DNA of 64,000 nucleotides from Microbacterium schleiferi (GTDB lineage: Bacteria > Actinomycetota > Actinomycetes > Actinomycetales > Microbacteriaceae), in assembly GCF_015565955.1 (NCBI RefSeq), contig NZ_CP064760.1:3224001-3288000 (forward strand). Reading direction: 5' to 3'. Both the position numbers and the translations under genes were made by a program. Shown one piece after another: positions 1 through 64,000 of this stretch. How positions within the stretch are numbered: the first letter of the stretch is position 1; each line of letters begins with the position of its first letter. The notes under the pieces are model-generated. The model had not been told where the DNA came from, did not search any database, and saw nothing but the letters and a program-made list of their open reading frames with translations.

Positions 1-432
1 GGTCTGCGAGCTGGCGACGATGAGAGCGGAAGCGTCGCTGAGTGTGGTCGAGAACGAGACGAAGGACTCGATCTCGATCTCGTCGAGCATGCTCAAGGTC
101 GACCGGGGACTGGTCTGCGGTACCTCGTCGAGGACGAGCGGCCTGCCAGGTGTTACGGCACGGCGAATCCCGTTGAGCGTGGGCGGGTCTATGTGCGGTC
201 GTTCGATCTCGCCGGCGAGCTCAGCGAGTGCATTCGCGAGGGCTTCCCTCGTGAGGCGTGTTCCGCCGACGATGAAGATCGGGGTGGGGAGGGGCTCGAT
301 GTGCGAGTAGGCGATCGCTCGGATGAGCTTGTCGGCATGGAGGGGGAATGCTTCGCGCAAGGGCTCGATCCCCGCGGCCCAGGCGCCTCGCGCGTGAGCT
401 GCGGGGATCGGATCGGTGGCGAGTGCGTCCAT
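1..432 (-). CDS. Hypothetical protein, 3' end cut by window edge
   Basis: The minus-strand frame is open for 144 codons from an ATG at 432 to base 1, so the C-terminus lies outside the window. It begins MDALATDPIPAAHARG and contains a hydrophobic turn IFIVGG followed by a conserved-looking stretch around PLVLDEVP. I do not recognise the family. It is the last visible gene of a leftward small-gene operon: its start lies 2 bp downstream of the stop of the preceding 48-codon gene. The composition is coding-like, with no stop in the frame. Confidence 0.55.
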   Translation of the reverse strand, partial: MDALATDPIPAAHARGAWAAGIEPLREAFPLHADKLIRAIAYSHIEPLPTPIFIVGGTRLTREALANALAELAGEIERPHIDPPTLNGIRRAVTPGRPLVLDEVPQTSPRSTLSMLDEIEIESFVSFSTTLSDASALIVASSQT

Positions 433-434
433 GG

Positions 435-581
435 TCAAGTGTCGGTATCCGTGCGGATGACGATGAGCTCGTGGCCTTCGGGGACTTGCGCCTCGAGCAG
501 CTCGCGAGCCTCCTGGTAGCTATCAGCCTCGACGGTGATGCGTTCGGTGGCGGTGCTGCGAATGGTTCCGATGACGCGCAT
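435..581 (-). CDS. Small hypothetical protein (48 aa)
   Basis: Short leftward ORF, MRVIGTIRSTATERIT..., ending at a TGA 2 bp before the next start. The pattern of a beta strand, a helix rich in Glu/Ala (YQEARELLEAQ) and a second strand (HELIVIRT) resembles small proteins of actinobacterial plasmids and phages, but I cannot assign a family. It sits between two genes of the same operon with a 9-bp gap upstream. Its function is unknown. Confidence 0.5.
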   Translation of the reverse strand: MRVIGTIRSTATERITVEADSYQEARELLEAQVPEGHELIVIRTDTDT

Positions 582-590
582 GTGCGGACC

Positions 591-743
591 TTAGTGGTGG
601 TCTCTGACGTTGGACGGCGATGGGGCGTCGGGGCTGTGCGCTGGCTCGTCGTCGTGCTGTGAGGCGCGGGCGAAGGCGTCGGCGATGAGGCTGCCCAGCA
701 GCGCACCACCGGGCGTCTCTGCCCAACCTCGCTCCGTGGTCAT
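591..743 (-). CDS. Small hypothetical protein (50 aa)
   Basis: Leftward ORF starting MTTERGWAETPGGALLG. Its ATG overlaps the stop codon of the upstream ribbon-helix-helix-like gene by 4 bp (ATGA), which indicates translational coupling. The C-terminal half is rich in His, Asp, Ser and Pro and is probably disordered. No domain is recognised. Confidence 0.5.
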   Translation of the reverse strand: MTTERGWAETPGGALLGSLIADAFARASQHDDEPAHSPDAPSPSNVRDHH

Positions 744-1105
744 GCGCTGGCCTGTAGGTGCCGTTGCACGTACTCGTCGAGCGCGGCTCGGACGACGTCG
801 GAGTCGCTCTTCATCCCCAGCTGCGCACGCAGCTGATCGACCTCGCGCTTGCGGGTCGGGGTGACGCGGGTGCGGATCGTCGGGGACGAGCCAGCGCCGG
901 CGGCCGTTCCCCCCACGCGGGGTCGTCCTCCCACCGCGCGTGCGACGGCCTGCGTGCTTCCGAGGGCGTCGAGAAGCATCTGCTGCCCGATGGCTGCGGC
1001 GTCCGCCCCGTGGGCGCTCTCCCCCGGCGTCGACGTGCCGGTGGGCTGTTCCTCGAGCGCGGCGAGCGCTGCGTAGCGCTCCTGGTCCTTCTTGCTGAGG
1101 GTCAT
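740..1105 (-). CDS. Ribbon-helix-helix-like protein, putative antitoxin
   Basis: 121-residue protein. The C-terminal third (about residues 80-118) contains TPTRKREVDQLRAQLG followed by SDSDVVRAALDEYV, a beta-strand/two-helix pattern like RHH DNA-binding domains of antitoxins and plasmid regulators. The N-terminal part is acidic and low in complexity. The start codon overlaps the end of the upstream BrnT-like gene by 4 bp. Known BrnT/BrnA modules have the same toxin-then-RHH-antitoxin order, so a toxin-antitoxin pair is the likely reading. Autoregulation by RHH antitoxins is common; no operator was defined here. Confidence 0.55.
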   Translation of the reverse strand: MTLSKKDQERYAALAALEEQPTGTSTPGESAHGADAAAIGQQMLLDALGSTQAVARAVGGRPRVGGTAAGAGSSPTIRTRVTPTRKREVDQLRAQLGMKSDSDVVRAALDEYVQRHLQASA

Positions 1106-1398
1106 CCGTTCTCCTCCTCCATCTGTCGGCGGTAGTAGGCGCCCAGCGGCATGACGTGATAGACGACGAAGTTGCCGCCGGGCTTGAGTTCAATGAGCAC
1201 TTCGATCAGCCGATCGGTCTGCGCGTGTTGCGGGCCGACGAAGACGCGACGCTGGTTGCGGGAGTCGCCCTCGTTGATCTTGACCTTGGTGCTCGTGTAG
1301 ATCGCGTTCTGCATGGCGTAGAGCGCATCGGCGTGGGGAATGTCGTGCTTGTCAGCTGACTTCGGCCACTCGATCCCCATACAGGTATTGTGCCACAA
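1102..1398 (-). CDS. BrnT-like toxin family protein
   Basis: 98-residue protein. The core after MGIEWPKSADKHDIPHADALYAM resembles the BrnT layout: an N-terminal W..K..KH.I...DA signature, then a strand with R.VFVG, then a hydrophobic strand ending in an Arg-rich tail (YYRRQ). BrnT toxins are small RNases that inhibit translation. The true start may be the internal Met at residue 7. The next gene downstream overlaps by 4 bp and encodes an RHH-like protein, as expected for an antitoxin. Similarity is by pattern only, so a plain hypothetical protein remains possible. Confidence 0.5.
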   Translation of the reverse strand: MWHNTCMGIEWPKSADKHDIPHADALYAMQNAIYTSTKVKINEGDSRNQRRVFVGPQHAQTDRLIEVLIELKPGGNFVVYHVMPLGAYYRRQMEEENG

Positions 1399-1656
1399 AA
1401 CTTAGACCCAGGAAAGGTCATCTGTGGAGAGATGGCCCGCGCGATCGGGCCGGAGGCGTAGCGTCGCGGAATGGTCGACGACGGATTGGCGATCGGCGTT
1501 CAGCCGCACTGCTGCGGCGTAGTGATGCGCGATCGCCCCGGCGTTCTGGTGTGCGTGGTGTGCGGCGGTGAGGCCTCCCTGCCGCGCGTTGCCGCTCCCC
1601 GGTGTTTGTAGGGGCGAGCCTCTACGGCGGGTGATCCCGGATGTTCTGGGCCGCGG

Positions 1657-2721
1657 CTAGAGGCTTTCGGGTTGGTTGGCGGCATCCTCGGGCTCGGTGA
1701 GCTCAACGAGGGCACCCAGTGCATGGGTGAGCTGATCGGCGTCAGGGAGCGCCTCTTGCTCGGCTGTGGGCAGCGAATCGTAGGTGTACGTGGAGATCGC
1801 CATCGGCTGAGTCGTCCCACGAAGCGCGTAGCGGACCACCGATTCGTTCTTCCCCGTGCACAGCAGGATCCCGACAGTTGGAGCGTGAGCAGGCTGACGG
1901 AGTCGCTCGTCGACGAGAGCGACATAGAAGCCGAGCTTGCCGGCGTACTCAGGCTCGAACCGCCCGATCTTGAGCTCGACGACCACGTAGCGCAGCTGGA
2001 TGGTGTGGAAGAACAGGAGATCCAGAACGTACTCGTCGCCGTCGACGTCGAATCTCATCTGGCGTCCGGCGAAGGTGAAGCCCGGGCCGAGCTCGCGCAG
2101 CGTGTCGACGATGCGGTCCATGAGTGCTTGCTCGAGGTCGCGTTCCGCGATGCCGCGGCTGAGCCCGAGAAAGTCGAACACGAATGGGTCTCTGACCATG
2201 CCCTGGGCCTGGGCTGCGTCAGCTGGCTCGAGCTGAGCATCGAAGTTCGTCGGCGCAGCGCCGATGCGTGGGCGCAGCTGGTTCATGATCTGGTGCTCGA
2301 GCACGGCCCTCGTCCACCCGTTCGCGGTGGATTCGACCGCGTACCACTCTCGCTCCTCCGGGTCATCGAGCCTGTCGAGGAGGAGCCTGACGTGCCCCCA
2401 CGGAAGTTGTGCCACAGCCTGTGGCACATTTGATGGCCACGCCGCCGCAAAGGCCCTCATGTAGAGCAGGTTGCGGCGGTTGAATCCGGTCGTGTCGGTG
2501 AACTCGGTGCGCAGATCCTCAGCCAGGCGAGTGACGACCTTGGCGCCCCAGCCGGCCTGCTGCTGCTGTTCGAGGATCGTCTTGCCGATGGTCCAGTAGA
2601 GCCCCACCATCTCGTTCTGCACGGCACGTTGGGCGCTGCGCTGCGCCGCACGCACGCGGGCTTTGAGGTCTGCGAGGACGCGGTCGTACCCGTCTGGGTG
2701 CTCGATCTCGCCGGATGCCAT
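1657..2721 (-). CDS. DUF1016/YhcG-family PD-(D/E)XK nuclease
   Basis: 354 residues, normal for the YhcG (DUF1016) family. The N-terminal half (about 10-160) is the helical DUF1016_N region with the family pattern EMVGLYWTIGK..LE and FNRRNLLYMRAFAAAWP...LPWGHVRLLLD. The C-terminal half (about 175-330) is the nuclease domain: DPFVFDFLGL, then DVDGDEYVLDLLFFH and YVVVELKIGRFEPEYAGKL, supplying the acidic residue and the E-x-K. Family members are often linked to restriction-modification and anti-phage loci. Here it stands alone, with no methyltransferase nearby. The 258 bp downstream (1399-1656) show no gene I can support. Confidence 0.85.
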   Translation of the reverse strand: MASGEIEHPDGYDRVLADLKARVRAAQRSAQRAVQNEMVGLYWTIGKTILEQQQQAGWGAKVVTRLAEDLRTEFTDTTGFNRRNLLYMRAFAAAWPSNVPQAVAQLPWGHVRLLLDRLDDPEEREWYAVESTANGWTRAVLEHQIMNQLRPRIGAAPTNFDAQLEPADAAQAQGMVRDPFVFDFLGLSRGIAERDLEQALMDRIVDTLRELGPGFTFAGRQMRFDVDGDEYVLDLLFFHTIQLRYVVVELKIGRFEPEYAGKLGFYVALVDERLRQPAHAPTVGILLCTGKNESVVRYALRGTTQPMAISTYTYDSLPTAEQEALPDADQLTHALGALVELTEPEDAANQPESL

Positions 2722-2766
2722 GATCGAAAGCGTATCCGCGGCCGCGGACCTCGCTGGCGACCGGGG

Positions 2767-3645
2767 CTACTCCCCTGTCGTGACTTCGACGAGACGGGGT
2801 TCGATCGCTGCCGGCGCCGGAGTGATCGGGTGCTCGCTGAACTCTGCCGGCTCGGCTTCACGCCAGATGATCCGTCGCTCGTTGCACCAGGTGCAGTGCC
2901 CTGCCCAGTGGTACGGATCGGCGTTGTGAAGCCTGGTGCGCAGCGGCGCCGCGTAGGGGCTCTGGATGCCGGCGCGCCAGCGGATGTGCGGGTGGAGCTC
3001 GCCCGCGGCGAGGTACAGGCGTCGGCCGAGGCCCAGCCCGGCGTACAGCTCCCAGCGGTTGCCGTCGTCACGCGGGTTGTCGGGGTTGATTGAGGGGATG
3101 TCGTAGGACTTGGAGAACACGTCACCGAACCCGTCAACGGGGTCGACGGCGAACCGTGCGCGGAGACCGCTGGCGGCGTGCTGCAGCACGGTCATTGGGT
3201 CACCATCAGGCGTCGTGGTGCGCAGCAGGTAGATCGTGGGGTCGTTGACGACGGCCTTGACCCGGTCGACGTTCTCGCGCGCGATCTGTTCCGCGGCCGC
3301 CGCGGTGAGATGTATGTGGAGTTGCTCGTCGTCACCGGCTTGCAGTACTGCCTCGGCCGCGGCTTCCTCGGCGAGGCCGGGGAGCTGCTCGAGTAGTCGC
3401 GGGTGCCACTCGTTGGCGTGCCGGGAGGTCCGCGCCCAGGCATTCGCGATCTCGGTGCGCAGCATCTCGCGCGCCCACCGTTGCGCGGCCGCGTCGAGGC
3501 CGTCGCTCTCCTCGAGCTCGCGGAGCCGTTCCCGTGCGCGCCTGCGCCCCCACCAGCCCGCGGCCGCGACCTCGCGGTGCGCGTGCCTGCGATCCAGCGC
3601 GCGCCGAAGGTACTCCCCTTCGGCACTGTAGTACTCGTCCGACAC
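2767..3645 (-). CDS. Hypothetical protein with C-terminal CxxC
   Basis: 292-residue soluble protein with an Arg/Glu-rich helical N-terminus (residues 1-110) and a C-terminal segment with conserved-looking aromatic residues, WAGHCTWCNERRIIWREAE, which could be a small metal-binding knuckle. No signal peptide or membrane segment is seen. It lies between the DUF1016 gene and the toxin/immunity pair, all leftward. I do not recognise a family. Confidence 0.55.
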   Translation of the reverse strand: MSDEYYSAEGEYLRRALDRRHAHREVAAAGWWGRRRARERLRELEESDGLDAAAQRWAREMLRTEIANAWARTSRHANEWHPRLLEQLPGLAEEAAAEAVLQAGDDEQLHIHLTAAAAEQIARENVDRVKAVVNDPTIYLLRTTTPDGDPMTVLQHAASGLRARFAVDPVDGFGDVFSKSYDIPSINPDNPRDDGNRWELYAGLGLGRRLYLAAGELHPHIRWRAGIQSPYAAPLRTRLHNADPYHWAGHCTWCNERRIIWREAEPAEFSEHPITPAPAAIEPRLVEVTTGE

Positions 3646-3664
3646 TCACTCGTCCTGGGGGAGG

Positions 3665-4165
3665 CTAACGGGGCAAGGAAGCTGCGCTGGCTGAGGAGTC
3701 TTCCAGTATCTCGAAGTCGTCGGCTCCCGCAGCTCGCAGGTCGCGCAGGAGGGCGCCGGTTATGCCGAACTTCCAATGCTGCTCCGCCGGCATGATGGAA
3801 AAGCAGTCGTCGCCGGGGCGCCCGAACACCACGAGCCCGTGATACCGCGGCAGGACGATGCCAGGCGGGTTCTCGACCTCCACCGGGAACGTGGAGTAAC
3901 CCGTGGCGCGCGATTCGTCGAGGACGCTCACGAATCGCGCGCTGGCGATCTTCGTGGGGCCAGTCGTCCAGAGGAGGTCTCCGAACTTCCGACCCTTGTT
4001 CTGGCGAGCGAACCGGGGCTCCGCCGGAAGCTCGTCTAGCCGTCCCCATTGGAGCGCGCGAAGCATCTCCGATCGGTCGACGGGACTCAGACGGGGCGAG
4101 GACTTGACGTTTACCCAGGCGTAGCCCCGGCGTGAAGGGGCCTGAATGAGGACCGAGTTCAGCAT
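3665..4165 (-). CDS. Putative immunity protein for the exported nuclease
   Basis: 166 residues starting MLNSVLIQAPSRRGYAW. The ATG overlaps the stop codon of the upstream toxin-like gene by 7 bp, so the two are translationally coupled. The protein has features seen in DUF1629/Imm-type immunity proteins of contact-dependent nucleases: a central FGDLLWTTGPTKIASARFVSVLDE block, then PRYHGLVVFGRPGDDCF. The immunity role is inferred mainly from position, size and lack of a signal peptide. An open frame continues further upstream, but that part overlaps the toxin gene in another frame and is rejected as a start. Confidence 0.5.
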   Translation of the reverse strand: MLNSVLIQAPSRRGYAWVNVKSSPRLSPVDRSEMLRALQWGRLDELPAEPRFARQNKGRKFGDLLWTTGPTKIASARFVSVLDESRATGYSTFPVEVENPPGIVLPRYHGLVVFGRPGDDCFSIMPAEQHWKFGITGALLRDLRAAGADDFEILEDSSASAASLPR

Positions 4166-4956
4166 GTGTAGACGTACAAGCCGACGAGTGACTTCATGTA
4201 AGTCAATATCTCGTCTTGGGATGGGCTCGCTGTGGTCGCGAAGAACTGCTCCCATTTCGCGTTGTAGTTCGCTGCTTGGCTCGAGTGGTTGGTGGGAACC
4301 CCTGCCTTCGAGCACCACCAGAGCCCGTATCGCGGGTCGTCGATCACCAGGCCTGCCTGCTCGAACGTGGCACGATACATCTGCGGCAGCTGATGGTGGG
4401 CCTGATAGTCGGGATTGTTCTGCTTGGTGAGGGTGGCTAGGTTCTCGCGGAAGTTGGCTGCGGTGAACGGCTTCCCGACCCAGATCGGAACCATCTTCAG
4501 CTGGTCCGGCATCCCGGTCTGGGTCATCTTGACCCAGAAGTAGCCGTCTTGTGAGAGCGGAATTGGCCCGGTCGGTTTGGTGCAGGCGGTGGGGACGGCG
4601 ACCGTCGTTGCTACCCGAGTTAGCTGGCTTCCTCCCGCAGGGCGCGACGGATCCGGCGGGATGACGATGGTCTGCGCTGAGCTTTCCGCACCTGGCCGAC
4701 CTGGGGAGTTGCACAAGATACCGAAGGTGATGGTGACGGTGGCTGCGCTGGCGTTCGAGTTGTTGCCCAGGCCCACGCTGACGGGTGCGATCAACCCTGG
4801 GTAGACGACAGACGGAGCGACGAAGAAATGGCCATTGTTCAGAGAGAACGAGCCTGCAGCTTGCGCCGGTGTTGCAACGAGGAGAGAGCTGACGGTTATG
4901 AGTGCCGCGGTCACCGCCGACAGGGTGAGACGCCAGGTGCGGGTCCGTGTTTTCAC
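4159..4956 (-). CDS. Exported HNH/AHH-like nuclease toxin
   Basis: 265 residues with a clear Sec signal peptide (RTRTWRL, hydrophobic core to residue 30, ATPAQA cleavage near 33). Residues 35-160 form a beta-rich domain with Cys 82 and Cys 125. The C-terminal 85 residues resemble the DUF2380/AHH branch of the HNH nucleases: QAHHQLPQMY (His 187-188), F..AGLVIDDP, a Trp-Trp-Cys, NHSSQAANYNAKWEQFF with a further His near 224, and a helical tail. In such toxins the HH pair helps form the metal site. The downstream overlapping gene is the likely immunity partner. The toxin assignment is a motif-based inference. Confidence 0.6.
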   Translation of the reverse strand: MKTRTRTWRLTLSAVTAALITVSSLLVATPAQAAGSFSLNNGHFFVAPSVVYPGLIAPVSVGLGNNSNASAATVTITFGILCNSPGRPGAESSAQTIVIPPDPSRPAGGSQLTRVATTVAVPTACTKPTGPIPLSQDGYFWVKMTQTGMPDQLKMVPIWVGKPFTAANFRENLATLTKQNNPDYQAHHQLPQMYRATFEQAGLVIDDPRYGLWWCSKAGVPTNHSSQAANYNAKWEQFFATTASPSQDEILTYMKSLVGLYVYTC

Positions 4957-5025
4957 AAGCTGCCTTTCGGGTTCATGAGTGCTTGACGCGGCCTCTGGTG
5001 GTCGCGGTGCATCCGTCCAGACCGA

Positions 5026-5628
5026 TCACGAGGGAACGATCGCGACGATCGCGACGATCGCGCCGGCGGCGAGTAGGTACGGCCCGAACGGGAGATCCGT
5101 GCTGTCATGCTCGCGGCTGCGTCGCACCGCTGCGATGATCGCGTGCGGGAACGCGATCACGTAGGCGAGCGCGAGCGCCAGGAACGGGAAGTACCAGGTG
5201 TGCCATCCGGTGAGCAGTCCGACGCTGAGCGCGAGCTTGACATCCCCGAATCCGACTTGCCCGGCCAGGCCGATCGCGGCCAGCAGGATTGCGAGTCCGA
5301 TGCCGCCGCTGATCGCGGCGATCGCGGGACCGACTGCGCCGGCGGTGAGAGCGAGGGCCAGGACGGCGCCGGCGAGGATCGCCGCGAGCGTCAGGGTGAG
5401 CGTGTCGGGCAGGCGACGCTCCCGCAGGTCCGTGCGCGTCAGGAACGCCCCGTAGACGGCGTAGACGGCGATCATGCTCCAACTGCCCACCGTGAGCCGC
5501 AGATCGGCGCTCAGAGGCGCTGTGACGGCCGCTGACAGCGCGAAACCCCCCACGGCGGCGAGCGGGTACCGCAACGTCGGGAATCGTCGCGCGCGCACGC
5601 CCTGGGGGGCTTCACGAGTCGTAGTCAT
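5026..5628 (-). CDS. A24 prepilin peptidase, short form
   Basis: 200-residue membrane protein with about six hydrophobic segments. It carries both aspartates of type IV prepilin peptidases: one in TRTDLRERRLPDTLT (near 70) and one in GQVGFGDVKLALS (near 130). The N-terminal methylase domain of PilD is missing, as in the TadV/CpaA type. No pilin or secretion ATPase gene occurs in this window, so its substrates must lie further left or be lost. It lies directly downstream of the BTAD-like gene, 3 bp apart, suggesting one transcript. Confidence 0.85.
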   Translation of the reverse strand: MTTTREAPQGVRARRFPTLRYPLAAVGGFALSAAVTAPLSADLRLTVGSWSMIAVYAVYGAFLTRTDLRERRLPDTLTLTLAAILAGAVLALALTAGAVGPAIAAISGGIGLAILLAAIGLAGQVGFGDVKLALSVGLLTGWHTWYFPFLALALAYVIAFPHAIIAAVRRSREHDSTDLPFGPYLLAAGAIVAIVAIVPS

Positions 5629-5631
5629 GGA

Positions 5632-6501
5632 TCAGCTGGCGATCGCGTGCCGCTGTCGCAGCTGCGCGATCAGGGTCTGTGTCTCGGGCTCGGGCTCGTA
5701 GTCCTCGTCGACGGCGGCAAGGCTCTGCTCGAGCTGCGTGATGAGACGCTCGACGCCGGCGTGGTCGCCGGCCTGGTGCTCGGCGCGCAGTCCGTCTCGC
5801 CAGAAGACTTCGTTGACGGGGTCGACCATGCGTCCGATCGCTGACGCGAGCCTCGCGTGGCGGACCTTGCCGGTGCTCAGACTGCGCGTGGAGACCTCGT
5901 GGGCGACGTCACCGATCGCGGCGATCATCTCGTTGCGGAGCCGGTCGGCGAACACGTAACGCTTGTCGGGGACGCCACTGATCGGTTGTCCCTTGACGAG
6001 CTCGAGCGCAGCCAGCAGCCGATCCGTGGCTGTGTCGGAGATCTCGTCGCCGACGAGACCGAGGAAGTCCTGCCAGTCGGATCGGACATCTTCATGCAGC
6101 CGGTACTCGCCGGTCGTGATGAGTGGCACGTAGAGCTCGCCGGCGTCGTTCTGGCCGAGCCAGCGGCGCGTCTTCGACAGGAGGCCGTTGCGGTCGTCGT
6201 TGGCTTTCTTGCCGGTGGCGACCTGGCCGGGCCAGAACACGGAGTGCACTTGCTCGGCCGAGGCGTTCGGGTTCACCGATAGGAACGCGACGAGCTCGGT
6301 TCCGCGGCGCACTGCGGACCGCCATTGGGCGGCGGTGTTCGGGTTCACCGGCGCCTCGCCACGCGCACCGCGGACCTCCACCGGGCCGAGCATCTGCAGG
6401 TACGGGCCACGGTGCAGCGGGGTGACCGCCGCGAGAGCCTCATCCTGCCCTGCCGCGGCATCGACGTCGACCAGGTCGTGATCGGCCGCATACGCCGGCA
6501 T
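5632..6501 (-). CDS. BTAD-like regulator, apparently N-terminally truncated
   Basis: 289 residues from the ATG at 6501 (a TTG at 6507 is also in frame). Residues 35-120 contain LGPVEVRGARGE and ELVAFLSVNPNASAEQVHSVFWPG, the winged-helix part seen before bacterial transcriptional activator domains, and the remainder is the helical BTAD repeat region ending near EQSLAAVDEDYEPEPE. On actinobacterial plasmids and integrative elements this region is usually the C-terminal third of a long LysM/membrane/BTAD protein. Here an in-frame TAG at 6517-6519 closes the frame, and no LysM or membrane part is present. It is either a short regulator or a remnant. Confidence 0.6.
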   Translation of the reverse strand: MPAYAADHDLVDVDAAAGQDEALAAVTPLHRGPYLQMLGPVEVRGARGEAPVNPNTAAQWRSAVRRGTELVAFLSVNPNASAEQVHSVFWPGQVATGKKANDDRNGLLSKTRRWLGQNDAGELYVPLITTGEYRLHEDVRSDWQDFLGLVGDEISDTATDRLLAALELVKGQPISGVPDKRYVFADRLRNEMIAAIGDVAHEVSTRSLSTGKVRHARLASAIGRMVDPVNEVFWRDGLRAEHQAGDHAGVERLITQLEQSLAAVDEDYEPEPETQTLIAQLRQRHAIAS

Positions 6502-6603
6502 CGCCAAACAGATGCACTAGCCAGCTGGGGGCGGCGGCGACTCCGTCGCCCCCAGCGACGCAGTCGCGATGTCCCCGTGCGATGTCCGACCCCCTCCCTA
6601 GGC

Positions 6604-6622
6604 TGTGAATGTCACATTCACT
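6604..6622. promoter_or_regulatory. Palindromic operator GTGAATGTCACATTCAC, copy 1
   Basis: A 17-bp near-perfect palindrome, GTGAATGTCACATTCAC, at 6605-6621 with a single central base. The identical sequence recurs at 39,483-39,499 upstream of tnsA. It lies 24 bp upstream of the small gene at 6,646 and about 100 bp upstream of the BTAD-like gene, so it could control either. A shared transcription-factor site is inferred. Confidence 0.6.
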
Positions 6623-6645
6623 AACCAACGATCCGGGAGGACACC

Positions 6646-6837
6646 ATGGCAACCACCAACCAGTACCCGTCCGGCGTCGCGGACTGGGCCACCATCTGCG
6701 CCTGGATCCACGAGAACCGCCCCGACCTCTGGGAAGGGCTCGGCCCCACTGACGAGGATCGCGCACCCGCGCACGCCGGCCAGATCACTGTAGGTTCCCG
6801 CTCGAGATGGCGGATAACCCCAGGGATTCCACGCTAG
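6646..6837 (+). pseudogene. Small gene interrupted by a transposon left end
   Basis: Starts MATTNQYPSGVADWATICAW after a GGGAGGACACC ribosome-binding site. The first 48 codons read as an ordinary acidic protein. From 6,789 the frame runs into the TGTAGG transposon terminus, which supplies the last 15 codons and the stop. The native 3' end is therefore lost or moved. The family is not recognised. The palindromic operator upstream suggests it was a regulated gene. Confidence 0.55.
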
Positions 6838-6888
6838 TTGGCGGTGGTCCCGGACTCAGGATTCCACGGGAAATGGCGGATTCCTACA
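6789..6888. repeat. Tn7-like left end L1
   Basis: A 100-bp block that begins TGTAGGTTCCCG and ends TCCTACA. It holds repeated sites of the form ATGGCGGAT, TTGGCGGTGG and AATGGCGGATTCC, as expected for multiple TnsB-binding sites. It aligns along its whole length with the block at 24,811 and, at the terminus and TGGCGGA sites, with the inverted block ending at 44,331. I assign it as the left end of the outer element. The next 190 bp (6,889-7,079) contain no gene I can support. Confidence 0.75.
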
Positions 6889-7079
6889 CCGCTCTCTGAC
6901 GCGCCGACCCTGTCTGGTCAGCGGCCTGTCACGGCGGCGAGAGCGCTGGAGGTCACTGCAGCTGGCCGAGCTCGAGCATCTCACCGTCGAGGAAGAACGT
7001 CGGAGGGGAATGCTGAAGCTTCGGTTGACTCTGGGACTGCCAATGACCCCACCACGAACGGATGCTCGCGGTCTCACTG

Positions 7080-8255
7080 TCACCGTTCCAGCACGACGGC
7101 GAGGCCTTGACCCACGCCGATGCAGATCGCCACGACGGCGACGCCGCCTCCGCGTCGCGCAAGCTCATGCGCGGCATGCCCGAGAATGCGGCCCCCCGAA
7201 GCGCCCAGCGGATGGCCGATGGCCAGCGCTCCGCCGTGGATGTTGACCCGCTCAGGATCAAGTTCAGGCCACCCGGCGACGCATGCGAGCGACTGTGAAG
7301 CGAACGCCTCGTTGAGCTCGACCACGTCGACATCGGCCCAGGACCGGCCGGCGCGTGCGAGCGCCTTGTTCGCCGCCTCGATCGGCGCGATCGGGAACAG
7401 ATGCGGATCGACGCCATGCGCCCCGCGTCCCGCAATCCGCGCGAGTGGCTCGCCGGGCAGCGCACCCTCCGCGGCGATCAGAACGGCGGAAGCGCCGTCG
7501 TTGATCGGCGAGGAGTTGCCGGCGGTGACGGTGCCTTCGCCGTCGCGCGCGAACAGCGGAGTAAGCCCGGCGAGCTTGTCCACGGAAGTGTCGTCCCGGA
7601 TGCCCTCGTCGCGTGCCAGGTCGGCCCCTGGCACGTGCACGATCTCGCCATCGTAGACCCCGTCAGCCCACGCTTTAGCTGCCAGCCGGTGAGAGCGCAC
7701 GGCGAACTCGTCCTGGGCATCTCGGGAGATTCCCCACTCTCGGGCGATCTTCTCCGCCGATTCTCCATTGGAGATGGTCCACTGCTTCGGCAGCTTCGGG
7801 TTGGTCATCCGCCACCCGATGGAGGTGTTCCACAGTGTCTGGTTACCGACCGCCGGCCACGGCCTCGGCGACTTCTCCACGATGAACGGCGCCCGGCTCA
7901 TCGACTCCACTCCGCCGGCGAGCACGAGACCGGCGTCGCCGGTCTCGACAGCGCGGGCGGCCTGGATCACCGCTTCCAGCGACGACGAGCAGAGTCGGTT
8001 GACGGTCACGCCGGTGACACTGGTGGGGAAGCCTGCCAGCAGCGCCCCGAAACGGGCGACGTCGCGGTTGTCCTCTCCTGCTTGGTTCGCATCGCCGAAG
8101 ATCACGTCATCGATGCGCGCGGGGTCGAGGCCCATGCGCGCGACGGTCGCCTTCATGACGACTGCGGCGAGATCGTCGGGCCGGATGCCGCTGAGCGCGC
8201 CACCCGCCCGCCCGAAGGGGGTGCGGACAGCATCGTAGACAAAGCTCGCGGTCAT
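7080..8255 (-). CDS. Acetyl-CoA C-acyltransferase (thiolase)
   Basis: 391 residues, full length for the family. The acyl-accepting Cys lies in TVNRLCSSSLEAV (about residue 89), with GGALAIGHPLGASGGR (His) and the C-terminal AICIGVGQG (second Cys) also present. The start follows GGGAGCCCGCC. It would cleave the 3-ketoacyl-CoA in the last step of adipyl-CoA beta-oxidation, giving succinyl-CoA plus acetyl-CoA (inferred, PaaJ/DcaF-like). It is the third gene of a leftward operon after the CaiB-like gene and the acyl-CoA dehydrogenase. Confidence 0.93.
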   Translation of the reverse strand: MTASFVYDAVRTPFGRAGGALSGIRPDDLAAVVMKATVARMGLDPARIDDVIFGDANQAGEDNRDVARFGALLAGFPTSVTGVTVNRLCSSSLEAVIQAARAVETGDAGLVLAGGVESMSRAPFIVEKSPRPWPAVGNQTLWNTSIGWRMTNPKLPKQWTISNGESAEKIAREWGISRDAQDEFAVRSHRLAAKAWADGVYDGEIVHVPGADLARDEGIRDDTSVDKLAGLTPLFARDGEGTVTAGNSSPINDGASAVLIAAEGALPGEPLARIAGRGAHGVDPHLFPIAPIEAANKALARAGRSWADVDVVELNEAFASQSLACVAGWPELDPERVNIHGGALAIGHPLGASGGRILGHAAHELARRGGGVAVVAICIGVGQGLAVVLER

Positions 8256-8285
8256 GGCGGGCTCCCTTCCGTGGTCGGCCGAGGG

Positions 8286-9488
8286 TCAGGCGAACGCCGA
8301 TATTCCGGTGATCTGGCGGCCGATGATGAGCGACTGGATGAAGTCGGTCCCCTCATATGTGTGGACGACTTCCATGTCGGTGAGGTGGCGGGCGACGTGG
8401 TTCTCCAGAAGGAGTCCGTTGCCGCCGAGGAGGTCGCGGGCATCCCGGCAGAGTGCACGCGCGTGCTGGCCGGTGAACATCTTCGCGAGCGAGGCCTGTT
8501 CGTTCGTCAGTCGCCCTTCATCCTGCAGAGTGGCTGTGCGGAAGCAGAGCAACTGCATCGCGGTGAGATCGGCGAGCATGTTGGCCAGCTTGTTCTGCAC
8601 CAGCTGGAAGCTGGCGATGGGCTTGCCGAACTGGACACGTTCCTGGACGTAGACCGCCGCTGCCTCGTACGCGGCGAGAGCGTGCCCGAGCGCCTCCCAC
8701 GCGACGGTGCTGCGGGTGCGGTTGAGGATCGCGGAGACGTCACGGAATGAGGTCGACTTCGCCAGCTTGTTCCCGGCAGGGATCCTCAGTCCGGAGATCT
8801 CGATGTGCGCCTGCTGGATCGCGCGCTTAGCGATCTTCCCGGTGATCGCCTCCGCAGAGTACCCCTCGGGATACTGTCCGTCAGCGCCTTTCTCGAGCAC
8901 GAATGCCTTCACTTTGGCATCCGCTGTGTCGCGGGCCCAGATGATGACGAGGTCCGCAACGTGTCCGAGCCCGATCCACCGTTTGGCACCGTCTATGACA
9001 TACGCGCTCCCGTCGCGGCGGGCAGTGGTCTCCAGGGCGACGGAGTCGGAGCCGTGATCGGGCTCGGTCAGCGCGAACGCGCCGAGCTTGCGGAGGGCTG
9101 CCATTTCGGGCAGCCAGCGCTGCTTCTGCTCGTCGTCGCCGAGCAACGCGATGCTGCCCATCGCAAGTCCCGAGTGCACGGCATTGAGCGTGTTCACACT
9201 CCCGTCTCCACGAGACAGTTCCATCGCGACGAGGCCGGTCTGCAGTCGGGTCAGTCCCGGACAGCCGTAGCCCTGGATCGCGGTGCCCACGATTCCCAGC
9301 TCGCCCAGTGCGGGGAGGATCTGGTAAGGGAAGTCCGCTAACTCCCAGTACTCGTTGATAACTGGCAGGACCTCGGAATCCACGAATCCGCGCACACGTG
9401 TGATGAGATTGCGGTCGTCGTCGCCGAGAAGATCACCGATCTGATAAAAGTCCGTATCCACCGGATGTGCCGCCTTCGTGATCGTCAT
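8286..9488 (-). CDS. Glutaryl-CoA-dehydrogenase-like acyl-CoA dehydrogenase
   Basis: 400 residues. It has the flavin-binding segment FALTEPDHGSDSVALETTA and the C-terminal VVHTYEGTDFIQSLIIGRQITG, whose Glu is the catalytic base position of glutaryl-CoA dehydrogenases. The overall pattern is closer to the dicarboxylyl-CoA branch than to straight-chain enzymes, which fits adipyl-CoA as substrate (inference). It begins 3 bp after the stop of the CaiB-like gene and precedes the thiolase by 30 bp, so the three are one operon. Confidence 0.9.
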   Translation of the reverse strand: MTITKAAHPVDTDFYQIGDLLGDDDRNLITRVRGFVDSEVLPVINEYWELADFPYQILPALGELGIVGTAIQGYGCPGLTRLQTGLVAMELSRGDGSVNTLNAVHSGLAMGSIALLGDDEQKQRWLPEMAALRKLGAFALTEPDHGSDSVALETTARRDGSAYVIDGAKRWIGLGHVADLVIIWARDTADAKVKAFVLEKGADGQYPEGYSAEAITGKIAKRAIQQAHIEISGLRIPAGNKLAKSTSFRDVSAILNRTRSTVAWEALGHALAAYEAAAVYVQERVQFGKPIASFQLVQNKLANMLADLTAMQLLCFRTATLQDEGRLTNEQASLAKMFTGQHARALCRDARDLLGGNGLLLENHVARHLTDMEVVHTYEGTDFIQSLIIGRQITGISAFA

Positions 9489-9491
9489 CTC

Positions 9492-10738
9492 TCAGCGTCC
9501 CTCTTTCCGAATCGCCGGGACGGTAACCCGATCGCCGACGTGGTCTTCATCGTCTTCCGCGACTTGCAGCCACCGTCGGACCGCCTCGCCATCCTGGTCG
9601 AGTGCAGGAGGCGCGGCGCGGTAACTCGCGGGGGTGCGGGAGAACGTTATGGGGTTGCGAATGGTGGGCACCGCGTGGTCGCCGGTGCCGGCCGCGACGC
9701 TGGGCTCCAGGCCGATCTTCGCAGCGAACTCGACGCCTCCACGGACATCCAGGACCGGCGCACACGGGACCTGCAACGGGCTGAAGATGTCGAACCACTC
9801 CCATGCGGTCTTGGTGACCAGCCGCGCTGTCAGCAGCGGGCGCAGGGCGTCTCGGTGCGCGCTGCGGTCTGCGTTGGACGCGAAGCGAGTGTCTGCGGCC
9901 AGCTGCGGCAGCCCGATGGCGTCGCAGAACGTAGCGAACTGCGCGTCGTTGCCGATCGCGAGCACCAGTTCCCCGTCATGGGTGCGAAACGGTGCGTAGG
10001 GGTAGATACTGGGGTGGTCATTGCCCATCCGGGTCGGAGACTGCCCGCTCAGCAGAAACCCGCCGGTCTGGTTGACCATGCCCGACAATGCGGAGGACAG
10101 CAGGTTCAGTTCGACGTGCTGTCCCTCTCCCGAGCGCTGTCGGTGGTAAAGGGCGGAGGTGATCGCGATGCACGTGTGCAACCCGGTGATCACATCGAAC
10201 ACCGCGACGCCCGCGCGGAACCCTTCCGTGTTCGGCGCGCCGGTCACGCTCATCAGTCCAGACAGCGCCTGTGCGAGCAGGTCGTAGCCGGCGAGCCCCG
10301 CGCCTCCCGCGGTACCGAAGCCGGTGATCGACGCATAGATCACACTGGGGTTCTCCCGCTTGACGGACTCGTAGTCCAAGCCGAATCGCCGGAGCCCGCC
10401 GGGTTTGAAGTTCTCTGTGACCACATCGGCTCGGGCCGCGAGACGCTGTGCGAGGACAAGGTCATCGGGGTTGCGGAAGTCCAGCACCACAGACTGCTTG
10501 TTCCTGTTAATGGAGAGGAAGTAGGTCGACTCGCCTCGGTACTCCGGTGGCCGGTAGCTGCGTGTCTCGTCCCTAGCGGACTCTCCACCTTGATGACCGT
10601 CGCCCCGAGGTCCGCGAGCAGCATCGTGCAGTAGGGGCCAGCGAGTACCCGGCCGAAATCCGCGACCAGGAGACCCTCGAAAGGACCACCGGCCACGTCC
10701 TGCACCGTCCGGCCATCCGGGAGCGAGCTCTTCATCAT
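9492..10738 (-). pseudogene. CaiB-type CoA transferase, frameshifted
   Basis: The N-terminal part from the ATG at 10,738 reads MMKSSLPDG...[24 protein letters not shown] and is typical of family III CoA transferases. Near 10,571 the frame breaks. After VESPLG, the family continuation [19 protein letters not shown] followed by [14 protein letters not shown] is found one frame over, and it then runs without interruption to 9,492. One missing G in a GGG run explains it. With that base restored the protein would be 415 aa, a normal length. It would activate adipate with CoA. The frameshift may be real or a sequencing error. Confidence 0.8.
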
Positions 10739-10792
10739 CGGGAACACCTCAGTCGTCGTGTTCGTCCAGACTCCCAGCAGCCGTTTATGTCC

Positions 10793-10820
10793 GTCCAATA
10801 CCTGATCAGGCACGTATTGA
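10793..10820. promoter_or_regulatory. CCAATACC site 1 (divergent caiB/SDR promoter)
   Basis: CAATAC and GTATTG half-sites (10,796-10,801 and 10,814-10,819) flank a 12-bp spacer between the divergent CoA transferase and SDR genes. The CCAATACC(T/C)GATC word recurs at every other promoter region of the cluster. Confidence 0.6.
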
Positions 10821-10964
10821 TGCTCTAATCTCATGAAACGAGGGCTGTTCCAGAACGGCACACTCGAGGCTCCCCATTTCGACGCCACCCTGGTGGTGTC
10901 GAGGCGATGGGGCCGGGAGCGGCCCGCGCCTGGGCGTGATCAGCAATGAGGCTAAGGAGAACCC

Positions 10965-11720
10965 ATGGGTAGCAGGCTTGCAGGCAAGGTCGCGATCGTC
11001 ACCGGCGCGGCGAACGGGATGGGGCGCGCACATGTGCGCCGCCTCGCCCAGGAAGGGGCGAGCGTCCTCGCCACCGACGTCGACTCGGCCGGGCTCGAGC
11101 ACACCGTCGCCGAAGCGAACCGTGACGGCGGGACGGTCGTGGGGCTGGAGCAGGATGTCGCGATCGCGGCGAGGTGGGACGAGATCGTGGCAGAAGCCGA
11201 GCAGCGTTTCGGCCGGCTCGACATTCTGGTCAACAACGCGGGGGTGCTCATCCTCAAGCCCGTCGAGGAGACCACAGAGGAGGAGTGGGACCTCATCTTC
11301 CGCATCAACGCCAAGGGTGTCTTCCTCGGCACCAAGGCCGCGGTGCCTGCTCTGGTCCGCGCAGGCGGGGGATCGATCGTGAACATCTCGTCGATCTACG
11401 GCATCATCGGCGCACCGAGCGCCGCCGCGTACGAGGCGTCAAAGGGCGCCGTCCGGCTGCTGACCAAGGCCAGCGCGGTGGACCTGGCCAAGTACGGCAT
11501 CCGGGTGAACTCTGTGCATCCCGGTGTCATCGCCACCCCCATGACCACGGGGCTGCTGGCGACGCCGGAGTCGACGAAAGCCGTGCTGTCCACGACGATC
11601 CTCGACCGGCCCGGCCAGCCCGAGGAAGTCTCGAACGTCGTACTCTTCCTCGCCTCGGACGAGGCTTCCTTCGTCACCGGCGCCGAGTATGTCGTGGATG
11701 GCGGCTATACCGCGCAGTGA
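10965..11720 (+). CDS. SDR-family dehydrogenase, probable cyclohexanol dehydrogenase
   Basis: 251 residues, a classical short-chain dehydrogenase: TGAANGMGRAH (NAD-binding, near 13-23), NNAG (near 88), a Ser in VNISSIYG and the YEASK active-site pair (near 154-158). The Asp of ATDVD after the second strand favours NAD over NADP. The start follows AAGGAGAACCC. By context it would oxidise cyclohexanol to cyclohexanone for the Baeyer-Villiger enzyme of the same cluster. A different secondary alcohol is possible. Confidence 0.88.
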   Translation: MGSRLAGKVAIVTGAANGMGRAHVRRLAQEGASVLATDVDSAGLEHTVAEANRDGGTVVGLEQDVAIAARWDEIVAEAEQRFGRLDILVNNAGVLILKPVEETTEEEWDLIFRINAKGVFLGTKAAVPALVRAGGGSIVNISSIYGIIGAPSAAAYEASKGAVRLLTKASAVDLAKYGIRVNSVHPGVIATPMTTGLLATPESTKAVLSTTILDRPGQPEEVSNVVLFLASDEASFVTGAEYVVDGGYTAQ

Positions 11721-11725
11721 TCTCG

Positions 11726-11756
11726 GTCGGCCGGGGTCTGCGCGACCCCGGCCGAC
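11726..11756. terminator. Hairpin after the SDR gene
   Basis: Perfect 13-bp inverted repeat GTCGGCCGGGGTC / GACCCCGGCCGAC with a 5-nt loop, starting 5 bp after the SDR stop codon. No long T tract follows. It is likely a transcription terminator. Confidence 0.65.
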
Positions 11757-11816
11757 TCATCCAGACTTGTATGCCAATCCACCTTCCATCGGTACGGATT
11801 ATGCAATAATCCCTGG

Positions 11817-12716
11817 ATGGATCTGCAGCAGCTGCGCACCTTCCTCGCCGTCGCCGAGGAACTGCACTTCGGACGGGCAGCCGAGCGCCTGCATATGGCG
11901 CAGCCGCCGATCAGCCGCGGCATCCAGCAGCTGGAGCGGGAGTTGGGTGCGCGGCTGTTCGAGCGGAGCACCCGCAAGGTAACGCTGACCTCGGTGGGCG
12001 AGGCCCTCGTCGCCCCCGCCCAGGAGGTCCTGGACGCGCTGGACCGGGTGAGCAGGGTCGCCCGCGCAGCCGGGACGGGCGAGATCGGTCACGTCCGTCT
12101 GGCGTACGCGGGTGCGTCCTCCAACGTGATGGTCGGATTGCTCGCCCGAGCAGTCAACCAGAACCACCCAGGCATCCACCTCGAGCTGCTCAGTCAGCAC
12201 TTCGCCCAACCGGCGATGCAGCTGCTCACCCGCGGCGACATCGACATCGCCCTCGGCAGGTGGGACCACATTCCCGCCGCCGTGCGCACCCGCGTGATCG
12301 CTGTCGAGGAACTCGTCATCGCCGTCCCGGAGACCCACCGTCTAGCCGACGCCGGTGCCGTGTCGATCGCGCAGTTCGAGGGTGAGCCGTTCGTGTCGCT
12401 CCAACCGCAGACCGGCACGTTGCTGCTGGAGCGGCTGCGACAGATGAGTAGAGCCGCCGGGTTCAACGCCGATGTCGTCCAGCACGCACCGGACTCGTGG
12501 ACGCTGATGTCCCTCGTCTCCGCCGAGATCGGCTGCTCATTGACCCTGTCCTCGGTGATCGACAGCATCGCCGACCCGCACTTGCGCTTCCTGCGCCTGA
12601 CCGACGACGTCGCACCTGTCGAGCTGCGGATGGCGTGGCTGCGCGACAGCGACGACCGTGCCTTGCACGCCGTGCTCCGGTTGTCCGAATCCGTCCTCCC
12701 GACGCCGCAGGACTAA
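11817..12716 (+). CDS. LysR-family transcriptional regulator
   Basis: 299 residues. The N-terminal HTH is typical: MDLQQLRTFLAVAEELHFGRAAERLHMAQPP continuing ISRGIQQLERELGARLFER. The effector-binding domain follows from about residue 90. It is co-oriented with the SDR gene but separated by a hairpin, so it has its own promoter. A palindromic ATTATGCAATAAT sequence at 11,798-11,810 just before the start is a candidate autoregulatory site. The IS1380 element has inserted at the stop codon, but the TAA is preserved by the target duplication, so the protein is intact. Confidence 0.92.
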   Translation: MDLQQLRTFLAVAEELHFGRAAERLHMAQPPISRGIQQLERELGARLFERSTRKVTLTSVGEALVAPAQEVLDALDRVSRVARAAGTGEIGHVRLAYAGASSNVMVGLLARAVNQNHPGIHLELLSQHFAQPAMQLLTRGDIDIALGRWDHIPAAVRTRVIAVEELVIAVPETHRLADAGAVSIAQFEGEPFVSLQPQTGTLLLERLRQMSRAAGFNADVVQHAPDSWTLMSLVSAEIGCSLTLSSVIDSIADPHLRFLRLTDDVAPVELRMAWLRDSDDRALHAVLRLSESVLPTPQD

Positions 12717-14388
12717 GCCTCGATCCACCGATGGACGGGGCGTTGAGCGAGCGTCGTGACGTAGAAATGCCCCTCTGATCAGGAAGAATAGAGCTTGCTT
12801 AGGGTTCTGTTCGTCTGGTCGGAGAGGCATCTCGTAGATGCAATTCAAGCACGCCCCCGCCGCAGTGTCTGCGGTGTTCGATGATCCGAATCTCGTGTCG
12901 GCCGCGGGGCTGGTGCCGATGCTCCGCCTGGCGCGTTCCGCGGGGTTGGACGAGCTCGCGCGTGAGCGGTTGAGCGTCCCGACGGATAAGGGCGCCAACG
13001 CGGGTGCGAAGGTGATGGCACTGGTCGCGGGCATGCTCGCCGGGGCGGACTCGATCGACGACATGAACCTGCTCCGCCATGGCGGAATGGGCCGGTTGTT
13101 CGACCGGACGTATGCGCCGTCGACGCTCGGGTCGTTCCTGCGGGAGTTCCGGTTCGGACACGTCCGCCAGCTCGACGCCGTCGCCTCCCGGGTGTTCGCG
13201 AATCTCGCTGTCGACGCGCCGCTGCTCCGAGCAGGCGATGGCGAGCGGGTGATGGTGGATCTGGACGACACCATCATCGAGGTCCACGGATACCAGAAGC
13301 AGGGCGCCGGTTTCGGGTACTCCGGCGTCCGGGGGCTGAACGCCCTCCTCGCCACGGCATCGACCACCTCGTCGGCGCCGGTGATCCTGGCCCAGCGGTT
13401 GCGGCAGGGGAAGACCGGGTCCCCGAAGGGGGCCGCGCGGATCGTCGGCGATGCTCTCGCCACCCTGCGCCGCACCCGCGCCGCGACCGGGGCCAGGCCG
13501 TTGCTGCGGGCGGACTCCGCGTTCTACGGACACGCGACCGTCGGCACCGCGATCAAGGCGGGCGCCGACGTGTCGGTGACCGTGAGGATGGACCCGGCGG
13601 TGAAGGCCGCGATCGCGACCATCCCGGATGATGCGTGGGAGATGATCGAGTACACCGACGCGATCCGTGACGAGACCACCGGGCAGCTGATCTCCAAAGC
13701 CGAGGTCGCCGAGGTCCCGTTCACCGCGTTCCGCTCGAGGAAGAAGGCGGAACAGGTCGCCGGACGGTTGGTGGTGCGGCGCATCCCCGATCTGAACCCG
13801 AGACAGGTGGAGCAGCCGACCCTGTTCGACGTCTACCGGCATCACGCGTTCTTCACCACCACAGCGAAGGAGGTGATGGACACGGTGGCCGCGGACAAGA
13901 CCCACCGCGGTCACGCGATCATCGAGCAGGTCCACGCCGACCTCAAAGCGGGGCCGCTCGCGCACCTGCCCTCCGGGGTGTTCACCGCGAACAGCGCCTG
14001 GCTCGTCATCGCCGTGATCGCATTCAACCTCACCCGCGCTGCCGGTCTCGTCGCCGACCGAGCGGGACGGCTCGCGAGAGCAACGACCGCGACGATCCGC
14101 CGCACCCTGATCCACGTCCCCGCACGGCTGGCGCGCTCCGCGCGCCGAATCACGCTGCACCTGCCCGAGGCCTGGCCATGGCAGACCGCGTTCGACCGGC
14201 TCTTCACAGCCACGCACGCGCCACCGCCAACGGTGACCACCTGACCATCGCCGCAACGCGGCACGACCGAGGACCAAGTGGACGACCGGGATGCGACGCC
14301 CGGAACTCAACCCTGCCCTCGACGCGTCACCGCGCCCCGATCATGCCGCCCCGGCACACCCACGGCTCATCGGTGGATCGAGGCTAAG
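12713..14388 (+). mobile_element. IS1380-family insertion sequence with 5-bp repeats
   Basis: Perfect 16-bp terminal inverted repeats, CCTCGATCCACCGATG at 12,718-12,733 and its complement at 14,368-14,383, bound a 1,666-bp element. Direct repeats CTAAG flank it at 12,713-12,717 and 14,384-14,388 (the duplication is TAAG if counted as the family's usual 4 bp). The left repeat contains the stop codon of the LysR gene. The element separates that gene from the alcohol dehydrogenase gene. Confidence 0.9.
12838..14244 (+). CDS. IS1380-family transposase
   Basis: 468 residues with the IS1380/IS1380-like DDE layout: MVDLDDTIIEVHGYQKQGAGFGYSGVRGLN, LLRADSAFYGHATV (second Asp) and a C-terminal GHAIIEQVHADLKAGPLAHLPSG carrying the Glu. 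The C-terminal basic region continues to the stop. It lies entirely within the 1,666-bp element, and nothing suggests inactivation. Confidence 0.93.
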   Translation: MQFKHAPAAVSAVFDDPNLVSAAGLVPMLRLARSAGLDELARERLSVPTDKGANAGAKVMALVAGMLAGADSIDDMNLLRHGGMGRLFDRTYAPSTLGSFLREFRFGHVRQLDAVASRVFANLAVDAPLLRAGDGERVMVDLDDTIIEVHGYQKQGAGFGYSGVRGLNALLATASTTSSAPVILAQRLRQGKTGSPKGAARIVGDALATLRRTRAATGARPLLRADSAFYGHATVGTAIKAGADVSVTVRMDPAVKAAIATIPDDAWEMIEYTDAIRDETTGQLISKAEVAEVPFTAFRSRKKAEQVAGRLVVRRIPDLNPRQVEQPTLFDVYRHHAFFTTTAKEVMDTVAADKTHRGHAIIEQVHADLKAGPLAHLPSGVFTANSAWLVIAVIAFNLTRAAGLVADRAGRLARATTATIRRTLIHVPARLARSARRITLHLPEAWPWQTAFDRLFTATHAPPPTVTT

Positions 14389-14418
14389 GGTCGCCAGGTA
14401 TCAATCCGCCTGCCATTT

Positions 14419-14426
14419 GGTATTGG
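14419..14426. promoter_or_regulatory. CCAATACC site 5 (alcohol dehydrogenase promoter)
   Basis: GGTATTGG, the complement of CCAATACC, lies between the right end of the IS element and the alcohol dehydrogenase start, about 64 bp upstream of the ATG. Confidence 0.5.
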
Positions 14427-14489
14427 AGAGAATCAGAACGAAGTGGAAGCGTGGAGTCCACTGTGCGTATATCAACGGCGAGGACAACC

Positions 14490-15548
14490 ATGCACGCATT
14501 CGCGATCTTCCAAGACGATCACACGGTGACCGATGTGGAATTGCCGACCCCGACCCCCGAAGGCACCGAAATCCTCCTGCGCGTGGTTCGGTCCGGGGTG
14601 TGCCACACCGACATGCACCTGCGTGAGGGGTACTACGATCTCGGCAGCCGGGGGCGTCTGAATCTGATCGACCGGGGCGTCACCTACCCGCTTGTCCTCG
14701 GCCATGAGGTCGTCGGCGTCGTCGAAGCGGCCGGCCCCGACGCCGACGGGGTCTCGCCGGGTGAGCATCGCCTTGTCTACCCATGGATCGGCGACGGCTC
14801 CTGCGACGCATGCCAGGCAGGTCACGAGAACCTGTGCCCCTCGCCCCGTAACCTCGGCGTCGCCCGCCACGGCGGGTATGCCGAGTTTATCCTCGTCCCG
14901 CACCCCCGTTACCTCCTCGACGTCACCGGGATCGAAGAGCGGTGGGCCGCAACTCTCGCCTGCTCCGGCCTGACCGCCTACAGTGCCGCGCGCAAGGCCC
15001 TTCCGGCCACCGCGTCCGATCCGGTCGTGGTGATAGGCGCCGGCGGTGTCGGGTTGATGGCGATCGCCACGCTGCGCGCGCTCGGCCACGAAGCAGTCCT
15101 CGCGGTGGACCTGCAGGAGCGCAATCTGGAACTGGCGCGGCAGCTCGGAGCGACCACGACGATCTCCGCCCGCCAGGAAGACCTTGCCGCCGCCATCGTC
15201 GCCGGCGCCGGTGGGCCGGTCGCGGCGATCGTGGACTTCGTCAACAACTCCACAACAGCTCCCGCTGCGTTCGCCGCGCTCCGCAAGGGCGGAACGATGG
15301 TTCAGGTCGGGCTGTTCGGCGGAGAGCTGGTCATCCCCACCGCGTTGCTCACTCTGAAGATCATCACCATCCGCGGAAGCTTCGTCGGGTCCCTCGGCGA
15401 GCTCGAGGAGCTCGTCGGGCTCGCGCGGCGCGGCGCGCTCCCGCATCTCCCGATCATCGACGGGGAGTTGTCTGCGACGGCGGTGCAGGATGCGCTGGAC
15501 CGGCTCGCCGCGGGCGGCGTGCCCGGCCGGATCGTGCTCAGCGCGTGA
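14490..15548 (+). CDS. Zinc-dependent alcohol dehydrogenase, probable 6-hydroxyhexanoate dehydrogenase
   Basis: 352 residues from MHAFAIFQDD, after a CGAGGACAACC ribosome-binding site. The catalytic zinc ligands are Cys in SGVCHTDMH and GHEVVG. The structural zinc site is CDACQAGHENLC. The Rossmann motif GAGGVGL is near residue 180, with AVDLQE favouring NAD. In the cluster it fits the ChnD step, oxidation of 6-hydroxyhexanoate to 6-oxohexanoate. The substrate is an inference. It converges on the hydroxyacyl-CoA dehydrogenase gene. Confidence 0.88.
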   Translation: MHAFAIFQDDHTVTDVELPTPTPEGTEILLRVVRSGVCHTDMHLREGYYDLGSRGRLNLIDRGVTYPLVLGHEVVGVVEAAGPDADGVSPGEHRLVYPWIGDGSCDACQAGHENLCPSPRNLGVARHGGYAEFILVPHPRYLLDVTGIEERWAATLACSGLTAYSAARKALPATASDPVVVIGAGGVGLMAIATLRALGHEAVLAVDLQERNLELARQLGATTTISARQEDLAAAIVAGAGGPVAAIVDFVNNSTTAPAAFAALRKGGTMVQVGLFGGELVIPTALLTLKIITIRGSFVGSLGELEELVGLARRGALPHLPIIDGELSATAVQDALDRLAAGGVPGRIVLSA

Positions 15549-15576
15549 CCGCGCCGGGCGTCCAGCCGGCCACGAC

Positions 15577-16425
15577 TCACGCGTAGTCGAAGAAGCCGCG
15601 TCCCGTCTTGCGTCCCAGCTCCCCGGCCGCGACCTTGTCGCGGAGGATCTGCGGCGGGGCGAACCGCTCGCCGAGCGTCTCATAGAGGTATTCGGCGATC
15701 CCGAGACGCACGTCCAGCCCGACAAGATCGGAGGTGCGCAACGGACCTGTCGCGTGACGGTATCCCAGCACCATCGCCGTGTCGATGTCCTCAGCGCTGG
15801 CCACCCCCTCTTCGAGCATCCGCATCGCTTCCAGCGCGATTGCCGCGCCCAGGCGGGAGCTCGCGAAGCCGGGCGCGTCGTTGACGACGATCGGGGTCTT
15901 CCCCAGCGATGTCACCCACTGCTCCGCCCGTTGCCGCAGGTCCGGGTCGGTCGACGGCGTCAGCACGATCTCGACGAGTGACGAGGGCGGCACCGGATTG
16001 AAGAAGTGCAGTCCGCACACGCGCTCCGGCCTCGCCAGCTGCGCCGCGAGCCTTGTCACCGACAACGATGAGGTATTCGTGGCCAGCCACGCCGACTCCT
16101 CCACGATCCCCTCTGCTCTCTGCATCGCCTCGACCTTGAGTGCGAATGTCTCTGGGACAGCTTCGATCACGAGCTCGGCATTCCGCAGCGCCTCGTAGTC
16201 GGCGCTGGCCGCGACGCGGCCGGCGATTGCGTCGACGTCGACCGAGGCATCCCGCTCCGCGGCCTTGCGGATCCCATCGGCCAACCGCGCGGCGGCCGCG
16301 CCCGCCGCCGCCGGGTCACGTTCGATCACGGTGACCTGGGCGCCCGCCTGAGCGAACACTTGCGCGATACCGGCGCCCATGCGGCCGCCCCCGATCACGC
16401 CGACGGTGGAGGGAACAGTGATCAT
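15577..16425 (-). CDS. 3-hydroxyacyl-CoA dehydrogenase
   Basis: 282 residues, single-domain FadB2/PaaH type. The NAD-binding motif GVIGGGRMGAGIAQ is at the N-terminus. The catalytic His lies in VCGLHFFNPVPPSSLVEIV and the Glu-containing pair follows. The C-terminal domain ends in GRKTGRGFFDYA, a family hallmark. The start overlaps the stop of the enoyl-CoA hydratase gene by 4 bp. It would oxidise 3-hydroxyadipyl-CoA in this pathway (inferred). Confidence 0.93.
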   Translation of the reverse strand: MITVPSTVGVIGGGRMGAGIAQVFAQAGAQVTVIERDPAAAGAAAARLADGIRKAAERDASVDVDAIAGRVAASADYEALRNAELVIEAVPETFALKVEAMQRAEGIVEESAWLATNTSSLSVTRLAAQLARPERVCGLHFFNPVPPSSLVEIVLTPSTDPDLRQRAEQWVTSLGKTPIVVNDAPGFASSRLGAAIALEAMRMLEEGVASAEDIDTAMVLGYRHATGPLRTSDLVGLDVRLGIAEYLYETLGERFAPPQILRDKVAAGELGRKTGRGFFDYA

Positions 16426-17174
16426 CGGGTCTCCTGAGAACGGTTGAGGAATCGGGTCATCAGCTGCGTCTTGGCGTCCGACTCGAACAGGATCGCCTGC
16501 GCGAGTTCGTCGACAAGGGGGTGGGCGTCCCGCGGCGCAGCGAGCACGCGCTTCGAGAGGCGGAGGGCGAGCGGATCCTGGCCAGCGATCCGATCGGCGA
16601 CGGTATCCGCCGCGGCCGCTAACTGGTCGGGTTCATGCACCGAGGCCACCAACCCACACCGCAGCGCCTCCTCGGCGTCCAGCCGGCGCCCCGTGAACAG
16701 GATCTCCTTGGCCAGCGGCTCCCCCACCAGCTCGGCGAGCCGCCAGGTCGCCCCGGCCGCGGCCAGGATTCCGATCGCCGTCTCGGGGTTGCCGAACACG
16801 GCGCGGGTGGACGCGATCCGGATGTCGGCCGCGTACGCGAGTTCCGCACCGCCCCCGATCGCGAACCCGTCGACCGCGGCGATCACCGGCATAGGCAGCC
16901 GCGCGATACGGGTGAACAGCCCGGAGTTGATGCCGGCCAGCGCTTCGTCACGGCCGCGCTCGAGCAGCTGCCGGATGTCTGCGCCAGCCGCGAACACACC
17001 CCGTTCGGGCGTGGAGGTTCCGGTGAGAATCAGGATGCGGGGCTCTCGCTCCAGGCTCGTGCATACCGCGTGAAGTTCGTCGACCATGTCGTCGTTGATC
17101 GCGTTTCGCACGTCAGGACGGTTCAGTTCGACGTGAAGCCGGTCCGCGCCCTCGCGGAGTATCAGAGTGGTCAC
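16422..17174 (-). CDS. Enoyl-CoA hydratase/isomerase
   Basis: 250 residues of the crotonase fold. The oxyanion-hole segments FAAGADIRQLLE and FAIGGGAELAYAADIR are present, followed by FGNPETAIGI with the catalytic Glu position. It is the first gene of a two-gene leftward operon with the hydroxyacyl-CoA dehydrogenase, starting from a divergent promoter region with two CCAATACC sites. Confidence 0.92.
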   Translation of the reverse strand: MTTLILREGADRLHVELNRPDVRNAINDDMVDELHAVCTSLEREPRILILTGTSTPERGVFAAGADIRQLLERGRDEALAGINSGLFTRIARLPMPVIAAVDGFAIGGGAELAYAADIRIASTRAVFGNPETAIGILAAAGATWRLAELVGEPLAKEILFTGRRLDAEEALRCGLVASVHEPDQLAAAADTVADRIAGQDPLALRLSKRVLAAPRDAHPLVDELAQAILFESDAKTQLMTRFLNRSQETR

Positions 17175-17204
17175 CGTCCCAGCCTCCCATCACCGATCAA
17201 TGCG

Positions 17205-17275
17205 CGTCCAATACCCGATCCACGTACATCTGATGCGCCATCGTCATCAATCTCGGCCGGGATCGGTATTGGACG
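17205..17275. promoter_or_regulatory. CCAATACC sites 2 and 3, divergent promoter
   Basis: CGTCCAATACC (17,205-17,215) and its exact complement GGTATTGGACG (17,265-17,275) face each other across 49 bp between the divergent enoyl-CoA hydratase and aldehyde dehydrogenase genes. GATC follows the word at both sites. The two-site layout is typical of an activator controlling both directions. Confidence 0.7.
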
Positions 17276-17386
17276 AACTCGGCCACGGCGCGACAGGCTG
17301 AGTGGGCAGTACCGCGCCAGACGACCGCCGATCTGGGCGGGCGTGGCCCGAGAGACGCACGACAGCAATGAAGCGAGGAGACCACG

Positions 17387-18757
17387 ATGGGTGCATACCG
17401 GACCATCAACCCAGCCACCGGCCAGACGGTCGCCGAGTACCCCGTGATCGGCGATGCGGACGTGGCCGACATCGTCGCCCGCTCGCACACGGCCTACCGC
17501 AGGTACCGGGAGCTGCCGCTCGCCGAACGGACGGGGATCCTGGCACGCGCGGCGCAACTGCACCGGGACCGCATCGATGAACTGAGCGCGCTGCTGACCC
17601 TCGAGGTCGGCAAACCCGTCACGCAGGCCCGCGGGGAAGTCGAGCTGGTCGCCTCGATCTACCAGTACTACGCCGACCACGCCGAAGCGTTTCTCACCGA
17701 CGAGACCCTCGACATCGTCGGCGGAGGGGAAGCGCTCGTCCGCACCGAGCCGATCGGGCCGCTGTTGGGGATCATGCCGTGGAACTACCCGTACTACCAG
17801 GTGGCCCGGTTTGTCGCCCCCAACCTCGCACTGGGCAACACGATCATCCTCAAACACGCCCGCAACTGCCCGCAGTCCGCCCTCGCCATCGAACGCGTGC
17901 TCCACGATGCCGGGCTTCCGGCCGACGCGTACATCAACGCGTTCGTAGACAGCCGCCAGATCGCCGGCATCATCGCCGACCCGCGCGTGCAAGGGGTGTC
18001 GCTGACCGGCTCCGAGAAGGCGGGCTCGGCTGTCGGCGAGGTGGCCGGCAGGCATATGAAGAAGGTCGTCCTCGAGCTGGGCGGCTCGGACCCGTTCATC
18101 GTCCTGGAGGATGCTGACGTCGACGCGGCCGTGGCAGCCGGCGTGCGCGGCCGCATCGCCAACGGCGGCCAGGCGTGCACGGCATCCAAGCGGTTCATCG
18201 TCGTGGATGCCGTCTACGACGAGTTCTCCCGGAAGTTCATCGACGCGATCACGAAGATCACCCCCGACGACCCCACGGACCCCGACACGTTCCTCGGCCC
18301 GCTGGCGTCCGCGGATGCCGGCAAGGAGCTCGAGGAGCTCGTCGAGGACGCGGTCGCCAAGGGCGCCACCCTGCACATCGCCCCCGGTGCACGCCGAGAG
18401 GGCGCCTTCTACCCGCCCAGCGTGCTCACCGGGGTCACCCCGCCGATGCGAGCCTACGAGGAGGAGCTGTTCGGACCGACCGCGGTCGTGTACCGGGTGC
18501 CCTCCCCGCAGGCCGCGGTCGCCCTGGCCAACGAATCGCCCTTCGGGCTGTCCAGCAGCGTCTTCACGCAGGACCCTCTGGCGGCCGCGCAGATCGCCCG
18601 CGAACTGGAGGTCGGGATGGTGTGGATCAACAGCACCAGCCGCAGCGCACCGGACCTCCCCTTCGGCGGCGTGAAGCGCTCCGGCATCGGACGCGAGCTC
18701 GCCCGGTACGGCATGGACGAGTTCGCGAACAAGAAGCTCATCCGAACCCCCGCCTGA
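17387..18757 (+). CDS. NAD(P)-dependent aldehyde dehydrogenase, probable 6-oxohexanoate dehydrogenase
   Basis: 456 residues, succinate-semialdehyde dehydrogenase type. The catalytic Glu is in VLELGGSDPFIV (near 230), the Cys in NGGQACTASKRFIV (near 265), and the cofactor segment is MPWNYPYYQVARF. The start follows AAGCGAGGAGACCACG. In the cluster it would oxidise 6-oxohexanoate to adipate (ChnE role, inferred). It is transcribed from the divergent promoter with paired CCAATACC sites and converges on the AcoR-like gene. Confidence 0.92.
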   Translation: MGAYRTINPATGQTVAEYPVIGDADVADIVARSHTAYRRYRELPLAERTGILARAAQLHRDRIDELSALLTLEVGKPVTQARGEVELVASIYQYYADHAEAFLTDETLDIVGGGEALVRTEPIGPLLGIMPWNYPYYQVARFVAPNLALGNTIILKHARNCPQSALAIERVLHDAGLPADAYINAFVDSRQIAGIIADPRVQGVSLTGSEKAGSAVGEVAGRHMKKVVLELGGSDPFIVLEDADVDAAVAAGVRGRIANGGQACTASKRFIVVDAVYDEFSRKFIDAITKITPDDPTDPDTFLGPLASADAGKELEELVEDAVAKGATLHIAPGARREGAFYPPSVLTGVTPPMRAYEEELFGPTAVVYRVPSPQAAVALANESPFGLSSSVFTQDPLAAAQIARELEVGMVWINSTSRSAPDLPFGGVKRSGIGRELARYGMDEFANKKLIRTPA

Positions 18758-18838
18758 TATCCCCGCGTAACGCCTCCGCCGCGCCGAGTACGCAACTGCG
18801 AATCCAGGCCTCCCTGGTCGGCAGGCGGGGCGCTGTTT

Positions 18839-20554
18839 TCAGGAGATCAGGGTGTTCTGCCCGTCGAGACCGTACGCGCGCAGTTTCCGGTACAGCGTCG
18901 TGCGCCCGATACCGAGGATCTCCGCTGCACGCGAACGGTTTCCGTCCGCCTCCCGCAGCGCCGCATCGATCGCCCGGTACTCGGATGCGGCGATGCCGCG
19001 CAGCTGGCGGGCACGTGTGCGCATCTCGACGGGCAGAAGGTCGACGTCCAGGACGGTGCCGACGGGGCGGTACGCCACCATCGCGGCAATCAGAACCCGC
19101 AGCTCCGAGGCGCCACCAGGCCAGTCCCACCGGGAAAGCGCCTGCAGCAGAGCAGGGCTCAGTGTCACCGAGTGCTCCTGAGCGAGTCTCACGGCCAGGC
19201 CGATGACACGGTCTGGGTCATCGCGCAGCGCTGGGAGGTCGAGTCGCGGCCCCAGGCGGCCCAGGAAACTGAAGACGACGCCAGTCAGGTCGTCTGCGAC
19301 ACAGAACACCACCCGGGCGGACCGGACGGGATCTGCCGCGCCGGCCAATTGCTGCAGGACCGGGAAGTCAGCGTCGGTCAAAGACTCGACGCTGCGGACG
19401 ACCACCGACGTGCCTGTGCTCAGCGCCTGCACCGCCGTGACCACGGCCCCCGGTTCCCGAAGCGCCGGGGCGTCGATGACGACCGGGTCGTGGCGGTCGC
19501 GTTCGCGCAGCCAGAGCTGGGCGAGAAGCGTCTTCCCGCTGTCGCGGGGACCGTGGATCGCGATGCACCCGCTGGTGCGACCGAGCACGTCGAGGTGCGC
19601 GGCAAGGCGGGAGAGTCGGGTGGGTTCCGGCGCTGCGGTCGGCTCGTCCTCGGGCAGTTCAACGAGGTAGATGCTCTCGCCTGCCCGATTCACGATGCGG
19701 CGGGCAGTGCTCGGCCGACCCGCGAGCAGGACGGATGCGACATCCCCCTGCCAATGGTGAGCCTGCAACTCGTCCCACAGCGTCACGTGCCGCTCGGCCG
19801 AGAGCATCGGCAACGCGCCCGTCGAGGCGAGCACGCCTCCTCGACCGATGGCCAGCACGCGGTGGCCGGCGGTGCCGCCCGCGAACCGGGCCAGCAGCGC
19901 CTGCAACTCCAGCGGTGCGGTGTTCAGGAGCGCGTCCTGGAGGTCACGAGCGGCCTGCTTCGCGATCGCGAGCATCGCGGGATGGGATGCCCCGACTGGA
20001 GAGGCGAGGGCGAGCGAGCCGATGACACGCTGCGAGAGGGGGTCGTGGATGGGGGCGCCGGCGCAGGCTAGGGTCTGCAGCCGGTCGTTGACGTGCTCGG
20101 CGCCGCGCACGAACACTGCGGATCTTTCCTCCATCGCCGTTCCGAGTCCGTTCGTGCCCAGCGCGGACTCCGAGAATTCGAATCCTTCGGCGGCGGACAC
20201 CTTGTCGAGCCGTCTCGCGTGGCTCGGGTCGCCTACCTTTCGGGCGAGGATCCGTCCGGATCGGTCGCTGACCAGCAGCGCGACACGCATGTCAGCGAGT
20301 GATTCCGCCCATCGCGCCAGGACGGTCTCAGCGGTGTCCTGGAAGCGTCCCGCCAGTTCGGAGAACGGGTGGTAAGCAGGAGTCGCAGTCGGATCGCAGC
20401 CGCCACCGGTGGTGATCGAGCGACGCCAACTGCGCTCGATCACCGGGGGGACGTTCAGTGTTCGGGGAGTGAGACCGTGCGCGCCGACGCCAGCTTCGAG
20501 AAGGCGTTCACGAGCCTGCCGCACGCTCGCGGCGGAATAGGTGTCGATGGACAT
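18839..20554 (-). CDS. AcoR-like activator (GAF, degenerate AAA, Fis HTH)
   Basis: 571 residues. The N-terminal sensor region (about 60-220) contains the SALGTNGLGTA and GAPIHDPL motifs of AcoR-type GAF domains. The central ATPase-like domain has GPRDSGKTLLAQ as a Walker A but no GAFTGA loop, as usual in actinobacteria that lack sigma-54. The C-terminus is a Fis helix-turn-helix, ALREADGNRSRAAEILGIGRTTLYRKL. It is the likely cluster activator. A CCAATACC site lies just upstream of its start, so autoregulation is plausible. Confidence 0.9.
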   Translation of the reverse strand: MSIDTYSAASVRQARERLLEAGVGAHGLTPRTLNVPPVIERSWRRSITTGGGCDPTATPAYHPFSELAGRFQDTAETVLARWAESLADMRVALLVSDRSGRILARKVGDPSHARRLDKVSAAEGFEFSESALGTNGLGTAMEERSAVFVRGAEHVNDRLQTLACAGAPIHDPLSQRVIGSLALASPVGASHPAMLAIAKQAARDLQDALLNTAPLELQALLARFAGGTAGHRVLAIGRGGVLASTGALPMLSAERHVTLWDELQAHHWQGDVASVLLAGRPSTARRIVNRAGESIYLVELPEDEPTAAPEPTRLSRLAAHLDVLGRTSGCIAIHGPRDSGKTLLAQLWLRERDRHDPVVIDAPALREPGAVVTAVQALSTGTSVVVRSVESLTDADFPVLQQLAGAADPVRSARVVFCVADDLTGVVFSFLGRLGPRLDLPALRDDPDRVIGLAVRLAQEHSVTLSPALLQALSRWDWPGGASELRVLIAAMVAYRPVGTVLDVDLLPVEMRTRARQLRGIAASEYRAIDAALREADGNRSRAAEILGIGRTTLYRKLRAYGLDGQNTLIS

Positions 20555-20604
20555 AGCTGGGACCTCGCGTCACTGCAAGTGGTCACACCCAGTATCCGCC
20601 TCCC

Positions 20605-20624
20605 TATTGGAACCCGCCAATACC
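20605..20624. promoter_or_regulatory. CCAATACC site 4 (acoR-like promoter)
   Basis: TATTGG (20,605-20,610) and CCAATACC (20,617-20,624) form an inverted pair in the 69-bp gap between the thioesterase stop and the AcoR-like start, both leftward. This suggests that the regulator controls its own gene. Confidence 0.55.
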
Positions 20625-21079
20625 TAATCCGCTGTGGATCTATCCTCTGTGCGCATGAGTCCATGGTGGTGGGGAAGCCGGTCGCGTTCGTAGGTGATGT
20701 CGGTGTAGCCGTGAGGAATGGGCTGGCCGTGGTCATCGAGGCCGACGAAGACGATCTTCTCGATCGTGAGAATGCGTTCACGAGTGATCATGTTGCGCAC
20801 CTCGGCGCGCATCGTGAGGGAGGTGCGCCCGAACGCGGTGGCGCGCAGTCCCATCTCGATCAGATCGCCTTGTCGCGCGGAACTGACGAAGTCGATCTCG
20901 GAGATGTACTTGGTGACCGCCCGGGAGTTTCCGAGCTGGATGATGGCGTAGATCGCGGCCTCTTCATCGATCCAGCGCAGCAGGCTGCCGCCGAACAGGG
21001 TGCCGTGCGCGTTCAGGTCCTCGGGACGGACCCAGCGGCGTGACCGGAATGTGACGTCTGCTGACATGTTGTCGCTCAT
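20624..21079 (-). CDS. Hotdog-fold acyl-CoA thioesterase
   Basis: 151 residues from MSDNMSADV (an upstream in-frame extension overlaps the monooxygenase gene and is rejected). The hotdog signature NAHGTLFGGSLLRWIDEEAAIYA places the catalytic Asp in WIDE, as in the YciA/BACH branch. It follows the Baeyer-Villiger monooxygenase by 50 bp in the same direction. It may recycle CoA from dead-end intermediates, a role often seen in catabolic clusters (inference). Confidence 0.88.
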   Translation of the reverse strand: MSDNMSADVTFRSRRWVRPEDLNAHGTLFGGSLLRWIDEEAAIYAIIQLGNSRAVTKYISEIDFVSSARQGDLIEMGLRATAFGRTSLTMRAEVRNMITRERILTIEKIVFVGLDDHGQPIPHGYTDITYERDRLPHHHGLMRTEDRSTAD

Positions 21080-21129
21080 AGGACGACCGTAGGCCGGGAA
21101 GCACACTCCCGGCCTACGGTTACCGTCGA

Positions 21130-22743
21130 TCAGGCCGGGATGGGCTGTCCGATGCTGAATCCTTCGAAGTCCTTCGCCTGGATCTCCGAGAGGAGGCCGC
21201 GGTAGGCGCCTAGGCCGCCGAGGTAGAACATCACGGCGTGCTTCTTGCCGGGGATGTTCGCCCCGAAGATCCACGAGTCGGTCTTGGGGAACAGCGTGTA
21301 GTTCGCGATCGTCGTGCAGGTCTCGGTCCATTCGTCCTCGACCTGCTGCGACACCTCGATGAGCCCGCCTCTCCGCTCCGCCTCGGTGACCAGGGTCGTG
21401 ATGAACTCGACCTGCGCCTCGATGCTGGGCACCAGGTTGGTGAACGGCCCGTTGGGGCCGAGGATCATGAACATGTTCGGGAATCCGGCCGTCATGATGC
21501 CGAGGAAGCTGGTCGGGGCGTCGGCCCAGTGCTCGTCGACGCTCACCCCTCCGCGCCCGCGGATGTCGATGCGGCGGTAGTTGCCGTCGACCGCGTCGAA
21601 CCCGGTAGCCAGCACGAGCACATCCAGCTCGTGCTCCACGCCGTCCGCGGTCTTCACCCCTCGTGGGGTGATCTCGACGATTGGGTTCTCCTTGATCGAC
21701 ACCAGCTTCACGTTGTCCTGGTTGTACACGTCGTAGTAGCCCTGGTTGCACAGCGGCCGCTTCGCATACGGCTGGGTCGGGGTGAGCAGTCGCGCCGTCT
21801 CCGGATCCTTGACCGTCTCAGCGATCTTGCGGCGGATGAACGCAGCGGCTGCCTCGTTCGACTCCGGGTTGATGGCGATGTCGTTGAACGTGCCGAACAT
21901 GAAATAGAATCCGTTGCCTCGGTCCCATGCCGCCTGGAACACGCGCTCCCGCTCGGCCTCGTCGACATCGGTGGCCGCGACGGTGGACTCCTCGAACCCG
22001 AACGCGACGCCCGAGTTGCGGACCTGCTCCCAGATCTCCGGGAACCGGGACTTGTAGTTCTCCACCTCTCCCGGCTCGACCGGTCCGTTGCCGGAGGGGA
22101 CGCTGTATTGCGCGGAACGCTGGAACACGGTCAGGTGCGACACCTGCTTGGCTGCGGCGACGATGAACTGGGTTCCGGTCGAGCCGGTGCCGATGACGCC
22201 CACCCGCTTGCCCTCGATCGACAGGTCGTCCGGCCACTCCGCGGTGTGCACGAGGCGGCCTTCGAACGAGTCGATCCCGGGGATGTCGGGGATGTTGGTT
22301 GCTGCGAGCAGTCCCAGCGCCGTCACCACGTATCGGGCCGTGAAGGATTCTCCGGCGGAGGTGCCGACCGTCCAGGTGTTGGTGGCTTCGTCGAAGACGA
22401 TCGACGTGACTTCGGTGTTCAGCTGGAAGTCCTTGCGGAGGTCGTACCGGTCGACGACGGTCTCAAGGTAGCGGAGGATGTCGGGCTGGTCGATGTACTT
22501 TCGGGCCCAGTCCCACTCCTGCAGCAGTTCGTCATCGAACGAGTATCGGTAGAAGGGGCTCTCCGTGTCGGACATGGCGCCGGGGTACCGGTTCCAGTAC
22601 CAGGTGCCTCCGATGCCGGCGCCCTTCTCGAACCCGCGGACGCGCAGGCCGAGCTTGTCGCGCAGTGTGTGCAGCTGGTAGATGCCGCCGAATCCGGCGC
22701 CGACGACGATCGCGTCGAGGTCCGTGGTCTGTGTGGATGTCAT
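21130..22743 (-). CDS. chnB: Cyclohexanone-type Baeyer-Villiger monooxygenase
   Basis: 537 residues from MTSTQTTDLD, preceded by AAGGAGTTGCACC. It has the FAD motif GAGFGG (16-20), the Baeyer-Villiger fingerprint FEGRLVHTAEWPDD (160-173) and the NADPH motif GTGSTG (185-190). It follows the Acinetobacter cyclohexanone monooxygenase over its whole length, e.g. GTWYWNRYPGAMSDTE, HLTVFQRSAQYSVP, ATGFDAVDGNY, MILGPNGPFTNL and SWIFGANIPGKK. It converts cyclohexanone to epsilon-caprolactone using NADPH and O2. The operon order is hydrolase, then monooxygenase, then thioesterase. Confidence 0.95.
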   Translation of the reverse strand: MTSTQTTDLDAIVVGAGFGGIYQLHTLRDKLGLRVRGFEKGAGIGGTWYWNRYPGAMSDTESPFYRYSFDDELLQEWDWARKYIDQPDILRYLETVVDRYDLRKDFQLNTEVTSIVFDEATNTWTVGTSAGESFTARYVVTALGLLAATNIPDIPGIDSFEGRLVHTAEWPDDLSIEGKRVGVIGTGSTGTQFIVAAAKQVSHLTVFQRSAQYSVPSGNGPVEPGEVENYKSRFPEIWEQVRNSGVAFGFEESTVAATDVDEAERERVFQAAWDRGNGFYFMFGTFNDIAINPESNEAAAAFIRRKIAETVKDPETARLLTPTQPYAKRPLCNQGYYDVYNQDNVKLVSIKENPIVEITPRGVKTADGVEHELDVLVLATGFDAVDGNYRRIDIRGRGGVSVDEHWADAPTSFLGIMTAGFPNMFMILGPNGPFTNLVPSIEAQVEFITTLVTEAERRGGLIEVSQQVEDEWTETCTTIANYTLFPKTDSWIFGANIPGKKHAVMFYLGGLGAYRGLLSEIQAKDFEGFSIGQPIPA

Positions 22744-22787
22744 GGTGCAACTCCTTCGTTGAATGAGGTGGGTGGGGGTGCTGCAGG

Positions 22788-23699
22788 TCAGTGGCGAAGC
22801 CACTGGCCGATCGCCGCAAGCTCCGCGTCGACGTCCGCGTCGCGGCCAGCCAGGAACGGGTAGACGTGCTGCTGTCCTTCGGCGACATGCAGGGTGACGT
22901 CAACGCCGGCGCCCTTGGCGCGCTCTGCCACGCGGATGGCATTGTCGACCAACGACTCGACCGAACCGGCGTTGACGTACAGCGGGGGGAACCCGGTGAA
23001 ATCCGCGTAGAGCGGGTTCGCGAGCGGCGCCGACGGGCTGGTGGTCTCCCCCAGCACGCCGGCGATCATGCCCTCCAGGAGCGGCACGGAGATCAGCGCG
23101 TCGGTCGCATCGTTGGTGACCAGCGTCGCGCCGCGGTTCTCCATGTCCAGCCACGGGGAGAACGCGATGACGTGCCCGGGCAGCGGCCGTCCCTTCGCCT
23201 TCAACGCCAACGGGATGGCGATGGCGAGATTGCCTCCCGCCGAGTCGCCGATGGTGGTGACGTCCTCGGGGTGGACCCCCCGCTCCAGCAGGGCCTCGAA
23301 CGCCGCGACCCCGTCGTCTACCTGGGCGGGGTGCGGGTGCTCGGGCGCGCGACGGTAGTCCAGCACGAACGCTGTTACCCCGGCCGCCTTCGCGACGTGC
23401 GCGGCGAGCTTCCGGTGGCTGGCCGCAGAGCCGACGGCGAACCCGCCGCCGTGCGTGTAGAGGAGGACCTTGGAGCGATCGGCTCCGGCCGGGAACGCCC
23501 AGATGCCGGGCACGCCGCCGACCGTCTCCTCCTTGTAGGTGACATTTTCCGGTTCGATGGTCGGCTGGTGCCATTCATCGAAGATGCTGCGGAACAGCCG
23601 CATGTCCAGCTCGTGGGTGGCCATGAGCTCGGACCAGCCCAGATACAGATCACGCAGGGCGCTCGGGACGACTGCGGTCGCGGTGGATGACGAGGACAT
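22788..23699 (-). CDS. HSL-family alpha/beta hydrolase, probable caprolactone hydrolase
   Basis: 303 residues from MSSSSTATAVV, after GAAGGAGTTATGCG. Hormone-sensitive-lipase motifs are clear: HGGG (83-86, oxyanion hole), GDSAGGN (nucleophile Ser 153), an Asp in ESLVDNAI and a His in EGQQHVYPF. It is 44 bp upstream of the monooxygenase, so it would open the epsilon-caprolactone ring to 6-hydroxyhexanoate (ChnC role). The substrate is inferred from context. Confidence 0.88.
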   Translation of the reverse strand: MSSSSTATAVVPSALRDLYLGWSELMATHELDMRLFRSIFDEWHQPTIEPENVTYKEETVGGVPGIWAFPAGADRSKVLLYTHGGGFAVGSAASHRKLAAHVAKAAGVTAFVLDYRRAPEHPHPAQVDDGVAAFEALLERGVHPEDVTTIGDSAGGNLAIAIPLALKAKGRPLPGHVIAFSPWLDMENRGATLVTNDATDALISVPLLEGMIAGVLGETTSPSAPLANPLYADFTGFPPLYVNAGSVESLVDNAIRVAERAKGAGVDVTLHVAEGQQHVYPFLAGRDADVDAELAAIGQWLRH

Positions 23700-23977
23700 C
23701 GCATAACTCCTTCGTTGATGCTCGGCGCCTGCAGGAACGAGGCGACCACTCGGTGGATGAGCTCTACTCTCAGGGAGGATTCCGCCACAGCGCTGTGCCG
23801 ATTTGGAACAGCTCACCCGGGTTGCCCGGTGACCACGACAGAGATCGGCTCCGGCGCACGGCATGATCAGGATCCAGCGCACGAACGAGACCGGATCGGG
23901 CACGGTGCCAGACGATCAGCGCCGCCACGACGAGAGTCGCGGCGGTCACCGCCATTGCTCCGACCCAGCCGCTCTGC
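23700..23977. other. Upstream region of the hydrolase, right edge of the catabolic block
   Basis: About 280 bp with no convincing gene. It should hold the promoter of the hydrolase-monooxygenase-thioesterase operon, but no CCAATACC copy is seen here. The remnant reading frame that follows starts abruptly after a TGA at 23,976-23,978, so the junction between catabolic DNA and older element DNA probably lies close to 23,980. Confidence 0.4.
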
Positions 23978-23978
23978 G

Positions 23979-24169
23979 TGAAGACCGTCGCCAGGACGAG
24001 ACCGACAGCCGGGATTCCATCTCCACGGAGAGCGACGGCAGCACACGCCGGACGGCGAAGATCTACTCACCGCCACCGTCTCCGCTTCCGACGACGACGA
24101 CAGCTTCGGCTTCTACTCCCGGCCCACCAAGGCCCACATCATCGCCGCCGGCATCCGCCGCACCGCATG
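23979..24169 (+). pseudogene. 3' remnant of an element gene
   Basis: An open frame with no start codon ends in the coding-like segment PDGEDLLTATVSASDDDD and SFGFYSRPTKAHIIAAG before a TGA that overlaps the next ATG (ATGA). The composition and coupling to the following gene suggest the 3' end of a real gene whose 5' part was lost at the edge of the catabolic block. The family is unknown. Confidence 0.4.
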
Positions 24170-24616
24170 AACGAGCGCCTCATGAACAGCCGCACCAGCC
24201 TCACCATCTACCCCGCCCACGACGAGCAAACCCTGCTCCCGCCGACGCCGATCCTCGTCGACGAGCACTACTTCGTCCGCGCCGGGCTCGAGCAACTCCC
24301 CGCCCGCCTCATCGGGTTCAGCCCCGCCGGCGCGCTCGCCATCACGGCGTGGGTTCACGACGTGTTCCGTGCCCCGGAGCTCGCACGCGACCTGTACCCG
24401 ACTTTCATCATCGCCGGTCGCGTCCAGGCATATCCGATCCCCGCCGCCAGGGTCACCGTGCGCGAGCCCGCCGGCGTCGTCCAGGTCGTGATCACCGACC
24501 CTCGCGGCAAGAGATACCGGCCATACCTCGGCGAGGACCGCGACATTGCCGACCGCATCGCCGCGGCCTGGGGCTCCCACCGCGGATACTCCGCCACCGT
24601 CCAACCGATCACCTGA
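24167..24616 (+). CDS. Hypothetical protein (149 aa)
   Basis: Starts MNERLMNSRTSLTIYPAHDE. Its ATG overlaps the stop of the preceding remnant. The protein is a mix of beta strands and short helices with no signal peptide or membrane segment, including VHDVFRAPELARDLYP and VQVVITDPRGKRYRPYL. The family is not recognised. It is followed 20 bp later by a zinc-ribbon-like gene, and the pair looks like housekeeping cargo of a plasmid or integrative element. Confidence 0.5.
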   Translation: MNERLMNSRTSLTIYPAHDEQTLLPPTPILVDEHYFVRAGLEQLPARLIGFSPAGALAITAWVHDVFRAPELARDLYPTFIIAGRVQAYPIPAARVTVREPAGVVQVVITDPRGKRYRPYLGEDRDIADRIAAAWGSHRGYSATVQPIT

Positions 24617-24636
24617 CAATCACGAACGGAGACACC

Positions 24637-24858
24637 ATGCGCTGCTTGATGTGCGAAGAGCCCACCACGATGTACATCCCCTCGGACGACGTCGACGGCA
24701 TCGGGCTGCATAGCTGCGGTGTCTGCGGGTTCGAGATCGAAGGCCCCCGCGACGAACCCGCGCATGTCGCCGACCATCGGAAGCTCACTGCAACGACGAC
24801 CTCGACGACGTGTAGGTTCCCGTTGGAAATGGCCGAGGATGCCGGGAATCCCCGGTAG
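24637..24858 (+). pseudogene. Zinc-ribbon-like small protein, 3' end replaced by transposon end
   Basis: MRCLMCEEPTTMYIPSDD and a later CGVCG give two CxxC pairs (residues 3-6 and about 29-32), a small zinc-ribbon pattern. From codon 59 the reading frame enters the TGTAGG terminus at 24,811, which supplies the last codons and the TAG. The original C-terminus is probably lost. It mirrors the interrupted gene at 6,646. Confidence 0.5.
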
Positions 24859-24909
24859 TTGGCAGTGGCCGAAGGCTCAGGATTCCGTGGGGAATGGCGA
24901 ATCCCTACA
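24811..24909. repeat. Tn7-like left end L2
   Basis: A 99-bp block TGTAGGTTCCCG...CCCTACA with internal sites ATGGCCGAGGAT, TTGGCAGTGGCCGA and AATGGCGAATCC. It is clearly related to the block at 6,789 but diverged at many positions. The TGGCCG form of its sites matches the right end at 44,453. The stop of the nuclease gene of the defence operon lies 13 bp inside. Confidence 0.75.
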
Positions 24910-24921
24910 GCCCCACGCCAG

Positions 24922-26178
24922 TCAGTCCTCGGCAACGCTGTCAGCGGCGTCGAGGCCGGGCAGTGTGAGAGCAGTCGCTTCGATCTCTTGCTGGGGTGCA
25001 GGCTCGGGCGGCGCCTGCGCCGGCTTACCGAACCCTGCGATTAGAAGCTCGCTGATGTCGTCCTTCAGAGAGCCAAAGCTTCGCAGGAACGCTGCAATGA
25101 GGCTCACGCTTGATCTTGCCGCCGGATCATTGAGTCGAAGCTGAGCCCCCGCAGCTTCTGAGATGTCTCGCCCACGAGCTAGCCGCTCGTGAACGACGAG
25201 ATCAAACTGTCGAGGCAAGTCTCGGAGCGCGGGCTGACGGCCTAGCCGGATTGCGAGTTCTGCAGCAGAGTCAGCCCACTCCGGCGGTGAGGGCTCAAAC
25301 GCGCCCATGGCCTCAGTCCGCACCTCGGGCGAGGCCTTCGCCGCCGCGAGCAGTCCACTGATGAACTTGTCGAAGTCGCGCGACAACTGGCGCATGCGCT
25401 GAGCGGGCACAACTCCGTCTGCGAGGCGTTCGCGAAGAAAACTTGTGAATGCACTCGGATCCATCGGGCGGACAAATCCCACGATCGTTACGAGGTTGAG
25501 TACCCAGATACTGAGGGTCTCTGAAATGAGCCACCGTACCGCGAGCTGTTCGTCATCCTTGACGCCGGGCGTCCAGCGCTGGCAAAGCGTCTCAAGTAGA
25601 CCCAGGCTCTGCTTCAGTGCAGCGAACGGATCTAGAAACCACACGGTGGAAGTGAGGAACTTGAACGCAGGTCCGAGCGTGGGATCGTCCTTGCTGACTA
25701 CTTTGACTGTGCGCCGCAGAAGCAGGGCGTTGGGTCCGTGGGCCCCAAGATCTGTGAGTTTCGAGAGATTAAGTGCGGCCTCTCGCGCCTGGAGGTCGTT
25801 GATCGATTCGACGCTGACGCGGGAATGGCGGCCCAGCTCCCGGGTTCTGGGCGTCACGCTCGAGGCAACAGTCAGTTCCGCTCGCTCTGCGCCTACCAAC
25901 TCTTGCAGTCCGCGTAGCCACACAATACGGTCGAGTGGTTTCGGCGCGCTCTTCCCCGTCCCGCTCTTGGACTCGCCAATGGTCCGGTGACTCTCGAGCC
26001 CGGGACCAAGCCCGATGGCGAGTAGATCCAGGTCGGTGACTTGGATGAGTTCCGCGCCGTAGTAGCTGATGAGGTCGATGCCTACCCGAGTGAAGTACCC
26101 CTCCCAGAACCACACTTGGCCTACGCGGCATTCGAGTCGATCACCGGGGGTTAGCGGGTCGGTCTTGACGGGTGGCAC
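24922..26178 (-). CDS. PD-(D/E)XK nuclease of a four-gene defence-like operon
   Basis: 418 residues. The N-terminal 130 residues carry a nuclease signature: Glu 16 in GDRLECRVGQVWF, the strand EGYFTRVGIDL, TDLDLLAIGLG (Asp 49/51) and the catalytic-like E-S-K in GESKSGTGK (69-71), then DRIVWLRGLQEL. The remaining 280 residues are helical and unrecognised. It overlaps the 3' end of the DNA upstream gene's frame by 38 bp (start at 26,178 versus stop at 26,141). It is the last gene of the operon and ends 13 bp from the transposon end. Confidence 0.65.
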   Translation of the reverse strand: MPPVKTDPLTPGDRLECRVGQVWFWEGYFTRVGIDLISYYGAELIQVTDLDLLAIGLGPGLESHRTIGESKSGTGKSAPKPLDRIVWLRGLQELVGAERAELTVASSVTPRTRELGRHSRVSVESINDLQAREAALNLSKLTDLGAHGPNALLLRRTVKVVSKDDPTLGPAFKFLTSTVWFLDPFAALKQSLGLLETLCQRWTPGVKDDEQLAVRWLISETLSIWVLNLVTIVGFVRPMDPSAFTSFLRERLADGVVPAQRMRQLSRDFDKFISGLLAAAKASPEVRTEAMGAFEPSPPEWADSAAELAIRLGRQPALRDLPRQFDLVVHERLARGRDISEAAGAQLRLNDPAARSSVSLIAAFLRSFGSLKDDISELLIAGFGKPAQAPPEPAPQQEIEATALTLPGLDAADSVAED

Positions 26179-27484
26179 GTTGCAGTTCCTTTCTCAGCTC
26201 GAGGATCGCTGATCTCGCGATCTCGTCAGCGGCTCCGAGGTCGCCCGCGCCCGCACGTGTTTGCTCTGGGTTGGTGAACTCGCCTGGAGCTCGGAGGAGG
26301 TTCACCGTCGGGTCCGTCGTTCCTGCGGACGTTGATGAGTTCTGAAGCCACGCGAGCCCGCCTTCGACGATCTCCTCCTTCACAAGTTCGAGGTATGCCC
26401 GGCCGTGGTCCGTTTCACGGACGCGAACGATGCCGTGCGCCTCAAGCAGGTGGTAGTCGGTGCTGATGTTGCTCGCAGGCCCAACGCTCCCGCGGTTTAG
26501 GAGCGCCCGCACGAGGACCACAGGATCGTGTATTCGACCGCCGCTACGTTCCGCTCGTTCATGCCCGAAGAGCATGTGGGCGACAAAAAGCTTGCGCTGA
26601 TTCAGCGCCTCGGTGGTTGTGAGCCGGTCGTCCTCCGACTCGAGAGTAGGTGAAAAGACATATGTCTGCGCTCCGGATCCTCCCGTCGACTTGACGGTGG
26701 CGGCCTGGACGAGTCCGACCTTCTGTGCTGCGCCGAACACGCCGGGGGTCGGTTGCGCGAGGAGTGGAAGTGCGAGGCCGGGGTGTTGCGCTGCCTGTTC
26801 ACATATGCCGAGAAGCGCGTCGCGCTCGCCCGGGGGAAGGCCACGGAGGAACGACGCGATCTCAATCTGTCCTGACTCCCACACGTAAGGGCTATAAATT
26901 ACGTCCTCGGCGAGATCGACGGAGTTGACGCGCTTTGTAAGGCCTGTCGCCAGTGCAAGGTTCAGACCGGTTTCGCTGACTTGGTCGTTGAATCCTCGTC
27001 GGTGGAGTTGGTCGAGATGTTGGGTGGTCGTCAACGGGGCGAACGATGCGACTTCGATCGAGTGCAGCGTTACGATCTCATCGATGGTCGGGTTGAGCTG
27101 CTGTAGAACGCGGTAGGACTGTTCGATGAGGTTCCCGGTTACGCCCAGAAACTCCTGCACCTCGATTACAACGCCTTGTGTGTCCAGCGCGAAGTCTGCA
27201 ACATTGGCAGCCTTCAGCGCCGGCAGCACGGTCGAGTGAAGTGATTGCCTTCCAATTCCTGCCTGGACGGCGAAAGACTCGAGGGCGGATGCACTCAAGG
27301 GGTCGGAGAATCCATGGATGCGGGCGACGAAGTCCATCGCTTCGCCTGCGTGAAGTAGTGACTCGAGTCTGGGTCTCAGAGCCGGGTCGATTGTGCGCGA
27401 GGCTTGATGAACCCGCGTCACAGCGCGCCCGAGTCGCCGGTCGGACCTGTTGACGTCCAGATCGGCAGTGGTGCTCTCCGCCAT
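26141..27484 (-). CDS. Defence-operon protein with winged-helix-like region
   Basis: 447 residues, no known catalytic motif. The N-terminal 200 residues are helical. The region around 320-400 (HDPVVLVRALLNRGSVGP followed by DYHLLEAHGIVRVRETDHGRAYLELV) resembles a winged helix. It has no signal peptide or membrane segment. It sits between the HEPN gene (69 bp upstream) and the nuclease gene (overlapping by 38 bp). The overlap suggests obligate co-production with the nuclease. Its role is unknown, perhaps sensing or regulating the nuclease. Confidence 0.5.
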   Translation of the reverse strand: MAESTTADLDVNRSDRRLGRAVTRVHQASRTIDPALRPRLESLLHAGEAMDFVARIHGFSDPLSASALESFAVQAGIGRQSLHSTVLPALKAANVADFALDTQGVVIEVQEFLGVTGNLIEQSYRVLQQLNPTIDEIVTLHSIEVASFAPLTTTQHLDQLHRRGFNDQVSETGLNLALATGLTKRVNSVDLAEDVIYSPYVWESGQIEIASFLRGLPPGERDALLGICEQAAQHPGLALPLLAQPTPGVFGAAQKVGLVQAATVKSTGGSGAQTYVFSPTLESEDDRLTTTEALNQRKLFVAHMLFGHERAERSGGRIHDPVVLVRALLNRGSVGPASNISTDYHLLEAHGIVRVRETDHGRAYLELVKEEIVEGGLAWLQNSSTSAGTTDPTVNLLRAPGEFTNPEQTRAGAGDLGAADEIARSAILELRKELQRATRQDRPANPR

Positions 27485-27553
27485 TCGAATCTCCTCACCC
27501 GCTACCGAGATGAGCCTACTGATCGGGCGTACGCTCCTCGCAGTGCGCTCGTC

Positions 27554-28657
27554 TCAATTTGTGGGGAATCGCATTTCGAGCACTCGCTGCCATTTGACGA
27601 CGTCGGCGGCGTCCTCGGGCCGAAGACTGCGCATGTGTGCCAGACGATTCCGAATCGGCATGATCTGCGCGCTGAACTGTCGCCAGTGAGCGGCGCTCAA
27701 CCCCAAGTCGCCGATCTGGGAACGGTCCTTTAGTTGGAGCAACTCCCCGAGTGAGAGCCATTCGAGAGGGTCGCGCAATTGCTTGACCGACGTGGCGCCC
27801 ATGTATGCCGATTCGCTCGCTCGCTCGAGCACTTTTTCCGGAAGGTCGCCGTTCAGGCACTGCGTGCGCCAGTTCTCCGCCCATGCGGCGATTGCGCGCC
27901 GACGCACTTCGCGTCGGATGATCCGCTCGATCTTCCAGAGTCCCGAACTCACCTCGGCAAGCTGCTGCTGAGGATCGAGGGCATCCGCGAGAACCTCGTC
28001 GAGCGCCTTCTTGAGCGGTCCGAGATGCTTCGGAAAATTCCATGTCCGAGTCGCACCGTCGGGCGCTGTAAGGCTGGAACCATCCAGCGCCTCAAGCTCC
28101 CTCGCGTTGAGCAGGCCCAGCGCGCTCTGGCCAATCAGCAGGCTCTCGTACACGACACGATCGAGAGACGCAGCCAGGTCCATACCGAGTTCTGTCAGCG
28201 CCCGGCACAGTACGTCGGCCGGGGAGGCGCCGTCTTCAACGCACGTTGGCCACTCGTGAGCGCCTGTGCTCTTGACGACCGGAGCATGCGCCAGGCTGGC
28301 GTCGTCAAGGAGCGAACTCCCGACCACTGGAGGGAAAGCAATCCGAGGCGCCCGGGAGAGGAGGATGACCCTGCCGCCGGCCTCGACGTCGCTGAAGACG
28401 CGCTCGCGTAGCGCACCCATCTGAGTGGCCTCACTCTGCATCGTGAGCGACTCCATCCCGTCGATCACGACTGTTCCGGTGGTAAGTGGGCCATCTGGCT
28501 GCAAGTAGTCCCGGACGCGCGTCACGTTCACCTGCGAAGCCCCCAGAGCGCGGCGGGCTGGCTCGTTGCTCGAGCCCAGCTGCAGGAACACGACGCGGAG
28601 TTGCTCCGCTTTTCGGTGAACGCCCAGTATCCAGTCGGAGTAGTCGGTCGCGCTCAT
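27554..28657 (-). CDS. HEPN/Swt1-like protein of the defence operon
   Basis: 367 residues. The C-terminal half contains a Swt1-like HEPN pattern: [34 protein letters not shown] and the RNxxxH motif RNRLAH at 336-341 in [18 protein letters not shown] proteins with this motif are often metal-independent RNases. The N-terminal half (1-170) has an alpha/beta look with [10 protein letters not shown] and [12 protein letters not shown], like a degenerate P-loop or receiver-type fold. The ATG overlaps the stop of the ATPase gene by 4 bp, so the two proteins are coupled. Confidence 0.65.
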
Positions 28658-30465
28658 ACGAGCTCCAGGATCACGCTGACTTCGAACTCGCCGTCCTGTT
28701 CGTGAATCAGACCCAGGTCCTTCAGTCGACGAACTGCGACGTGCTCGCTGGATGCGAGTTCCTTGAAGTCGGCTGCACTGTCCATCAGCACGTCCAGCAT
28801 GACGGCCTCGTTCGCGTAGTAGCGCTTGACGTGTTGGACCATCTCCTCAATGTTGCCTTGGACGCGACTCTTCCAATCATCAAGTTCTGTGAGCACGGAA
28901 GCGCGAGTCATCGTACGTTGGAAGACGTCGGTCGGAAGGTGCTGCACGACGGCTGAGCTCAGATTTCGATACAGATAGGCGTGACCACCGGACGCCTCGT
29001 GGAGTGCCTCGAGCGCACCAGGTTCGATCTGGATGCCCATCTTGCCGCCGACGGTGCTCGCGAGATCGTCCGCCTCTTCTCGCTCCAGCGGCTTCACGTA
29101 CACGGCCTTCGCCCAAGAGAAGAGGGGATTCGGTCGACCATACAGTCGTCCACCTTCAACGATGGCGCTTGTAAGGCCGGACAGCACGAAGGTGAAGTTC
29201 TCAGACTCCTGCACGATGCTCCTGAGGGCCGATAGCAGCTGCGCAATGCGTGGCATGTCGCCTTCAGCGATATCGATGCGATCCGCTGGGGTCAAGTACT
29301 CGATCTCGTCCAGGAGGAGCAGGATCCTATGCCCGTCTTTGTGGAGATGCTTGAGTATCGCCTGGAGAGCGTTCTTCAGGTCGAGGATGCTCGGGCGTTC
29401 CTGCAGCTGCGAAAGCTCTTGGGTGCGCAGCTTGTGAGCTTTGAGTTCAGCAATCAGTCGTCGACGCAGATCGCTGACGATGTCGTCGGTGGGGTCTTCC
29501 GGCGGAGAGGGGAAGGCCTCCAGGTCCATGAGGACGGTCACCACTTTGTCCTCTTGCAACTCCTCCTTAAGCTGCATGAGGATGCTCGTCTTGCCCGACT
29601 TCCGCAGTCCGAAGACGCCTGTGACTCGCTGGTTGAACACGTCGTCACGCATCGACTGCAGCAGTGTCCTGCGGCCGAAGAAGCTCGCGCCATACACGGG
29701 AGTCGTCATGTAGAAGAGGTCTCGGGCATAGATGTAGTCGCGAAGAAGGGTAATTAGCGAGAGTTCGTCTTCGTCGTCAATCAAGAGCGGGATCGCTAGT
29801 TTCGCGGGGCGCGACCAGTCGTTCAGTTTGATCTGTAGACGCCGATCGGGCGACCACATGAAGAAGATGTCCGGAGTGATGGAACGATCGGCGCCACCGA
29901 GCTCGCGGGCCGCAGCCTGGAAGGTCCGGCCCTGGAGATCCTCATGCGGACTGTAGAAGATCATCACCTCGCGGGTAAACCCAAACCCGGCCTCGATCGC
30001 TCCACTGAATCGCACATGGACGATCGCGCAGTCCCTGAAGCCATCCTGACGGCAGAACCCCGCGTAGACCACCTGGGAGCCAAGACTTCGCAGAGCGTCG
30101 ATGTGGTCACGCAGGACCGGGTACTTGTATCGAACGCGCTCGACGTTTGCCAGCAGGTCTGGGTGCTGGGGCGCCGCCACAGCGCCCGATCGCCAGCCGA
30201 ACTGTCGAGTGGATGGTGCGGTCGGATCGAATCCCGGCCGATCGACATGCGGGTCTACGTGCTCACGTCGCATCGGCGATGGCCGAGGCGAACCGGGTCG
30301 AGGGGGTCGGGCACCGAACGACGCCCTCACCTTGCGAGCAACTGGAGCTTCTATCGATGAAGACGGGCTCTTGACGAACTCACCAAGTTCTCGCAGACGG
30401 ACCAAGACGGCCTTTGCGTCGACTCCCAGTTCGGCGGCGAGCTCGTGCACTCGCATCTTCGCCAT
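28654..30465 (-). CDS. IF2N-domain AAA+ ATPase of the defence operon
   Basis: 603 residues from [14 protein letters not shown], chosen for the GGAGAACAG ribosome-binding site and because this is the exact start of an IF-2 N-terminal-like domain (residues 4-50). A Pro/Arg-rich linker follows. Residues 120-230 form a conserved-looking domain with [17 protein letters not shown]. The ATPase has Walker [10 protein letters not shown] (286-294) and Walker [12 protein letters not shown] (near 385). The C-terminal region predicts a winged helix as in STAND-type ATPases. It is the first gene of the operon and likely the sensor or switch. Confidence 0.7.
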
Positions 30466-30982
30466 CTGTTCTCCGCTCGTGGTCACTTGGCCCGCTGTGT
30501 CTGCCAGGGGCTGTGCATTACCGGCGAAGCCGGGTTGCCAGATCAGTCTGTTGCATGCTGCAGACACCGGCTGCGATGACACGGCTCGATATATCAGTCG
30601 CCGTCCGCCGTCCCACCGAGGCGGCGCGCCTTGAGCAGCACGTTCATGTGCCTCGGGTGGGCTACCCATTGAGTTGTGATCGGTCCAGCGCGTCGAGTGA
30701 AATGGCCTTCCACCGGCTGCTAGGCCTTGCTGGGCCTCGGGCCAAACGGGGTCCAGGCCCATGCCCGCGACGAACGTCACGCAGCGCTGGATGTCGATGA
30801 GGTCTTCTGGGGCCGCTTTCAGCCGCTTGAAGTGTGCGATGCCATGAGGCGAGCATCTCACGACGGGCGAGACTTCCTGAGCGAGAGCAACCACTCGACT
30901 CGAACAGGCTCTGACCCAATCAGTGGACACAAATTCACCGGTGTGAGAGACTACTCCGTTCGCCAAACGAAGGGTCTGGCCG
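30466..30982. other. Divergent upstream region of the defence operon
   Basis: 517 bp between the leftward ATPase gene and the rightward gene at 30,983. The minus frame of the ATPase stays open to 31,062, but those 200 codons lack a ribosome-binding site at a suitable start and do not look like the conserved protein, so I treat them as non-coding. Promoters for both directions must lie here. No repeat or operator stands out. Confidence 0.45.
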
Positions 30983-31444
30983 ATGTCACACTCTGACGGC
31001 AACACGGACTGGGGGCGGATCATCCGCGACATGATCGCGCGTAGCACCGACTCTGCCCCCACCGAGCCCGGGGTCTACCGGATGCCGTGTGGGAACTGCT
31101 ACGTCGACTTCTTCCTCGCCTCGGACGGCACCGAACGGTGGCTCGTCCCAGGCGATGAGCGCAGCTACACCCGCGACACCGTGGCCATCGCTCGCCACGG
31201 CGAGCACCCGTGGGAGCGGATGTACACCCTCGGCCATGCCGCCGCCGAGATCCGCCGCCGCGCGACCGCCGACGGCACACCCGTTCTTGTCCTGATCGAT
31301 GAGCTGGCAGCGGTCGCCGCCACGGAGGATGCGGCGGAAGACGAGGAAATCGCCCGTATCGCCCGGGAGCGTCCCGCCGACAGTGCGGAGGTGGCGCGCT
31401 CCGATCTCGCCCGGAAATTCGGGATCGATCTCGACGAACTCTAG
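30983..31444 (+). CDS. Hypothetical protein (153 aa)
   Basis: Acidic protein starting [18 protein letters not shown] central segment [21 protein letters not shown] looks like a beta-hairpin with two Cys, followed by a helical Ala/Glu-rich C-terminus with [13 protein letters not shown]. No family is recognised. It is followed by a perfect inverted repeat and then the phosphoesterase gene. Confidence 0.5.
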
Positions 31445-31450
31445 GAACAT

Positions 31451-31485
31451 CTAGCGGTGTCTACCGAAACGCTAGACACCGCTAG
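31451..31485. promoter_or_regulatory. Perfect 13-bp inverted repeat
   Basis: CTAGCGGTGTCTA and TAGACACCGCTAG with a 9-nt spacer, 6 bp after the stop codon at 31,444. A further CTAGAC copy follows at 31,492. It has no T tract, so it could be an operator for the phosphoesterase gene as easily as a terminator. Confidence 0.55.
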
Positions 31486-31506
31486 ATTCTGCTAGACATC
31501 CGTCAC

Positions 31507-32331
31507 ATGCGAGGAGCGTTAGCCGTGAGTGAGTATCCGTGGTTCGACTTCGACCGAGTCGACTACGTCACCGCGGACACCCACTTCAGCCACGCCCGGA
31601 TCAGCGAACTCGCGGACCGTCCATTCACCACCGTCAACGAGATGAACACCGAGCTCATCCGCCGCTGGAACGAGACGGTCGCCCCGACAGATGTGGTGCT
31701 ACATCTCGGGGATGTCGCGCTCGGGCCGATCGAGGAATCGATCACCCTCACCGCGCAGCTGAACGGTCACCGGTACCTCGTCCCCGGGAACCATGACCGG
31801 GTCTCACCAGCGACACAGTCCAGGAAGGCGATCGAACGGTTCGCGCCGCTCTACGAGGCGGCCGGGTGGACGATTCTGCCGGAGGTCATCGAAGGCACCC
31901 GGCACGGCTACCGGATCCTCGCATCCCACTACCCGTACAAGGGCGACTCGCAGGAGTCGGACCGACACACGTCGCACCGGCCCCGCTGGGACGATGGGAT
32001 CCCGCTGTTGCACGGTCACACGCACGCACGCGACCACGGCCCGAATGGGCACCAGTTCCACGTCGGCGTCGACGCCCACGCATACGCGCCCATCCCGTTC
32101 ACCGTCATCGACGAGTGGGTCCGGGGCCTACCGGATGTCGAGCCGTGGCTCGATGTGGCGGTCCGTGAAGCCCGTCAACTCCTCGCCAACCTCGACGCCA
32201 CCGAAACCTCGAACTCCGACGCGATGTTCTACACGATGGGCTACAACGAACTGCGCGTCGCGCTGGAGGAACTCCTCGGCGCGCTCTACTCTTCCCACCC
32301 CGACTCCCCCGGGAACACCGCCAAGGCTTAG
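31507..32331 (+). CDS. Calcineurin-like metallophosphoesterase
   Basis: 274 residues. All metal-binding motifs of the superfamily are visible: DTHFSH (D-x-H, near 23-28), LGDVALG (GD), PGNHDR (GNHD) and LLHGHTHAR (GHTH). The pattern is that of phage- and plasmid-encoded phosphoesterases of unknown substrate. An internal Met or Val start around MRGALAVSEYPWF is uncertain. The stop overlaps the convergent gene at 32,328 by 4 bp. Confidence 0.9.
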   Translation: MRGALAVSEYPWFDFDRVDYVTADTHFSHARISELADRPFTTVNEMNTELIRRWNETVAPTDVVLHLGDVALGPIEESITLTAQLNGHRYLVPGNHDRVSPATQSRKAIERFAPLYEAAGWTILPEVIEGTRHGYRILASHYPYKGDSQESDRHTSHRPRWDDGIPLLHGHTHARDHGPNGHQFHVGVDAHAYAPIPFTVIDEWVRGLPDVEPWLDVAVREARQLLANLDATETSNSDAMFYTMGYNELRVALEELLGALYSSHPDSPGNTAKA

Positions 32332-32735
32332 GACTGCCTCGGACGCGCTTTCGGCGCGGGCGACGGTATGAACAGTTCGCCTGCCGCGGGGCCGGATCGG
32401 AGGGTCCGCGGTTCTCGTCGGAAGCGGATCCATCCACAACGCTGCCAGTGCACCATCGTCAGGTACCGCGGCGACGACGACGTCCAGGCAGCCTGATGCT
32501 CCGCGGCGCTGAGATCGTGCGACGCGAGCTCCGGGAATACTTCCCGGAAGGTCGGGGATTGGCCGTGTTCGCGGGCGTAGCGATGGAGGAATGTCACAGC
32601 GCGACGCGCCCACACCGGCGCCGTCTCGTCAGCGGTGAGTTCAATGAACAGCGGCGCGAGGTGAGGTGCCGACCACGGCTTGTCCTCCCGGCCTGAGTCG
32701 GCCGACACCACGCATTCCTTGCCCTCGACCGTCAT
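32328..32735 (-). CDS. Hypothetical protein downstream of tniQ
   Basis: 135 residues, MTVEGKECVVSADSG. The middle (about 35-110) has a winged-helix-like pattern, PVWARRAVTFLHRYAREHG, SPTFREVFPEL and YLTMVHWQRCGWIRFRR. It lies 21 bp after the 69-residue gene in the tns direction and may be co-transcribed with it. No transposition protein family is recognised. Confidence 0.5.
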   Translation of the reverse strand: MTVEGKECVVSADSGREDKPWSAPHLAPLFIELTADETAPVWARRAVTFLHRYAREHGQSPTFREVFPELASHDLSAAEHQAAWTSSSPRYLTMVHWQRCGWIRFRREPRTLRSGPAAGELFIPSPAPKARPRQS

Positions 32736-32756
32736 CGCAGAGATCCCACCCCGGAC

Positions 32757-32966
32757 TCAGCTCCGGTCACGGGTGTCGTCGGGTGCGCGTTGCGTGTCGG
32801 CGGGACCCGCAGGCTCCTCGCCCTGATCTCGTCCTCCAGCTCGGCTGCTGGATGAACCCGCATCCATGACTGCCTTCAGCGCCGTGGTGTACTTCTCTCC
32901 TGTCACCTTCACGCGTTCCCGCGCGTCGTGCCGCAGCCGACTGGAAGTTCGTTTCTTCTGCGTCAT
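32757..32966 (-). CDS. Small basic protein coupled to tniQ (69 aa)
   Basis: MTQKKRTSSRLRHDARERVKVTGE followed by a short helix and an acidic disordered tail. The start overlaps the tniQ stop by 4 bp. A similar motif, a basic helix with a Thr-Gly-Glu-x-Tyr turn, is seen in short actinobacterial plasmid proteins. The function is unknown. Confidence 0.5.
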   Translation of the reverse strand: MTQKKRTSSRLRHDARERVKVTGEKYTTALKAVMDAGSSSSRAGGRDQGEEPAGPADTQRAPDDTRDRS

Positions 32967-35206
32967 GCCGACGTCCTTCGCGTGTCTGGAATTCGAGTAT
33001 TCGTCGATGGCTCGACGGGAGTGCTGCGACGGAGTCCGTGAGCCTGTGATGGGCCCCGCGGGGCGGGCGGGTCAGATCGTTGCCTGCCTGCGTCCGAGGT
33101 AGACCCGTTGATGCGCGCCCCGCGTGGGCGGACCGGGATGCCGGCGCTATGCAAATGCCGGTTGATGGTCATCTCGCTACAGCCGGCGAGCTGCGCGATC
33201 TGTGCGATGGTCCAGTGCTTCGTTTCATAGTGATCGCGGAGCCAACGGGGGTCGAGGTCGAAGGTGCGGGGTCGTCCCCTTCGAGTCCGGGTGCCCGCGT
33301 CGGCGAGAATGCGACCCACTGTCTGCCGAGACACCCTCGTGTCTGCGGCGATCGTGTAGGTGGAAGCTCCCGCCGCGTACACCTGCGTCAGCCGGTCTGG
33401 TGGCATGGCTTCTGTCGCTGTCGCTCGTGCCGGCCGGATGGGCGGCCACGACGGCGCGATCTGGGGTCCGACTTCCGGGAGCTGAGGGGTGGGTTCGGGT
33501 GTCCAGGTGACGGGCTCCTGAATGCCGTTGGCGACGAGGAACTCTGCGGCGATCTGATCGAGCGCCGCCCGCACCGCCGGCGGGAGCTCCTCTACGAAGC
33601 GGGCTACGGCGGGCGGGCTCGCCCTGGTCGTGTGCCACGCCGTAGGCATCGCACGCAGCGGGTTCCCGGAGAGTTCTTGGTACAGGGCTGCGCGCGCCAA
33701 CTCCCAGCGTCGTCCGCTCCCTGGGGACACGCCCGCGTCCCGGCAGAGCTGCCCCCACTGTGATTCGGGCAGGAGATCGGTGTAGTCGAGGTGGCGGCGG
33801 CGGGCGTAGTCGATGGGCACGTCTTGCGTGTCCAATAGAGCTGCCAGGCGGAGGACCGCGTGCAGGGTCGTCACGTGGTGAGTGCTGCGGCCCAGCTCAC
33901 GCATCACGTGCGTCACCTGCCGTGACGGTGCGTGCGGATCGAGCAGCGCGAGCGCGGCGGAGTGTGTGAGCCTCGTGCCGGTAAACACGACCGCTGCTGC
34001 CAGCGCGGACGCGGCGATCTCGTTGTCGACCCGCAGTGGGGCGTACTGGGCGATCCAGTCCCCCCACAACTGTGCCGGCACTTTCCGTGCTCGCTCTTCC
34101 GGGCTGACGCCCGACGGCGGTGCGGACTGCAGAAACACGGTGGGGCGGCGGCGGCGACCCAGCGCGGCCGCGATCAGGGTCTGTAGTTGTGGTGTGTGCG
34201 CGGTGTACGACGTGCTGTGCGCCAGCCGCCCCTGCAGCAGGGAGATGATCGCGGCCGGATTGGTCAGTGCGCGGTGACCGAGGGTGGTGCCGACAGCGGC
34301 CCCGACGGCAGAGTCTGGTCGCGCCCGGATCGCCCTCGTCCAGTCCTCGCTCATCTCGAACAGCCCAATGAGCTCCCGGCCCAGCGGGCTCGCGTCGATG
34401 CTGTGACCGCCGACGATTGCGTCCCGCGCGGTGCGGGACAGTAGCCGAATGTCTTCCAACACAGGCACGGCCGGCTGCGGTGCATCAGCATAGATCCCGA
34501 ACTGCGCCTGACCGGTGGAGACGATGCGCATCATCGCCCGTTGCGCATCCAGCACCGCCTGCGGCACCGGCGTGCGGGTCCGGTCCTCGGTGAGGTCCGC
34601 GCGACACCGGTTGGCCTGCGGACCCCTCCCCGGACCCCGCACGGGATTGTGGCAACGCCCGGGAACGGGAACAAGTGCGAGCGGGTGAGCGCGGTGTCGG
34701 GCAGGAAGATCACAGGTCTGGCACCGATCCACGAGAAGGCGGCGGTGGCGGGCACAGGCGAACCCGAACGGGAACTGCCACGACATCCGCCACCGTCCAC
34801 CCGAATCGACCAGGCATTCCGGGCAGTATCGTCCCGCGGTCCCTGCAGCCGGGCATTGCGCGCTGATCCGACCCTGCCGGGTATAGCGGATCGCGTGACG
34901 GGCGAAGCGCATCCTCGTCATCTCGTGAAACTGATCGGCAGGGATGCCCGTGGAAGCCTCAAGCCGGGCAGCCTGCTCCTCGGTGAGGGTTGTGGCCCAC
35001 TTGTCCGCCATCCACGCGGTCGCCGATACAGCCAAACCCTTCTCCTGCTCGATGAGACCGAGCGCGCATGCCATCTCGTTCATCGTCGCCCCATAGGTGG
35101 CCGCCATCTTCTCCAGCCAGGAATCGAACGGCTCATCCGGCAGTGGCCGCACCCGAAACGGCAGCACCCGCACCTCGTCGGAACGCGTCGCGGCCTTGCC
35201 GGTCAT
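32963..35206 (-). CDS. tniQ: TniQ/TnsD-like target-selection protein
   Basis: 747 residues, long for TniQ. The N-terminal TniQ region (about 15-170) holds the family pattern VRPLPDEPFDSWLEKMA and a zinc-finger set: Cys 118, 128, 131, 151, His 154, Cys 162 and 165. The middle is helical. The C-terminus adds two helix-turn-helix segments, TYTIAADTRVSRQTVGRIL and WTIAQIAQLAGCSEMTINRHL. In Tn7-like elements TnsD/TniQ proteins bind the attachment site. Here the likely site is the dnaB 3' end. The start overlaps the tnsC stop by 4 bp. Confidence 0.88.
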   Translation of the reverse strand: MTGKAATRSDEVRVLPFRVRPLPDEPFDSWLEKMAATYGATMNEMACALGLIEQEKGLAVSATAWMADKWATTLTEEQAARLEASTGIPADQFHEMTRMRFARHAIRYTRQGRISAQCPAAGTAGRYCPECLVDSGGRWRMSWQFPFGFACARHRRLLVDRCQTCDLPARHRAHPLALVPVPGRCHNPVRGPGRGPQANRCRADLTEDRTRTPVPQAVLDAQRAMMRIVSTGQAQFGIYADAPQPAVPVLEDIRLLSRTARDAIVGGHSIDASPLGRELIGLFEMSEDWTRAIRARPDSAVGAAVGTTLGHRALTNPAAIISLLQGRLAHSTSYTAHTPQLQTLIAAALGRRRRPTVFLQSAPPSGVSPEERARKVPAQLWGDWIAQYAPLRVDNEIAASALAAAVVFTGTRLTHSAALALLDPHAPSRQVTHVMRELGRSTHHVTTLHAVLRLAALLDTQDVPIDYARRRHLDYTDLLPESQWGQLCRDAGVSPGSGRRWELARAALYQELSGNPLRAMPTAWHTTRASPPAVARFVEELPPAVRAALDQIAAEFLVANGIQEPVTWTPEPTPQLPEVGPQIAPSWPPIRPARATATEAMPPDRLTQVYAAGASTYTIAADTRVSRQTVGRILADAGTRTRRGRPRTFDLDPRWLRDHYETKHWTIAQIAQLAGCSEMTINRHLHSAGIPVRPRGARINGSTSDAGRQRSDPPAPRGPSQAHGLRRSTPVEPSTNTRIPDTRRTSA

Positions 35207-36363
35207 GCGGCTGCCACCTCGCCACCCTGGGTCTTTCGGCGGCGGCCCGCTCTCTGGCTTCGAAGCTGCCGTTCCAGCTTCGCCTCCAGCTCACGACGTT
35301 CCGTCTCGGCGCCCTCGTCGATGCGAATATCATCGAGCAGCTCCCGATCGATGCGTTCCCTGCCGGTGCGGATTGCGCGCGATGCGCCGCGGCGGATCAG
35401 GTCCATCAGCGACCCGATGTTCCCGGTCGTGCGGGCGAACAGGTACCGCGAGAGGTCGACGAGCATCCCGTCTCTCCCGTCGGTCAGCACGAGGGCCTGG
35501 TCGATGCCGAACAGCAGCCGGTCCCATTCATCGCGGCCGCGTTTGTGGGCGAGGGTGAAAGGTTCCAGGCTGAGGACTGTCCACCGTCGGAAGGTCTGCG
35601 CCATTGCTGCGCCTTCGCCGGTCTGGCCCTCCCCGACGAGTCCCCGCTTGCGGAGGGCGACACCGGCGAACAGGAACGTGGCGTTGTATTCATTCGAGAG
35701 CCACTTCAACTGGTTCGCGACCTCTACCCCGTCACGGGTATTCATCCGCAGGAAGTGGAGATCATCAACGATCACCAGGCGCGTGTCGTGGCGTTCGATG
35801 CACTCCGCGGCTGCCCGGGCAAGATCTCTACCCGCCATCGAGCGGTGCAGGATCCCGGCGGTGGCGGGGTGGGCGTAGAACCCGAGGATCATCATGTGCA
35901 GACCCTTGATCGTCGGCCGGCCCGTCAACGTCACATGACACACCGGCAGGTGCCGCACGTCCCGGTCCTGATCCAGCCACTCCCCGGCCTCCGCGATCCG
36001 CTGCTGGTGGAACACTCGACCGAAGTTGTTCACCACCGTGGACTTCCCGAGCGCCGGCGGCGCGTCGATCGCCGCCGCTGACTTCACCCGGTCGGCGTCT
36101 TGCAGGTTCGAGTCCAGGATGTCGCCGAGTTGCAACTCGATCTCCTGCACCTGTCGGGTGCGCAGCAGGATGTTCGCGTGCCACTGACGCCGCGCCAAGT
36201 CATACCCGACACGCTCCTGCGTGGATAGCGCCGCCAGCCGCTTCAGCGTGAGGGTGTCCGGACGGGTCCGGGCTGGGCGTTCTGCGAAGTCGTTCCACCC
36301 CTCGTAGGTGGACAGGCTCCGCTGCCGTGCTCCCGCCTGCGGCTGGGGCTGGGTGGTTGTCAT
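35203..36363 (-). CDS. tnsC: TnsC/TniB-like transposition ATPase
   Basis: 386 residues. An AAA+ ATPase of the TniB/TnsC branch: Walker A IDAPPALGKSTVV (about 99-111), Walker B LVIVDDLHFL (196-205), sensor region FLFAGVALRKRG and a C-terminal basic tail after residue 350. TnsC links the target-selection protein to the transposase. Overlaps by 4 bp on each side tie it to tnsB and tniQ. Confidence 0.93.
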   Translation of the reverse strand: MTTTQPQPQAGARQRSLSTYEGWNDFAERPARTRPDTLTLKRLAALSTQERVGYDLARRQWHANILLRTRQVQEIELQLGDILDSNLQDADRVKSAAAIDAPPALGKSTVVNNFGRVFHQQRIAEAGEWLDQDRDVRHLPVCHVTLTGRPTIKGLHMMILGFYAHPATAGILHRSMAGRDLARAAAECIERHDTRLVIVDDLHFLRMNTRDGVEVANQLKWLSNEYNATFLFAGVALRKRGLVGEGQTGEGAAMAQTFRRWTVLSLEPFTLAHKRGRDEWDRLLFGIDQALVLTDGRDGMLVDLSRYLFARTTGNIGSLMDLIRRGASRAIRTGRERIDRELLDDIRIDEGAETERRELEAKLERQLRSQRAGRRRKTQGGEVAAA

Positions 36364-38513
36364 CGGAGCATCTCCATCGGCTCGAAGCGGTAGTCGCCAC
36401 GGATGGTGGGCTCGTCGATGTCGTCCTCGTCGTCATCATCTCCGGTCTCCGGCACATCGACCCGTGTCCTCGGATCCCTCACCCCGCCGGTCAGCTCCGT
36501 CGCCAGGTCCGACCCGGCCGTGAGTTCTGCGTCCAGCATCCGTTGCACCGTCCGCAACGACCACACCCCTTCCGGATCGGGGTTCTTCTCATCCAGGCGG
36601 GCCGCCATCCGGGCGCTCATCCGCCGCTCCGACGGTGTCAACCCTCGGCCCGCGCCCCAGTCCTCGAGCAACTGCGCGGCAACATCATCGACCTGCGAGG
36701 GGCGGCCCTGCCGGATCGCAATCTTCTTCGCATACTCCAACGCGTCCAAACTGAACGGGGTGTCGAACGCGTCCTTGTGCTCCCACTCCAGGGTGTGCCA
36801 GGTGTGATCCTCCGGGTCGTGGAAGTAGATCTTCGTCAGGTCGTCCGGGTTCACCACGAACGGCCACTCCGTGCCCGTGTCCCGGTGGATCGACCGGGCC
36901 CGGTTGCGGTACTTCGCCACCGAATCCCCCGTGTAGCGAAGATTGTGAATCTCCACCCCATAGTGGTTGAACTGACGCTTCACCACCGGCAGCAGCTCCA
37001 ACAGCACATTCCGGTCCGTCGGCATCCGCAGCGAACCCGCGACAGCGAGCCCCTGGTCATACTTCTGCGCCGGACTCAACTTCACACCCGGGAGGCTGGG
37101 ATCGGCGAGCGACTCATGCGGGCGGAGGTGATAGACCGTCGCGATCCACTCGCGGATGATCTGCTCCAACTGCGGAACCGTATACACCGCCTCACCCTCA
37201 ACATCGTCCCCACGACCCGACACGTCCGCACCCTTGTAGCCGGGGAGCTCCTGCAGGAGAGAGTCGAGAGTGCGAAAGAAGCGCTCCACCGGGCTCTTGT
37301 CGGTGGGCTGGTAGATACGGGCTGGCTGGATTGATATGCCCAGTCGGGCGCACGCGGTGGTGACATGCTCGGAGAGGAAAGGGCGACCGTGGTCCACGAC
37401 GATCGTCTCGGGCAAGATGCCGGCGCGTGTGAAACGGGCGACATCGGTTCGGGTGGGGTCGACGAGCACCGTGTCAGGCACGCCGTGATACGGGACACGA
37501 GCGGCGGTATCCCAACTGCCCGGTAGGTCGAACGGCAGCATCGCTTCGACGAGAACACCGGACACGTCGATGGACTTGGTCGATCCTGGCGTCAAGCGCA
37601 GCCCGAGAATGCACCGTGAGTAGAGATCGATCGCGACCGTGAGGTCCGCGCAGACCCACTTGCCCGTCACCGGAGCGACGGCGAACACATTCAGTGGGGT
37701 GGTGTCAAGAAGTACGAACTCACCGGGACGTGACGCGGTCAACCGTCCGTAGGGAGCGGCGGGCCGGTTCGCGATCGATCTCTTTGCCTTCGTGGAACCC
37801 GCGAAAGTGCCTCGTCCGCGGGTGAGCTCGTCCAAGCCCCGGTATGCGCTGGCGGTGGACGGGAATGTGACGACGTCGGGGCCGTGAAGTCTCTCGATGC
37901 GTGCGCGGATCCGGGCGAGGATGATCTTCTTCTGCACCTTGGACTGATCGTCCTGCTCATCGAGTATCGTTCGCGCGGCGTCAACCCACCGCGGGTCGAA
38001 GTTTGTCAGTGCCGCACCCGTCCGTGACATCCGGGTATCGATGAGACCCGCTTCCCCGGTGTCTCGATACCGGGAGACCCATCGCTCCAGGGTCCGTAGG
38101 CCTATGTCGAGCTCTTTGGCCTTGGCCTTCTGTCGCTCTCGGAGCGGCCGTTGCGGGTGGTACTCCAGTCGTGGCTCGCCCTCTCGGGCGACCTCACGAC
38201 TGCCCGACCGGTATCCCGTGAGCACCTCACGGACGTGATCCGCCCGATGGTGAGCACCCGCCTGAGCGGACTGGGTTGCGTCCGACCAGACAAGCATCAA
38301 AGGTTGCGTCTGCTCGTCGTCGCCCACCCTGCCTGGCACGTGCACTCTGCCGCCTTCCGACTCCGGTTGCAGCACATCGATCATGCGGAGACGGCGAGTG
38401 CGCCCATCCGCGGTGCGGACGATGACGGCGCCATCACCGATCTCCGCGACCGTGCACATCTTTCCGTCGTAGGCAATCTGGGCCCCCGGGCTGACCTTCC
38501 AGGTGTTCTTCAT
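36360..38513 (-). CDS. tnsB: TnsB-like DDE transposase
   Basis: 717 residues from MKNTWKVSPG; an ATG at 38,573 that overlaps the tnsA stop is an alternative. The N-terminal half has two helix-turn-helix regions, e.g. ELDIGLRTLERWVSRYRDTG. The rve-type catalytic core carries Asp 270 (FVLLDTTPLN), Asp 374 (IVVDHGRPFL) and Glu 410 (KSPVERFF). A Mu-C-like C-terminus and an acidic DDDDEDD tail follow, probably for TnsC contact. It recognises the TGGC-type sites at the element ends. Confidence 0.95.
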   Translation of the reverse strand: MKNTWKVSPGAQIAYDGKMCTVAEIGDGAVIVRTADGRTRRLRMIDVLQPESEGGRVHVPGRVGDDEQTQPLMLVWSDATQSAQAGAHHRADHVREVLTGYRSGSREVAREGEPRLEYHPQRPLRERQKAKAKELDIGLRTLERWVSRYRDTGEAGLIDTRMSRTGAALTNFDPRWVDAARTILDEQDDQSKVQKKIILARIRARIERLHGPDVVTFPSTASAYRGLDELTRGRGTFAGSTKAKRSIANRPAAPYGRLTASRPGEFVLLDTTPLNVFAVAPVTGKWVCADLTVAIDLYSRCILGLRLTPGSTKSIDVSGVLVEAMLPFDLPGSWDTAARVPYHGVPDTVLVDPTRTDVARFTRAGILPETIVVDHGRPFLSEHVTTACARLGISIQPARIYQPTDKSPVERFFRTLDSLLQELPGYKGADVSGRGDDVEGEAVYTVPQLEQIIREWIATVYHLRPHESLADPSLPGVKLSPAQKYDQGLAVAGSLRMPTDRNVLLELLPVVKRQFNHYGVEIHNLRYTGDSVAKYRNRARSIHRDTGTEWPFVVNPDDLTKIYFHDPEDHTWHTLEWEHKDAFDTPFSLDALEYAKKIAIRQGRPSQVDDVAAQLLEDWGAGRGLTPSERRMSARMAARLDEKNPDPEGVWSLRTVQRMLDAELTAGSDLATELTGGVRDPRTRVDVPETGDDDDEDDIDEPTIRGDYRFEPMEMLR

Positions 38514-38569
38514 CGGACGCGTTTCCCTTCTCGTTGATCTGCGGGTGTGTGGATCGTCGCGCTCGACAC

Positions 38570-39289
38570 TCATGTCTCCAGGAGGCTGGTGATGTCGAGC
38601 ACGCGGGTGAGGTCCGTGTGCAGGCGCCGCGTCCACATCAGGTGCAACACAACGGACCGAGCCAATCGCGGATCGGCAGTGATCGCCGTGACAGCTCGCA
38701 CCGCTTCGCCGAATGTGACCGGAGTGGATAGCAACTCTGCTGCGCCATCGACTTCGGACTCGAGGAACTGGAAGCGCCGCCTATACCCGGCGAGGAACCG
38801 CACGTTCGCCAGCACGACAGGATCGGGCTCGGATTGCACCCGGTACTCCCAGCCGTGCCCCTCGATCACGCGCCGCGACCATCCCAGAGAATCGCGCACT
38901 TTCGGGCGTGACAACTTCTCAGCCGGCTTCACATCAACCACGCACCCCGACTCATCGGCGTGGACGAACAGGTAATCCGGGACGTGCTTGCGGCGCGTGC
39001 CGCGATCATCGCCGTCGAGCAGAAACGGCTGCGAGAGGATCCACACCACCCGCGGGTCGAAGTCGGCCAGCAGCAGGTTCACATACTCCAACCGCGACTC
39101 GTACCCCACCGGGGCCTCCATCGTCGCCGACCAGTACGAGCCGGAGAAGTGTCGCTGCTTGCGGTACCAACGAAACTCCCGCCACGGCACCGCGGTATCG
39201 AACTGACGAAGACGAACATCATTCAAGGCGATGACATCGACGTGATCGTCTGACCTGCGAATCTGAACCGTCGACGCCAGCCCGGTCAC
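38570..39289 (-). CDS. tnsA: TnsA-like endonuclease
   Basis: 239 residues. The nuclease domain has Glu 64 or 68 (GYESRLEYV), Asp 105 (HVPDYLFVH) and D-x-K at 119-121 (VVDVKPAEKL), matching TnsA in order and spacing. A helical C-terminus should contact TnsB/TnsC. The presence of TnsA predicts cut-and-paste transposition rather than cointegrates. It is the first gene of the tns operon. Confidence 0.92.
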   Translation of the reverse strand: MTGLASTVQIRRSDDHVDVIALNDVRLRQFDTAVPWREFRWYRKQRHFSGSYWSATMEAPVGYESRLEYVNLLLADFDPRVVWILSQPFLLDGDDRGTRRKHVPDYLFVHADESGCVVDVKPAEKLSRPKVRDSLGWSRRVIEGHGWEYRVQSEPDPVVLANVRFLAGYRRRFQFLESEVDGAAELLSTPVTFGEAVRAVTAITADPRLARSVVLHLMWTRRLHTDLTRVLDITSLLET

Positions 39290-39621
39290 AGCCCCGACGC
39301 TCCCTGGTACGACAACGGAAACGAACCAGCCCCTGCGGTCCGGCGGTTTGTGAACATGTCGCCATCATGGGCGCCCACACACGCGTGCATCCATGCACGA
39401 AACCACCACGAATACGTAACACACGTCATACCGAGTTGCTCTTGCGAATCGGTCAATTACGTACTACGTGACGTACGTTCTAGTGAATGTCACATTCACT
39501 GTACTCTCGAAACGACCAGAATCAAGTTGTGTACGTCAGATAGACAACACCGGGAAGGAAGTCGCCTCGGAATCACCTCGCGCACGTGCCGGACGTCGGT
39601 GACGTATGCGAAACTCGGGGC
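39290..39621. promoter_or_regulatory. Divergent tnsA/regulator control region
   Basis: 332 bp between tnsA and the winged-helix gene, of lower GC than its surroundings. It contains an ACGTAC...GTACGT inverted repeat (39,459-39,478), immediately followed by the GTGAATGTCACATTCAC palindrome, and further scattered TACGT words. This is the expected place for repression of transposition. Confidence 0.6.
39482..39500. promoter_or_regulatory. Palindromic operator GTGAATGTCACATTCAC, copy 2
   Basis: AGTGAATGTCACATTCACT, a 19-bp palindrome around one central base. Its inner 17 bp are identical to the copy at 6,605. It lies about 195 bp from tnsA and 122 bp from the winged-helix gene, which is the best candidate for its binding protein. 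Confidence 0.65.
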
Positions 39622-39945
39622 ATGACGATAGTGGAGCCGATCGCACCAGCGGAGTCGCGGCTGTTCTTCGGCAACAGCTACATGAACGCTGTCGTCATAG
39701 AGATCGCCGCCCTCGAAGGCGACACCTTCTCTCCCAAGCAGATCGTCGAAGCGACTGGACTGTTGGGGAGCATCGTCCACCCACTGATCCACAAGCTCCG
39801 CGACGCACACTTCCTTGAGTTCGTCGGACGCGTGCCCGGAGAGCGGACCCTGCTCTACCGGATCCGTGACAACTACTGGTGGGAAGCCGCGCGACGCTAC
39901 GCCGCCGACCGGGAAGCCGCATCGGCCGAGCGCACGGCTTCCTAA
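39622..39945 (+). CDS. Winged-helix transcriptional regulator
   Basis: 107 residues from MTIVEPIAPAESRLFF. The middle, EIAALEGDTFSPKQIVEATG, LLGSIVHPLIHKLRDAHFLEF and TLLYRIRDNYWWEAARR, is a MarR/ArsR-like winged helix. It is divergent from tnsA and lies beside two palindromes, so it probably controls the transposition genes. The stop overlaps the convergent nuclease gene by 4 bp. Confidence 0.7.
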   Translation: MTIVEPIAPAESRLFFGNSYMNAVVIEIAALEGDTFSPKQIVEATGLLGSIVHPLIHKLRDAHFLEFVGRVPGERTLLYRIRDNYWWEAARRYAADREAASAERTAS

Positions 39946-40673
39946 CTGCCTGGGGACTGCAGCGGAACGTAATAGGCATCCAGATCGATTGCTAGAGCTG
40001 TTCCCAGCCGGGAAAGTGCGCGATACAGACGCGTCGCGAACCAGATCAGTTCCTGTCCTCCTGGGGAGTACGCGACCCCGTCAGTCTGATCGAAGGCGCC
40101 TCCTCGGACAGCAATGCCGAGATCGAGCCCCGTGGGCTGAGGCTCGGTGATCGAGCCCACAGCTGCAGCACCGCGGATATCTCCCCAATCAAGATCCGTG
40201 CTGAGAAAGACACCCAGGATCGGCTTGGCTTCCGGATCCTGAGCTGGATACGTACCGCCTGCATGCCGGATCTCCGCTGAGGTGCGGTGAAGTCGGCGAA
40301 CGCTGGCGACCTTGTCCCGGGCGTAGTCGAGGTTCTCCTTGTTCATTCTGGGCTTCACCTCACAAACGGCGTACAAGCTCTCGACCGGCACGAAGCGGAC
40401 GTCGCCCTGCTCGAAAAAAAGGGGCGAGTACTGTCGATCGAAGATCGCAATGTCGATCTGTCCGCTCTGTTGCCCGAGGGAGTCGATTGCGAAGATTGGC
40501 CCGACCCCGTATCGCTGGGGAAGAAACTCCCGGAGCACGCTGACCCATTGCTCCTCGGTGGCGTCACCCTTGGTGCCGGGATGATCTGTGAACTGCGGCA
40601 TGAGCCCCAGCCCTGTGAGCATGTGGTCCTGCTTCGCCGTATATGCCTTGGCAAGGTCGAACGGTTCGGACAT
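39942..40673 (-). CDS. DUF6602-like nuclease, candidate CBASS effector
   Basis: 243 residues from MSEPFDLAKAYTAKQDHM; an upstream ATG at 40,751 is less likely. The core GQIDIAIFDRQYSPLFF and VESLYAVCEVKPRMNKENL carries the Asp and E-x-K of a PD-(D/E)XK fold, as in DUF6602 proteins. It is the last gene after JAB, E1, E2 and CD-NTase genes, where CBASS operons carry their effector. The 165-bp gap to the JAB gene leaves room for an independent promoter. Effector function is an inference. Confidence 0.6.
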   Translation of the reverse strand: MSEPFDLAKAYTAKQDHMLTGLGLMPQFTDHPGTKGDATEEQWVSVLREFLPQRYGVGPIFAIDSLGQQSGQIDIAIFDRQYSPLFFEQGDVRFVPVESLYAVCEVKPRMNKENLDYARDKVASVRRLHRTSAEIRHAGGTYPAQDPEAKPILGVFLSTDLDWGDIRGAAAVGSITEPQPTGLDLGIAVRGGAFDQTDGVAYSPGGQELIWFATRLYRALSRLGTALAIDLDAYYVPLQSPGS

Positions 40674-40838
40674 GGGTGGTCTCGCTTTCAATGGACGCGG
40701 CTGGGAGATCGCCCGCGGGGATGGTGTCGAATGTTCGTGTTCGGACGCCACGCGCTTTGTGTAGGTCCACGACGTAGTTCTACCCGTCGCGCATAGCGGT
40801 CAGCAATGATGTGGGCAGCGGCCGGTACTGGTGAAACC

Positions 40839-41375
40839 TCAACTTCGATGTTGGACTTCAGTGGCTTCGCCGGGTGGCATCTGGTTCCGCGAGCCCTGAT
40901 CGGTTGCTGTGAGTGCGAGCGCGGCACGGTGGAGTTCGATGCCGTCTGGCGATTGCGCGAGCACCCATACGCTCAGGTGCGGGCGGGGATTCGGTGACCC
41001 AATAAGCGCGATGAATCGATGGAAGCGAAGTTCCAAGTCGACGAGGTGGGAGATGTAGGTGTTGAGATCCAGCGGGCTGGGTTCTGGCGGACCGTTGGGA
41101 TGGGTGTGCCATTCTCCGATCCATTGTGAGCGGTCGACCTTGTGGGCGCGGTCCGCGGCGAGTTGGGTGTATTCGAGGTCACGGAGGAAGTAGCCGGGTT
41201 GGTGGACGGCGTTCGGACCGGGTGCGGAGGCGGATGTAATGACGAGGGCGTTTTCGTGTCCGAAGAGTGCACCGCCGGTTTCGAGCGTGGGGTCGCTTCT
41301 CGCGATGATCGTTCTGATCGATGTGAGCGCACCCTGGGTGATACCGACGGTCCAGCTCACGGGTGGCGATGGCAT
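40839..41375 (-). CDS. JAB/JAMM isopeptidase-like protein (Cap3-like)
   Basis: 178 residues. The JAMM motif is complete: Glu in ETGGALFGHE (32-41), then His 90, His 92, Ser 100 and Asp 103 in GEWHTHPNGPPEPSPLD, i.e. HxHx7Sx2D. In type II CBASS this protein removes the CD-NTase conjugate. The start overlaps the E1 gene by 19 bp. Confidence 0.88.
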   Translation of the reverse strand: MPSPPVSWTVGITQGALTSIRTIIARSDPTLETGGALFGHENALVITSASAPGPNAVHQPGYFLRDLEYTQLAADRAHKVDRSQWIGEWHTHPNGPPEPSPLDLNTYISHLVDLELRFHRFIALIGSPNPRPHLSVWVLAQSPDGIELHRAALALTATDQGSRNQMPPGEATEVQHRS

Positions 41376-42646
41376 GCGGGGCAGTCCGGGTAAGGGGGCG
41401 TCGCGGAGGACCAGTGCGGGTGGAGTGCTCGTCGCGCATCGAAGGGGGCGGCGTAGCCGGGTGATGGGCGGAGGGCGATGACGAGGTTGTCATCGGTGAG
41501 GGTCTGATCGACTTCACCGGCGTTTTGCAAGAGAGTCGCGACGGCGACTTTCGCTGCGATGCTCCCAACGAGGTGAAGGTCTCCACCTATTGCGGTCATC
41601 GGGTTGTGTCGGGTGCCGTCCCCGTAGCCTCGGTCCAGGCTCGGTTCGGGATCGATCATTCCGTTGTCGCGCATGTATCGACGCTGACAGTCGAGGCATC
41701 CGACCTCGGGCAGTGCACGGATGCGCAGAATCTCTCCGTATCTGCCGTCGGCGAGGACGCAGGCGAACACAATCGGTTTGCCCGCACGGCGTGCAAGGTA
41801 GTTTGCGACGCGTCGGGGTTCGACTCCGTCGACGGTGCAGATGATGATGTCGGCGGCGTCAATCAGGGGTCGGGTGATGTTGGCGTTGGCGGTGAGGTCG
41901 ATGGGCCATGGGCTGATGTTGCTTTCCGGCCACTGCCTGTTCAGGGATGCCTTTAATCCATCCACTTTGGACATTCCAACGCTCGCGGCAGCGAGGACGT
42001 GCCGGGGAACGTTGTGGAAGAGGATCTTGTCAGGATCGACCAGGTCGATGTGGCCAACTCCGTAGCTTGCGAGTGCTTCGGCTGCGGCTCCTCCGATGCT
42101 GCCGGCGCCTAGCAGGAGCGCCCGCGAGGTCGAGAGGAGGCTGGTTGGCCAGAGGCTTCCAAGGGCGGTCACATGCTGGGTTCCGTCCTGGATGTCCAAA
42201 GAAATGGGGCGGACGGTGTCGTTCGAGATCGTCCACGCCGACCAGGCCGGAAGCCGTTCCCCATCGCGGATCTCCGGAGGGTCGGGACAGAAGGTCACGG
42301 CGATGTGCCATTGGCCGGGAAGCGGTGCGATCGCCTGCGGGACGAGGGTCTGGAAGGCGTCGAAGGGCATTGTCGCGTGTTGGTGGGTGAGAAGGTACGC
42401 GCAAAACGCGGCGTCCGCCGGCACTCGGTACCAGTGGCCGACGCGATTGAAGTCGGCGACCGTGAGGAAGTGGTCGGGATCCTCCGTGAGATGGACGAGG
42501 TCCGAGTCTTCGTTCGAGAGGGCGACGACTATGGCGGCCTTGTCCGGTGCGGACAGACGGCAGGTGAGATTGCCCCACGCGTACGACTTGTCGATGACCT
42601 CCATCGCTTCGGTGGGCAACAGCACCAGCCAGTTCTCGCCACTCAT
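41357..42646 (-). CDS. ThiF/E1-like activating enzyme
   Basis: 429 residues. The nucleotide loop GAGSIGG (180-186) is followed by IDLVDPDKILFHNVPRHV and VDGLKASL, typical of ThiF/E1 proteins. A C-terminal region has paired Cys (VGCLDCQRRY and PDCPACHRHP) that probably bind zinc. The first 165 residues lack E2 motifs, and E2 is encoded by the separate upstream gene. In CBASS the E1-E2 pair attaches the CD-NTase to cellular targets. Confidence 0.88.
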   Translation of the reverse strand: MSGENWLVLLPTEAMEVIDKSYAWGNLTCRLSAPDKAAIVVALSNEDSDLVHLTEDPDHFLTVADFNRVGHWYRVPADAAFCAYLLTHQHATMPFDAFQTLVPQAIAPLPGQWHIAVTFCPDPPEIRDGERLPAWSAWTISNDTVRPISLDIQDGTQHVTALGSLWPTSLLSTSRALLLGAGSIGGAAAEALASYGVGHIDLVDPDKILFHNVPRHVLAAASVGMSKVDGLKASLNRQWPESNISPWPIDLTANANITRPLIDAADIIICTVDGVEPRRVANYLARRAGKPIVFACVLADGRYGEILRIRALPEVGCLDCQRRYMRDNGMIDPEPSLDRGYGDGTRHNPMTAIGGDLHLVGSIAAKVAVATLLQNAGEVDQTLTDDNLVIALRPSPGYAAPFDARRALHPHWSSATPPYPDCPACHRHP

Positions 42647-42659
42647 GCGCTGTGCTCGG

Positions 42660-43166
42660 TCACGCTGTCTCTTCCGCGGTCGCGGTGATCAAGTGATCGA
42701 GTTGCTCGTCGGTGACGATGCCGTTGACTGTCATGTTCGGGATCTTGCCGCGCTGAAACAGGGCGAACTCGATCATCCATCCCGACGCTTTCAGGATCAG
42801 ATCGCTGGTCCGCGAGAAGAGGTCCCACTGGTCGGCATCACGGAGCAGGCAGAGGCCGCCATTGGGGAGCACGTGGTACTGGGTGAAGCTTCGCAGGGTG
42901 ACGTCGGGCTGCGGTTCCAAAGGGTAGAGGATTGGTGGGACCGCGGGGAAGCCGTGCCCGTACGCGACCCGCGCGCGCAGCGGCTGGTCGACGAGGTTTG
43001 ACAGCCCGGCTGGTTCGGGTCGTGTGAATGGCCATACCGGGAGTGCGCCGCTGAAGTGACCGGCACCTTCGGGCGTCCACTCGAGGGCGGGGGCCACCGA
43101 ACCGATGTCGTCGATCTCCTGCGCGAGACGACCCGGGTCATCCTCCCACCAGCTGCGGAGGATCAA
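42660..43166 (-). CDS. E2-like conjugating enzyme
   Basis: 168 residues. The active-site-like Cys 106 lies in QYHVLPNGGLCLLRDADQW, the pattern of prokaryotic E2-like proteins of CBASS and Bil operons, followed by helices ending in a DHLITATAEETA tail. It starts 2 bp after the CD-NTase stop and is followed 13 bp later by the E1 gene. In the usual Cap2 protein E2 and E1 are fused; here they are split. Confidence 0.78.
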   Translation of the reverse strand: MILRSWWEDDPGRLAQEIDDIGSVAPALEWTPEGAGHFSGALPVWPFTRPEPAGLSNLVDQPLRARVAYGHGFPAVPPILYPLEPQPDVTLRSFTQYHVLPNGGLCLLRDADQWDLFSRTSDLILKASGWMIEFALFQRGKIPNMTVNGIVTDEQLDHLITATAEETA

Positions 43167-43168
43167 GG

Positions 43169-44125
43169 TCAGCCCTGCGGGGAATCGCGAACCGGACGCG
43201 GCCCAGTCTCTCCCGCTCCACCGGGAGGCAGTACGAGCGGGAACGCAGTCCCGAAGACGGACTGCCAGTGACGTGTCGCGGCCGGCTGATCATTGGAGGC
43301 GACGGCCCGAAGCGCCGCGACGGCGTCAGCTGCTGCATCCTCTAGGGACCTGCGCAGACCGGCCACGTCCAGACTCGGCTGGATCAACCCGGAGAGCTCC
43401 GCGGGATCTTCAACGCGCAAGGAGTGCGTCGAGGCGTTGACGAAGAAGTTCTTCAACGCCTCGGGTCGGTTGTTGCTCACCGACAGGCAGTCCAACGCGA
43501 GAACCTCCATCACGAGCGACTTGACCGTGCCGGTCACATCTTCATGCTGACGCGACCAGTACTTGAGGACCCGGACCAGCGGGCGAAACAACGACCAGTC
43601 CTGCTGCCGCCGTGCGACCTCGTTGATGAGGTACTCAGGGTCTGCGAGCGACCAGCGCTCCTCCTTCTTGAACGGGATCAGGATCCCGTCCGGACGTCGC
43701 AACGCTGGCATCACATCGACAGTGAACGCGTTGTCCTGCTCCGGCGGATCGACGAAACACTTCGCGGCGCGATTGCGGTCGGCGGTGCGGATCAGGCGCA
43801 CCAGCTGCGCGCGCGATCCGTGGGACACGGAGAGGAGATCGTTCACCAGATCATGGCAACGCTCGATCGCCTCTTCGGCAGAGCCCCCGTCCTCGCCCCA
43901 GTCCGGGTGCTCGTCCTGATCGAACTCGACCACGAGATCCACATCATGCACCGGCTGCAGCTGGGTGCTGCGGGCGAGCGAACCCGACCCCCACACCACC
44001 TTCACATCCGGCGCGGTCAGCAACGCGGACGTGAAGGTGTCGCGACGGTCACGGGCAATCTGCACGACCTTCACATCCGCGTCGACAACCGACTGCAGGG
44101 TAGCGAAAGACTCGAGAACCGTCAT
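43169..44125 (-). CDS. CD-NTase, cyclic-oligonucleotide synthase
   Basis: 318 residues. The nucleotidyltransferase motif is GSGSLARST (46-54) with Asp 61 and Asp 63 in HDVDLVVEF and a third acid, Asp 137, in FTVDVMP. The helical C-terminal domain contains SLADPEYLINEVARR and RPLVRVLKYWSRQHED. The C-terminus ends in a flexible GAGETGPRP tail; in type II CBASS the C-terminus is the conjugated part. It is the first gene of the operon and synthesises a cyclic nucleotide second messenger on infection (family knowledge). Confidence 0.92.
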   Translation of the reverse strand: MTVLESFATLQSVVDADVKVVQIARDRRDTFTSALLTAPDVKVVWGSGSLARSTQLQPVHDVDLVVEFDQDEHPDWGEDGGSAEEAIERCHDLVNDLLSVSHGSRAQLVRLIRTADRNRAAKCFVDPPEQDNAFTVDVMPALRRPDGILIPFKKEERWSLADPEYLINEVARRQQDWSLFRPLVRVLKYWSRQHEDVTGTVKSLVMEVLALDCLSVSNNRPEALKNFFVNASTHSLRVEDPAELSGLIQPSLDVAGLRRSLEDAAADAVAALRAVASNDQPAATRHWQSVFGTAFPLVLPPGGAGETGPRPVRDSPQG

Positions 44126-44257
44126 GGAGCACCTCTCCCCAGCGGCCCGGGTGCGGGCGCTGATTCAGCGTACGGCCGACCTCGGACATCTTGCGGAAGA
44201 GTCGCCGTCTCTCGTCCCGCATACTCGGCGCCCTCACGTCCGACTACATGCAGCGTT

Positions 44258-44331
44258 CTCAGGAACATGGCGGATCCGCCATTTGTCCGCCACTTCATCT
44301 GAGAATCCGCCATCTTCGCCGAGAACCTACA
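44258..44331. repeat. Tn7-like right end R1
   Basis: Ends GAGAACCTACA at 44,331. Read inward it gives TGTAGGTTCTCGGCGAAGAT, then TGGCGGATTCTC, AGTGGCGGAC and ATGGCGGAT sites, plus a GGCGGATCCGCC palindrome. The TGGCGGA form matches left end L1 at 6,789. It lies 122 bp inside R2. Confidence 0.7.
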
Positions 44332-44382
44332 CCGGGTCGACGGAGATGAGCCGCCCGATCACGTCGATGCCAAATCCATCCA
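44332..44382 (-). pseudogene. Gene remnant between the two right ends
   Basis: On the minus strand the frame reads VDGFGIDVIGRLISVDPV and stops at a TAG made by the R1 terminus. The segment looks like the C-terminal end of a coding region, but it is only 17-18 codons long. It may be what is left of the sequence that R1 inserted into. Confidence 0.3.
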
Positions 44383-44453
44383 CCGCACTTGGCCGAATGG
44401 CCAAGTGCGGGCCAAGTTGACACAGAAACGGCCATCTTCACGTGGAACCTACA
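44383..44453. repeat. Tn7-like right end R2 abutting dnaB
   Basis: Ends GGAACCTACA at 44,453. Read inward it gives TGTAGGTTCCACGTGAAGAT, then TGGCCGTTTC, ACTTGGCCCG and a perfect 12-bp inverted repeat CCGCACTTGGCC/GGCCAAGTGCGG (44,383-44,410). The TGGCC sites match left end L2. One base (44,454) separates it from the dnaB stop codon. Confidence 0.75.
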
Positions 44454-44454
44454 T

Positions 44455-45828
44455 CTACCCGAAGTCGCCGGGGGCCATGTCGGCGAAGCGCGAGTAGTGA
44501 CCCTGGAAGGCCACGGTGATGGTGTCGGTCGGGCCGTTACGGTGCTTGGCGACGATCAAGTCAGCCTCGCCCGCGCGCGGTGAGTCCTTCTCGTAGGCGG
44601 CCTCGCGATGCAGAAGCACGACCATGTCGGCATCCTGCTCGATCGATCCCGACTCACGGAGGTCGGACAGCGCCGGCTTCTTGTCGGAGCGCTGCTCGGG
44701 GCCACGGTTCAGCTGCGACAGGGCGACGACGGGAACGCCGAGCTCCTTGGCGAGGAGCTTGAGGGCTCGGGAGAACTCGGACACTTCCTGCTGGCGGGAC
44801 TCGACGCGCTTGCCGCTGGTCATCAGCTGCAGGTAGTCGATCACGACCATCTTCAGACCGGCTCGCTGCTTGAGGCGGCGGCACTTCGCACGGATCTCGA
44901 CGAGCGTCATGTTGGGGCTGTCGTCGATGTACAGCGGCGCCTCATTGATCCGGCCGCGGGTGGCGGCGATCGTCGTCCAGTCGCGGGAGTCGAGCGTGCC
45001 CTTGCGCATGTTCTGCAGCGGCACGGCGCCCTCGGCGCTCATGAGGCGCATCGCGATCTCGCTACGGCCCATTTCGAGCGAGAAGAAGATCGTCGGCATG
45101 TTGTTCTTGATCGCCGAGGCTCGGGCGAAGTCGAGGGCGAGCGTCGACTTACCCATCGCGGGTCGGGCAGCGATGATGATCATCTGTCCGGGGTGCAAAC
45201 CGTTGGTGAGCTGGTCCAGGCCCTGGAAGCCGGTCGGGATGCCGGTCATCTTGCCGTCGCGGCCCCGGGCCGCCTCGATCTCTTCGAGTGCGGCATCCAC
45301 AGCGATCTCGAGCGGCACGTAGTCTTCGGCAGTCTCGGCGCCGGTCACCGAGTAGATCTCGGCCTGAGCGGAGTTGACGAGGTCGACAGCTTCACCCTGC
45401 CCCGCGTAGCCCATCTGCACGATGCGGGTGCCCGCCTCGACGAGGCGCCGCAGGAGGGCGCGCTCGGCGACGATCGACGCGTAGTAGGCCGCATTGGCCG
45501 CAGTCGGCACGATCGAGGTGAGCGTGTGGAGGTAGTCGGCGCCGCCAGCGCGCTGCAACTCACCGGTCTTGATGAGTTCGTCGGTGACGGTGATGACATC
45601 GGTCGGCTCGCCGTGCGAATAGAGCGTGAGGATCGCCTCGAAGATCAGCTCGTGCTTGGGGATGTAGAAATCCGCGCCGCGGAGAGTCTCGATGACGTCG
45701 GCGACGGCATCCTTCGACAACAGCATGCCGCCGAGCGCGCTCTGCTCAGCGAGGATGTCGTGCGGCGGAGTGCGCTCGTGCTCGCGGGGTCCGCCGAGCC
45801 GATCCTCCGAAATGTCCGCAATCGACAT
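44455..45828 (-). CDS. dnaB: Replicative DNA helicase DnaB
   Basis: 457 residues from MSIADISEDRLGG, after a strong GGAGGGGGATAC site (a longer upstream frame is rejected). The N-terminal domain starts PHDILAEQSALGGMLLS. The RecA-like motor has Walker A ARPAMGKSTLAL, Walker B VVIDYLQLM, the SQLNRGPEQR loop and LRESGSIEQDADMV. No intein or frameshift is seen. It ends ...YSRFADMAPGDFG, and the TAG is followed after one base by the transposon end, so the coding region is intact. The 3' end is the likely Tn7-like attachment site. Confidence 0.98.
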   Translation of the reverse strand: MSIADISEDRLGGPREHERTPPHDILAEQSALGGMLLSKDAVADVIETLRGADFYIPKHELIFEAILTLYSHGEPTDVITVTDELIKTGELQRAGGADYLHTLTSIVPTAANAAYYASIVAERALLRRLVEAGTRIVQMGYAGQGEAVDLVNSAQAEIYSVTGAETAEDYVPLEIAVDAALEEIEAARGRDGKMTGIPTGFQGLDQLTNGLHPGQMIIIAARPAMGKSTLALDFARASAIKNNMPTIFFSLEMGRSEIAMRLMSAEGAVPLQNMRKGTLDSRDWTTIAATRGRINEAPLYIDDSPNMTLVEIRAKCRRLKQRAGLKMVVIDYLQLMTSGKRVESRQQEVSEFSRALKLLAKELGVPVVALSQLNRGPEQRSDKKPALSDLRESGSIEQDADMVVLLHREAAYEKDSPRAGEADLIVAKHRNGPTDTITVAFQGHYSRFADMAPGDFG

Positions 45829-46375
45829 GTATCCCCCTCCGCTATCTGTGATGTGAGTCGCTGTTCTGCTGCCGCCGGATGACCGACGTAGCGAGCGCCG
45901 CGACACACCGCTCCCGCCGTGCGACGAACCGGTCTTCCACGCTGAATCCGGATCGCCTCCCCACCGGGCACGACCACGCTAGGGATGGGTTCCGACACCC
46001 GCAACACAGCCTGTGGATAACTTTGTGGAGAAGATGCGGGAAACGCCGCTGCGCTTGTGAGAACTGCCTGTGGACAAAGGCTTGGGAAACACGGATTGTT
46101 GAGCCTGAATATCCCCTTGATCAGCCTTTTCTCTTTCCCACAGACTGTGGACAAGGTTGTGGTTGAACCTGGGATTGAAGGTTCGCTTTTTCGCGCTTCA
46201 CTGTGTACAAGCGGCGGGCATTTTGCCTACCAGGCGCACCGCAAAGGTGCAAGTGGAGACGAGAGAAACCGAACGCCCGCGCGCAGGCAAGGGGGGTTGC
46301 GGGCGCCGCTCATCGGCGTATGATCCCGGCCCAAGGTGAGTCCGAAACCGACACGACCGCGAGCGGGGGTGAACG
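45829..46375. promoter_or_regulatory. dnaB upstream region with DnaA-box-like sequences
   Basis: 547 bp without a gene. TGTGGATAA (46,012-46,020), TGTGGACAA (46,069-46,077 and 46,146-46,154) and TGTGTACAA (46,202-46,210) are all in one orientation; their complements TTATCCACA and TTGTCCACA are DnaA-box consensus forms. An AT-richer run, CTTTTCTCTTTCCCACA, lies between the second and third. This may regulate dnaB or titrate DnaA. Confidence 0.6.
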
Positions 46376-47422
46376 ATGGATGAGCAGCACCACCGGCTAG
46401 CCGCGCTCCGTCGCGCGCTCCTGCTCAGCGGCGCCTCGCTCATCGCCGGCTTCGCGATCTCCCTCGCGGGCGCAACCGCCGCGAGCGCGGCCGAGGATGA
46501 CGCGGAGGGCGGCGGGCTGCTGGGCGCCGTGACAACTGTCACCGACGCCGTCAGTTCAGCCGTCGGTGATCTCGACACCGCCGCCAGCGATGTCGTCGAG
46601 AAAGCGGCGGAGACAGCCGCGCCCGTCACGGAGGTTGTGCAGGCCGTCGTGCCCGCCCCTGTCGTCGCACCCGTTCCGTCCGTCGTGGAGGGTGCTTCTG
46701 AGGTCGCGCAGACGACCGTCGACCACGTCGAGGCCACGACGGATGCCGCGGTTGACGCCGTCCACCAGATCGTGGAGGCAGATCCCGTCAGCTCAGTGAC
46801 CGATGCCGTGGTGTCCGGCGTATCGGGGATTCCCGCCGTCGGCGCTGTCGTCGACGTGGTCGTGCCCCCGTCGATCAACGACGCCGTCGCGAGCGTGTCG
46901 ACCAGCCTCGATGCCACTCTCCAGGCTGTCGTCGGAGACTCCTCGAGCTCCGCGATCACGCTCCCCGAGGTGCCAACCGGCGTTCTCGATAGCGTCGTGC
47001 AGATCATTGTTCCCGCGGCCGATGAGGCACGCCCCCTGCCCGACATCCGCCCCGATCCCGACGGCGACACGGATGCCGTAAGCGCAGCATCCGTCGCGCC
47101 GGCGTCGACCTCCCTGAAACAGGCTTCCGACGGCCACCACGGGACCCGTGGTGTGTCGCTGACGAGCCCACCCGTGCTGAGCACGGCCTCGGGCATCGAC
47201 GTGGGCGACTCGCCACGCGCTGGCGCGCCGCCGGGCGGTCCGCTCGCTCCTCCTGGCTCGTGCAGCCTCGGAACCGGTTCGGCCGGCACCGGCCCGGGCG
47301 CGCTTCACGCCGCCCTTCCCGGCGACGCCGCACTAACCCTGCACGCCGGCACCACGATATCCGCGTCGTCGGATGCCGTCCCGGCACCGCCCACTTACGC
47401 CACTGACGTCTCTCCTGATTGA
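46376..47422 (+). CDS. Secreted Ala/Val-rich protein
   Basis: 348 residues. A signal peptide (residues 12-38, ALLLSGASLIAGFAISLAGA then ASAA cleavage) is followed by a low-complexity region of repeated V-V-D-A-V/T-T-x-x-V segments predicted as amphipathic helix or beta-rich repeats, then a Pro/Gly/Ser-rich C-terminus. There is no sortase motif or C-terminal membrane segment. It is directly upstream of the chaplin-like gene (87-bp gap) and may belong to the same surface layer. The function is unknown. Confidence 0.7.
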   Translation: MDEQHHRLAALRRALLLSGASLIAGFAISLAGATAASAAEDDAEGGGLLGAVTTVTDAVSSAVGDLDTAASDVVEKAAETAAPVTEVVQAVVPAPVVAPVPSVVEGASEVAQTTVDHVEATTDAAVDAVHQIVEADPVSSVTDAVVSGVSGIPAVGAVVDVVVPPSINDAVASVSTSLDATLQAVVGDSSSSAITLPEVPTGVLDSVVQIIVPAADEARPLPDIRPDPDGDTDAVSAASVAPASTSLKQASDGHHGTRGVSLTSPPVLSTASGIDVGDSPRAGAPPGGPLAPPGSCSLGTGSAGTGPGALHAALPGDAALTLHAGTTISASSDAVPAPPTYATDVSPD

Positions 47423-47509
47423 CGGGGGTCGTGCCGCGTCCCACGCGGCAGACGACCGCGCGCGCCATCCGGCACGCGTTCCCCACTCATCGATCAGGAG
47501 AAATTTCTC

Positions 47510-48826
47510 ATGCGTACATTCATCAAGCGAGCACTCCTCGGAGTGGTCGTCGGGGGCGGAATCGCCCTCGCCGGGGCCGGGATGGCCCAGGCCGCCGAAA
47601 CCGACGGCGACGACGGTCTGCTCTCAGGAACCCAGATCCTGCCGAGCATCGAGGTGCCCATAACGGTCGGCGGCAACGCCATCTCGGTTCTCGGGGATTC
47701 CTCGACCAACGACGCAGCGGCGTCGGCCCCCAGCGGTAACGCTTCGGGCGAGACCTCCGAGGCGAGCACCGACGGAAGCGACGGCGCAGCGTCGGGGACG
47801 CAGGGCATCGTGTCCGTCACGGTCCCGGTCACCGTGGGCGGCAACGCCATCTCGGTCGTCGGTGACAGTGACAGCACATCCGCAACCAGCGCCCCCGCGG
47901 AGCCGGCCGAGCCCGAGGTCGCGGTGAACCCGCAGACCTCCGGCGAGGACGGCATCCTCGGCGGCACTCAGGGCCTCGTTGACGCGACGGTTCCGGTGAC
48001 GGTCGGCGGCAACGCCATCTCGGTTCTCGGTGACAGCGAGAGCACGGATGCCGACACCACTGCACCCACCGGCACCGGTGGCACCAGTGACCCGGGCGCA
48101 CCGGAAACCTCGGGTGCTGACGCAACCCTCGGGGGCACTCAAGTGATCGCACCGGTCGCTGTCCCCGTGACGGTTGGCGGCAACGCCATCTCCGTCCTCG
48201 GTGACAGCGAGAGCACGGACGCCGACACCACCGCACCCGCGGACACCGCCGGCACCAGTGACCCGGGCGAGCCGGAAACCACCGGCAACGACGGCATCCT
48301 CGGCGGCACCCAGGCGATCGCCCCCGTCGCCGCCCCGGTGACGGCCGGCGGCAACGCCATCTCCGTCCTCGGAGACAGCACGAGCACGGATGCCGACACC
48401 ACCGCACCCGCCGGGACCAGTTCCGGCACCCCGATGACCTCGGGGCAGGGCGGGATCCTCGGCGGAACGCAGGTCGCGCTTCCGCTGTCTATCCCGGTAA
48501 CCCTGGGTGGGAACGCCGTTTCGGTCGTCGGCGATTCGGAGACGGGCGGGTCCACCACCCCGGCCGGCCCCGGTAACCCTGGTGACCCCGGTAACCCCGG
48601 CAACCCCGGCGACCCCGGCGACCCTGGCAACCCCGTTGACCCCGGTCAGCCGGGAACTCCGGGAACCGGTGGCAGCGGGACGACCGGTGGCGGTCAGGCC
48701 GCGGCCCTGAGCGTGACGGGCCTTGCCAGCACCGGCGGGACCGCTCCGCTGTGGGGCATCCCGGCAGCCGCGCTCATCGCCGGCCTCGCCGCGCTCCTGG
48801 CAAGCCGTCGCGCGGCTCGCCGCTGA
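47510..48826 (+). CDS. Chaplin-like repeat protein with LAxTG anchor
   Basis: 438 residues: signal peptide (cleavage after AQAA, near 29), six repeats of the form GTQ...VPVTVGGNAISVLGDS separated by Ser/Thr/Asp-rich linkers, a collagen-like GNPGDPGNPG stretch (about 345-375), then LASTGG, a membrane segment and RRAARR. Chaplins of Streptomyces have a similar VPVNVCGNxVNVxG core, but here the Cys are replaced by Gly. LAxTG is the typical site for class E sortase, so the protein is probably wall-anchored. Confidence 0.8.
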   Translation: MRTFIKRALLGVVVGGGIALAGAGMAQAAETDGDDGLLSGTQILPSIEVPITVGGNAISVLGDSSTNDAAASAPSGNASGETSEASTDGSDGAASGTQGIVSVTVPVTVGGNAISVVGDSDSTSATSAPAEPAEPEVAVNPQTSGEDGILGGTQGLVDATVPVTVGGNAISVLGDSESTDADTTAPTGTGGTSDPGAPETSGADATLGGTQVIAPVAVPVTVGGNAISVLGDSESTDADTTAPADTAGTSDPGEPETTGNDGILGGTQAIAPVAAPVTAGGNAISVLGDSTSTDADTTAPAGTSSGTPMTSGQGGILGGTQVALPLSIPVTLGGNAVSVVGDSETGGSTTPAGPGNPGDPGNPGNPGDPGDPGNPVDPGQPGTPGTGGSGTTGGGQAAALSVTGLASTGGTAPLWGIPAAALIAGLAALLASRRAARR

Positions 48827-48833
48827 CGCAGAA

Positions 48834-48872
48834 GGGCGGATGCTGCAGACTCTGGGTCTGCGGCATCCGCCC
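48834..48872. terminator. Bidirectional hairpin between the repeat protein and rplI
   Basis: GGGCGGATGCTGCAGAC (48,834-48,850) pairs with GTCTGCGGCATCCGCCC (48,856-48,872) across a 5-nt loop, with one G-T pair. It lies 7 bp after the repeat-protein stop and 21 bp before the rplI stop on the other strand. Confidence 0.8.
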
Positions 48873-48893
48873 CTGCGGAGGACTATCGCGCGA

Positions 48894-49346
48894 TTACTTC
48901 GCGGCGACAACCTGCAGCGTGATCACGGCGGTCACGTCGTCGCGAAGACGGATCGTGGCCTCGTGCTCGCCGACCGACTTGATCGGCGACGTGATGTGGA
49001 TCTTGCGCTTGTCGAGGTCACCGAAACCGGCAGCCTTGACGGCGTCTGCGACATCCGCTGGCTTGACCGAACCGAACAGACGGCCTTCGGAGCCTGCCTT
49101 GATGGCGAGCTTGACCTTGTTCGACTCGAGGGTGTTCTTCAACGCCACGGCCTCTTCGTGGTCGTGGATCGCGCGGGCTTCGCGAGCGGCGCGGATCGAG
49201 GTGACCTGCTTCTCGCCACCGCGACTCCACGCCACGGCGAATCCCTGCGGGATGAGGTAGTTACGGGCGTACCCGTCCTTGACCTCGACAACATCACCGG
49301 CGCTACCGAGCCCGGCGACCTCGTTCGTGAGAATGAGCTTCGACAT
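48894..49346 (-). CDS. rplI: 50S ribosomal protein L9
   Basis: 150 residues, normal length. The N-terminal domain starts [20 protein letters not shown] with the family [13 protein letters not shown], joined by a long helix to the C-terminal domain ending in [13 protein letters not shown]. It is the last gene of the rpsF-ssb-rpsR-rplI operon, 9 bp after rpsR. Confidence 0.98.
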
Positions 49347-49355
49347 GGGGACTCC

Positions 49356-49610
49356 TTAGCGGCCAGCGCCGGCGTAGGGCAGGAGCGCCATTTCGCGCGC
49401 GTTCTTGATCGCGCGGGCGATCAGACGCTGCTCCTGCACCGAGACCCCGGTGATACGACGGGCGCGGATCTTCCCGCGCTCCGAGATGAACTTGCGGAGG
49501 GTGGCGACATCCTTGTAGTCGATGACGCCGACCCGGATTGCCTTCGCCGGAGCGACCGGCTTGCCGCCCTTGCGCGGCTTGCGGCGATCGCCGCTTGACT
49601 TTCCAGCCAT
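49356..49610 (-). CDS. rpsR: 30S ribosomal protein S18
   Basis: 84 residues with a basic N-terminus, [16 protein letters not shown], and the S18 core [29 protein letters not shown]. The start follows AAGGAAAACCC. The zinc-binding Cys of some S18 proteins are absent, i.e. the C-minus paralogue type that Actinobacteria use under zinc limitation also looks like this; no second copy is in the window. Confidence 0.97.
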
Positions 49611-49655
49611 GGGTTTTCCTTACGTGTGAAACGGATGCCGCGGCATCCGTGGTGC

Positions 49656-50153
49656 TTAAAACGGAGTGTCGTCGCCGTAGGTGCCGGGGGCAGCCCAGGC
49701 ATCGGCGTTCGAGGAACCGGGAGTGGACCAGGGCTCGTCGGCAACCTGACCGCGGGACTGGCCACCGCCACCGCCGCCACCACCGCTACTCGCGGCGCGG
49801 GTGACCTGAGCGGTCGCGTAGCGCAGCGACGGGCCGATCTCGTCGACCTCCAGCTCGATAGCGGTGCGGTTGTTGCCTTCGCGGTCCTGGTAGCTGCGCT
49901 GCTTGAGGCGCCCGGTCGCGATGACGCGGGATCCCTTGGTCAGCGAGCCGGCGACGTGCTCAGCGAAGTCGCGCCAAACGCTTGCGCGGAGGAACAGCGC
50001 TTCGCCGTCCTTCCACTCGTTGGCCTGACGGTCGAAAGTGCGCGGCGTGGATGCGATCGTGAAGTTCGCGACCGGAAGCCCGTTCTGCGTGTACCGCAGT
50101 TCGGGGTCAGCCGTGAGGTTACCCACAACGGTGATGACGGTTTCGCCGGCCAT
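49656..50153 (-). CDS. ssb: Single-stranded DNA-binding protein
   Basis: 165 residues. The OB fold starts [22 protein letters not shown] and contains [19 protein letters not shown] and the [13 protein letters not shown] strand. A Gly-rich linker leads to the acidic tail ending DDTPF, which recruits partner proteins. It lies 5 bp after rpsF. Confidence 0.98.
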
Positions 50154-50158
50154 GATCG

Positions 50159-50563
50159 TCAGGCCTTCGCGTCTGCGGTCTCGGTGCGGCGGGCGCGGGC
50201 GGGAGCGGCAGCCTTGCGAGCAGCCTTCTCCTCGGAGCGCTTGGCCTCCGACGCGACCATCGCAATGGCCTCTTCGGCGCGAAGCACCTTGGTGCGCATG
50301 ATCTGCTCGTTCAGCTTGAGCTGACGGTCGAGCTCCTGCGCGGCGTCGCTGGTCGAGGTGAAGTTGACGACGGCGTAGATGCCCTCGTTCTTCTTCTGGA
50401 TCTCGTATGCGAGCCGGCGCTTACCCCAGACGTCGACACTGTCGATCGAGCCACCATCGTTGGTGATGACTGCGAGGAACTTGTCGAGGGTCGTGGGGAC
50501 CTGGCGCTCGTCGATCTCAGGGTTGATGATCACCATGAGTTCGTACTGGTGTGTGTGCGTCAC
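50159..50563 (-). CDS. rpsF: 30S ribosomal protein S6
   Basis: 134 residues. The core [45 protein letters not shown] and [19 protein letters not shown] is S6; the C-terminal 35 residues are an Ala/Arg-rich extension. A GGAGGTGGGTCA ribosome-binding site precedes the start. It is the first gene of the operon. The 177 bp upstream hold a GGATGCGGCATCC palindrome and the promoter. Confidence 0.98.
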
Positions 50564-50740
50564 TGACCCACCTCCTTCGGACTAGAACGGCTGTCGGGCA
50601 TTTCCCGGCAGCAGGAGGGTGTGTGCACGTGTCCTCGCGAGCTTCCGGGTCGGAAGTCGCACAGGACAACCTTCACAGTGTATCGGATGCGGCATCCGGC
50701 GCCCAACAGCGGGTTTCGTCGCCGATCGCCCGCCGCCCGG

Positions 50741-51400
50741 TCAGCTGCGCGGTTGCGGCGCTCGACCGGAAATTCGTCTGATGAGGTGGCGAACGGGGCG
50801 CGCCAGGAAGAGGCCGAACAACCAGAAGTAACCGACCTGGGGGAACAGGAGCATGAGCACCATCGCCGTCGCGAACAGGATCGTCAGGATGATCCCCACC
50901 GTGATGCCCTCGCGAAGGCGCTCGGGCTTCTCGTTGTGGAGGCGCGGATGGCGTAGCACGTAGACCCGCGTGAGCGTGAGGACGAGGCTCGTCAGGGTCA
51001 GCGATCCGACATAGAGCACGGTCTGGATGGGGTCGGGTTCGAAAGTTCCCGTGATCGCCGTCGCGACCGGCAGCCACACGATGGTGAGCATCCACAGCAC
51101 CGTGAGCCAGATGAGGCGCTCATCGACGCGTTCGACGCGGGCGAAGATCCGGTGGTGACTGAGCCAGAACTCCGCGATGAGCACGAAGCTCAGAAGGAAC
51201 GTCAACAGGTTCGGCCATTCCGCCACGATCCACGCACCGGCAGTAGGCTGCTCCGCACTGCTGACGCTGTCCATCAGGGGCAGGATCAGCAGCGTCATGG
51301 CGATGGCAACGACCGCGTCGGTGAACGCCTTGAGACGTTCGGCGGACGGCAGCTCGTCATCCACAGCCTTCCCGGCATCCTCGCGCTGCGGTTCGGTCAT
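50741..51400 (-). CDS. TMEM175-like potassium channel protein
   Basis: 219 residues with six hydrophobic segments. Helix 1 carries the family signature RLKAFTDAVVAIAMTLLILPL (FSD-like motif as FTD). SHHRIFARV and LPVATAITG are further family patterns. Bacterial TMEM175 (DUF1211) proteins form tetrameric K+ leak channels. It is monocistronic, divergent from the gene at 51,467. Confidence 0.85.
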   Translation of the reverse strand: MTEPQREDAGKAVDDELPSAERLKAFTDAVVAIAMTLLILPLMDSVSSAEQPTAGAWIVAEWPNLLTFLLSFVLIAEFWLSHHRIFARVERVDERLIWLTVLWMLTIVWLPVATAITGTFEPDPIQTVLYVGSLTLTSLVLTLTRVYVLRHPRLHNEKPERLREGITVGIILTILFATAMVLMLLFPQVGYFWLFGLFLARPVRHLIRRISGRAPQPRS

Positions 51401-51466
51401 GGCGACAACCTACCGGGAGCCAGGTCGTGGCGTTCGATACCCTCGGCAGAACGACCGATCCGGGGG

Positions 51467-51991
51467 ATGTCGATGAACAGGTACAACGAAGACGCGCTTC
51501 TGGGTGAAGCGTCAACGATTCTCGGAAACGACGAGGTCGTGATCGCCGCGGGCTATTTCAGCCTCGGAGAGCTCACGGTGGCTGCCGCGCGCAGAGGCGG
51601 TGACGCCATGATGGATACGTCGATCTTCCTGAGCGACAATCTCATCGTTGATGCCGTAGGCGCCGTCATCGGCATGGCAATGGGCGCCAAGAAGGCCGCG
51701 AAGGCGGCGGGTGCGACCCCCGAGGTCATCGTTGCGATCACCGCCGACCACATTCATGTCCTCAACCGCGATACGGGGGGCGAGCTCAGATCCGAGTACG
51801 CGAGCTTCCCGCGCGCCGCCACCCAATTCGTCGTCAGCAAGACCGGATCATTCGTTGCATTCACCCTGAAGGATCCGGAATCGAACACGTTCGTGCGGCT
51901 CCACGGGAGCCTGTCACGACTCTCTCCGGCATCCACCGGTGACCGTTTGGTGCTCGACCTCCTTGCGGCCAACGAGCACGAGGACCACTGA
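51467..51991 (+). CDS. Hypothetical protein, possible lipid/PH-like fold
   Basis: 174 residues starting MSMNRYNEDALLG after CCGGGGG (an alternative start is 6 bp downstream). The middle has a Gly/Ala-rich helix, VDAVGAVIGMAMGAKKAAKAAG, then a run of beta strands with DHIHVLNRDTGGE and FVAFTLKDPESNTFVRLHG, as seen in small PH-like domains of actinobacteria. The function is not known. Confidence 0.6.
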   Translation: MSMNRYNEDALLGEASTILGNDEVVIAAGYFSLGELTVAAARRGGDAMMDTSIFLSDNLIVDAVGAVIGMAMGAKKAAKAAGATPEVIVAITADHIHVLNRDTGGELRSEYASFPRAATQFVVSKTGSFVAFTLKDPESNTFVRLHGSLSRLSPASTGDRLVLDLLAANEHEDH

Positions 51992-52003
51992 CCGCACGCG
52001 AGT

Positions 52004-52393
52004 TCAGCTGAGCCCGAAGTACTCGAGTTCGGCGTCGTTCAGCATCCGGGATCGGATGATGAAGCGCTTGCCGGTGGGACTTTCGACGCTGAACCCCGCG
52101 CCGCGGCCGGGCACCACGTCCACCGTGAGGTGCGTGTACTTCCAGTACTCGAACTGAGACTCCGACATGAAGAACTCGATCGGATCGATTCCCTCGACCT
52201 CGAGCGTGCCGAGTTTCACGTCGCTCGGCCCGGTCATGAACATCCCGACCGGGTAGCACATGGGGGCGCTGCCGTCGCAGCATCCGCCCGACTGGTGGAA
52301 CATGAGCGGGCCGTGCTGCCCCGCGAGTTCGCGCAACAGCGCGGCGGCGTCCTCGGTGACCGCAACCCGTCCATAGGTTCCAACACTGACCAT
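52004..52393 (-). CDS. DUF779 protein
   Basis: 129 residues with the family motifs LMFHQSGGCCDGSAPMCY, FFMSESQFEYWKYTHLTVDVV and SPTGKRFIIRSRML. DUF779 genes usually accompany AcoD/ExaC-type aldehyde dehydrogenases, as here. The role is undefined; the Cys-Cys-Asp and Met-Cys residues suggest metal binding. It lies downstream of the dehydrogenase, with a large stem-loop in between. Confidence 0.92.
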   Translation of the reverse strand: MVSVGTYGRVAVTEDAAALLRELAGQHGPLMFHQSGGCCDGSAPMCYPVGMFMTGPSDVKLGTLEVEGIDPIEFFMSESQFEYWKYTHLTVDVVPGRGAGFSVESPTGKRFIIRSRMLNDAELEYFGLS

Positions 52394-52429
52394 GCTCTCC
52401 CTCTCCCTGTCTCCCCGCCGACGTCATCC

Positions 52430-52489
52430 GTGAGACGGAACCTGGCGCGCGAGACGTTCGCCCGTCCATCGCGCCAGGTTCCGTTTCAC
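52430..52489. terminator. Large stem-loop between the aldehyde dehydrogenase and DUF779 genes
   Basis: GTGAGACGGAACCTGGCGCG (52,430-52,449) pairs with CGCGCCAGGTTCCGTTTCAC (52,470-52,489), one mismatch in 20. It may end or attenuate transcription before the DUF779 gene. Confidence 0.6.
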
Positions 52490-52552
52490 GATGCTTCGCC
52501 GGCGGGGGTGTGGGGGCGGCACCCGTGACGGATGCCGCCCCACGACGCCGGT

Positions 52553-54103
<1,551 letters not shown>

Positions 54104-54254
54104 GCTGAGTCTCCTTCGACTGCGTCGCGACGGCCGTCGTCGCGATGGGTCGACGGTAGGTGAGGCAAGGTTGCATTCCGTTGCAGCCTGGCTCGCGGCA
54201 TCCGTTGCACGTGAAACGGATGCCGCACTCACGCCTGGGCGGGGGGCTCCGGCG

Positions 54255-55625
54255 TTAGGGCTCGGCGCGCTCGAGGAGTTCGATCCGCGCGACCAGCCCC
54301 GCCCGCTTCGGCGACCGCGCCGGGAGCATTGACAGACACAGCCGCAGCACCTCGACGTCGTCGGCTCCAGCATCCGTGTCAGCGAACGCGAGCAGCACGT
54401 CCAGGCTCGCCTCGGCCACCAGGGCCTCCCGCAGCGTGACCCGCACCGTGTCGCGGAACTCCTCCACGCCCGGCGCCGTCGAGTCTGGAAGCACGTCGCC
54501 ACGGTAGGCGGCGAGCGCGACCCGATGCGCGCCGCGGTCGAGCAGCGAGAGCACCTGGTGCGCGTCGGTTTCCAGCGGTGTCGTGAGCCGGTAGGGCCGG
54601 GACTCGGGGGCGAGCGAGGGCGCGACCCGCTCGAGGATCTTGCGCAGCCGCACCATCTCGGCGCGCAGCGTCGTGCTGGCCTCCGGGTCGCCGTACACGA
54701 GCTCGCCGAGGAGGTCGGCTGAGACGCCCTGGCGGTGGGTGGCGAGGCACAGCAGGATCTCGGCATGGCGGGTGGTGAGCTCGCTCACTCGCAGGTGTCC
54801 GTCTGCGAGGGTCTCCAGGAGAGCGCGGTCACGGCCCAGCACCCGCAGGGTCGCGACGACGGATGCCGAGGCCGGCCGCATGCGACGGGGCTGAGGCGTG
54901 TCGGCATCCGCCCGGTCCGCCGTCGCTGCCGTGCGCGGGGCGGCCGCCCGTTCCCGCAGGCGCGCGAGCAGCAACTCTCCCTCCACGGCGCGGGCCGTCG
55001 CGTCGACCAGGAGCTGGGCCTGAGCGGATGCCGCCGGATCGTCGCCGGTCACGTCGATGACGCCCAGGAGCCGGCGGGTCTCGGGGTCGTGCACGGGCGC
55101 CGCGGTGCACGACCACGGCTGAACGAGCCGGTTGAAGTGCTCCGCGCCGCGGATCTGGACGGATCGATCCAGGGCGAGCGCGGTTCCCGGCGCTGCCGTG
55201 CCGACCGCCGTCTCTGACCAATCAGCCCCGGGGACGAACCCCATGTCGCCGGTCAAGGAGCGCAGCGTGCGGTCGCCCTCGACCCAGAGCAGTCGCCCGG
55301 CTGCATCCCCGACGGCGACGATGACGCCGGAATCCTCGGCGGCACCGGGGATCAGCAGCCCCCGGATCATGTCCATGACCGACCCGAGCGGATGCTGTGC
55401 CCGCAGCAGCTCGAGTTCCTCGGCGCTCAGGGCCAGCGGCGGAAGGCCCTCGACACCCACACGCCCCTCACGCGAGCGGCGCCAACTCTCCCGCACGACC
55501 CCTCGCACATCGGCGACCCGCGCATCGCCGTCGTTGCCGAGCACGAACTCCTCGCGGGCGCGCTCGATGATCAGCCTCGAAGAGTCGGGGGTGGAACCCG
55601 ACCCCGGGGACCACGGCGAGGGCAT
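54255..55625 (-). CDS. GAF-domain transcriptional regulator
   Basis: 456 residues from [10 protein letters not shown] (a 39-residue upstream extension is rejected because it overlaps the cofD promoter region). The AcoR-type sensor region has [14 protein letters not shown] and [22 protein letters not shown]. The C-terminal part has a winged-helix look, [20 protein letters not shown] and [17 protein letters not shown]. No AAA domain or Fis helix is present. It probably activates the aldehyde dehydrogenase gene 151 bp downstream. Confidence 0.85.
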
Positions 55626-55731
55626 GCGGACTCCGATCGGCGCTGATCGTGATCGGCGCGAGTGTCTGCCCGCGCCGGTGCGCTCCAGTGTAGGCGCGGC
55701 GGCGCGCGCTGTCGCCGGGTAGCGTTGCCCC

Positions 55732-56724
55732 GTGCGGATCACGGTGCTCTCAGGTGGTGTCGGCGGCGCGCGCTTTGTGAGTGGCGTGCGCGAATGGGCA
55801 CGTCGGGATGCCGCAGCGCAGAGCCTTGCCGAGGATGCAGCTCACGACATCCGTGTGGTCGTGAACACGGGCGATGACTGGTGGCTCGCGGGACTGCGGA
55901 TCGCGCCTGACCACGACTCACTGCTGTATTCACTGAGCGGTCAGAACGACACGGAGCGCGGGTGGGGCCGGCGCGAGGAGACGGAGCGGGTCGCGGCAGA
56001 GCTCCAGGCGTGGGGCGTGACGCCCTCCTGGTTCACGCTCGGTGATCTCGACCTCGGCGTGCACATCGCCCGCACCGCGTGGCTGCGGGCCGGGGTGCCG
56101 CTGAGCGAGGTCTACCGGCGACTCGGGGAGCGCTGGCCGCTCGGGGCGACGCTCATTCCCGCGACCGAGGACGAGGTCGACACCCACGTGCACACCACCG
56201 ATGGCCAGCGCATGCACTTTCAGGAATGGTGGACGAGGCACCGCGCCGGCATCCCGGCCGTGCGCTTCGAGAACGCCGGGATCGAGACGGCACAGCCCTC
56301 CCCGGAAGCCCTCGAGGCGATCGCGGATGCCGACGTCGTCCTGATCGCTCCGTCAAACCCCGTCGTCTCCATCGGACCGATCCTCGGCATCCCCGGCCTG
56401 CGCGACGCGGTTCGCGCGACGTCCGCTCCTGTCGTGGGAGTCGCGCCCGTCATCGGCGGGAGGGTCGTGCGCGGCATGGCCGACGCGTGCCTCACCGCTA
56501 TCGGGGTCGAGACGGATGCCGCAGCCATCGCCCGACACTATGCTGCTCGCGGCGCAGATGGCGTACTGGATGGCTGGCTCCTCGCGGAGGAAGACGCGGC
56601 ATCCGTTGATGGACTCACCCAGGACGGCATCCTGACCCGCGCGGTTCCGCTGTGGATGCGGGATGCCGACACCTCCGCCGCTCTCGCCGGCAACGCGATC
56701 GCCCTGGCCCGCGACGTGCGCTGA
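55732..56724 (+). CDS. cofD: 2-phospho-L-lactate transferase / FbiA-type F420 synthesis protein
   Basis: 330 residues with a GTG start. It has the family start MRITVLSGGVGGARFVSG, NTGDDWWLAGLRIAPDHDSLLYSLSG, LGDLDLGVHIAR and IAPSNPVVSIGPIL. CofD/FbiA joins a phospho-lactate or phosphoenolpyruvate-derived unit to Fo in coenzyme F420 synthesis. No cofE/fbiB lies next to it in this window. Confidence 0.95.
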   Translation: MRITVLSGGVGGARFVSGVREWARRDAAAQSLAEDAAHDIRVVVNTGDDWWLAGLRIAPDHDSLLYSLSGQNDTERGWGRREETERVAAELQAWGVTPSWFTLGDLDLGVHIARTAWLRAGVPLSEVYRRLGERWPLGATLIPATEDEVDTHVHTTDGQRMHFQEWWTRHRAGIPAVRFENAGIETAQPSPEALEAIADADVVLIAPSNPVVSIGPILGIPGLRDAVRATSAPVVGVAPVIGGRVVRGMADACLTAIGVETDAAAIARHYAARGADGVLDGWLLAEEDAASVDGLTQDGILTRAVPLWMRDADTSAALAGNAIALARDVR

Positions 56725-56857
56725 GGCTGCCGCTGGTCGCAGGTTGAGTGGTCAGCGGCCACACGTCAAGAGGGTGGCTTTCCTCGGCGATGTGAGCGAT
56801 GGTGGCGATGGTTGGGTGGAACCCGCCGCCCCGACCACGCACCACAAGGAGGACCCG

Positions 56858-57892
56858 ATGAAAGCTGTGCAATACCGCGAGATCGGCAAAGGCCCCGAGG
56901 TCGTTGACATCGACGTACCCGAACCGGGACCCGGGGAGATCCGACTCAAGGTGCTCGCCGCAGGCCTCTGTCACTCGGACTGGTTCCTGATGGATCTGCC
57001 CGAGGACCAGTACGTCTACCCGCTTCCGTTGACCCTCGGACACGAGGGAGTCGGCGAGGTCGAGAAGCTCGGCGACGGCGTCGACGGCGTGCAGGTTGGC
57101 GAGCGCTACGCGATCTACGGGCCCTGGGGATGCGGCGTCTGTCACGCCTGCGCACAGGGCAAGGAGAACTACTGCCCGCACGCGGCCGAGATGGGAATCG
57201 CCCCTCCGGGCCTGGGCGCGCCGGGGGCGATGGCCGAATACGTCATCGTCGACGACAAGCGACACCTGGCTCCCCTCGGCGATCTCGACCCGGTCGAGTC
57301 GGCGTCGCTCACGGATGCCGGACTCACGCCCTACCACGCGATCGCCGCGGCCCGAGACAAGCTCACCCCCGGAACGACGGCAGTCGTGATCGGAGTCGGG
57401 GGCCTCGGCCACCTCGGGATCCAGATCCTTCGCGCCACGACAGCCGCGACCGTGATCGCCGCCGACGTCTCTGACGACAAGCTGGAGCTTGCCCGTAAAG
57501 TCGGCGCCCATCACACGCTCCGCTCCGACGACGACGCCGTGGCACGCATCCGCGAACTGACCGGCGGGGAGGGTGCTGTGGCGGTATTCGACTTCGTCGG
57601 CATCCAACCCACGATCGATCTGGCCCGCGAGACCATCGCCGCCGACGGGTTCATCCACATCGTCGGCATCGGCGGCGGAACGCTGCCGACCGGCTTCTTC
57701 TCGACCCCCTACGGCGCCGCTGTTCGCGCTCCCTACTGGGGGACGCGACCGGAGCTGCTCGAGGTGCTGGACCTGGCGCGCGCGGGCGCGATCGGCGTGC
57801 ACGTCGAGCGGTACGGCTTCGACCAGGCGGTCGAGGCCTATCAGCGACTGCACGACGGCGCCGTGCAAGGCCGCGCCGTGATCGTGCCGTAG
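56858..57892 (+). CDS. Zinc-dependent alcohol dehydrogenase
   Basis: 344 residues from MKAVQYREIGKGPEV, with AAGGAGGACCCG upstream. Catalytic zinc ligands are in GLCHSDWF and LGHEGVGEV. The structural site is CGVCHACAQGKENYC. GVGGLGHLGIQ is the NAD-binding loop. It is similar in size and layout to the enzyme in the catabolic island but lies in the core region. The substrate is unknown. Confidence 0.93.
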   Translation: MKAVQYREIGKGPEVVDIDVPEPGPGEIRLKVLAAGLCHSDWFLMDLPEDQYVYPLPLTLGHEGVGEVEKLGDGVDGVQVGERYAIYGPWGCGVCHACAQGKENYCPHAAEMGIAPPGLGAPGAMAEYVIVDDKRHLAPLGDLDPVESASLTDAGLTPYHAIAAARDKLTPGTTAVVIGVGGLGHLGIQILRATTAATVIAADVSDDKLELARKVGAHHTLRSDDDAVARIRELTGGEGAVAVFDFVGIQPTIDLARETIAADGFIHIVGIGGGTLPTGFFSTPYGAAVRAPYWGTRPELLEVLDLARAGAIGVHVERYGFDQAVEAYQRLHDGAVQGRAVIVP

Positions 57893-57901
57893 TCACCCTA
57901 T

Positions 57902-57958
57902 TCGACTGTCACAGACCGCGCGTTCCGGCGATCGGGCGCAGCGGTTTGTGACAGTCGA
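57902..57958. terminator. Stem-loop between convergent genes
   Basis: TCGACTGTCACAGACCGC (57,902-57,919) pairs with GCGGTTTGTGACAGTCGA (57,941-57,958), one mismatch in 18. It lies 9 bp after the alcohol dehydrogenase stop and serves as a likely bidirectional terminator with the CCA-adding enzyme gene. Confidence 0.65.
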
Positions 57959-57994
57959 GCCTCGGGGTTCAGGCTCGGGCGGCCCACCACTGCT

Positions 57995-59410
57995 TCAGGC
58001 GCCGCTCGGCCTCGGCCTCCCGAGCACCCCCTCATCCAGCCGCAGATCGAGCAGGAACCGGTACGCCTCACCGACCTCCCGGCCGGGACGGATGCCGAGC
58101 ACCTCCTGGATGCGGTTCCCGTCGAGCTCGGGGCGCATCGCGTTGAGTTCTTCCTGCGCCGCAAGCTCCGCGATGCGGCGCTCGATGTCGTCGTACGCGG
58201 ATGCCAGGCGCGATGCCTTCCGCTTGTTGCGGGTCGTCACATCGGCGCGGGTCAGGATGTGCAAACGCTCGAGTTCGTCACCGGCATCCCGCACATATCG
58301 CCGGACGGCGGAATCGGTCCACGCACCCTCGGCGTACCCGAAGAACCGCAGGTGCAGCTCGATGAGCGTCGTGACGGTATCGATCGTCGCCGCGTCGAAC
58401 CGCAGCTCCTTGAGGCGCTTGCGCGCCATCCGCGCACCCTTGATGTCGTGGTGGTGGAACGTGACTCCGCCGCCCGGCTCGAGCCGACGCGTCGCCGGCT
58501 TGCCGATGTCGTGCAGCAGCGCCGCCAGTCGCAGCGGAACGTCGGGCCCGGCATCCGGATGCCGCTCGTGTTCGAGCTCGATGGCCTGCCGAACGACCGT
58601 CAACGAGTGCTCGTAGACGTCCTTGTGGTGGTGGTGCTCGTCGATCTCGAGACGCAGCGCCGGAACCTCGGGCAGGAACTGCTCCATGAGGCCCGTCTCG
58701 ACCAGCAGACGGATGCCGCGCAAGGGATCCTCGGTCTGCATGAGCCGCACGAGCTCGCTGTGAATGCGCTCGGCGCTCACGATCTGCAGGCTCTCACGCA
58801 GCCGGTGCATGGCCGAGATCGTGTCGGCATCGACCTCGAACGACAACTGCGACGCGAATCGGGCGGCGCGCAGCATCCGAAGCGGATCATCCCCGAAGCT
58901 CACGTCAGGGTCGGCGGGAGTCCGCAGCCGCTGCGCGAGAAGATCCTCGACCCCGCCCGCGGGATCCACGAGCTTCTGAGACGGGACCCGCAACGCCATG
59001 GCGTTGACGGTGAAGTCGCGACGCACGAGATCGCCCTCGAGAGTCTCGCCGAACTCGACAGTCGGCTTACGCGTCACGCCGTCATAGCTGTCGGCCCGGT
59101 ACGTCGTGATCTCGACCTGTTCGGCACCGCCACCGGGAAGCGCGATCCGCGCTCCGATCGTGCCGAACTCCCGCCCGATGTCCCAGTGCGCGGTGCTCAG
59201 CGGAGCCACAATGCGCAGGATGTCGTCGGGCCGCGCGTTCGTCGTGAAGTCGAGGTCGTGCGTGCTCCGGCCGAGCAGCGCGTCGCGCACGGGCCCGCCG
59301 ACGATGGCCAGTTCGAAGCCCGCCTGCTCGAATGCCGCCGCAACCGTTGCCACGACGGGGGAGGTGGCGAGAGAGCCCAGGCGCGCGACACCCTCAGCCA
59401 TGTTCAGCAT
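57995..59410 (-). CDS. CCA-adding tRNA nucleotidyltransferase
   Basis: 471 residues. The head has VGGPVRDALLGRSTHDLDFTTNARP (GG...D-x-D catalytic pair), followed by RRDFTVNAMAL and the flexible loop GVEDLLAQRLRTPADPDVSFGDDPLRMLRAARFASQL. The C-terminal part holds an HD domain (LLHDIGKPATR and HHHDIKGARMA). It is the actinobacterial PcnA/CCA type. The third-codon Met (MAEGVARLG) is an alternative start. Confidence 0.96.
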   Translation of the reverse strand: MLNMAEGVARLGSLATSPVVATVAAAFEQAGFELAIVGGPVRDALLGRSTHDLDFTTNARPDDILRIVAPLSTAHWDIGREFGTIGARIALPGGGAEQVEITTYRADSYDGVTRKPTVEFGETLEGDLVRRDFTVNAMALRVPSQKLVDPAGGVEDLLAQRLRTPADPDVSFGDDPLRMLRAARFASQLSFEVDADTISAMHRLRESLQIVSAERIHSELVRLMQTEDPLRGIRLLVETGLMEQFLPEVPALRLEIDEHHHHKDVYEHSLTVVRQAIELEHERHPDAGPDVPLRLAALLHDIGKPATRRLEPGGGVTFHHHDIKGARMARKRLKELRFDAATIDTVTTLIELHLRFFGYAEGAWTDSAVRRYVRDAGDELERLHILTRADVTTRNKRKASRLASAYDDIERRIAELAAQEELNAMRPELDGNRIQEVLGIRPGREVGEAYRFLLDLRLDEGVLGRPRPSGA

Positions 59411-59840
59411 GGATCGAGCCTACCGTCGGCCTTTCGGCGTTCCCGAGCTGAGGTCAGTTCGCTGCGCGGGGTTGTCCTGTTGGTCCGCTGCACCGTCTTG
59501 GGGTCCGCGGAGCGGGGTGCGGGTCAGGGGGACATGCCCTCGCCGGCTTTGCCGGCTCCCGCCAGACCCGGTGCCAGCCCCCTGACCCCCACCCCGCTCC
59601 GCTCCCAGCTCTCGAGCGGATGCCTCACTCCGCACCTCGAGGCCAGGACACGCCGCCCTCGCCGGCTGCGCCGGCTCCCGCCAGACCCGGTGCCAGCCCC
59701 CTGACCCGTACCCCGCTCCGCTCCCAGCATCTGGGCGCATCCGCCGTTCGGCACCTCAACGTCGGAACCTGCCTTCGCCGGCTGGCGCCGGCTCTGGCGA
59801 GACCCGAGGCCAGTGTCGGGCGGATGGGCCGTTCCGCGGG
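59411..59840. repeat. Intergenic repeat block
   Basis: Two direct copies of about 73 bp (59,537-59,609 and 59,656-59,728) share CCGCCAGACCCGGTGCCAGC and ACCCCGCTCCGCTCCCAGC. A partial third copy is at 59,771-59,821. An inverted copy of their 3' part, GGAGCGGGGTGCGGGTCAGG, starts at 59,509. No gene is supported. Confidence 0.7.
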
Positions 59841-61385
59841 TCAGGCGACGGGATCGAGGAAGCCGAGGAACGCGAGCTCGCGCACGCGGGGCAGGAGGTC
59901 GGCGCGAAGGGCCGCGGCATCCACCTCGAGCAGCTGAGCGATCGCATCGATGAGCACCCCGACCGGAAGGTCGCCGTCGCACGCACCGACCAGCGCCGCA
60001 AGTCCGGGGTCAACGGTGAGGGTCCGTCCGAACCCTCGGCCCTGGCGCAGTTCGATGACGGTGGGATCCTCGGCCCCGGGCACGAAGTGACGCGCTTCGG
60101 TGACGTCGGACGGGGTGGTGAGAACGGACGCCGCGAGCCCCGCATCGTCTCGCGCACCCAGCACATCGTGCACCGCGAGGGCTCGGGCAAGGTCCGCGCC
60201 GAGGCCCTCCTGCGGCGCTGACGAGGTCACGCGCTCGTAGCGCGAGAGTGCCGTGGTGCCCGGCGCCGGTCGGCGCAGCAGAACGTACCCGAATCCGATG
60301 CCGGTGACCCCGCGCTCCTCGAAGTCCTGAAGCCACAGGTCGATCAGCGCGGCGTACTCGGGTGAGCCCGGTTGCGTTCCACCGTCCCGCACCCACAGCT
60401 GCGCATACTCGAGCGGGCTGAGCACCTCGCGCTCGATAATCCACGCATCCATCGAGACGGATGCCGCAGCCACCCACTCCCGCACCCGTTCAAGCCCGTC
60501 ACGGTCTTCGCGGTACTCCCAGTTGCCCAGGAACTGCGCGACGCCGCCGTCCGTGAGCACGTCCGCGACGCCGGTCACGACCTGGCGCACGAGATCGTCG
60601 CCGACTGCGCCGCCGTCGCGGTACTCGTACGCCGGCGCAGCCGCCCCCTCAGCCGTCGTGCCGCGGGGGGTGATGACGAAGGGCGGATTGGACACGACGC
60701 GATCGAAACGCTCGCCCGCCACCGGGTCGAACAGGCTCCCGCTGCGCACCTCGACGCCCTCGACACCGTTGAGGAGCGCCGTGAGACGCGCGAACCCGAG
60801 GGCGCGCAGCGAGATGTCGGTCGCGACGACCTCATCGGCGTACAGGCGCGCGCGAAGGGCCTGGATGCCGCACCCGGTGCCGAGGTCCAGCACGCGTCGC
60901 GCGGGCGTGGGTAGCTGCAGGGAGGCGAGAGTCAGCGAGGCCCCTCCGACGCCGAGCACGTGGTCGGTCGGCAGCGCGCCCTCGAGGGCCGCTTCGTCGA
61001 GATCACTCGCGATCCACCACTCGCCGTCGTCGGCATCCGACGCGCCGCCCCATTCCTGCGGGCGCACCAGCGCCGCAGGCACGACGGTGTCGCCCTCCAT
61101 CGTGGCCAGGCCGAGCGAGACGAGCCCCGCCACACCCGTACGCGGGAGCGCGGCCTCCACGGCCGCGACCGCCTGAGGCATCCCCAGACCCAGCAGACGA
61201 GCGAGGGTCGCCAGGGCATCGTCGCGGTGCGACAGCGCACGCACGGCGGGGCCCCGAAGCCCCCGCCCGATCGCGGCATCGCCGACGGGTCCCCACGCGC
61301 TCCGGAGCGCCGGGGCCGTGAACCCGGCAGCGGTCAGGTCGGACGCGAGGGAAGCACAGATCGCGGGGTCTGGATGAAGGGGCAT
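59841..61385 (-). CDS. Class I SAM-dependent methyltransferase (DUF7059-type)
   Basis: 514 residues from MPLHPDPAICASLASD. Residues 1-150 are a helical N-terminal domain. The SAM domain has VLDLGTGCGIQALRARLYA (motif I), ATDISLRALGFARL (motif II) and VVSNPPFVITPRG, the NPPF motif of methyltransferases acting on planar N atoms of nucleic acids or proteins. A further 200-residue C-terminal domain follows. It is common in Actinobacteria near oriC; the target is unknown. Confidence 0.88.
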   Translation of the reverse strand: MPLHPDPAICASLASDLTAAGFTAPALRSAWGPVGDAAIGRGLRGPAVRALSHRDDALATLARLLGLGMPQAVAAVEAALPRTGVAGLVSLGLATMEGDTVVPAALVRPQEWGGASDADDGEWWIASDLDEAALEGALPTDHVLGVGGASLTLASLQLPTPARRVLDLGTGCGIQALRARLYADEVVATDISLRALGFARLTALLNGVEGVEVRSGSLFDPVAGERFDRVVSNPPFVITPRGTTAEGAAAPAYEYRDGGAVGDDLVRQVVTGVADVLTDGGVAQFLGNWEYREDRDGLERVREWVAAASVSMDAWIIEREVLSPLEYAQLWVRDGGTQPGSPEYAALIDLWLQDFEERGVTGIGFGYVLLRRPAPGTTALSRYERVTSSAPQEGLGADLARALAVHDVLGARDDAGLAASVLTTPSDVTEARHFVPGAEDPTVIELRQGRGFGRTLTVDPGLAALVGACDGDLPVGVLIDAIAQLLEVDAAALRADLLPRVRELAFLGFLDPVA

Positions 61386-61490
61386 CGTCACGGATCCATT
61401 CAAGCGCGGACGGCCTGCGGGATGCTCCGAGGCGCGGACCGTAGAATTCCCGCGGGATCCGCACGATCAGCGGTCGTCCCGCGACACGAC

Positions 61491-63671
61491 ATGACCGCGC
61501 CCACCCCACTCTCCGCATCCGTGCCCCCCGGCACCGCTGCGCCGCGCCGCTGGAGCGGTCTTGCGGGACTGGTTCGGCGCGCGTCAGCCACCCTCGCGAT
61601 CGCGGTGCTCGTGGCCGCCGGCGCCGGTGTCACGGGTGTCGCCCCGGCCGCCGCGACAACGACACCGAGCCCGAGCCCCACTGCCTCGGACCCGCAGGTG
61701 GTGGCTGCGCCTCTTGCCGGCGGCGTGGTCTCGCCCGGCGACTCCCTCGCCATCTCGATCGGTCTCACTGCAGGAACCACGGCACTACCGGCGACCCAGG
61801 CGACCGTCTCGGTGGGCACCGACCCGCTCGCCACGCGGTCAGACATCGACGACTGGCTCGCTTCCCCGGCCGAGGACCGTGCCCCGACGGTCGTCGGTAC
61901 CGCGTCGCTGGATCCGGCAGCGGCCGACGAGCGGGCGAGCGCGATCGTTCGCGTTCCCGCGAGCGATCCCGTCCTCACCGACCGCGCTCCGGGCGTGTAC
62001 CCCGTTCTGACGACCGTGACGGCAGCGGGGCGCACGCTGCAGTCGGCATCCGTCTTCGTCATCCCCACCGCGGCGACGACGGACGTCGCCGTCATCGTGC
62101 CCATCACGGCGCCACCGACCGGGCGCGGGCTGCTCAGCACAGACGACCTCGCCGGGCTCACCGCCCAGGACGGCTCGTTGACGGCGGCACTGACCGGTGT
62201 TCAGGGAACTGACGCGATCATCGCGGTCGATCCCGCGATCCTCGCCGCGATCCGCGTGCTCGGCACCACCGCACCGGCCACGGCCCGCGACTGGCTCACG
62301 CGCTTCGAGGCACTCCCCAACGACCGATTCGCGCTGCAGTTCGGCGACGCTGACCCGGCGGCTCAGGTCGCCGCCGGCGTCGTCCCGCCCCTGGCGCCGA
62401 CGTCGCTGGCCGCCTACATCGACCCGACAGGCTTCGCGGGCGACGACCCCGCACCGACCCCCACCCCCACCGGTACTGCAACGCCCTCGAATTCCGACAC
62501 GGATGACGCATCCGGGCTCCCGACGCTCGACGAACTCATGGACGTCGGCGCGACCACGGCCCTCTGGTGGCCCGAGTCTGTCACGGCAGACGTCCTGTCA
62601 GCCCTCGGCGCCGGCGGCACTCTCACGATCACCGCGACGACCGCGATCGCGACCCCGACGCCTCCCGCCCGCGCGCGCGCCGGGGAAGCGGGCCTCCTGG
62701 TGACGGATGCCGACCTGAGTGCAGCGCTGTCGAGGGCTGCCGATGCTCCCGACGCCCTTGACCGCTCGGCAGCGCTGGCCGAAGCATCCGCCCTCGAGGC
62801 ACTCCCCGCGACCGGGGGCGCGACGATCGTCGCGCTCGATCGCAACCCGGACAGGACCGCGGTCGCGCTGCGTGCGGCTATCGATGCGGCGCAGACCTTT
62901 CCCGGCGCCCGGCCTCTCGCCCTCGGCACCGTCATCAGCGGCGAGCCGGGCGAGGTGTCGATCAGCGATGAGGCGCTGGCCACGGCACGGGTCGACGCGG
63001 TGCCGCGACTGCTGGACGGTGAACAGCGCATCGAGACCTTCGCCAGCGTCATCGCCGACCCGACGCTGCTGACGGGCGTCGAGCGGGCAGAGATCCTGCA
63101 GCTGCTGAGCCTCGGCTGGACCGGACAGGATGCCGCCTGGGCTGAGGCTCTCGACACCCATGCTGCTGCGACGCAGACGACCCTCTCGGCTGTCGGGATC
63201 CTGCCCCCCAGCCCGATCCAGCTCGTGGCCGCCGACGCCGAGATTCCGGTCGGCATCCGCAACGACCTGCCCTACCCGGTCACCGTGACCCTGCATGCGC
63301 ACAGCGACGATCTGCGCCTCGAGGTCGCGGAGGACATCCCCGTCGAGATCGGTCCGGAGCAGAGCACTCGAGCCTCGCTCCCGGTGAAGGCGCGCGTCGG
63401 TAGCGGCACCGTCGAGGTGGACCTCTCGCTCACGAGCCCGACGGGTGTGCGCATCGGACCCGAGCAGTCGCTCGAAGTCAACGTTCGCGCCGACTGGGAG
63501 ACGATCGGTCTCATCGTCCTATCGGTGCTCGCGGCGGCGTTCCTGCTCCTGGGCGCCGTGCGCACCGTGCGCCGGATCAGACGCCGCCCCGAGGCCGAAG
63601 AGCCCGAGACCGCGGGTCCCGACACCACGACGGATGCCGACACCACCGAGCCGCCGAAGGAGCAGTCGTGA
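61491..63671 (+). CDS. DUF6049 family secreted/membrane protein
   Basis: 726 residues from MTAPTPLSASVPPG. A hydrophobic segment (about 31-50, ATLAIAVLVAAGAGVTGVA) acts as signal or anchor. A long extracellular region is rich in Ala/Thr/Pro. A second membrane segment lies near 672-694 (IGLIVLSVLAAAFLLLGAV), followed by a basic then acidic tail. The gene precedes murJ with a 4-bp overlap, the usual actinobacterial order, suggesting a cell-envelope role. Confidence 0.9.
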   Translation: MTAPTPLSASVPPGTAAPRRWSGLAGLVRRASATLAIAVLVAAGAGVTGVAPAAATTTPSPSPTASDPQVVAAPLAGGVVSPGDSLAISIGLTAGTTALPATQATVSVGTDPLATRSDIDDWLASPAEDRAPTVVGTASLDPAAADERASAIVRVPASDPVLTDRAPGVYPVLTTVTAAGRTLQSASVFVIPTAATTDVAVIVPITAPPTGRGLLSTDDLAGLTAQDGSLTAALTGVQGTDAIIAVDPAILAAIRVLGTTAPATARDWLTRFEALPNDRFALQFGDADPAAQVAAGVVPPLAPTSLAAYIDPTGFAGDDPAPTPTPTGTATPSNSDTDDASGLPTLDELMDVGATTALWWPESVTADVLSALGAGGTLTITATTAIATPTPPARARAGEAGLLVTDADLSAALSRAADAPDALDRSAALAEASALEALPATGGATIVALDRNPDRTAVALRAAIDAAQTFPGARPLALGTVISGEPGEVSISDEALATARVDAVPRLLDGEQRIETFASVIADPTLLTGVERAEILQLLSLGWTGQDAAWAEALDTHAAATQTTLSAVGILPPSPIQLVAADAEIPVGIRNDLPYPVTVTLHAHSDDLRLEVAEDIPVEIGPEQSTRASLPVKARVGSGTVEVDLSLTSPTGVRIGPEQSLEVNVRADWETIGLIVLSVLAAAFLLLGAVRTVRRIRRRPEAEEPETAGPDTTTDADTTEPPKEQS

Positions 63672-64000
63672 GTTCTATCGGACGTGCGAGCACCCTCATT
63701 GCCGCGGGCACGCTCGTGTCGCGGCTCACCGGCTTCCTTCGCTCTGTCGTGCTGGTGGCGGCAGTCGGAGCGGTGGGAAGTCGGGCAGCTGACGCATTCA
63801 CGGTCGCCAACCAGCTGCCGAACAACCTCTACGCGATCATCTCGACAGGCCTGCTGACAGCGGTCGTCGTGCCGCAGATCGTGCAGGCTGCCTCGCACGC
63901 CGACGGCGGACGCGCGTTCATCTCCAAGCTCTTCACCCTCGGCACGGTAGCCCTCGTCGTCACCACCGCGATCGGCACGATCGCCGCTCCGCTGCTCGTG
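63668..64000 (+). CDS. murJ: Lipid II flippase MurJ, 5' part
   Basis: The GTG start overlaps the DUF6049 stop (GTGA). The 111 visible residues begin with SSIGRASTLIAAGTLVSRLTGF and continue with the family LRSVVLVAAVGAVGSRAADAFTVANQLPNNLYAIIS, which is the MurJ/MviN N-terminus. The rest lies beyond the window. Confidence 0.95.
   Translation, partial: MSSIGRASTLIAAGTLVSRLTGFLRSVVLVAAVGAVGSRAADAFTVANQLPNNLYAIISTGLLTAVVVPQIVQAASHADGGRAFISKLFTLGTVALVVTTAIGTIAAPLLV

What the first reader, a model, noticed from the sequence alone, without database searches (positions are those of the whole stretch)
24922..30465. Uncharacterised four-gene defence-like operon
Overlapping genes encode an IF2N-domain ATPase, a Swt1/HEPN protein with RNRLAH, a helical/winged-helix protein and a PD-(D/E)XK nuclease. 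The mix of a STAND-like switch with one RNase-like and one DNase-like module, carried beside a transposon end opposite a CBASS operon, suggests an anti-phage system. I do not recognise this exact combination as a named system.
Basis: partly seen in the sequence, partly recalled or inferred. Interest (0 to 1): 0.85.

Follow-up and report, generated by a model that had tools for sequence, protein, structure and literature searches.

The report
Two joined defence-like gene pairs
The four genes look like two separate gene pairs parked side by side in a jumping element: a rare switch-plus-RNA-cutter pair, and a widespread, apparently unnamed DNA-cutter pair that probably helps bacteria resist foreign DNA.

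Summary
The four genes are real but are not one conserved four-gene system. C (26141-27484) and D (24922-26178) are an old, co-diverging pair: D directly follows C in 50 of 52 genome-contig loci encoding C (many bacterial phyla, two archaeal MAGs; not all independent), in 8 of 8 plasmid loci and 3 of 3 viral-collection contigs. D has an invariant PD-(D/E)XK site and a nuclease core nearest to AF1548 and Can2/Card1. C is predicted to be four tandem winged helices. I found no family for either above cut-off in Pfam, PADLOC or NCBIfam, and no sequence match in the PDB.

A (28654-30465: IF2_N, STAND-like ATPase) and B (27554-28657: probable Swt1-type HEPN, weak evidence) form a second, very rare pair. 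Of the 52 loci only a 99.2%-identical Microbacterium testaceum contig has B (and the end of A).

A-D and a NucC-CBASS operon lie inside a Tn7-like element ending at dnaB. A related element in Actinoplanes carries C-D without A-B.

Best reading: a DNA-targeting nuclease pair plus an ATPase-HEPN pair, both transposon cargo. Anti-phage function is inferred; a neighbour control showed defence genes near and far, no near enrichment.

The parts
28654..30465 (-). Gene A: IF2_N domain (res 1-52), linker, middle domain (~100-255), STAND-like/ATPase_2-type AAA ATPase (~260-500), C-terminal region
27554..28657 (-). Gene B: N-terminal region of unknown kind, C-terminal probable Swt1/Abi2-type HEPN (RNRLAH); overlaps A by 4 nt
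   Evidence: (PDC-M34B 8.7e-4)
26141..27484 (-). Gene C: four predicted tandem winged-helix domains; 69 nt after B; motif GPxxNIxTDYxxLE in the last wH
24922..26178 (-). Gene D: PD-(D/E)XK nuclease (E16, D49, D51, E69, K71) with a long helical C-terminal region; overlaps C by 38 nt
32963..35206 (-). TniQ of the Tn7-like element, with C-terminal HTH
   Evidence: 6.7e-17
35203..36363 (-). TnsC/TniB ATPase
   Evidence: 1.4e-8
36360..38636 (-). TnsB-type transposase (rve and Mu C-terminal profiles, both below cut-off)
38570..39289 (-). TnsA-like endonuclease (TnsA_like_Actin)
   Evidence: 1.7e-69
39942..44125 (-). CBASS operon with E1/E2/JAB genes: NucC effector 39942-40751, JAB 40839-41375, E1 41357-42646, E2 42660-43166, CD-NTase 43169-44125
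24811..24834 (+). Left-type transposon end repeat TGTAGGTTCCCGTTGGAAATGGCC
44323..44453 (-). Two right-type end repeats (TGTAGGTTC at 44445-44453 and 44323-44331) immediately beside the dnaB stop

Best explanation
The locus is two independent two-gene modules carried together as cargo of a Tn7-like element that also carries CBASS.

Module 1 (C-D): C, a tandem winged-helix protein, binds D, a Mg-dependent PD-(D/E)XK nuclease. C probably recognises a feature of invading DNA, or a DNA structure, and licenses D to nick or cut it: a methylase-free restriction-like pair. Shown: near-constant linkage, co-divergence, intact active site, predicted folds. Inferred: complex formation, DNA as substrate, self/non-self discrimination by C, anti-phage or anti-plasmid role.

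Module 2 (A-B): A, a STAND-like ATPase, is the switch. Its IF2_N arm resembles the N-terminus of the host's own IF2 and is the likely input or docking arm. B carries the HEPN RNase effector and is released or activated when A fires, cutting RNA and stopping growth. Shown: A's domains and Walker motifs, B's R-x4-H, the 4-nt overlap. Inferred: everything else, including B's fold and RNase activity.
For: C-D as a unit: a D profile hits directly after C in 50 of 52 genome-contig loci; the other two (L070, L071) stop at the end of the held DNA. All 50 are on the same strand, 49 of 50 with D's earliest possible start no more than 10 nt past C's stop. In the 8 fetched plasmid loci the D next to C was also found independently by tblastn; 3 of 3 viral-collection contigs have it. 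C and D distances correlate at r = 0.968 over 39 pairs of sequences (741 comparisons; best of 1000 permutations 0.243). D's E16, D49, D51, K71 are invariant in 43 of 43; residue 69 is D (33) or E (10). D's model has the alpha-beta-beta-beta-alpha-beta core, nearest to AF1548, VC1899, Cdn1, Can2 and Card1. C's model reads as four wH units.

A-B as a separate pair: 4-nt overlap, then a 69-nt gap to C. No A or B hit in 51 of 52 C loci nor in 8 plasmid loci. A related Tn7-like element in Actinoplanes (L024) has TnsA-B-C-TniQ then C-D, with no A/B hit.

Mobile setting. Defence setting.
Against: No function was tested. The neighbour control shows no enrichment: 249 PADLOC models matched among 129 near ORFs and 178 among 103 ORFs several kb away. 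C is rare: 3 of 248 genomes of the order, own included. Some of the 52 loci are not independent: L020 is the query, L028 and L037 were already in the query alignment as L004 and L010, and L025/L026 and L058/L059 are near-duplicates. C has no significant structural match (best E 0.064) and D none with E at or below 0.001 (best 1.2e-3; TM normalised by query 0.16-0.23 for the nuclease hits). B's HEPN identity rests on a 17-bit hit and a motif. A direct profile comparison of B with the HEPN-like tails of A's relatives failed (probability 0.1-0.2%), and those tails read R-x3-H, not R-x4-H. The one other copy of the four-gene order (L020) is 99.2% identical and cut inside A, so it says nothing about long-term linkage.
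Confidence: 0.55

Rival explanations
1. A-B-C-D is one integrated four-gene system: A senses, B and D are alternative effectors, and C links the ATPase to the nuclease.
For: Same strand, compact order, only 69 nt between the pairs; the RNA fold of that gap is not unusual (z -1.13; no terminator scan was run); B-C-D and the end of A kept in a near-identical strain.
Against: C-D without any A/B hit in 51 of 52 genome-contig loci (43 with at least 3.5 kb upstream) and 8 of 8 plasmid loci; L024 carries C-D alone in a related transposon.
Confidence: 0.12
2. C-D is not an anti-phage system but an element-maintenance, plasmid-competition or toxin-antitoxin-like pair (D toxic DNase, C its DNA-binding antidote and repressor).
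For: Present on some plasmids (14 and 18 records matched by C and D, 8 by a distant C), in Tn7-like elements and in viral-collection contigs; gene order wH protein then nuclease with tight coupling; integrases (2) and resolvases (2) among 129 near neighbours.
Against: C is large, with four wH units, and co-diverges with D over deep distances (r 0.88 among 496 pairs with C distance above 0.6); known defence genes occur around the pairs, though without near enrichment.
Confidence: 0.25
3. A-B is a split form of a fused ATPase-HEPN defence protein (as in Klebsiella, Deinococcus and Qingshengfaniella plasmids) that landed next to C-D by chance.
For: A aligns over its middle domain and ATPase with the Klebsiella protein (23.6% over residues 130-508) and with the other two, which carry a C-terminal HEPN-like tail (my reading); B and P0007 both weakly match PDC-M34B.
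Against: hhalign of B with the tails found nothing; the tails have R-x3-H; P0008 and P0009 gave no PDC-M34B match at E 0.1.
Confidence: 0.4
4. A-B is a decayed or non-defensive accessory (for example a regulator of the transposon).
For: Extremely rare: B has no credible relative in 396 phylum genomes or in the plasmid collection.
Against: Both frames are open with intact Walker and R-x4-H motifs; A is not found with the related transposon in L024.
Confidence: 0.12

Closest known systems
Can2/Card1/Cdn1 CRISPR ancillary nucleases (nuclease domain)
   Same: D's N-terminal core matches these and VC1899 (Foldseek probability about 1.0; E 9.6e-3 to 7.3e-2; low TM by length) with the PD-(D/E)XK site.
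   Different: The CARF domain that (as recalled) defines them is absent from D's model, which has helices after the core, and D has a dedicated tandem-wH partner.
AF1548 / Mrr-like restriction nucleases and R.BspD6I small subunit
   Same: PD-(D/E)XK core; 1y88 (AF1548, called Mrr-like from recall) is the best fold match (E 1.2e-3); 1 of 43 D proteins weakly hits Mrr_cat (1.5e-3).
   Different: 42 of 43 D members give no Mrr_cat hit at 0.01; DNA recognition would lie in a separate protein, C; no methyltransferase recurs beside the pair.
Swt1/Abi2 HEPN fused to AAA+ (Ava_2192/DUF499 type; Anantharaman 2013, PMC3710099, passages seen)
   Same: ATPase plus Swt1-type HEPN logic, proposed RNase effector of defence loci.
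   Different: Here the two are separate genes, the ATPase is STAND/ATPase_2-like with no DUF499 hit in the Pfam scan, and it bears an IF2_N domain.
Tn7-like transposon defence cargo (Benler 2021, PMC8649781, passages seen)
   Same: Tn7-like elements, including a large actinobacterial clade, carry CBASS and restriction genes (both listed for Actinobacteria; HEPN listed for other phyla only).
   Different: C-D has no family name in the libraries searched; the paper's main text has no occurrence of dnaB.

Membership tests
PD-(D/E)XK nuclease superfamily (D) | alpha-beta-beta-beta-alpha-beta core with E...D...(D/E)xK | tested here: met
   (43 of 43)
Can2/Card1 family (D) | CARF sensor domain fused to the nuclease (recalled) | tested here: not met
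   model of D: nuclease core then helices only
STAND/ATPase_2-like ATPase (A) | P-loop ATPase core with Walker A and B, STAND/ATPase_2 profile | tested here: met
   Walker motifs; AAA_22 above cut-off, but ATPase_2 29.8 bits against 33.2 and nSTAND1 26.4 against 27.1 just below cut-off; profile A3 hits 2fna and 2qen
Swt1/Abi2 HEPN RNase (B) | Rx4-6H in a HEPN domain | tested here: inconclusive
   RNRLAH present; only PDC-M34B 8.7e-4; no Pfam hit and no significant PDB hit; fold not modelled
PADLOC candidate PDC-M34 | PDC-M34B protein together with its partner genes | tested here: not met
   B hits PDC-M34B weakly; A, C and D hit no PDC-M34 model at E 1
Any named defence system in PADLOC-DB 2.0 / NCBIfam 20 (C-D) | match of C or D to a system model | tested here: not met
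   C and D of the window: none; 3 further C-D pairs none in PADLOC; of 44 C and 43 D members only 4 isolated non-defence NCBIfam families, 1-2 members each
Restriction-modification (C-D) | cognate methyltransferase in the operon | tested here: not met
   no recurrent third gene: among 129 near ORFs (110-1199 aa) of 48 loci no PADLOC or Pfam family is in more than 3
Anti-phage defence system | protects a host against phage | not testable with these tools
   needs a plaque assay
Tn7-like transposon | TnsA, TnsB, TnsC, TniQ and paired terminal repeats | tested here: met
Tn7-like transposon | target-site duplication at both ends | tested here: not met
   the 8-nt flanks of the end repeats do not match; nesting or later rearrangement possible

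The most novel reading that the evidence does not exclude
C-D is an undescribed two-protein DNA-targeting immune system spread over bacteria and archaea, in which a four-winged-helix reader replaces the methylase, helicase or second-messenger sensor of known systems. A-B is a translation-watching alarm whose IF2_N arm mimics the host IF2 N-terminus, so that phage interference with initiation frees a HEPN RNase. More widely, actinobacterial mobile elements reuse the IF2_N domain as an interchangeable docking module.
Probability: 0.25. Interest if true: 0.8.

Novelty: new variant of a known kind. Interest (0 to 1): 0.52.

Why it matters
A deeply conserved two-gene nuclease pair that appears in many bacterial phyla, two archaeal MAGs, plasmids, viral-collection contigs and Tn7-like elements, yet matched no family above cut-off in Pfam, PADLOC or NCBIfam, is a concrete and easily cloned candidate immune system. 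If it works, it would show nuclease targeting by a tandem winged-helix reader without a methylase. The IF2_N-bearing ATPase suggests a testable way for a defence switch to watch translation.

Tried and rejected
Rejected: one conserved four-gene system. Rejected: a match of C or D to a known family above cut-off (the stray weak hits were single members to DUF6272, DUF7339, Mrr_cat and DUF2779, and four unrelated NCBIfam names) or to solved structures by sequence (best E 0.01, a calcium uniporter piece).

Led nowhere: relatives of B in viral contigs, plasmids and 396 phylum genomes; the one other hit, G354, is a short stop-bearing stretch. BLAST and hhalign of B with HEPN-like tails. Weak ATPase-type hits of A in 10 other genomes of 396. 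A first end-repeat pattern found only the left repeat; the others came from inverted repeats and the exact 9-mer. Empty site: dnaB homology of four relatives ends at window 44444-44468; two of these alignments run 9 nt into the end repeat because those genomes have an end-like sequence there (exact TGTAGGTTC in L104, a similar one in L103), while L102 has none. The left flank matched mobile-looking DNA of another genome (G736) and no target duplication was found. Paper searches for Swt1/HEPN/anti-phage, IF2N, PDC-M34, a PDDEXK two-gene winged-helix system, and IF2N with RNase E showed no title or abstract start describing C-D or A (listings only). Passages were seen of PMC3710099 and PMC8649781; PMC10293859 got only a term search with no hit. 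SspB, recalled as a defence nickase, was rank 4 in C's fold search at E 0.14, TM 0.19: not significant.

Caveats on counts: the genome-contig scan used one peptide motif of C (58 stretches, 52 loci), so C proteins without it were missed. Nine of 52 loci have under 3.5 kb upstream of C. Neighbour lists dropped L020, L026, L037 and L059 as self or duplicates and ORFs under 110 or from 1200 aa; the far list used 103 of 104 rows (a TnsA row of L024 left out). The plasmid D proteins were in the D profile used, so one search is the independent test for them.
Full report
Observation. The four ORFs exist on the - strand: A 28654-30465 (603 aa), B 27554-28657 (367 aa), C 26141-27484 (447 aa) and D 24922-26178 (418 aa). 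A and B overlap by 4 nt and C and D by 38 nt, while B and C are separated by 69 nt, so the spacing already suggests two coupled pairs. A matches IF2_N (3.4e-13) and AAA_22 (5.5e-10), with nSTAND1 and ATPase_2 just under their cut-offs. B, C and D match nothing above cut-off in Pfam and nothing at E 1 in NCBIfam; PHROGs gives B one hit at 0.034; in PADLOC only B hits, weakly (PDC-M34B, 8.7e-4).

C-D is the conserved unit. C relatives at about 50% identity sit on Rhodococcus, Streptomyces and Pseudarthrobacter plasmids, and more distant ones on other plasmids (14 of 72,556 records, 8 fetched). C is rare in any one group (3 of 248 genomes of the order, own included). A scan of genome contigs with the C alignment gave 52 loci, from Actinomycetota, Bacillota, Pseudomonadota, Bacteroidota, Cyanobacteria, Planctomycetota and others to two archaeal MAGs. 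They are not all independent: L020 is the query, L028 and L037 were already in the query alignment, and L025/L026 and L058/L059 are near-duplicates. A D profile hits directly after C in 50 of 52; the two exceptions end with the held DNA. All 50 are on the same strand, and in 49 of 50 D's earliest possible start is at most 10 nt past C's stop. In the 8 plasmid loci tblastn with D finds the neighbour of C, and the 3 viral-collection contigs have the pair too. Pairwise C and D distances correlate at 0.968 over 39 pairs, against a best of 0.243 in 1000 permutations; this shows inheritance as a unit, not a mechanism.

A and B are not part of that unit. Searching the ORFs of these loci with A and B (phmmer, E 1e-3) found B only in L020, a Microbacterium testaceum TPD7010 contig that aligns with window 20467-28811 at 99.2% and is cut inside A. 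The other 51 loci gave no A or B hit; 43 of them hold at least 3.5 kb upstream of C. The 8 plasmid loci gave none. B had no credible relative in 396 genomes of the phylum or in the plasmid collection. A's nearest long matches are AAA-like proteins of Klebsiella, Qingshengfaniella and Deinococcus plasmids (19-24% identity by tblastn; 20-21% in the alignment) that end in what I read as a HEPN-like tail. This suggests that A-B is a split ATPase-HEPN, but the link is weak: only the Klebsiella protein and B share weak PDC-M34B hits, hhalign failed, and the tails read R-x3-H.

D. In 43 D proteins G12, E16, G27, D49, D51, K71, R84, W87 and G90 are invariant and residue 69 is always D or E. The AlphaFold2 model (pLDDT 88.1) has the PD-(D/E)XK alpha-beta-beta-beta-alpha-beta core followed by helices. 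The nearest solved folds are AF1548 (1.2e-3), VC1899 (9.6e-3), Cdn1, Can2 and Card1 (2.5e-2 to 7.3e-2; probabilities about 1.0, low TM because only the core aligns); none reaches E 0.001. No CARF-like part is seen. D is therefore predicted to be an active, Mg-dependent nuclease.

C. The model (pLDDT 85.7) reads, by my inspection of its helices and strands, as four consecutive winged helices, preceded by a helical pair and followed by a C-terminal helix. The most conserved stretch, G-P-x-x-N/A-I-x-x-D-Y-x-x-L-E, lies in the last wH. Fold search gave no significant match (best E 0.064); partial hits include TFIIIC subunits and MarR regulators. A DNA-reading role is inferred.

Setting. TnsA, TnsB, TnsC and TniQ lie at 32963-39289. 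The 9-mer TGTAGGTTC, followed by ...ATGGC, occurs four times in the window: 6789 and 24811 (+), 44323 and 44445 (-), the last touching the dnaB stop. A-D and the NucC-CBASS operon are inside under any pairing. No target duplication was found, so the outer boundary is unsettled. In four relatives dnaB homology stops at window 44444-44468; right after the dnaB stop one of them (L104) has an exact TGTAGGTTC and another (L103) a similar repeat, so the dnaB 3' end is probably a recurrent target of such elements, while L102 shows no repeat. In Actinoplanes couchii (L024) the homologous TnsA-B-C-TniQ set is followed directly by C-D with no A/B hit; C-D is thus Tn7-like cargo at least twice. Tn7-like elements of Actinobacteria carrying CBASS and other defence genes are known (PMC8649781, passages).

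Defence setting, with its control. Among 129 ORFs next to C-D (48 loci), 249 PADLOC models matched at 1e-10 (Gabija-like helicases, RmrA, capP and others, 3 members at most each); among 103 ORFs farther away, 178 matched (type I specificity subunits in 4). The models are redundant and the tool gives no count of proteins hit, so this is crude, but it shows no near-gene enrichment; it is compatible with defence or mobile islands and proves nothing. Pfam hits nearby include UvrD, IrrE peptidases, integrases and resolvases.

IF2_N. A's residues 2-55 are 65% identical to a host gene that I read as infB from its sequence. Plasmid-collection records of other actinobacteria also match: 11 records, one annotated as infB, most without an annotation at that place. 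I fetched 6; of the 5 not annotated as infB, 4 show an IF2_N-led frame of 341-750 codons and one (L111) showed none above 150. L109, L110 and L112 look related to each other; L108 is different; none resembles A beyond IF2_N by eye. The domain thus seems to be reused by mobile elements. A docking or sensing role is speculation.

Mechanism, with likelihoods. C-D as a DNA-targeting pair licensed by C: about 0.5-0.55; as a toxin-antitoxin or maintenance pair: about 0.25. A-B as an ATPase-switched HEPN RNase: about 0.45. One integrated four-gene system: about 0.12.

Verdict. The valuable part is the widespread C-D pair; A-B is a rare neighbour with an odd IF2_N sensor candidate. I saw no description of either in the search listings, which cover only the open-access library.

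Noticed in passing
6789-6818 (+): A further Tn7-like end-type repeat (TGTAGGTTCCCGCTCGAGATGGCGG), suggesting an outer or nested element from about 6.8 to 44.45 kb.
   Followed up: partly
39942-44125: CBASS operon with CD-NTase, E2, E1, JAB and a NucC effector in the same Tn7-like element.
   Followed up: partly
L104, L103 (unnamed relatives G643, G642): End-like repeats directly after the dnaB stop in two other genomes of the genus (exact TGTAGGTTC in L104, a similar repeat in L103), so dnaB 3' is probably a recurrent Tn7-like insertion site.
   Followed up: partly
L105 (G638 contig 11): A related genome holds a second, partial dnaB 3' copy about 11 kb from the full dnaB.
   Followed up: no
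31507-32331 (+): Calcineurin-like phosphoesterase gene between A and TniQ, on the opposite strand.
   Followed up: no
24067-24763: Left flank of the element is 90% identical to a contig of another genome of the genus (G736/L101) whose ORFs look plasmid- or mobile-element-like to me.
   Followed up: partly
L108-L110, L112: IF2_N domains at the start of plasmid ORFs not otherwise like A, one just after a type I restriction gene (L110) and one after a MobF relaxase gene (L109); L109, L110 and L112 look like one family.
   Followed up: partly
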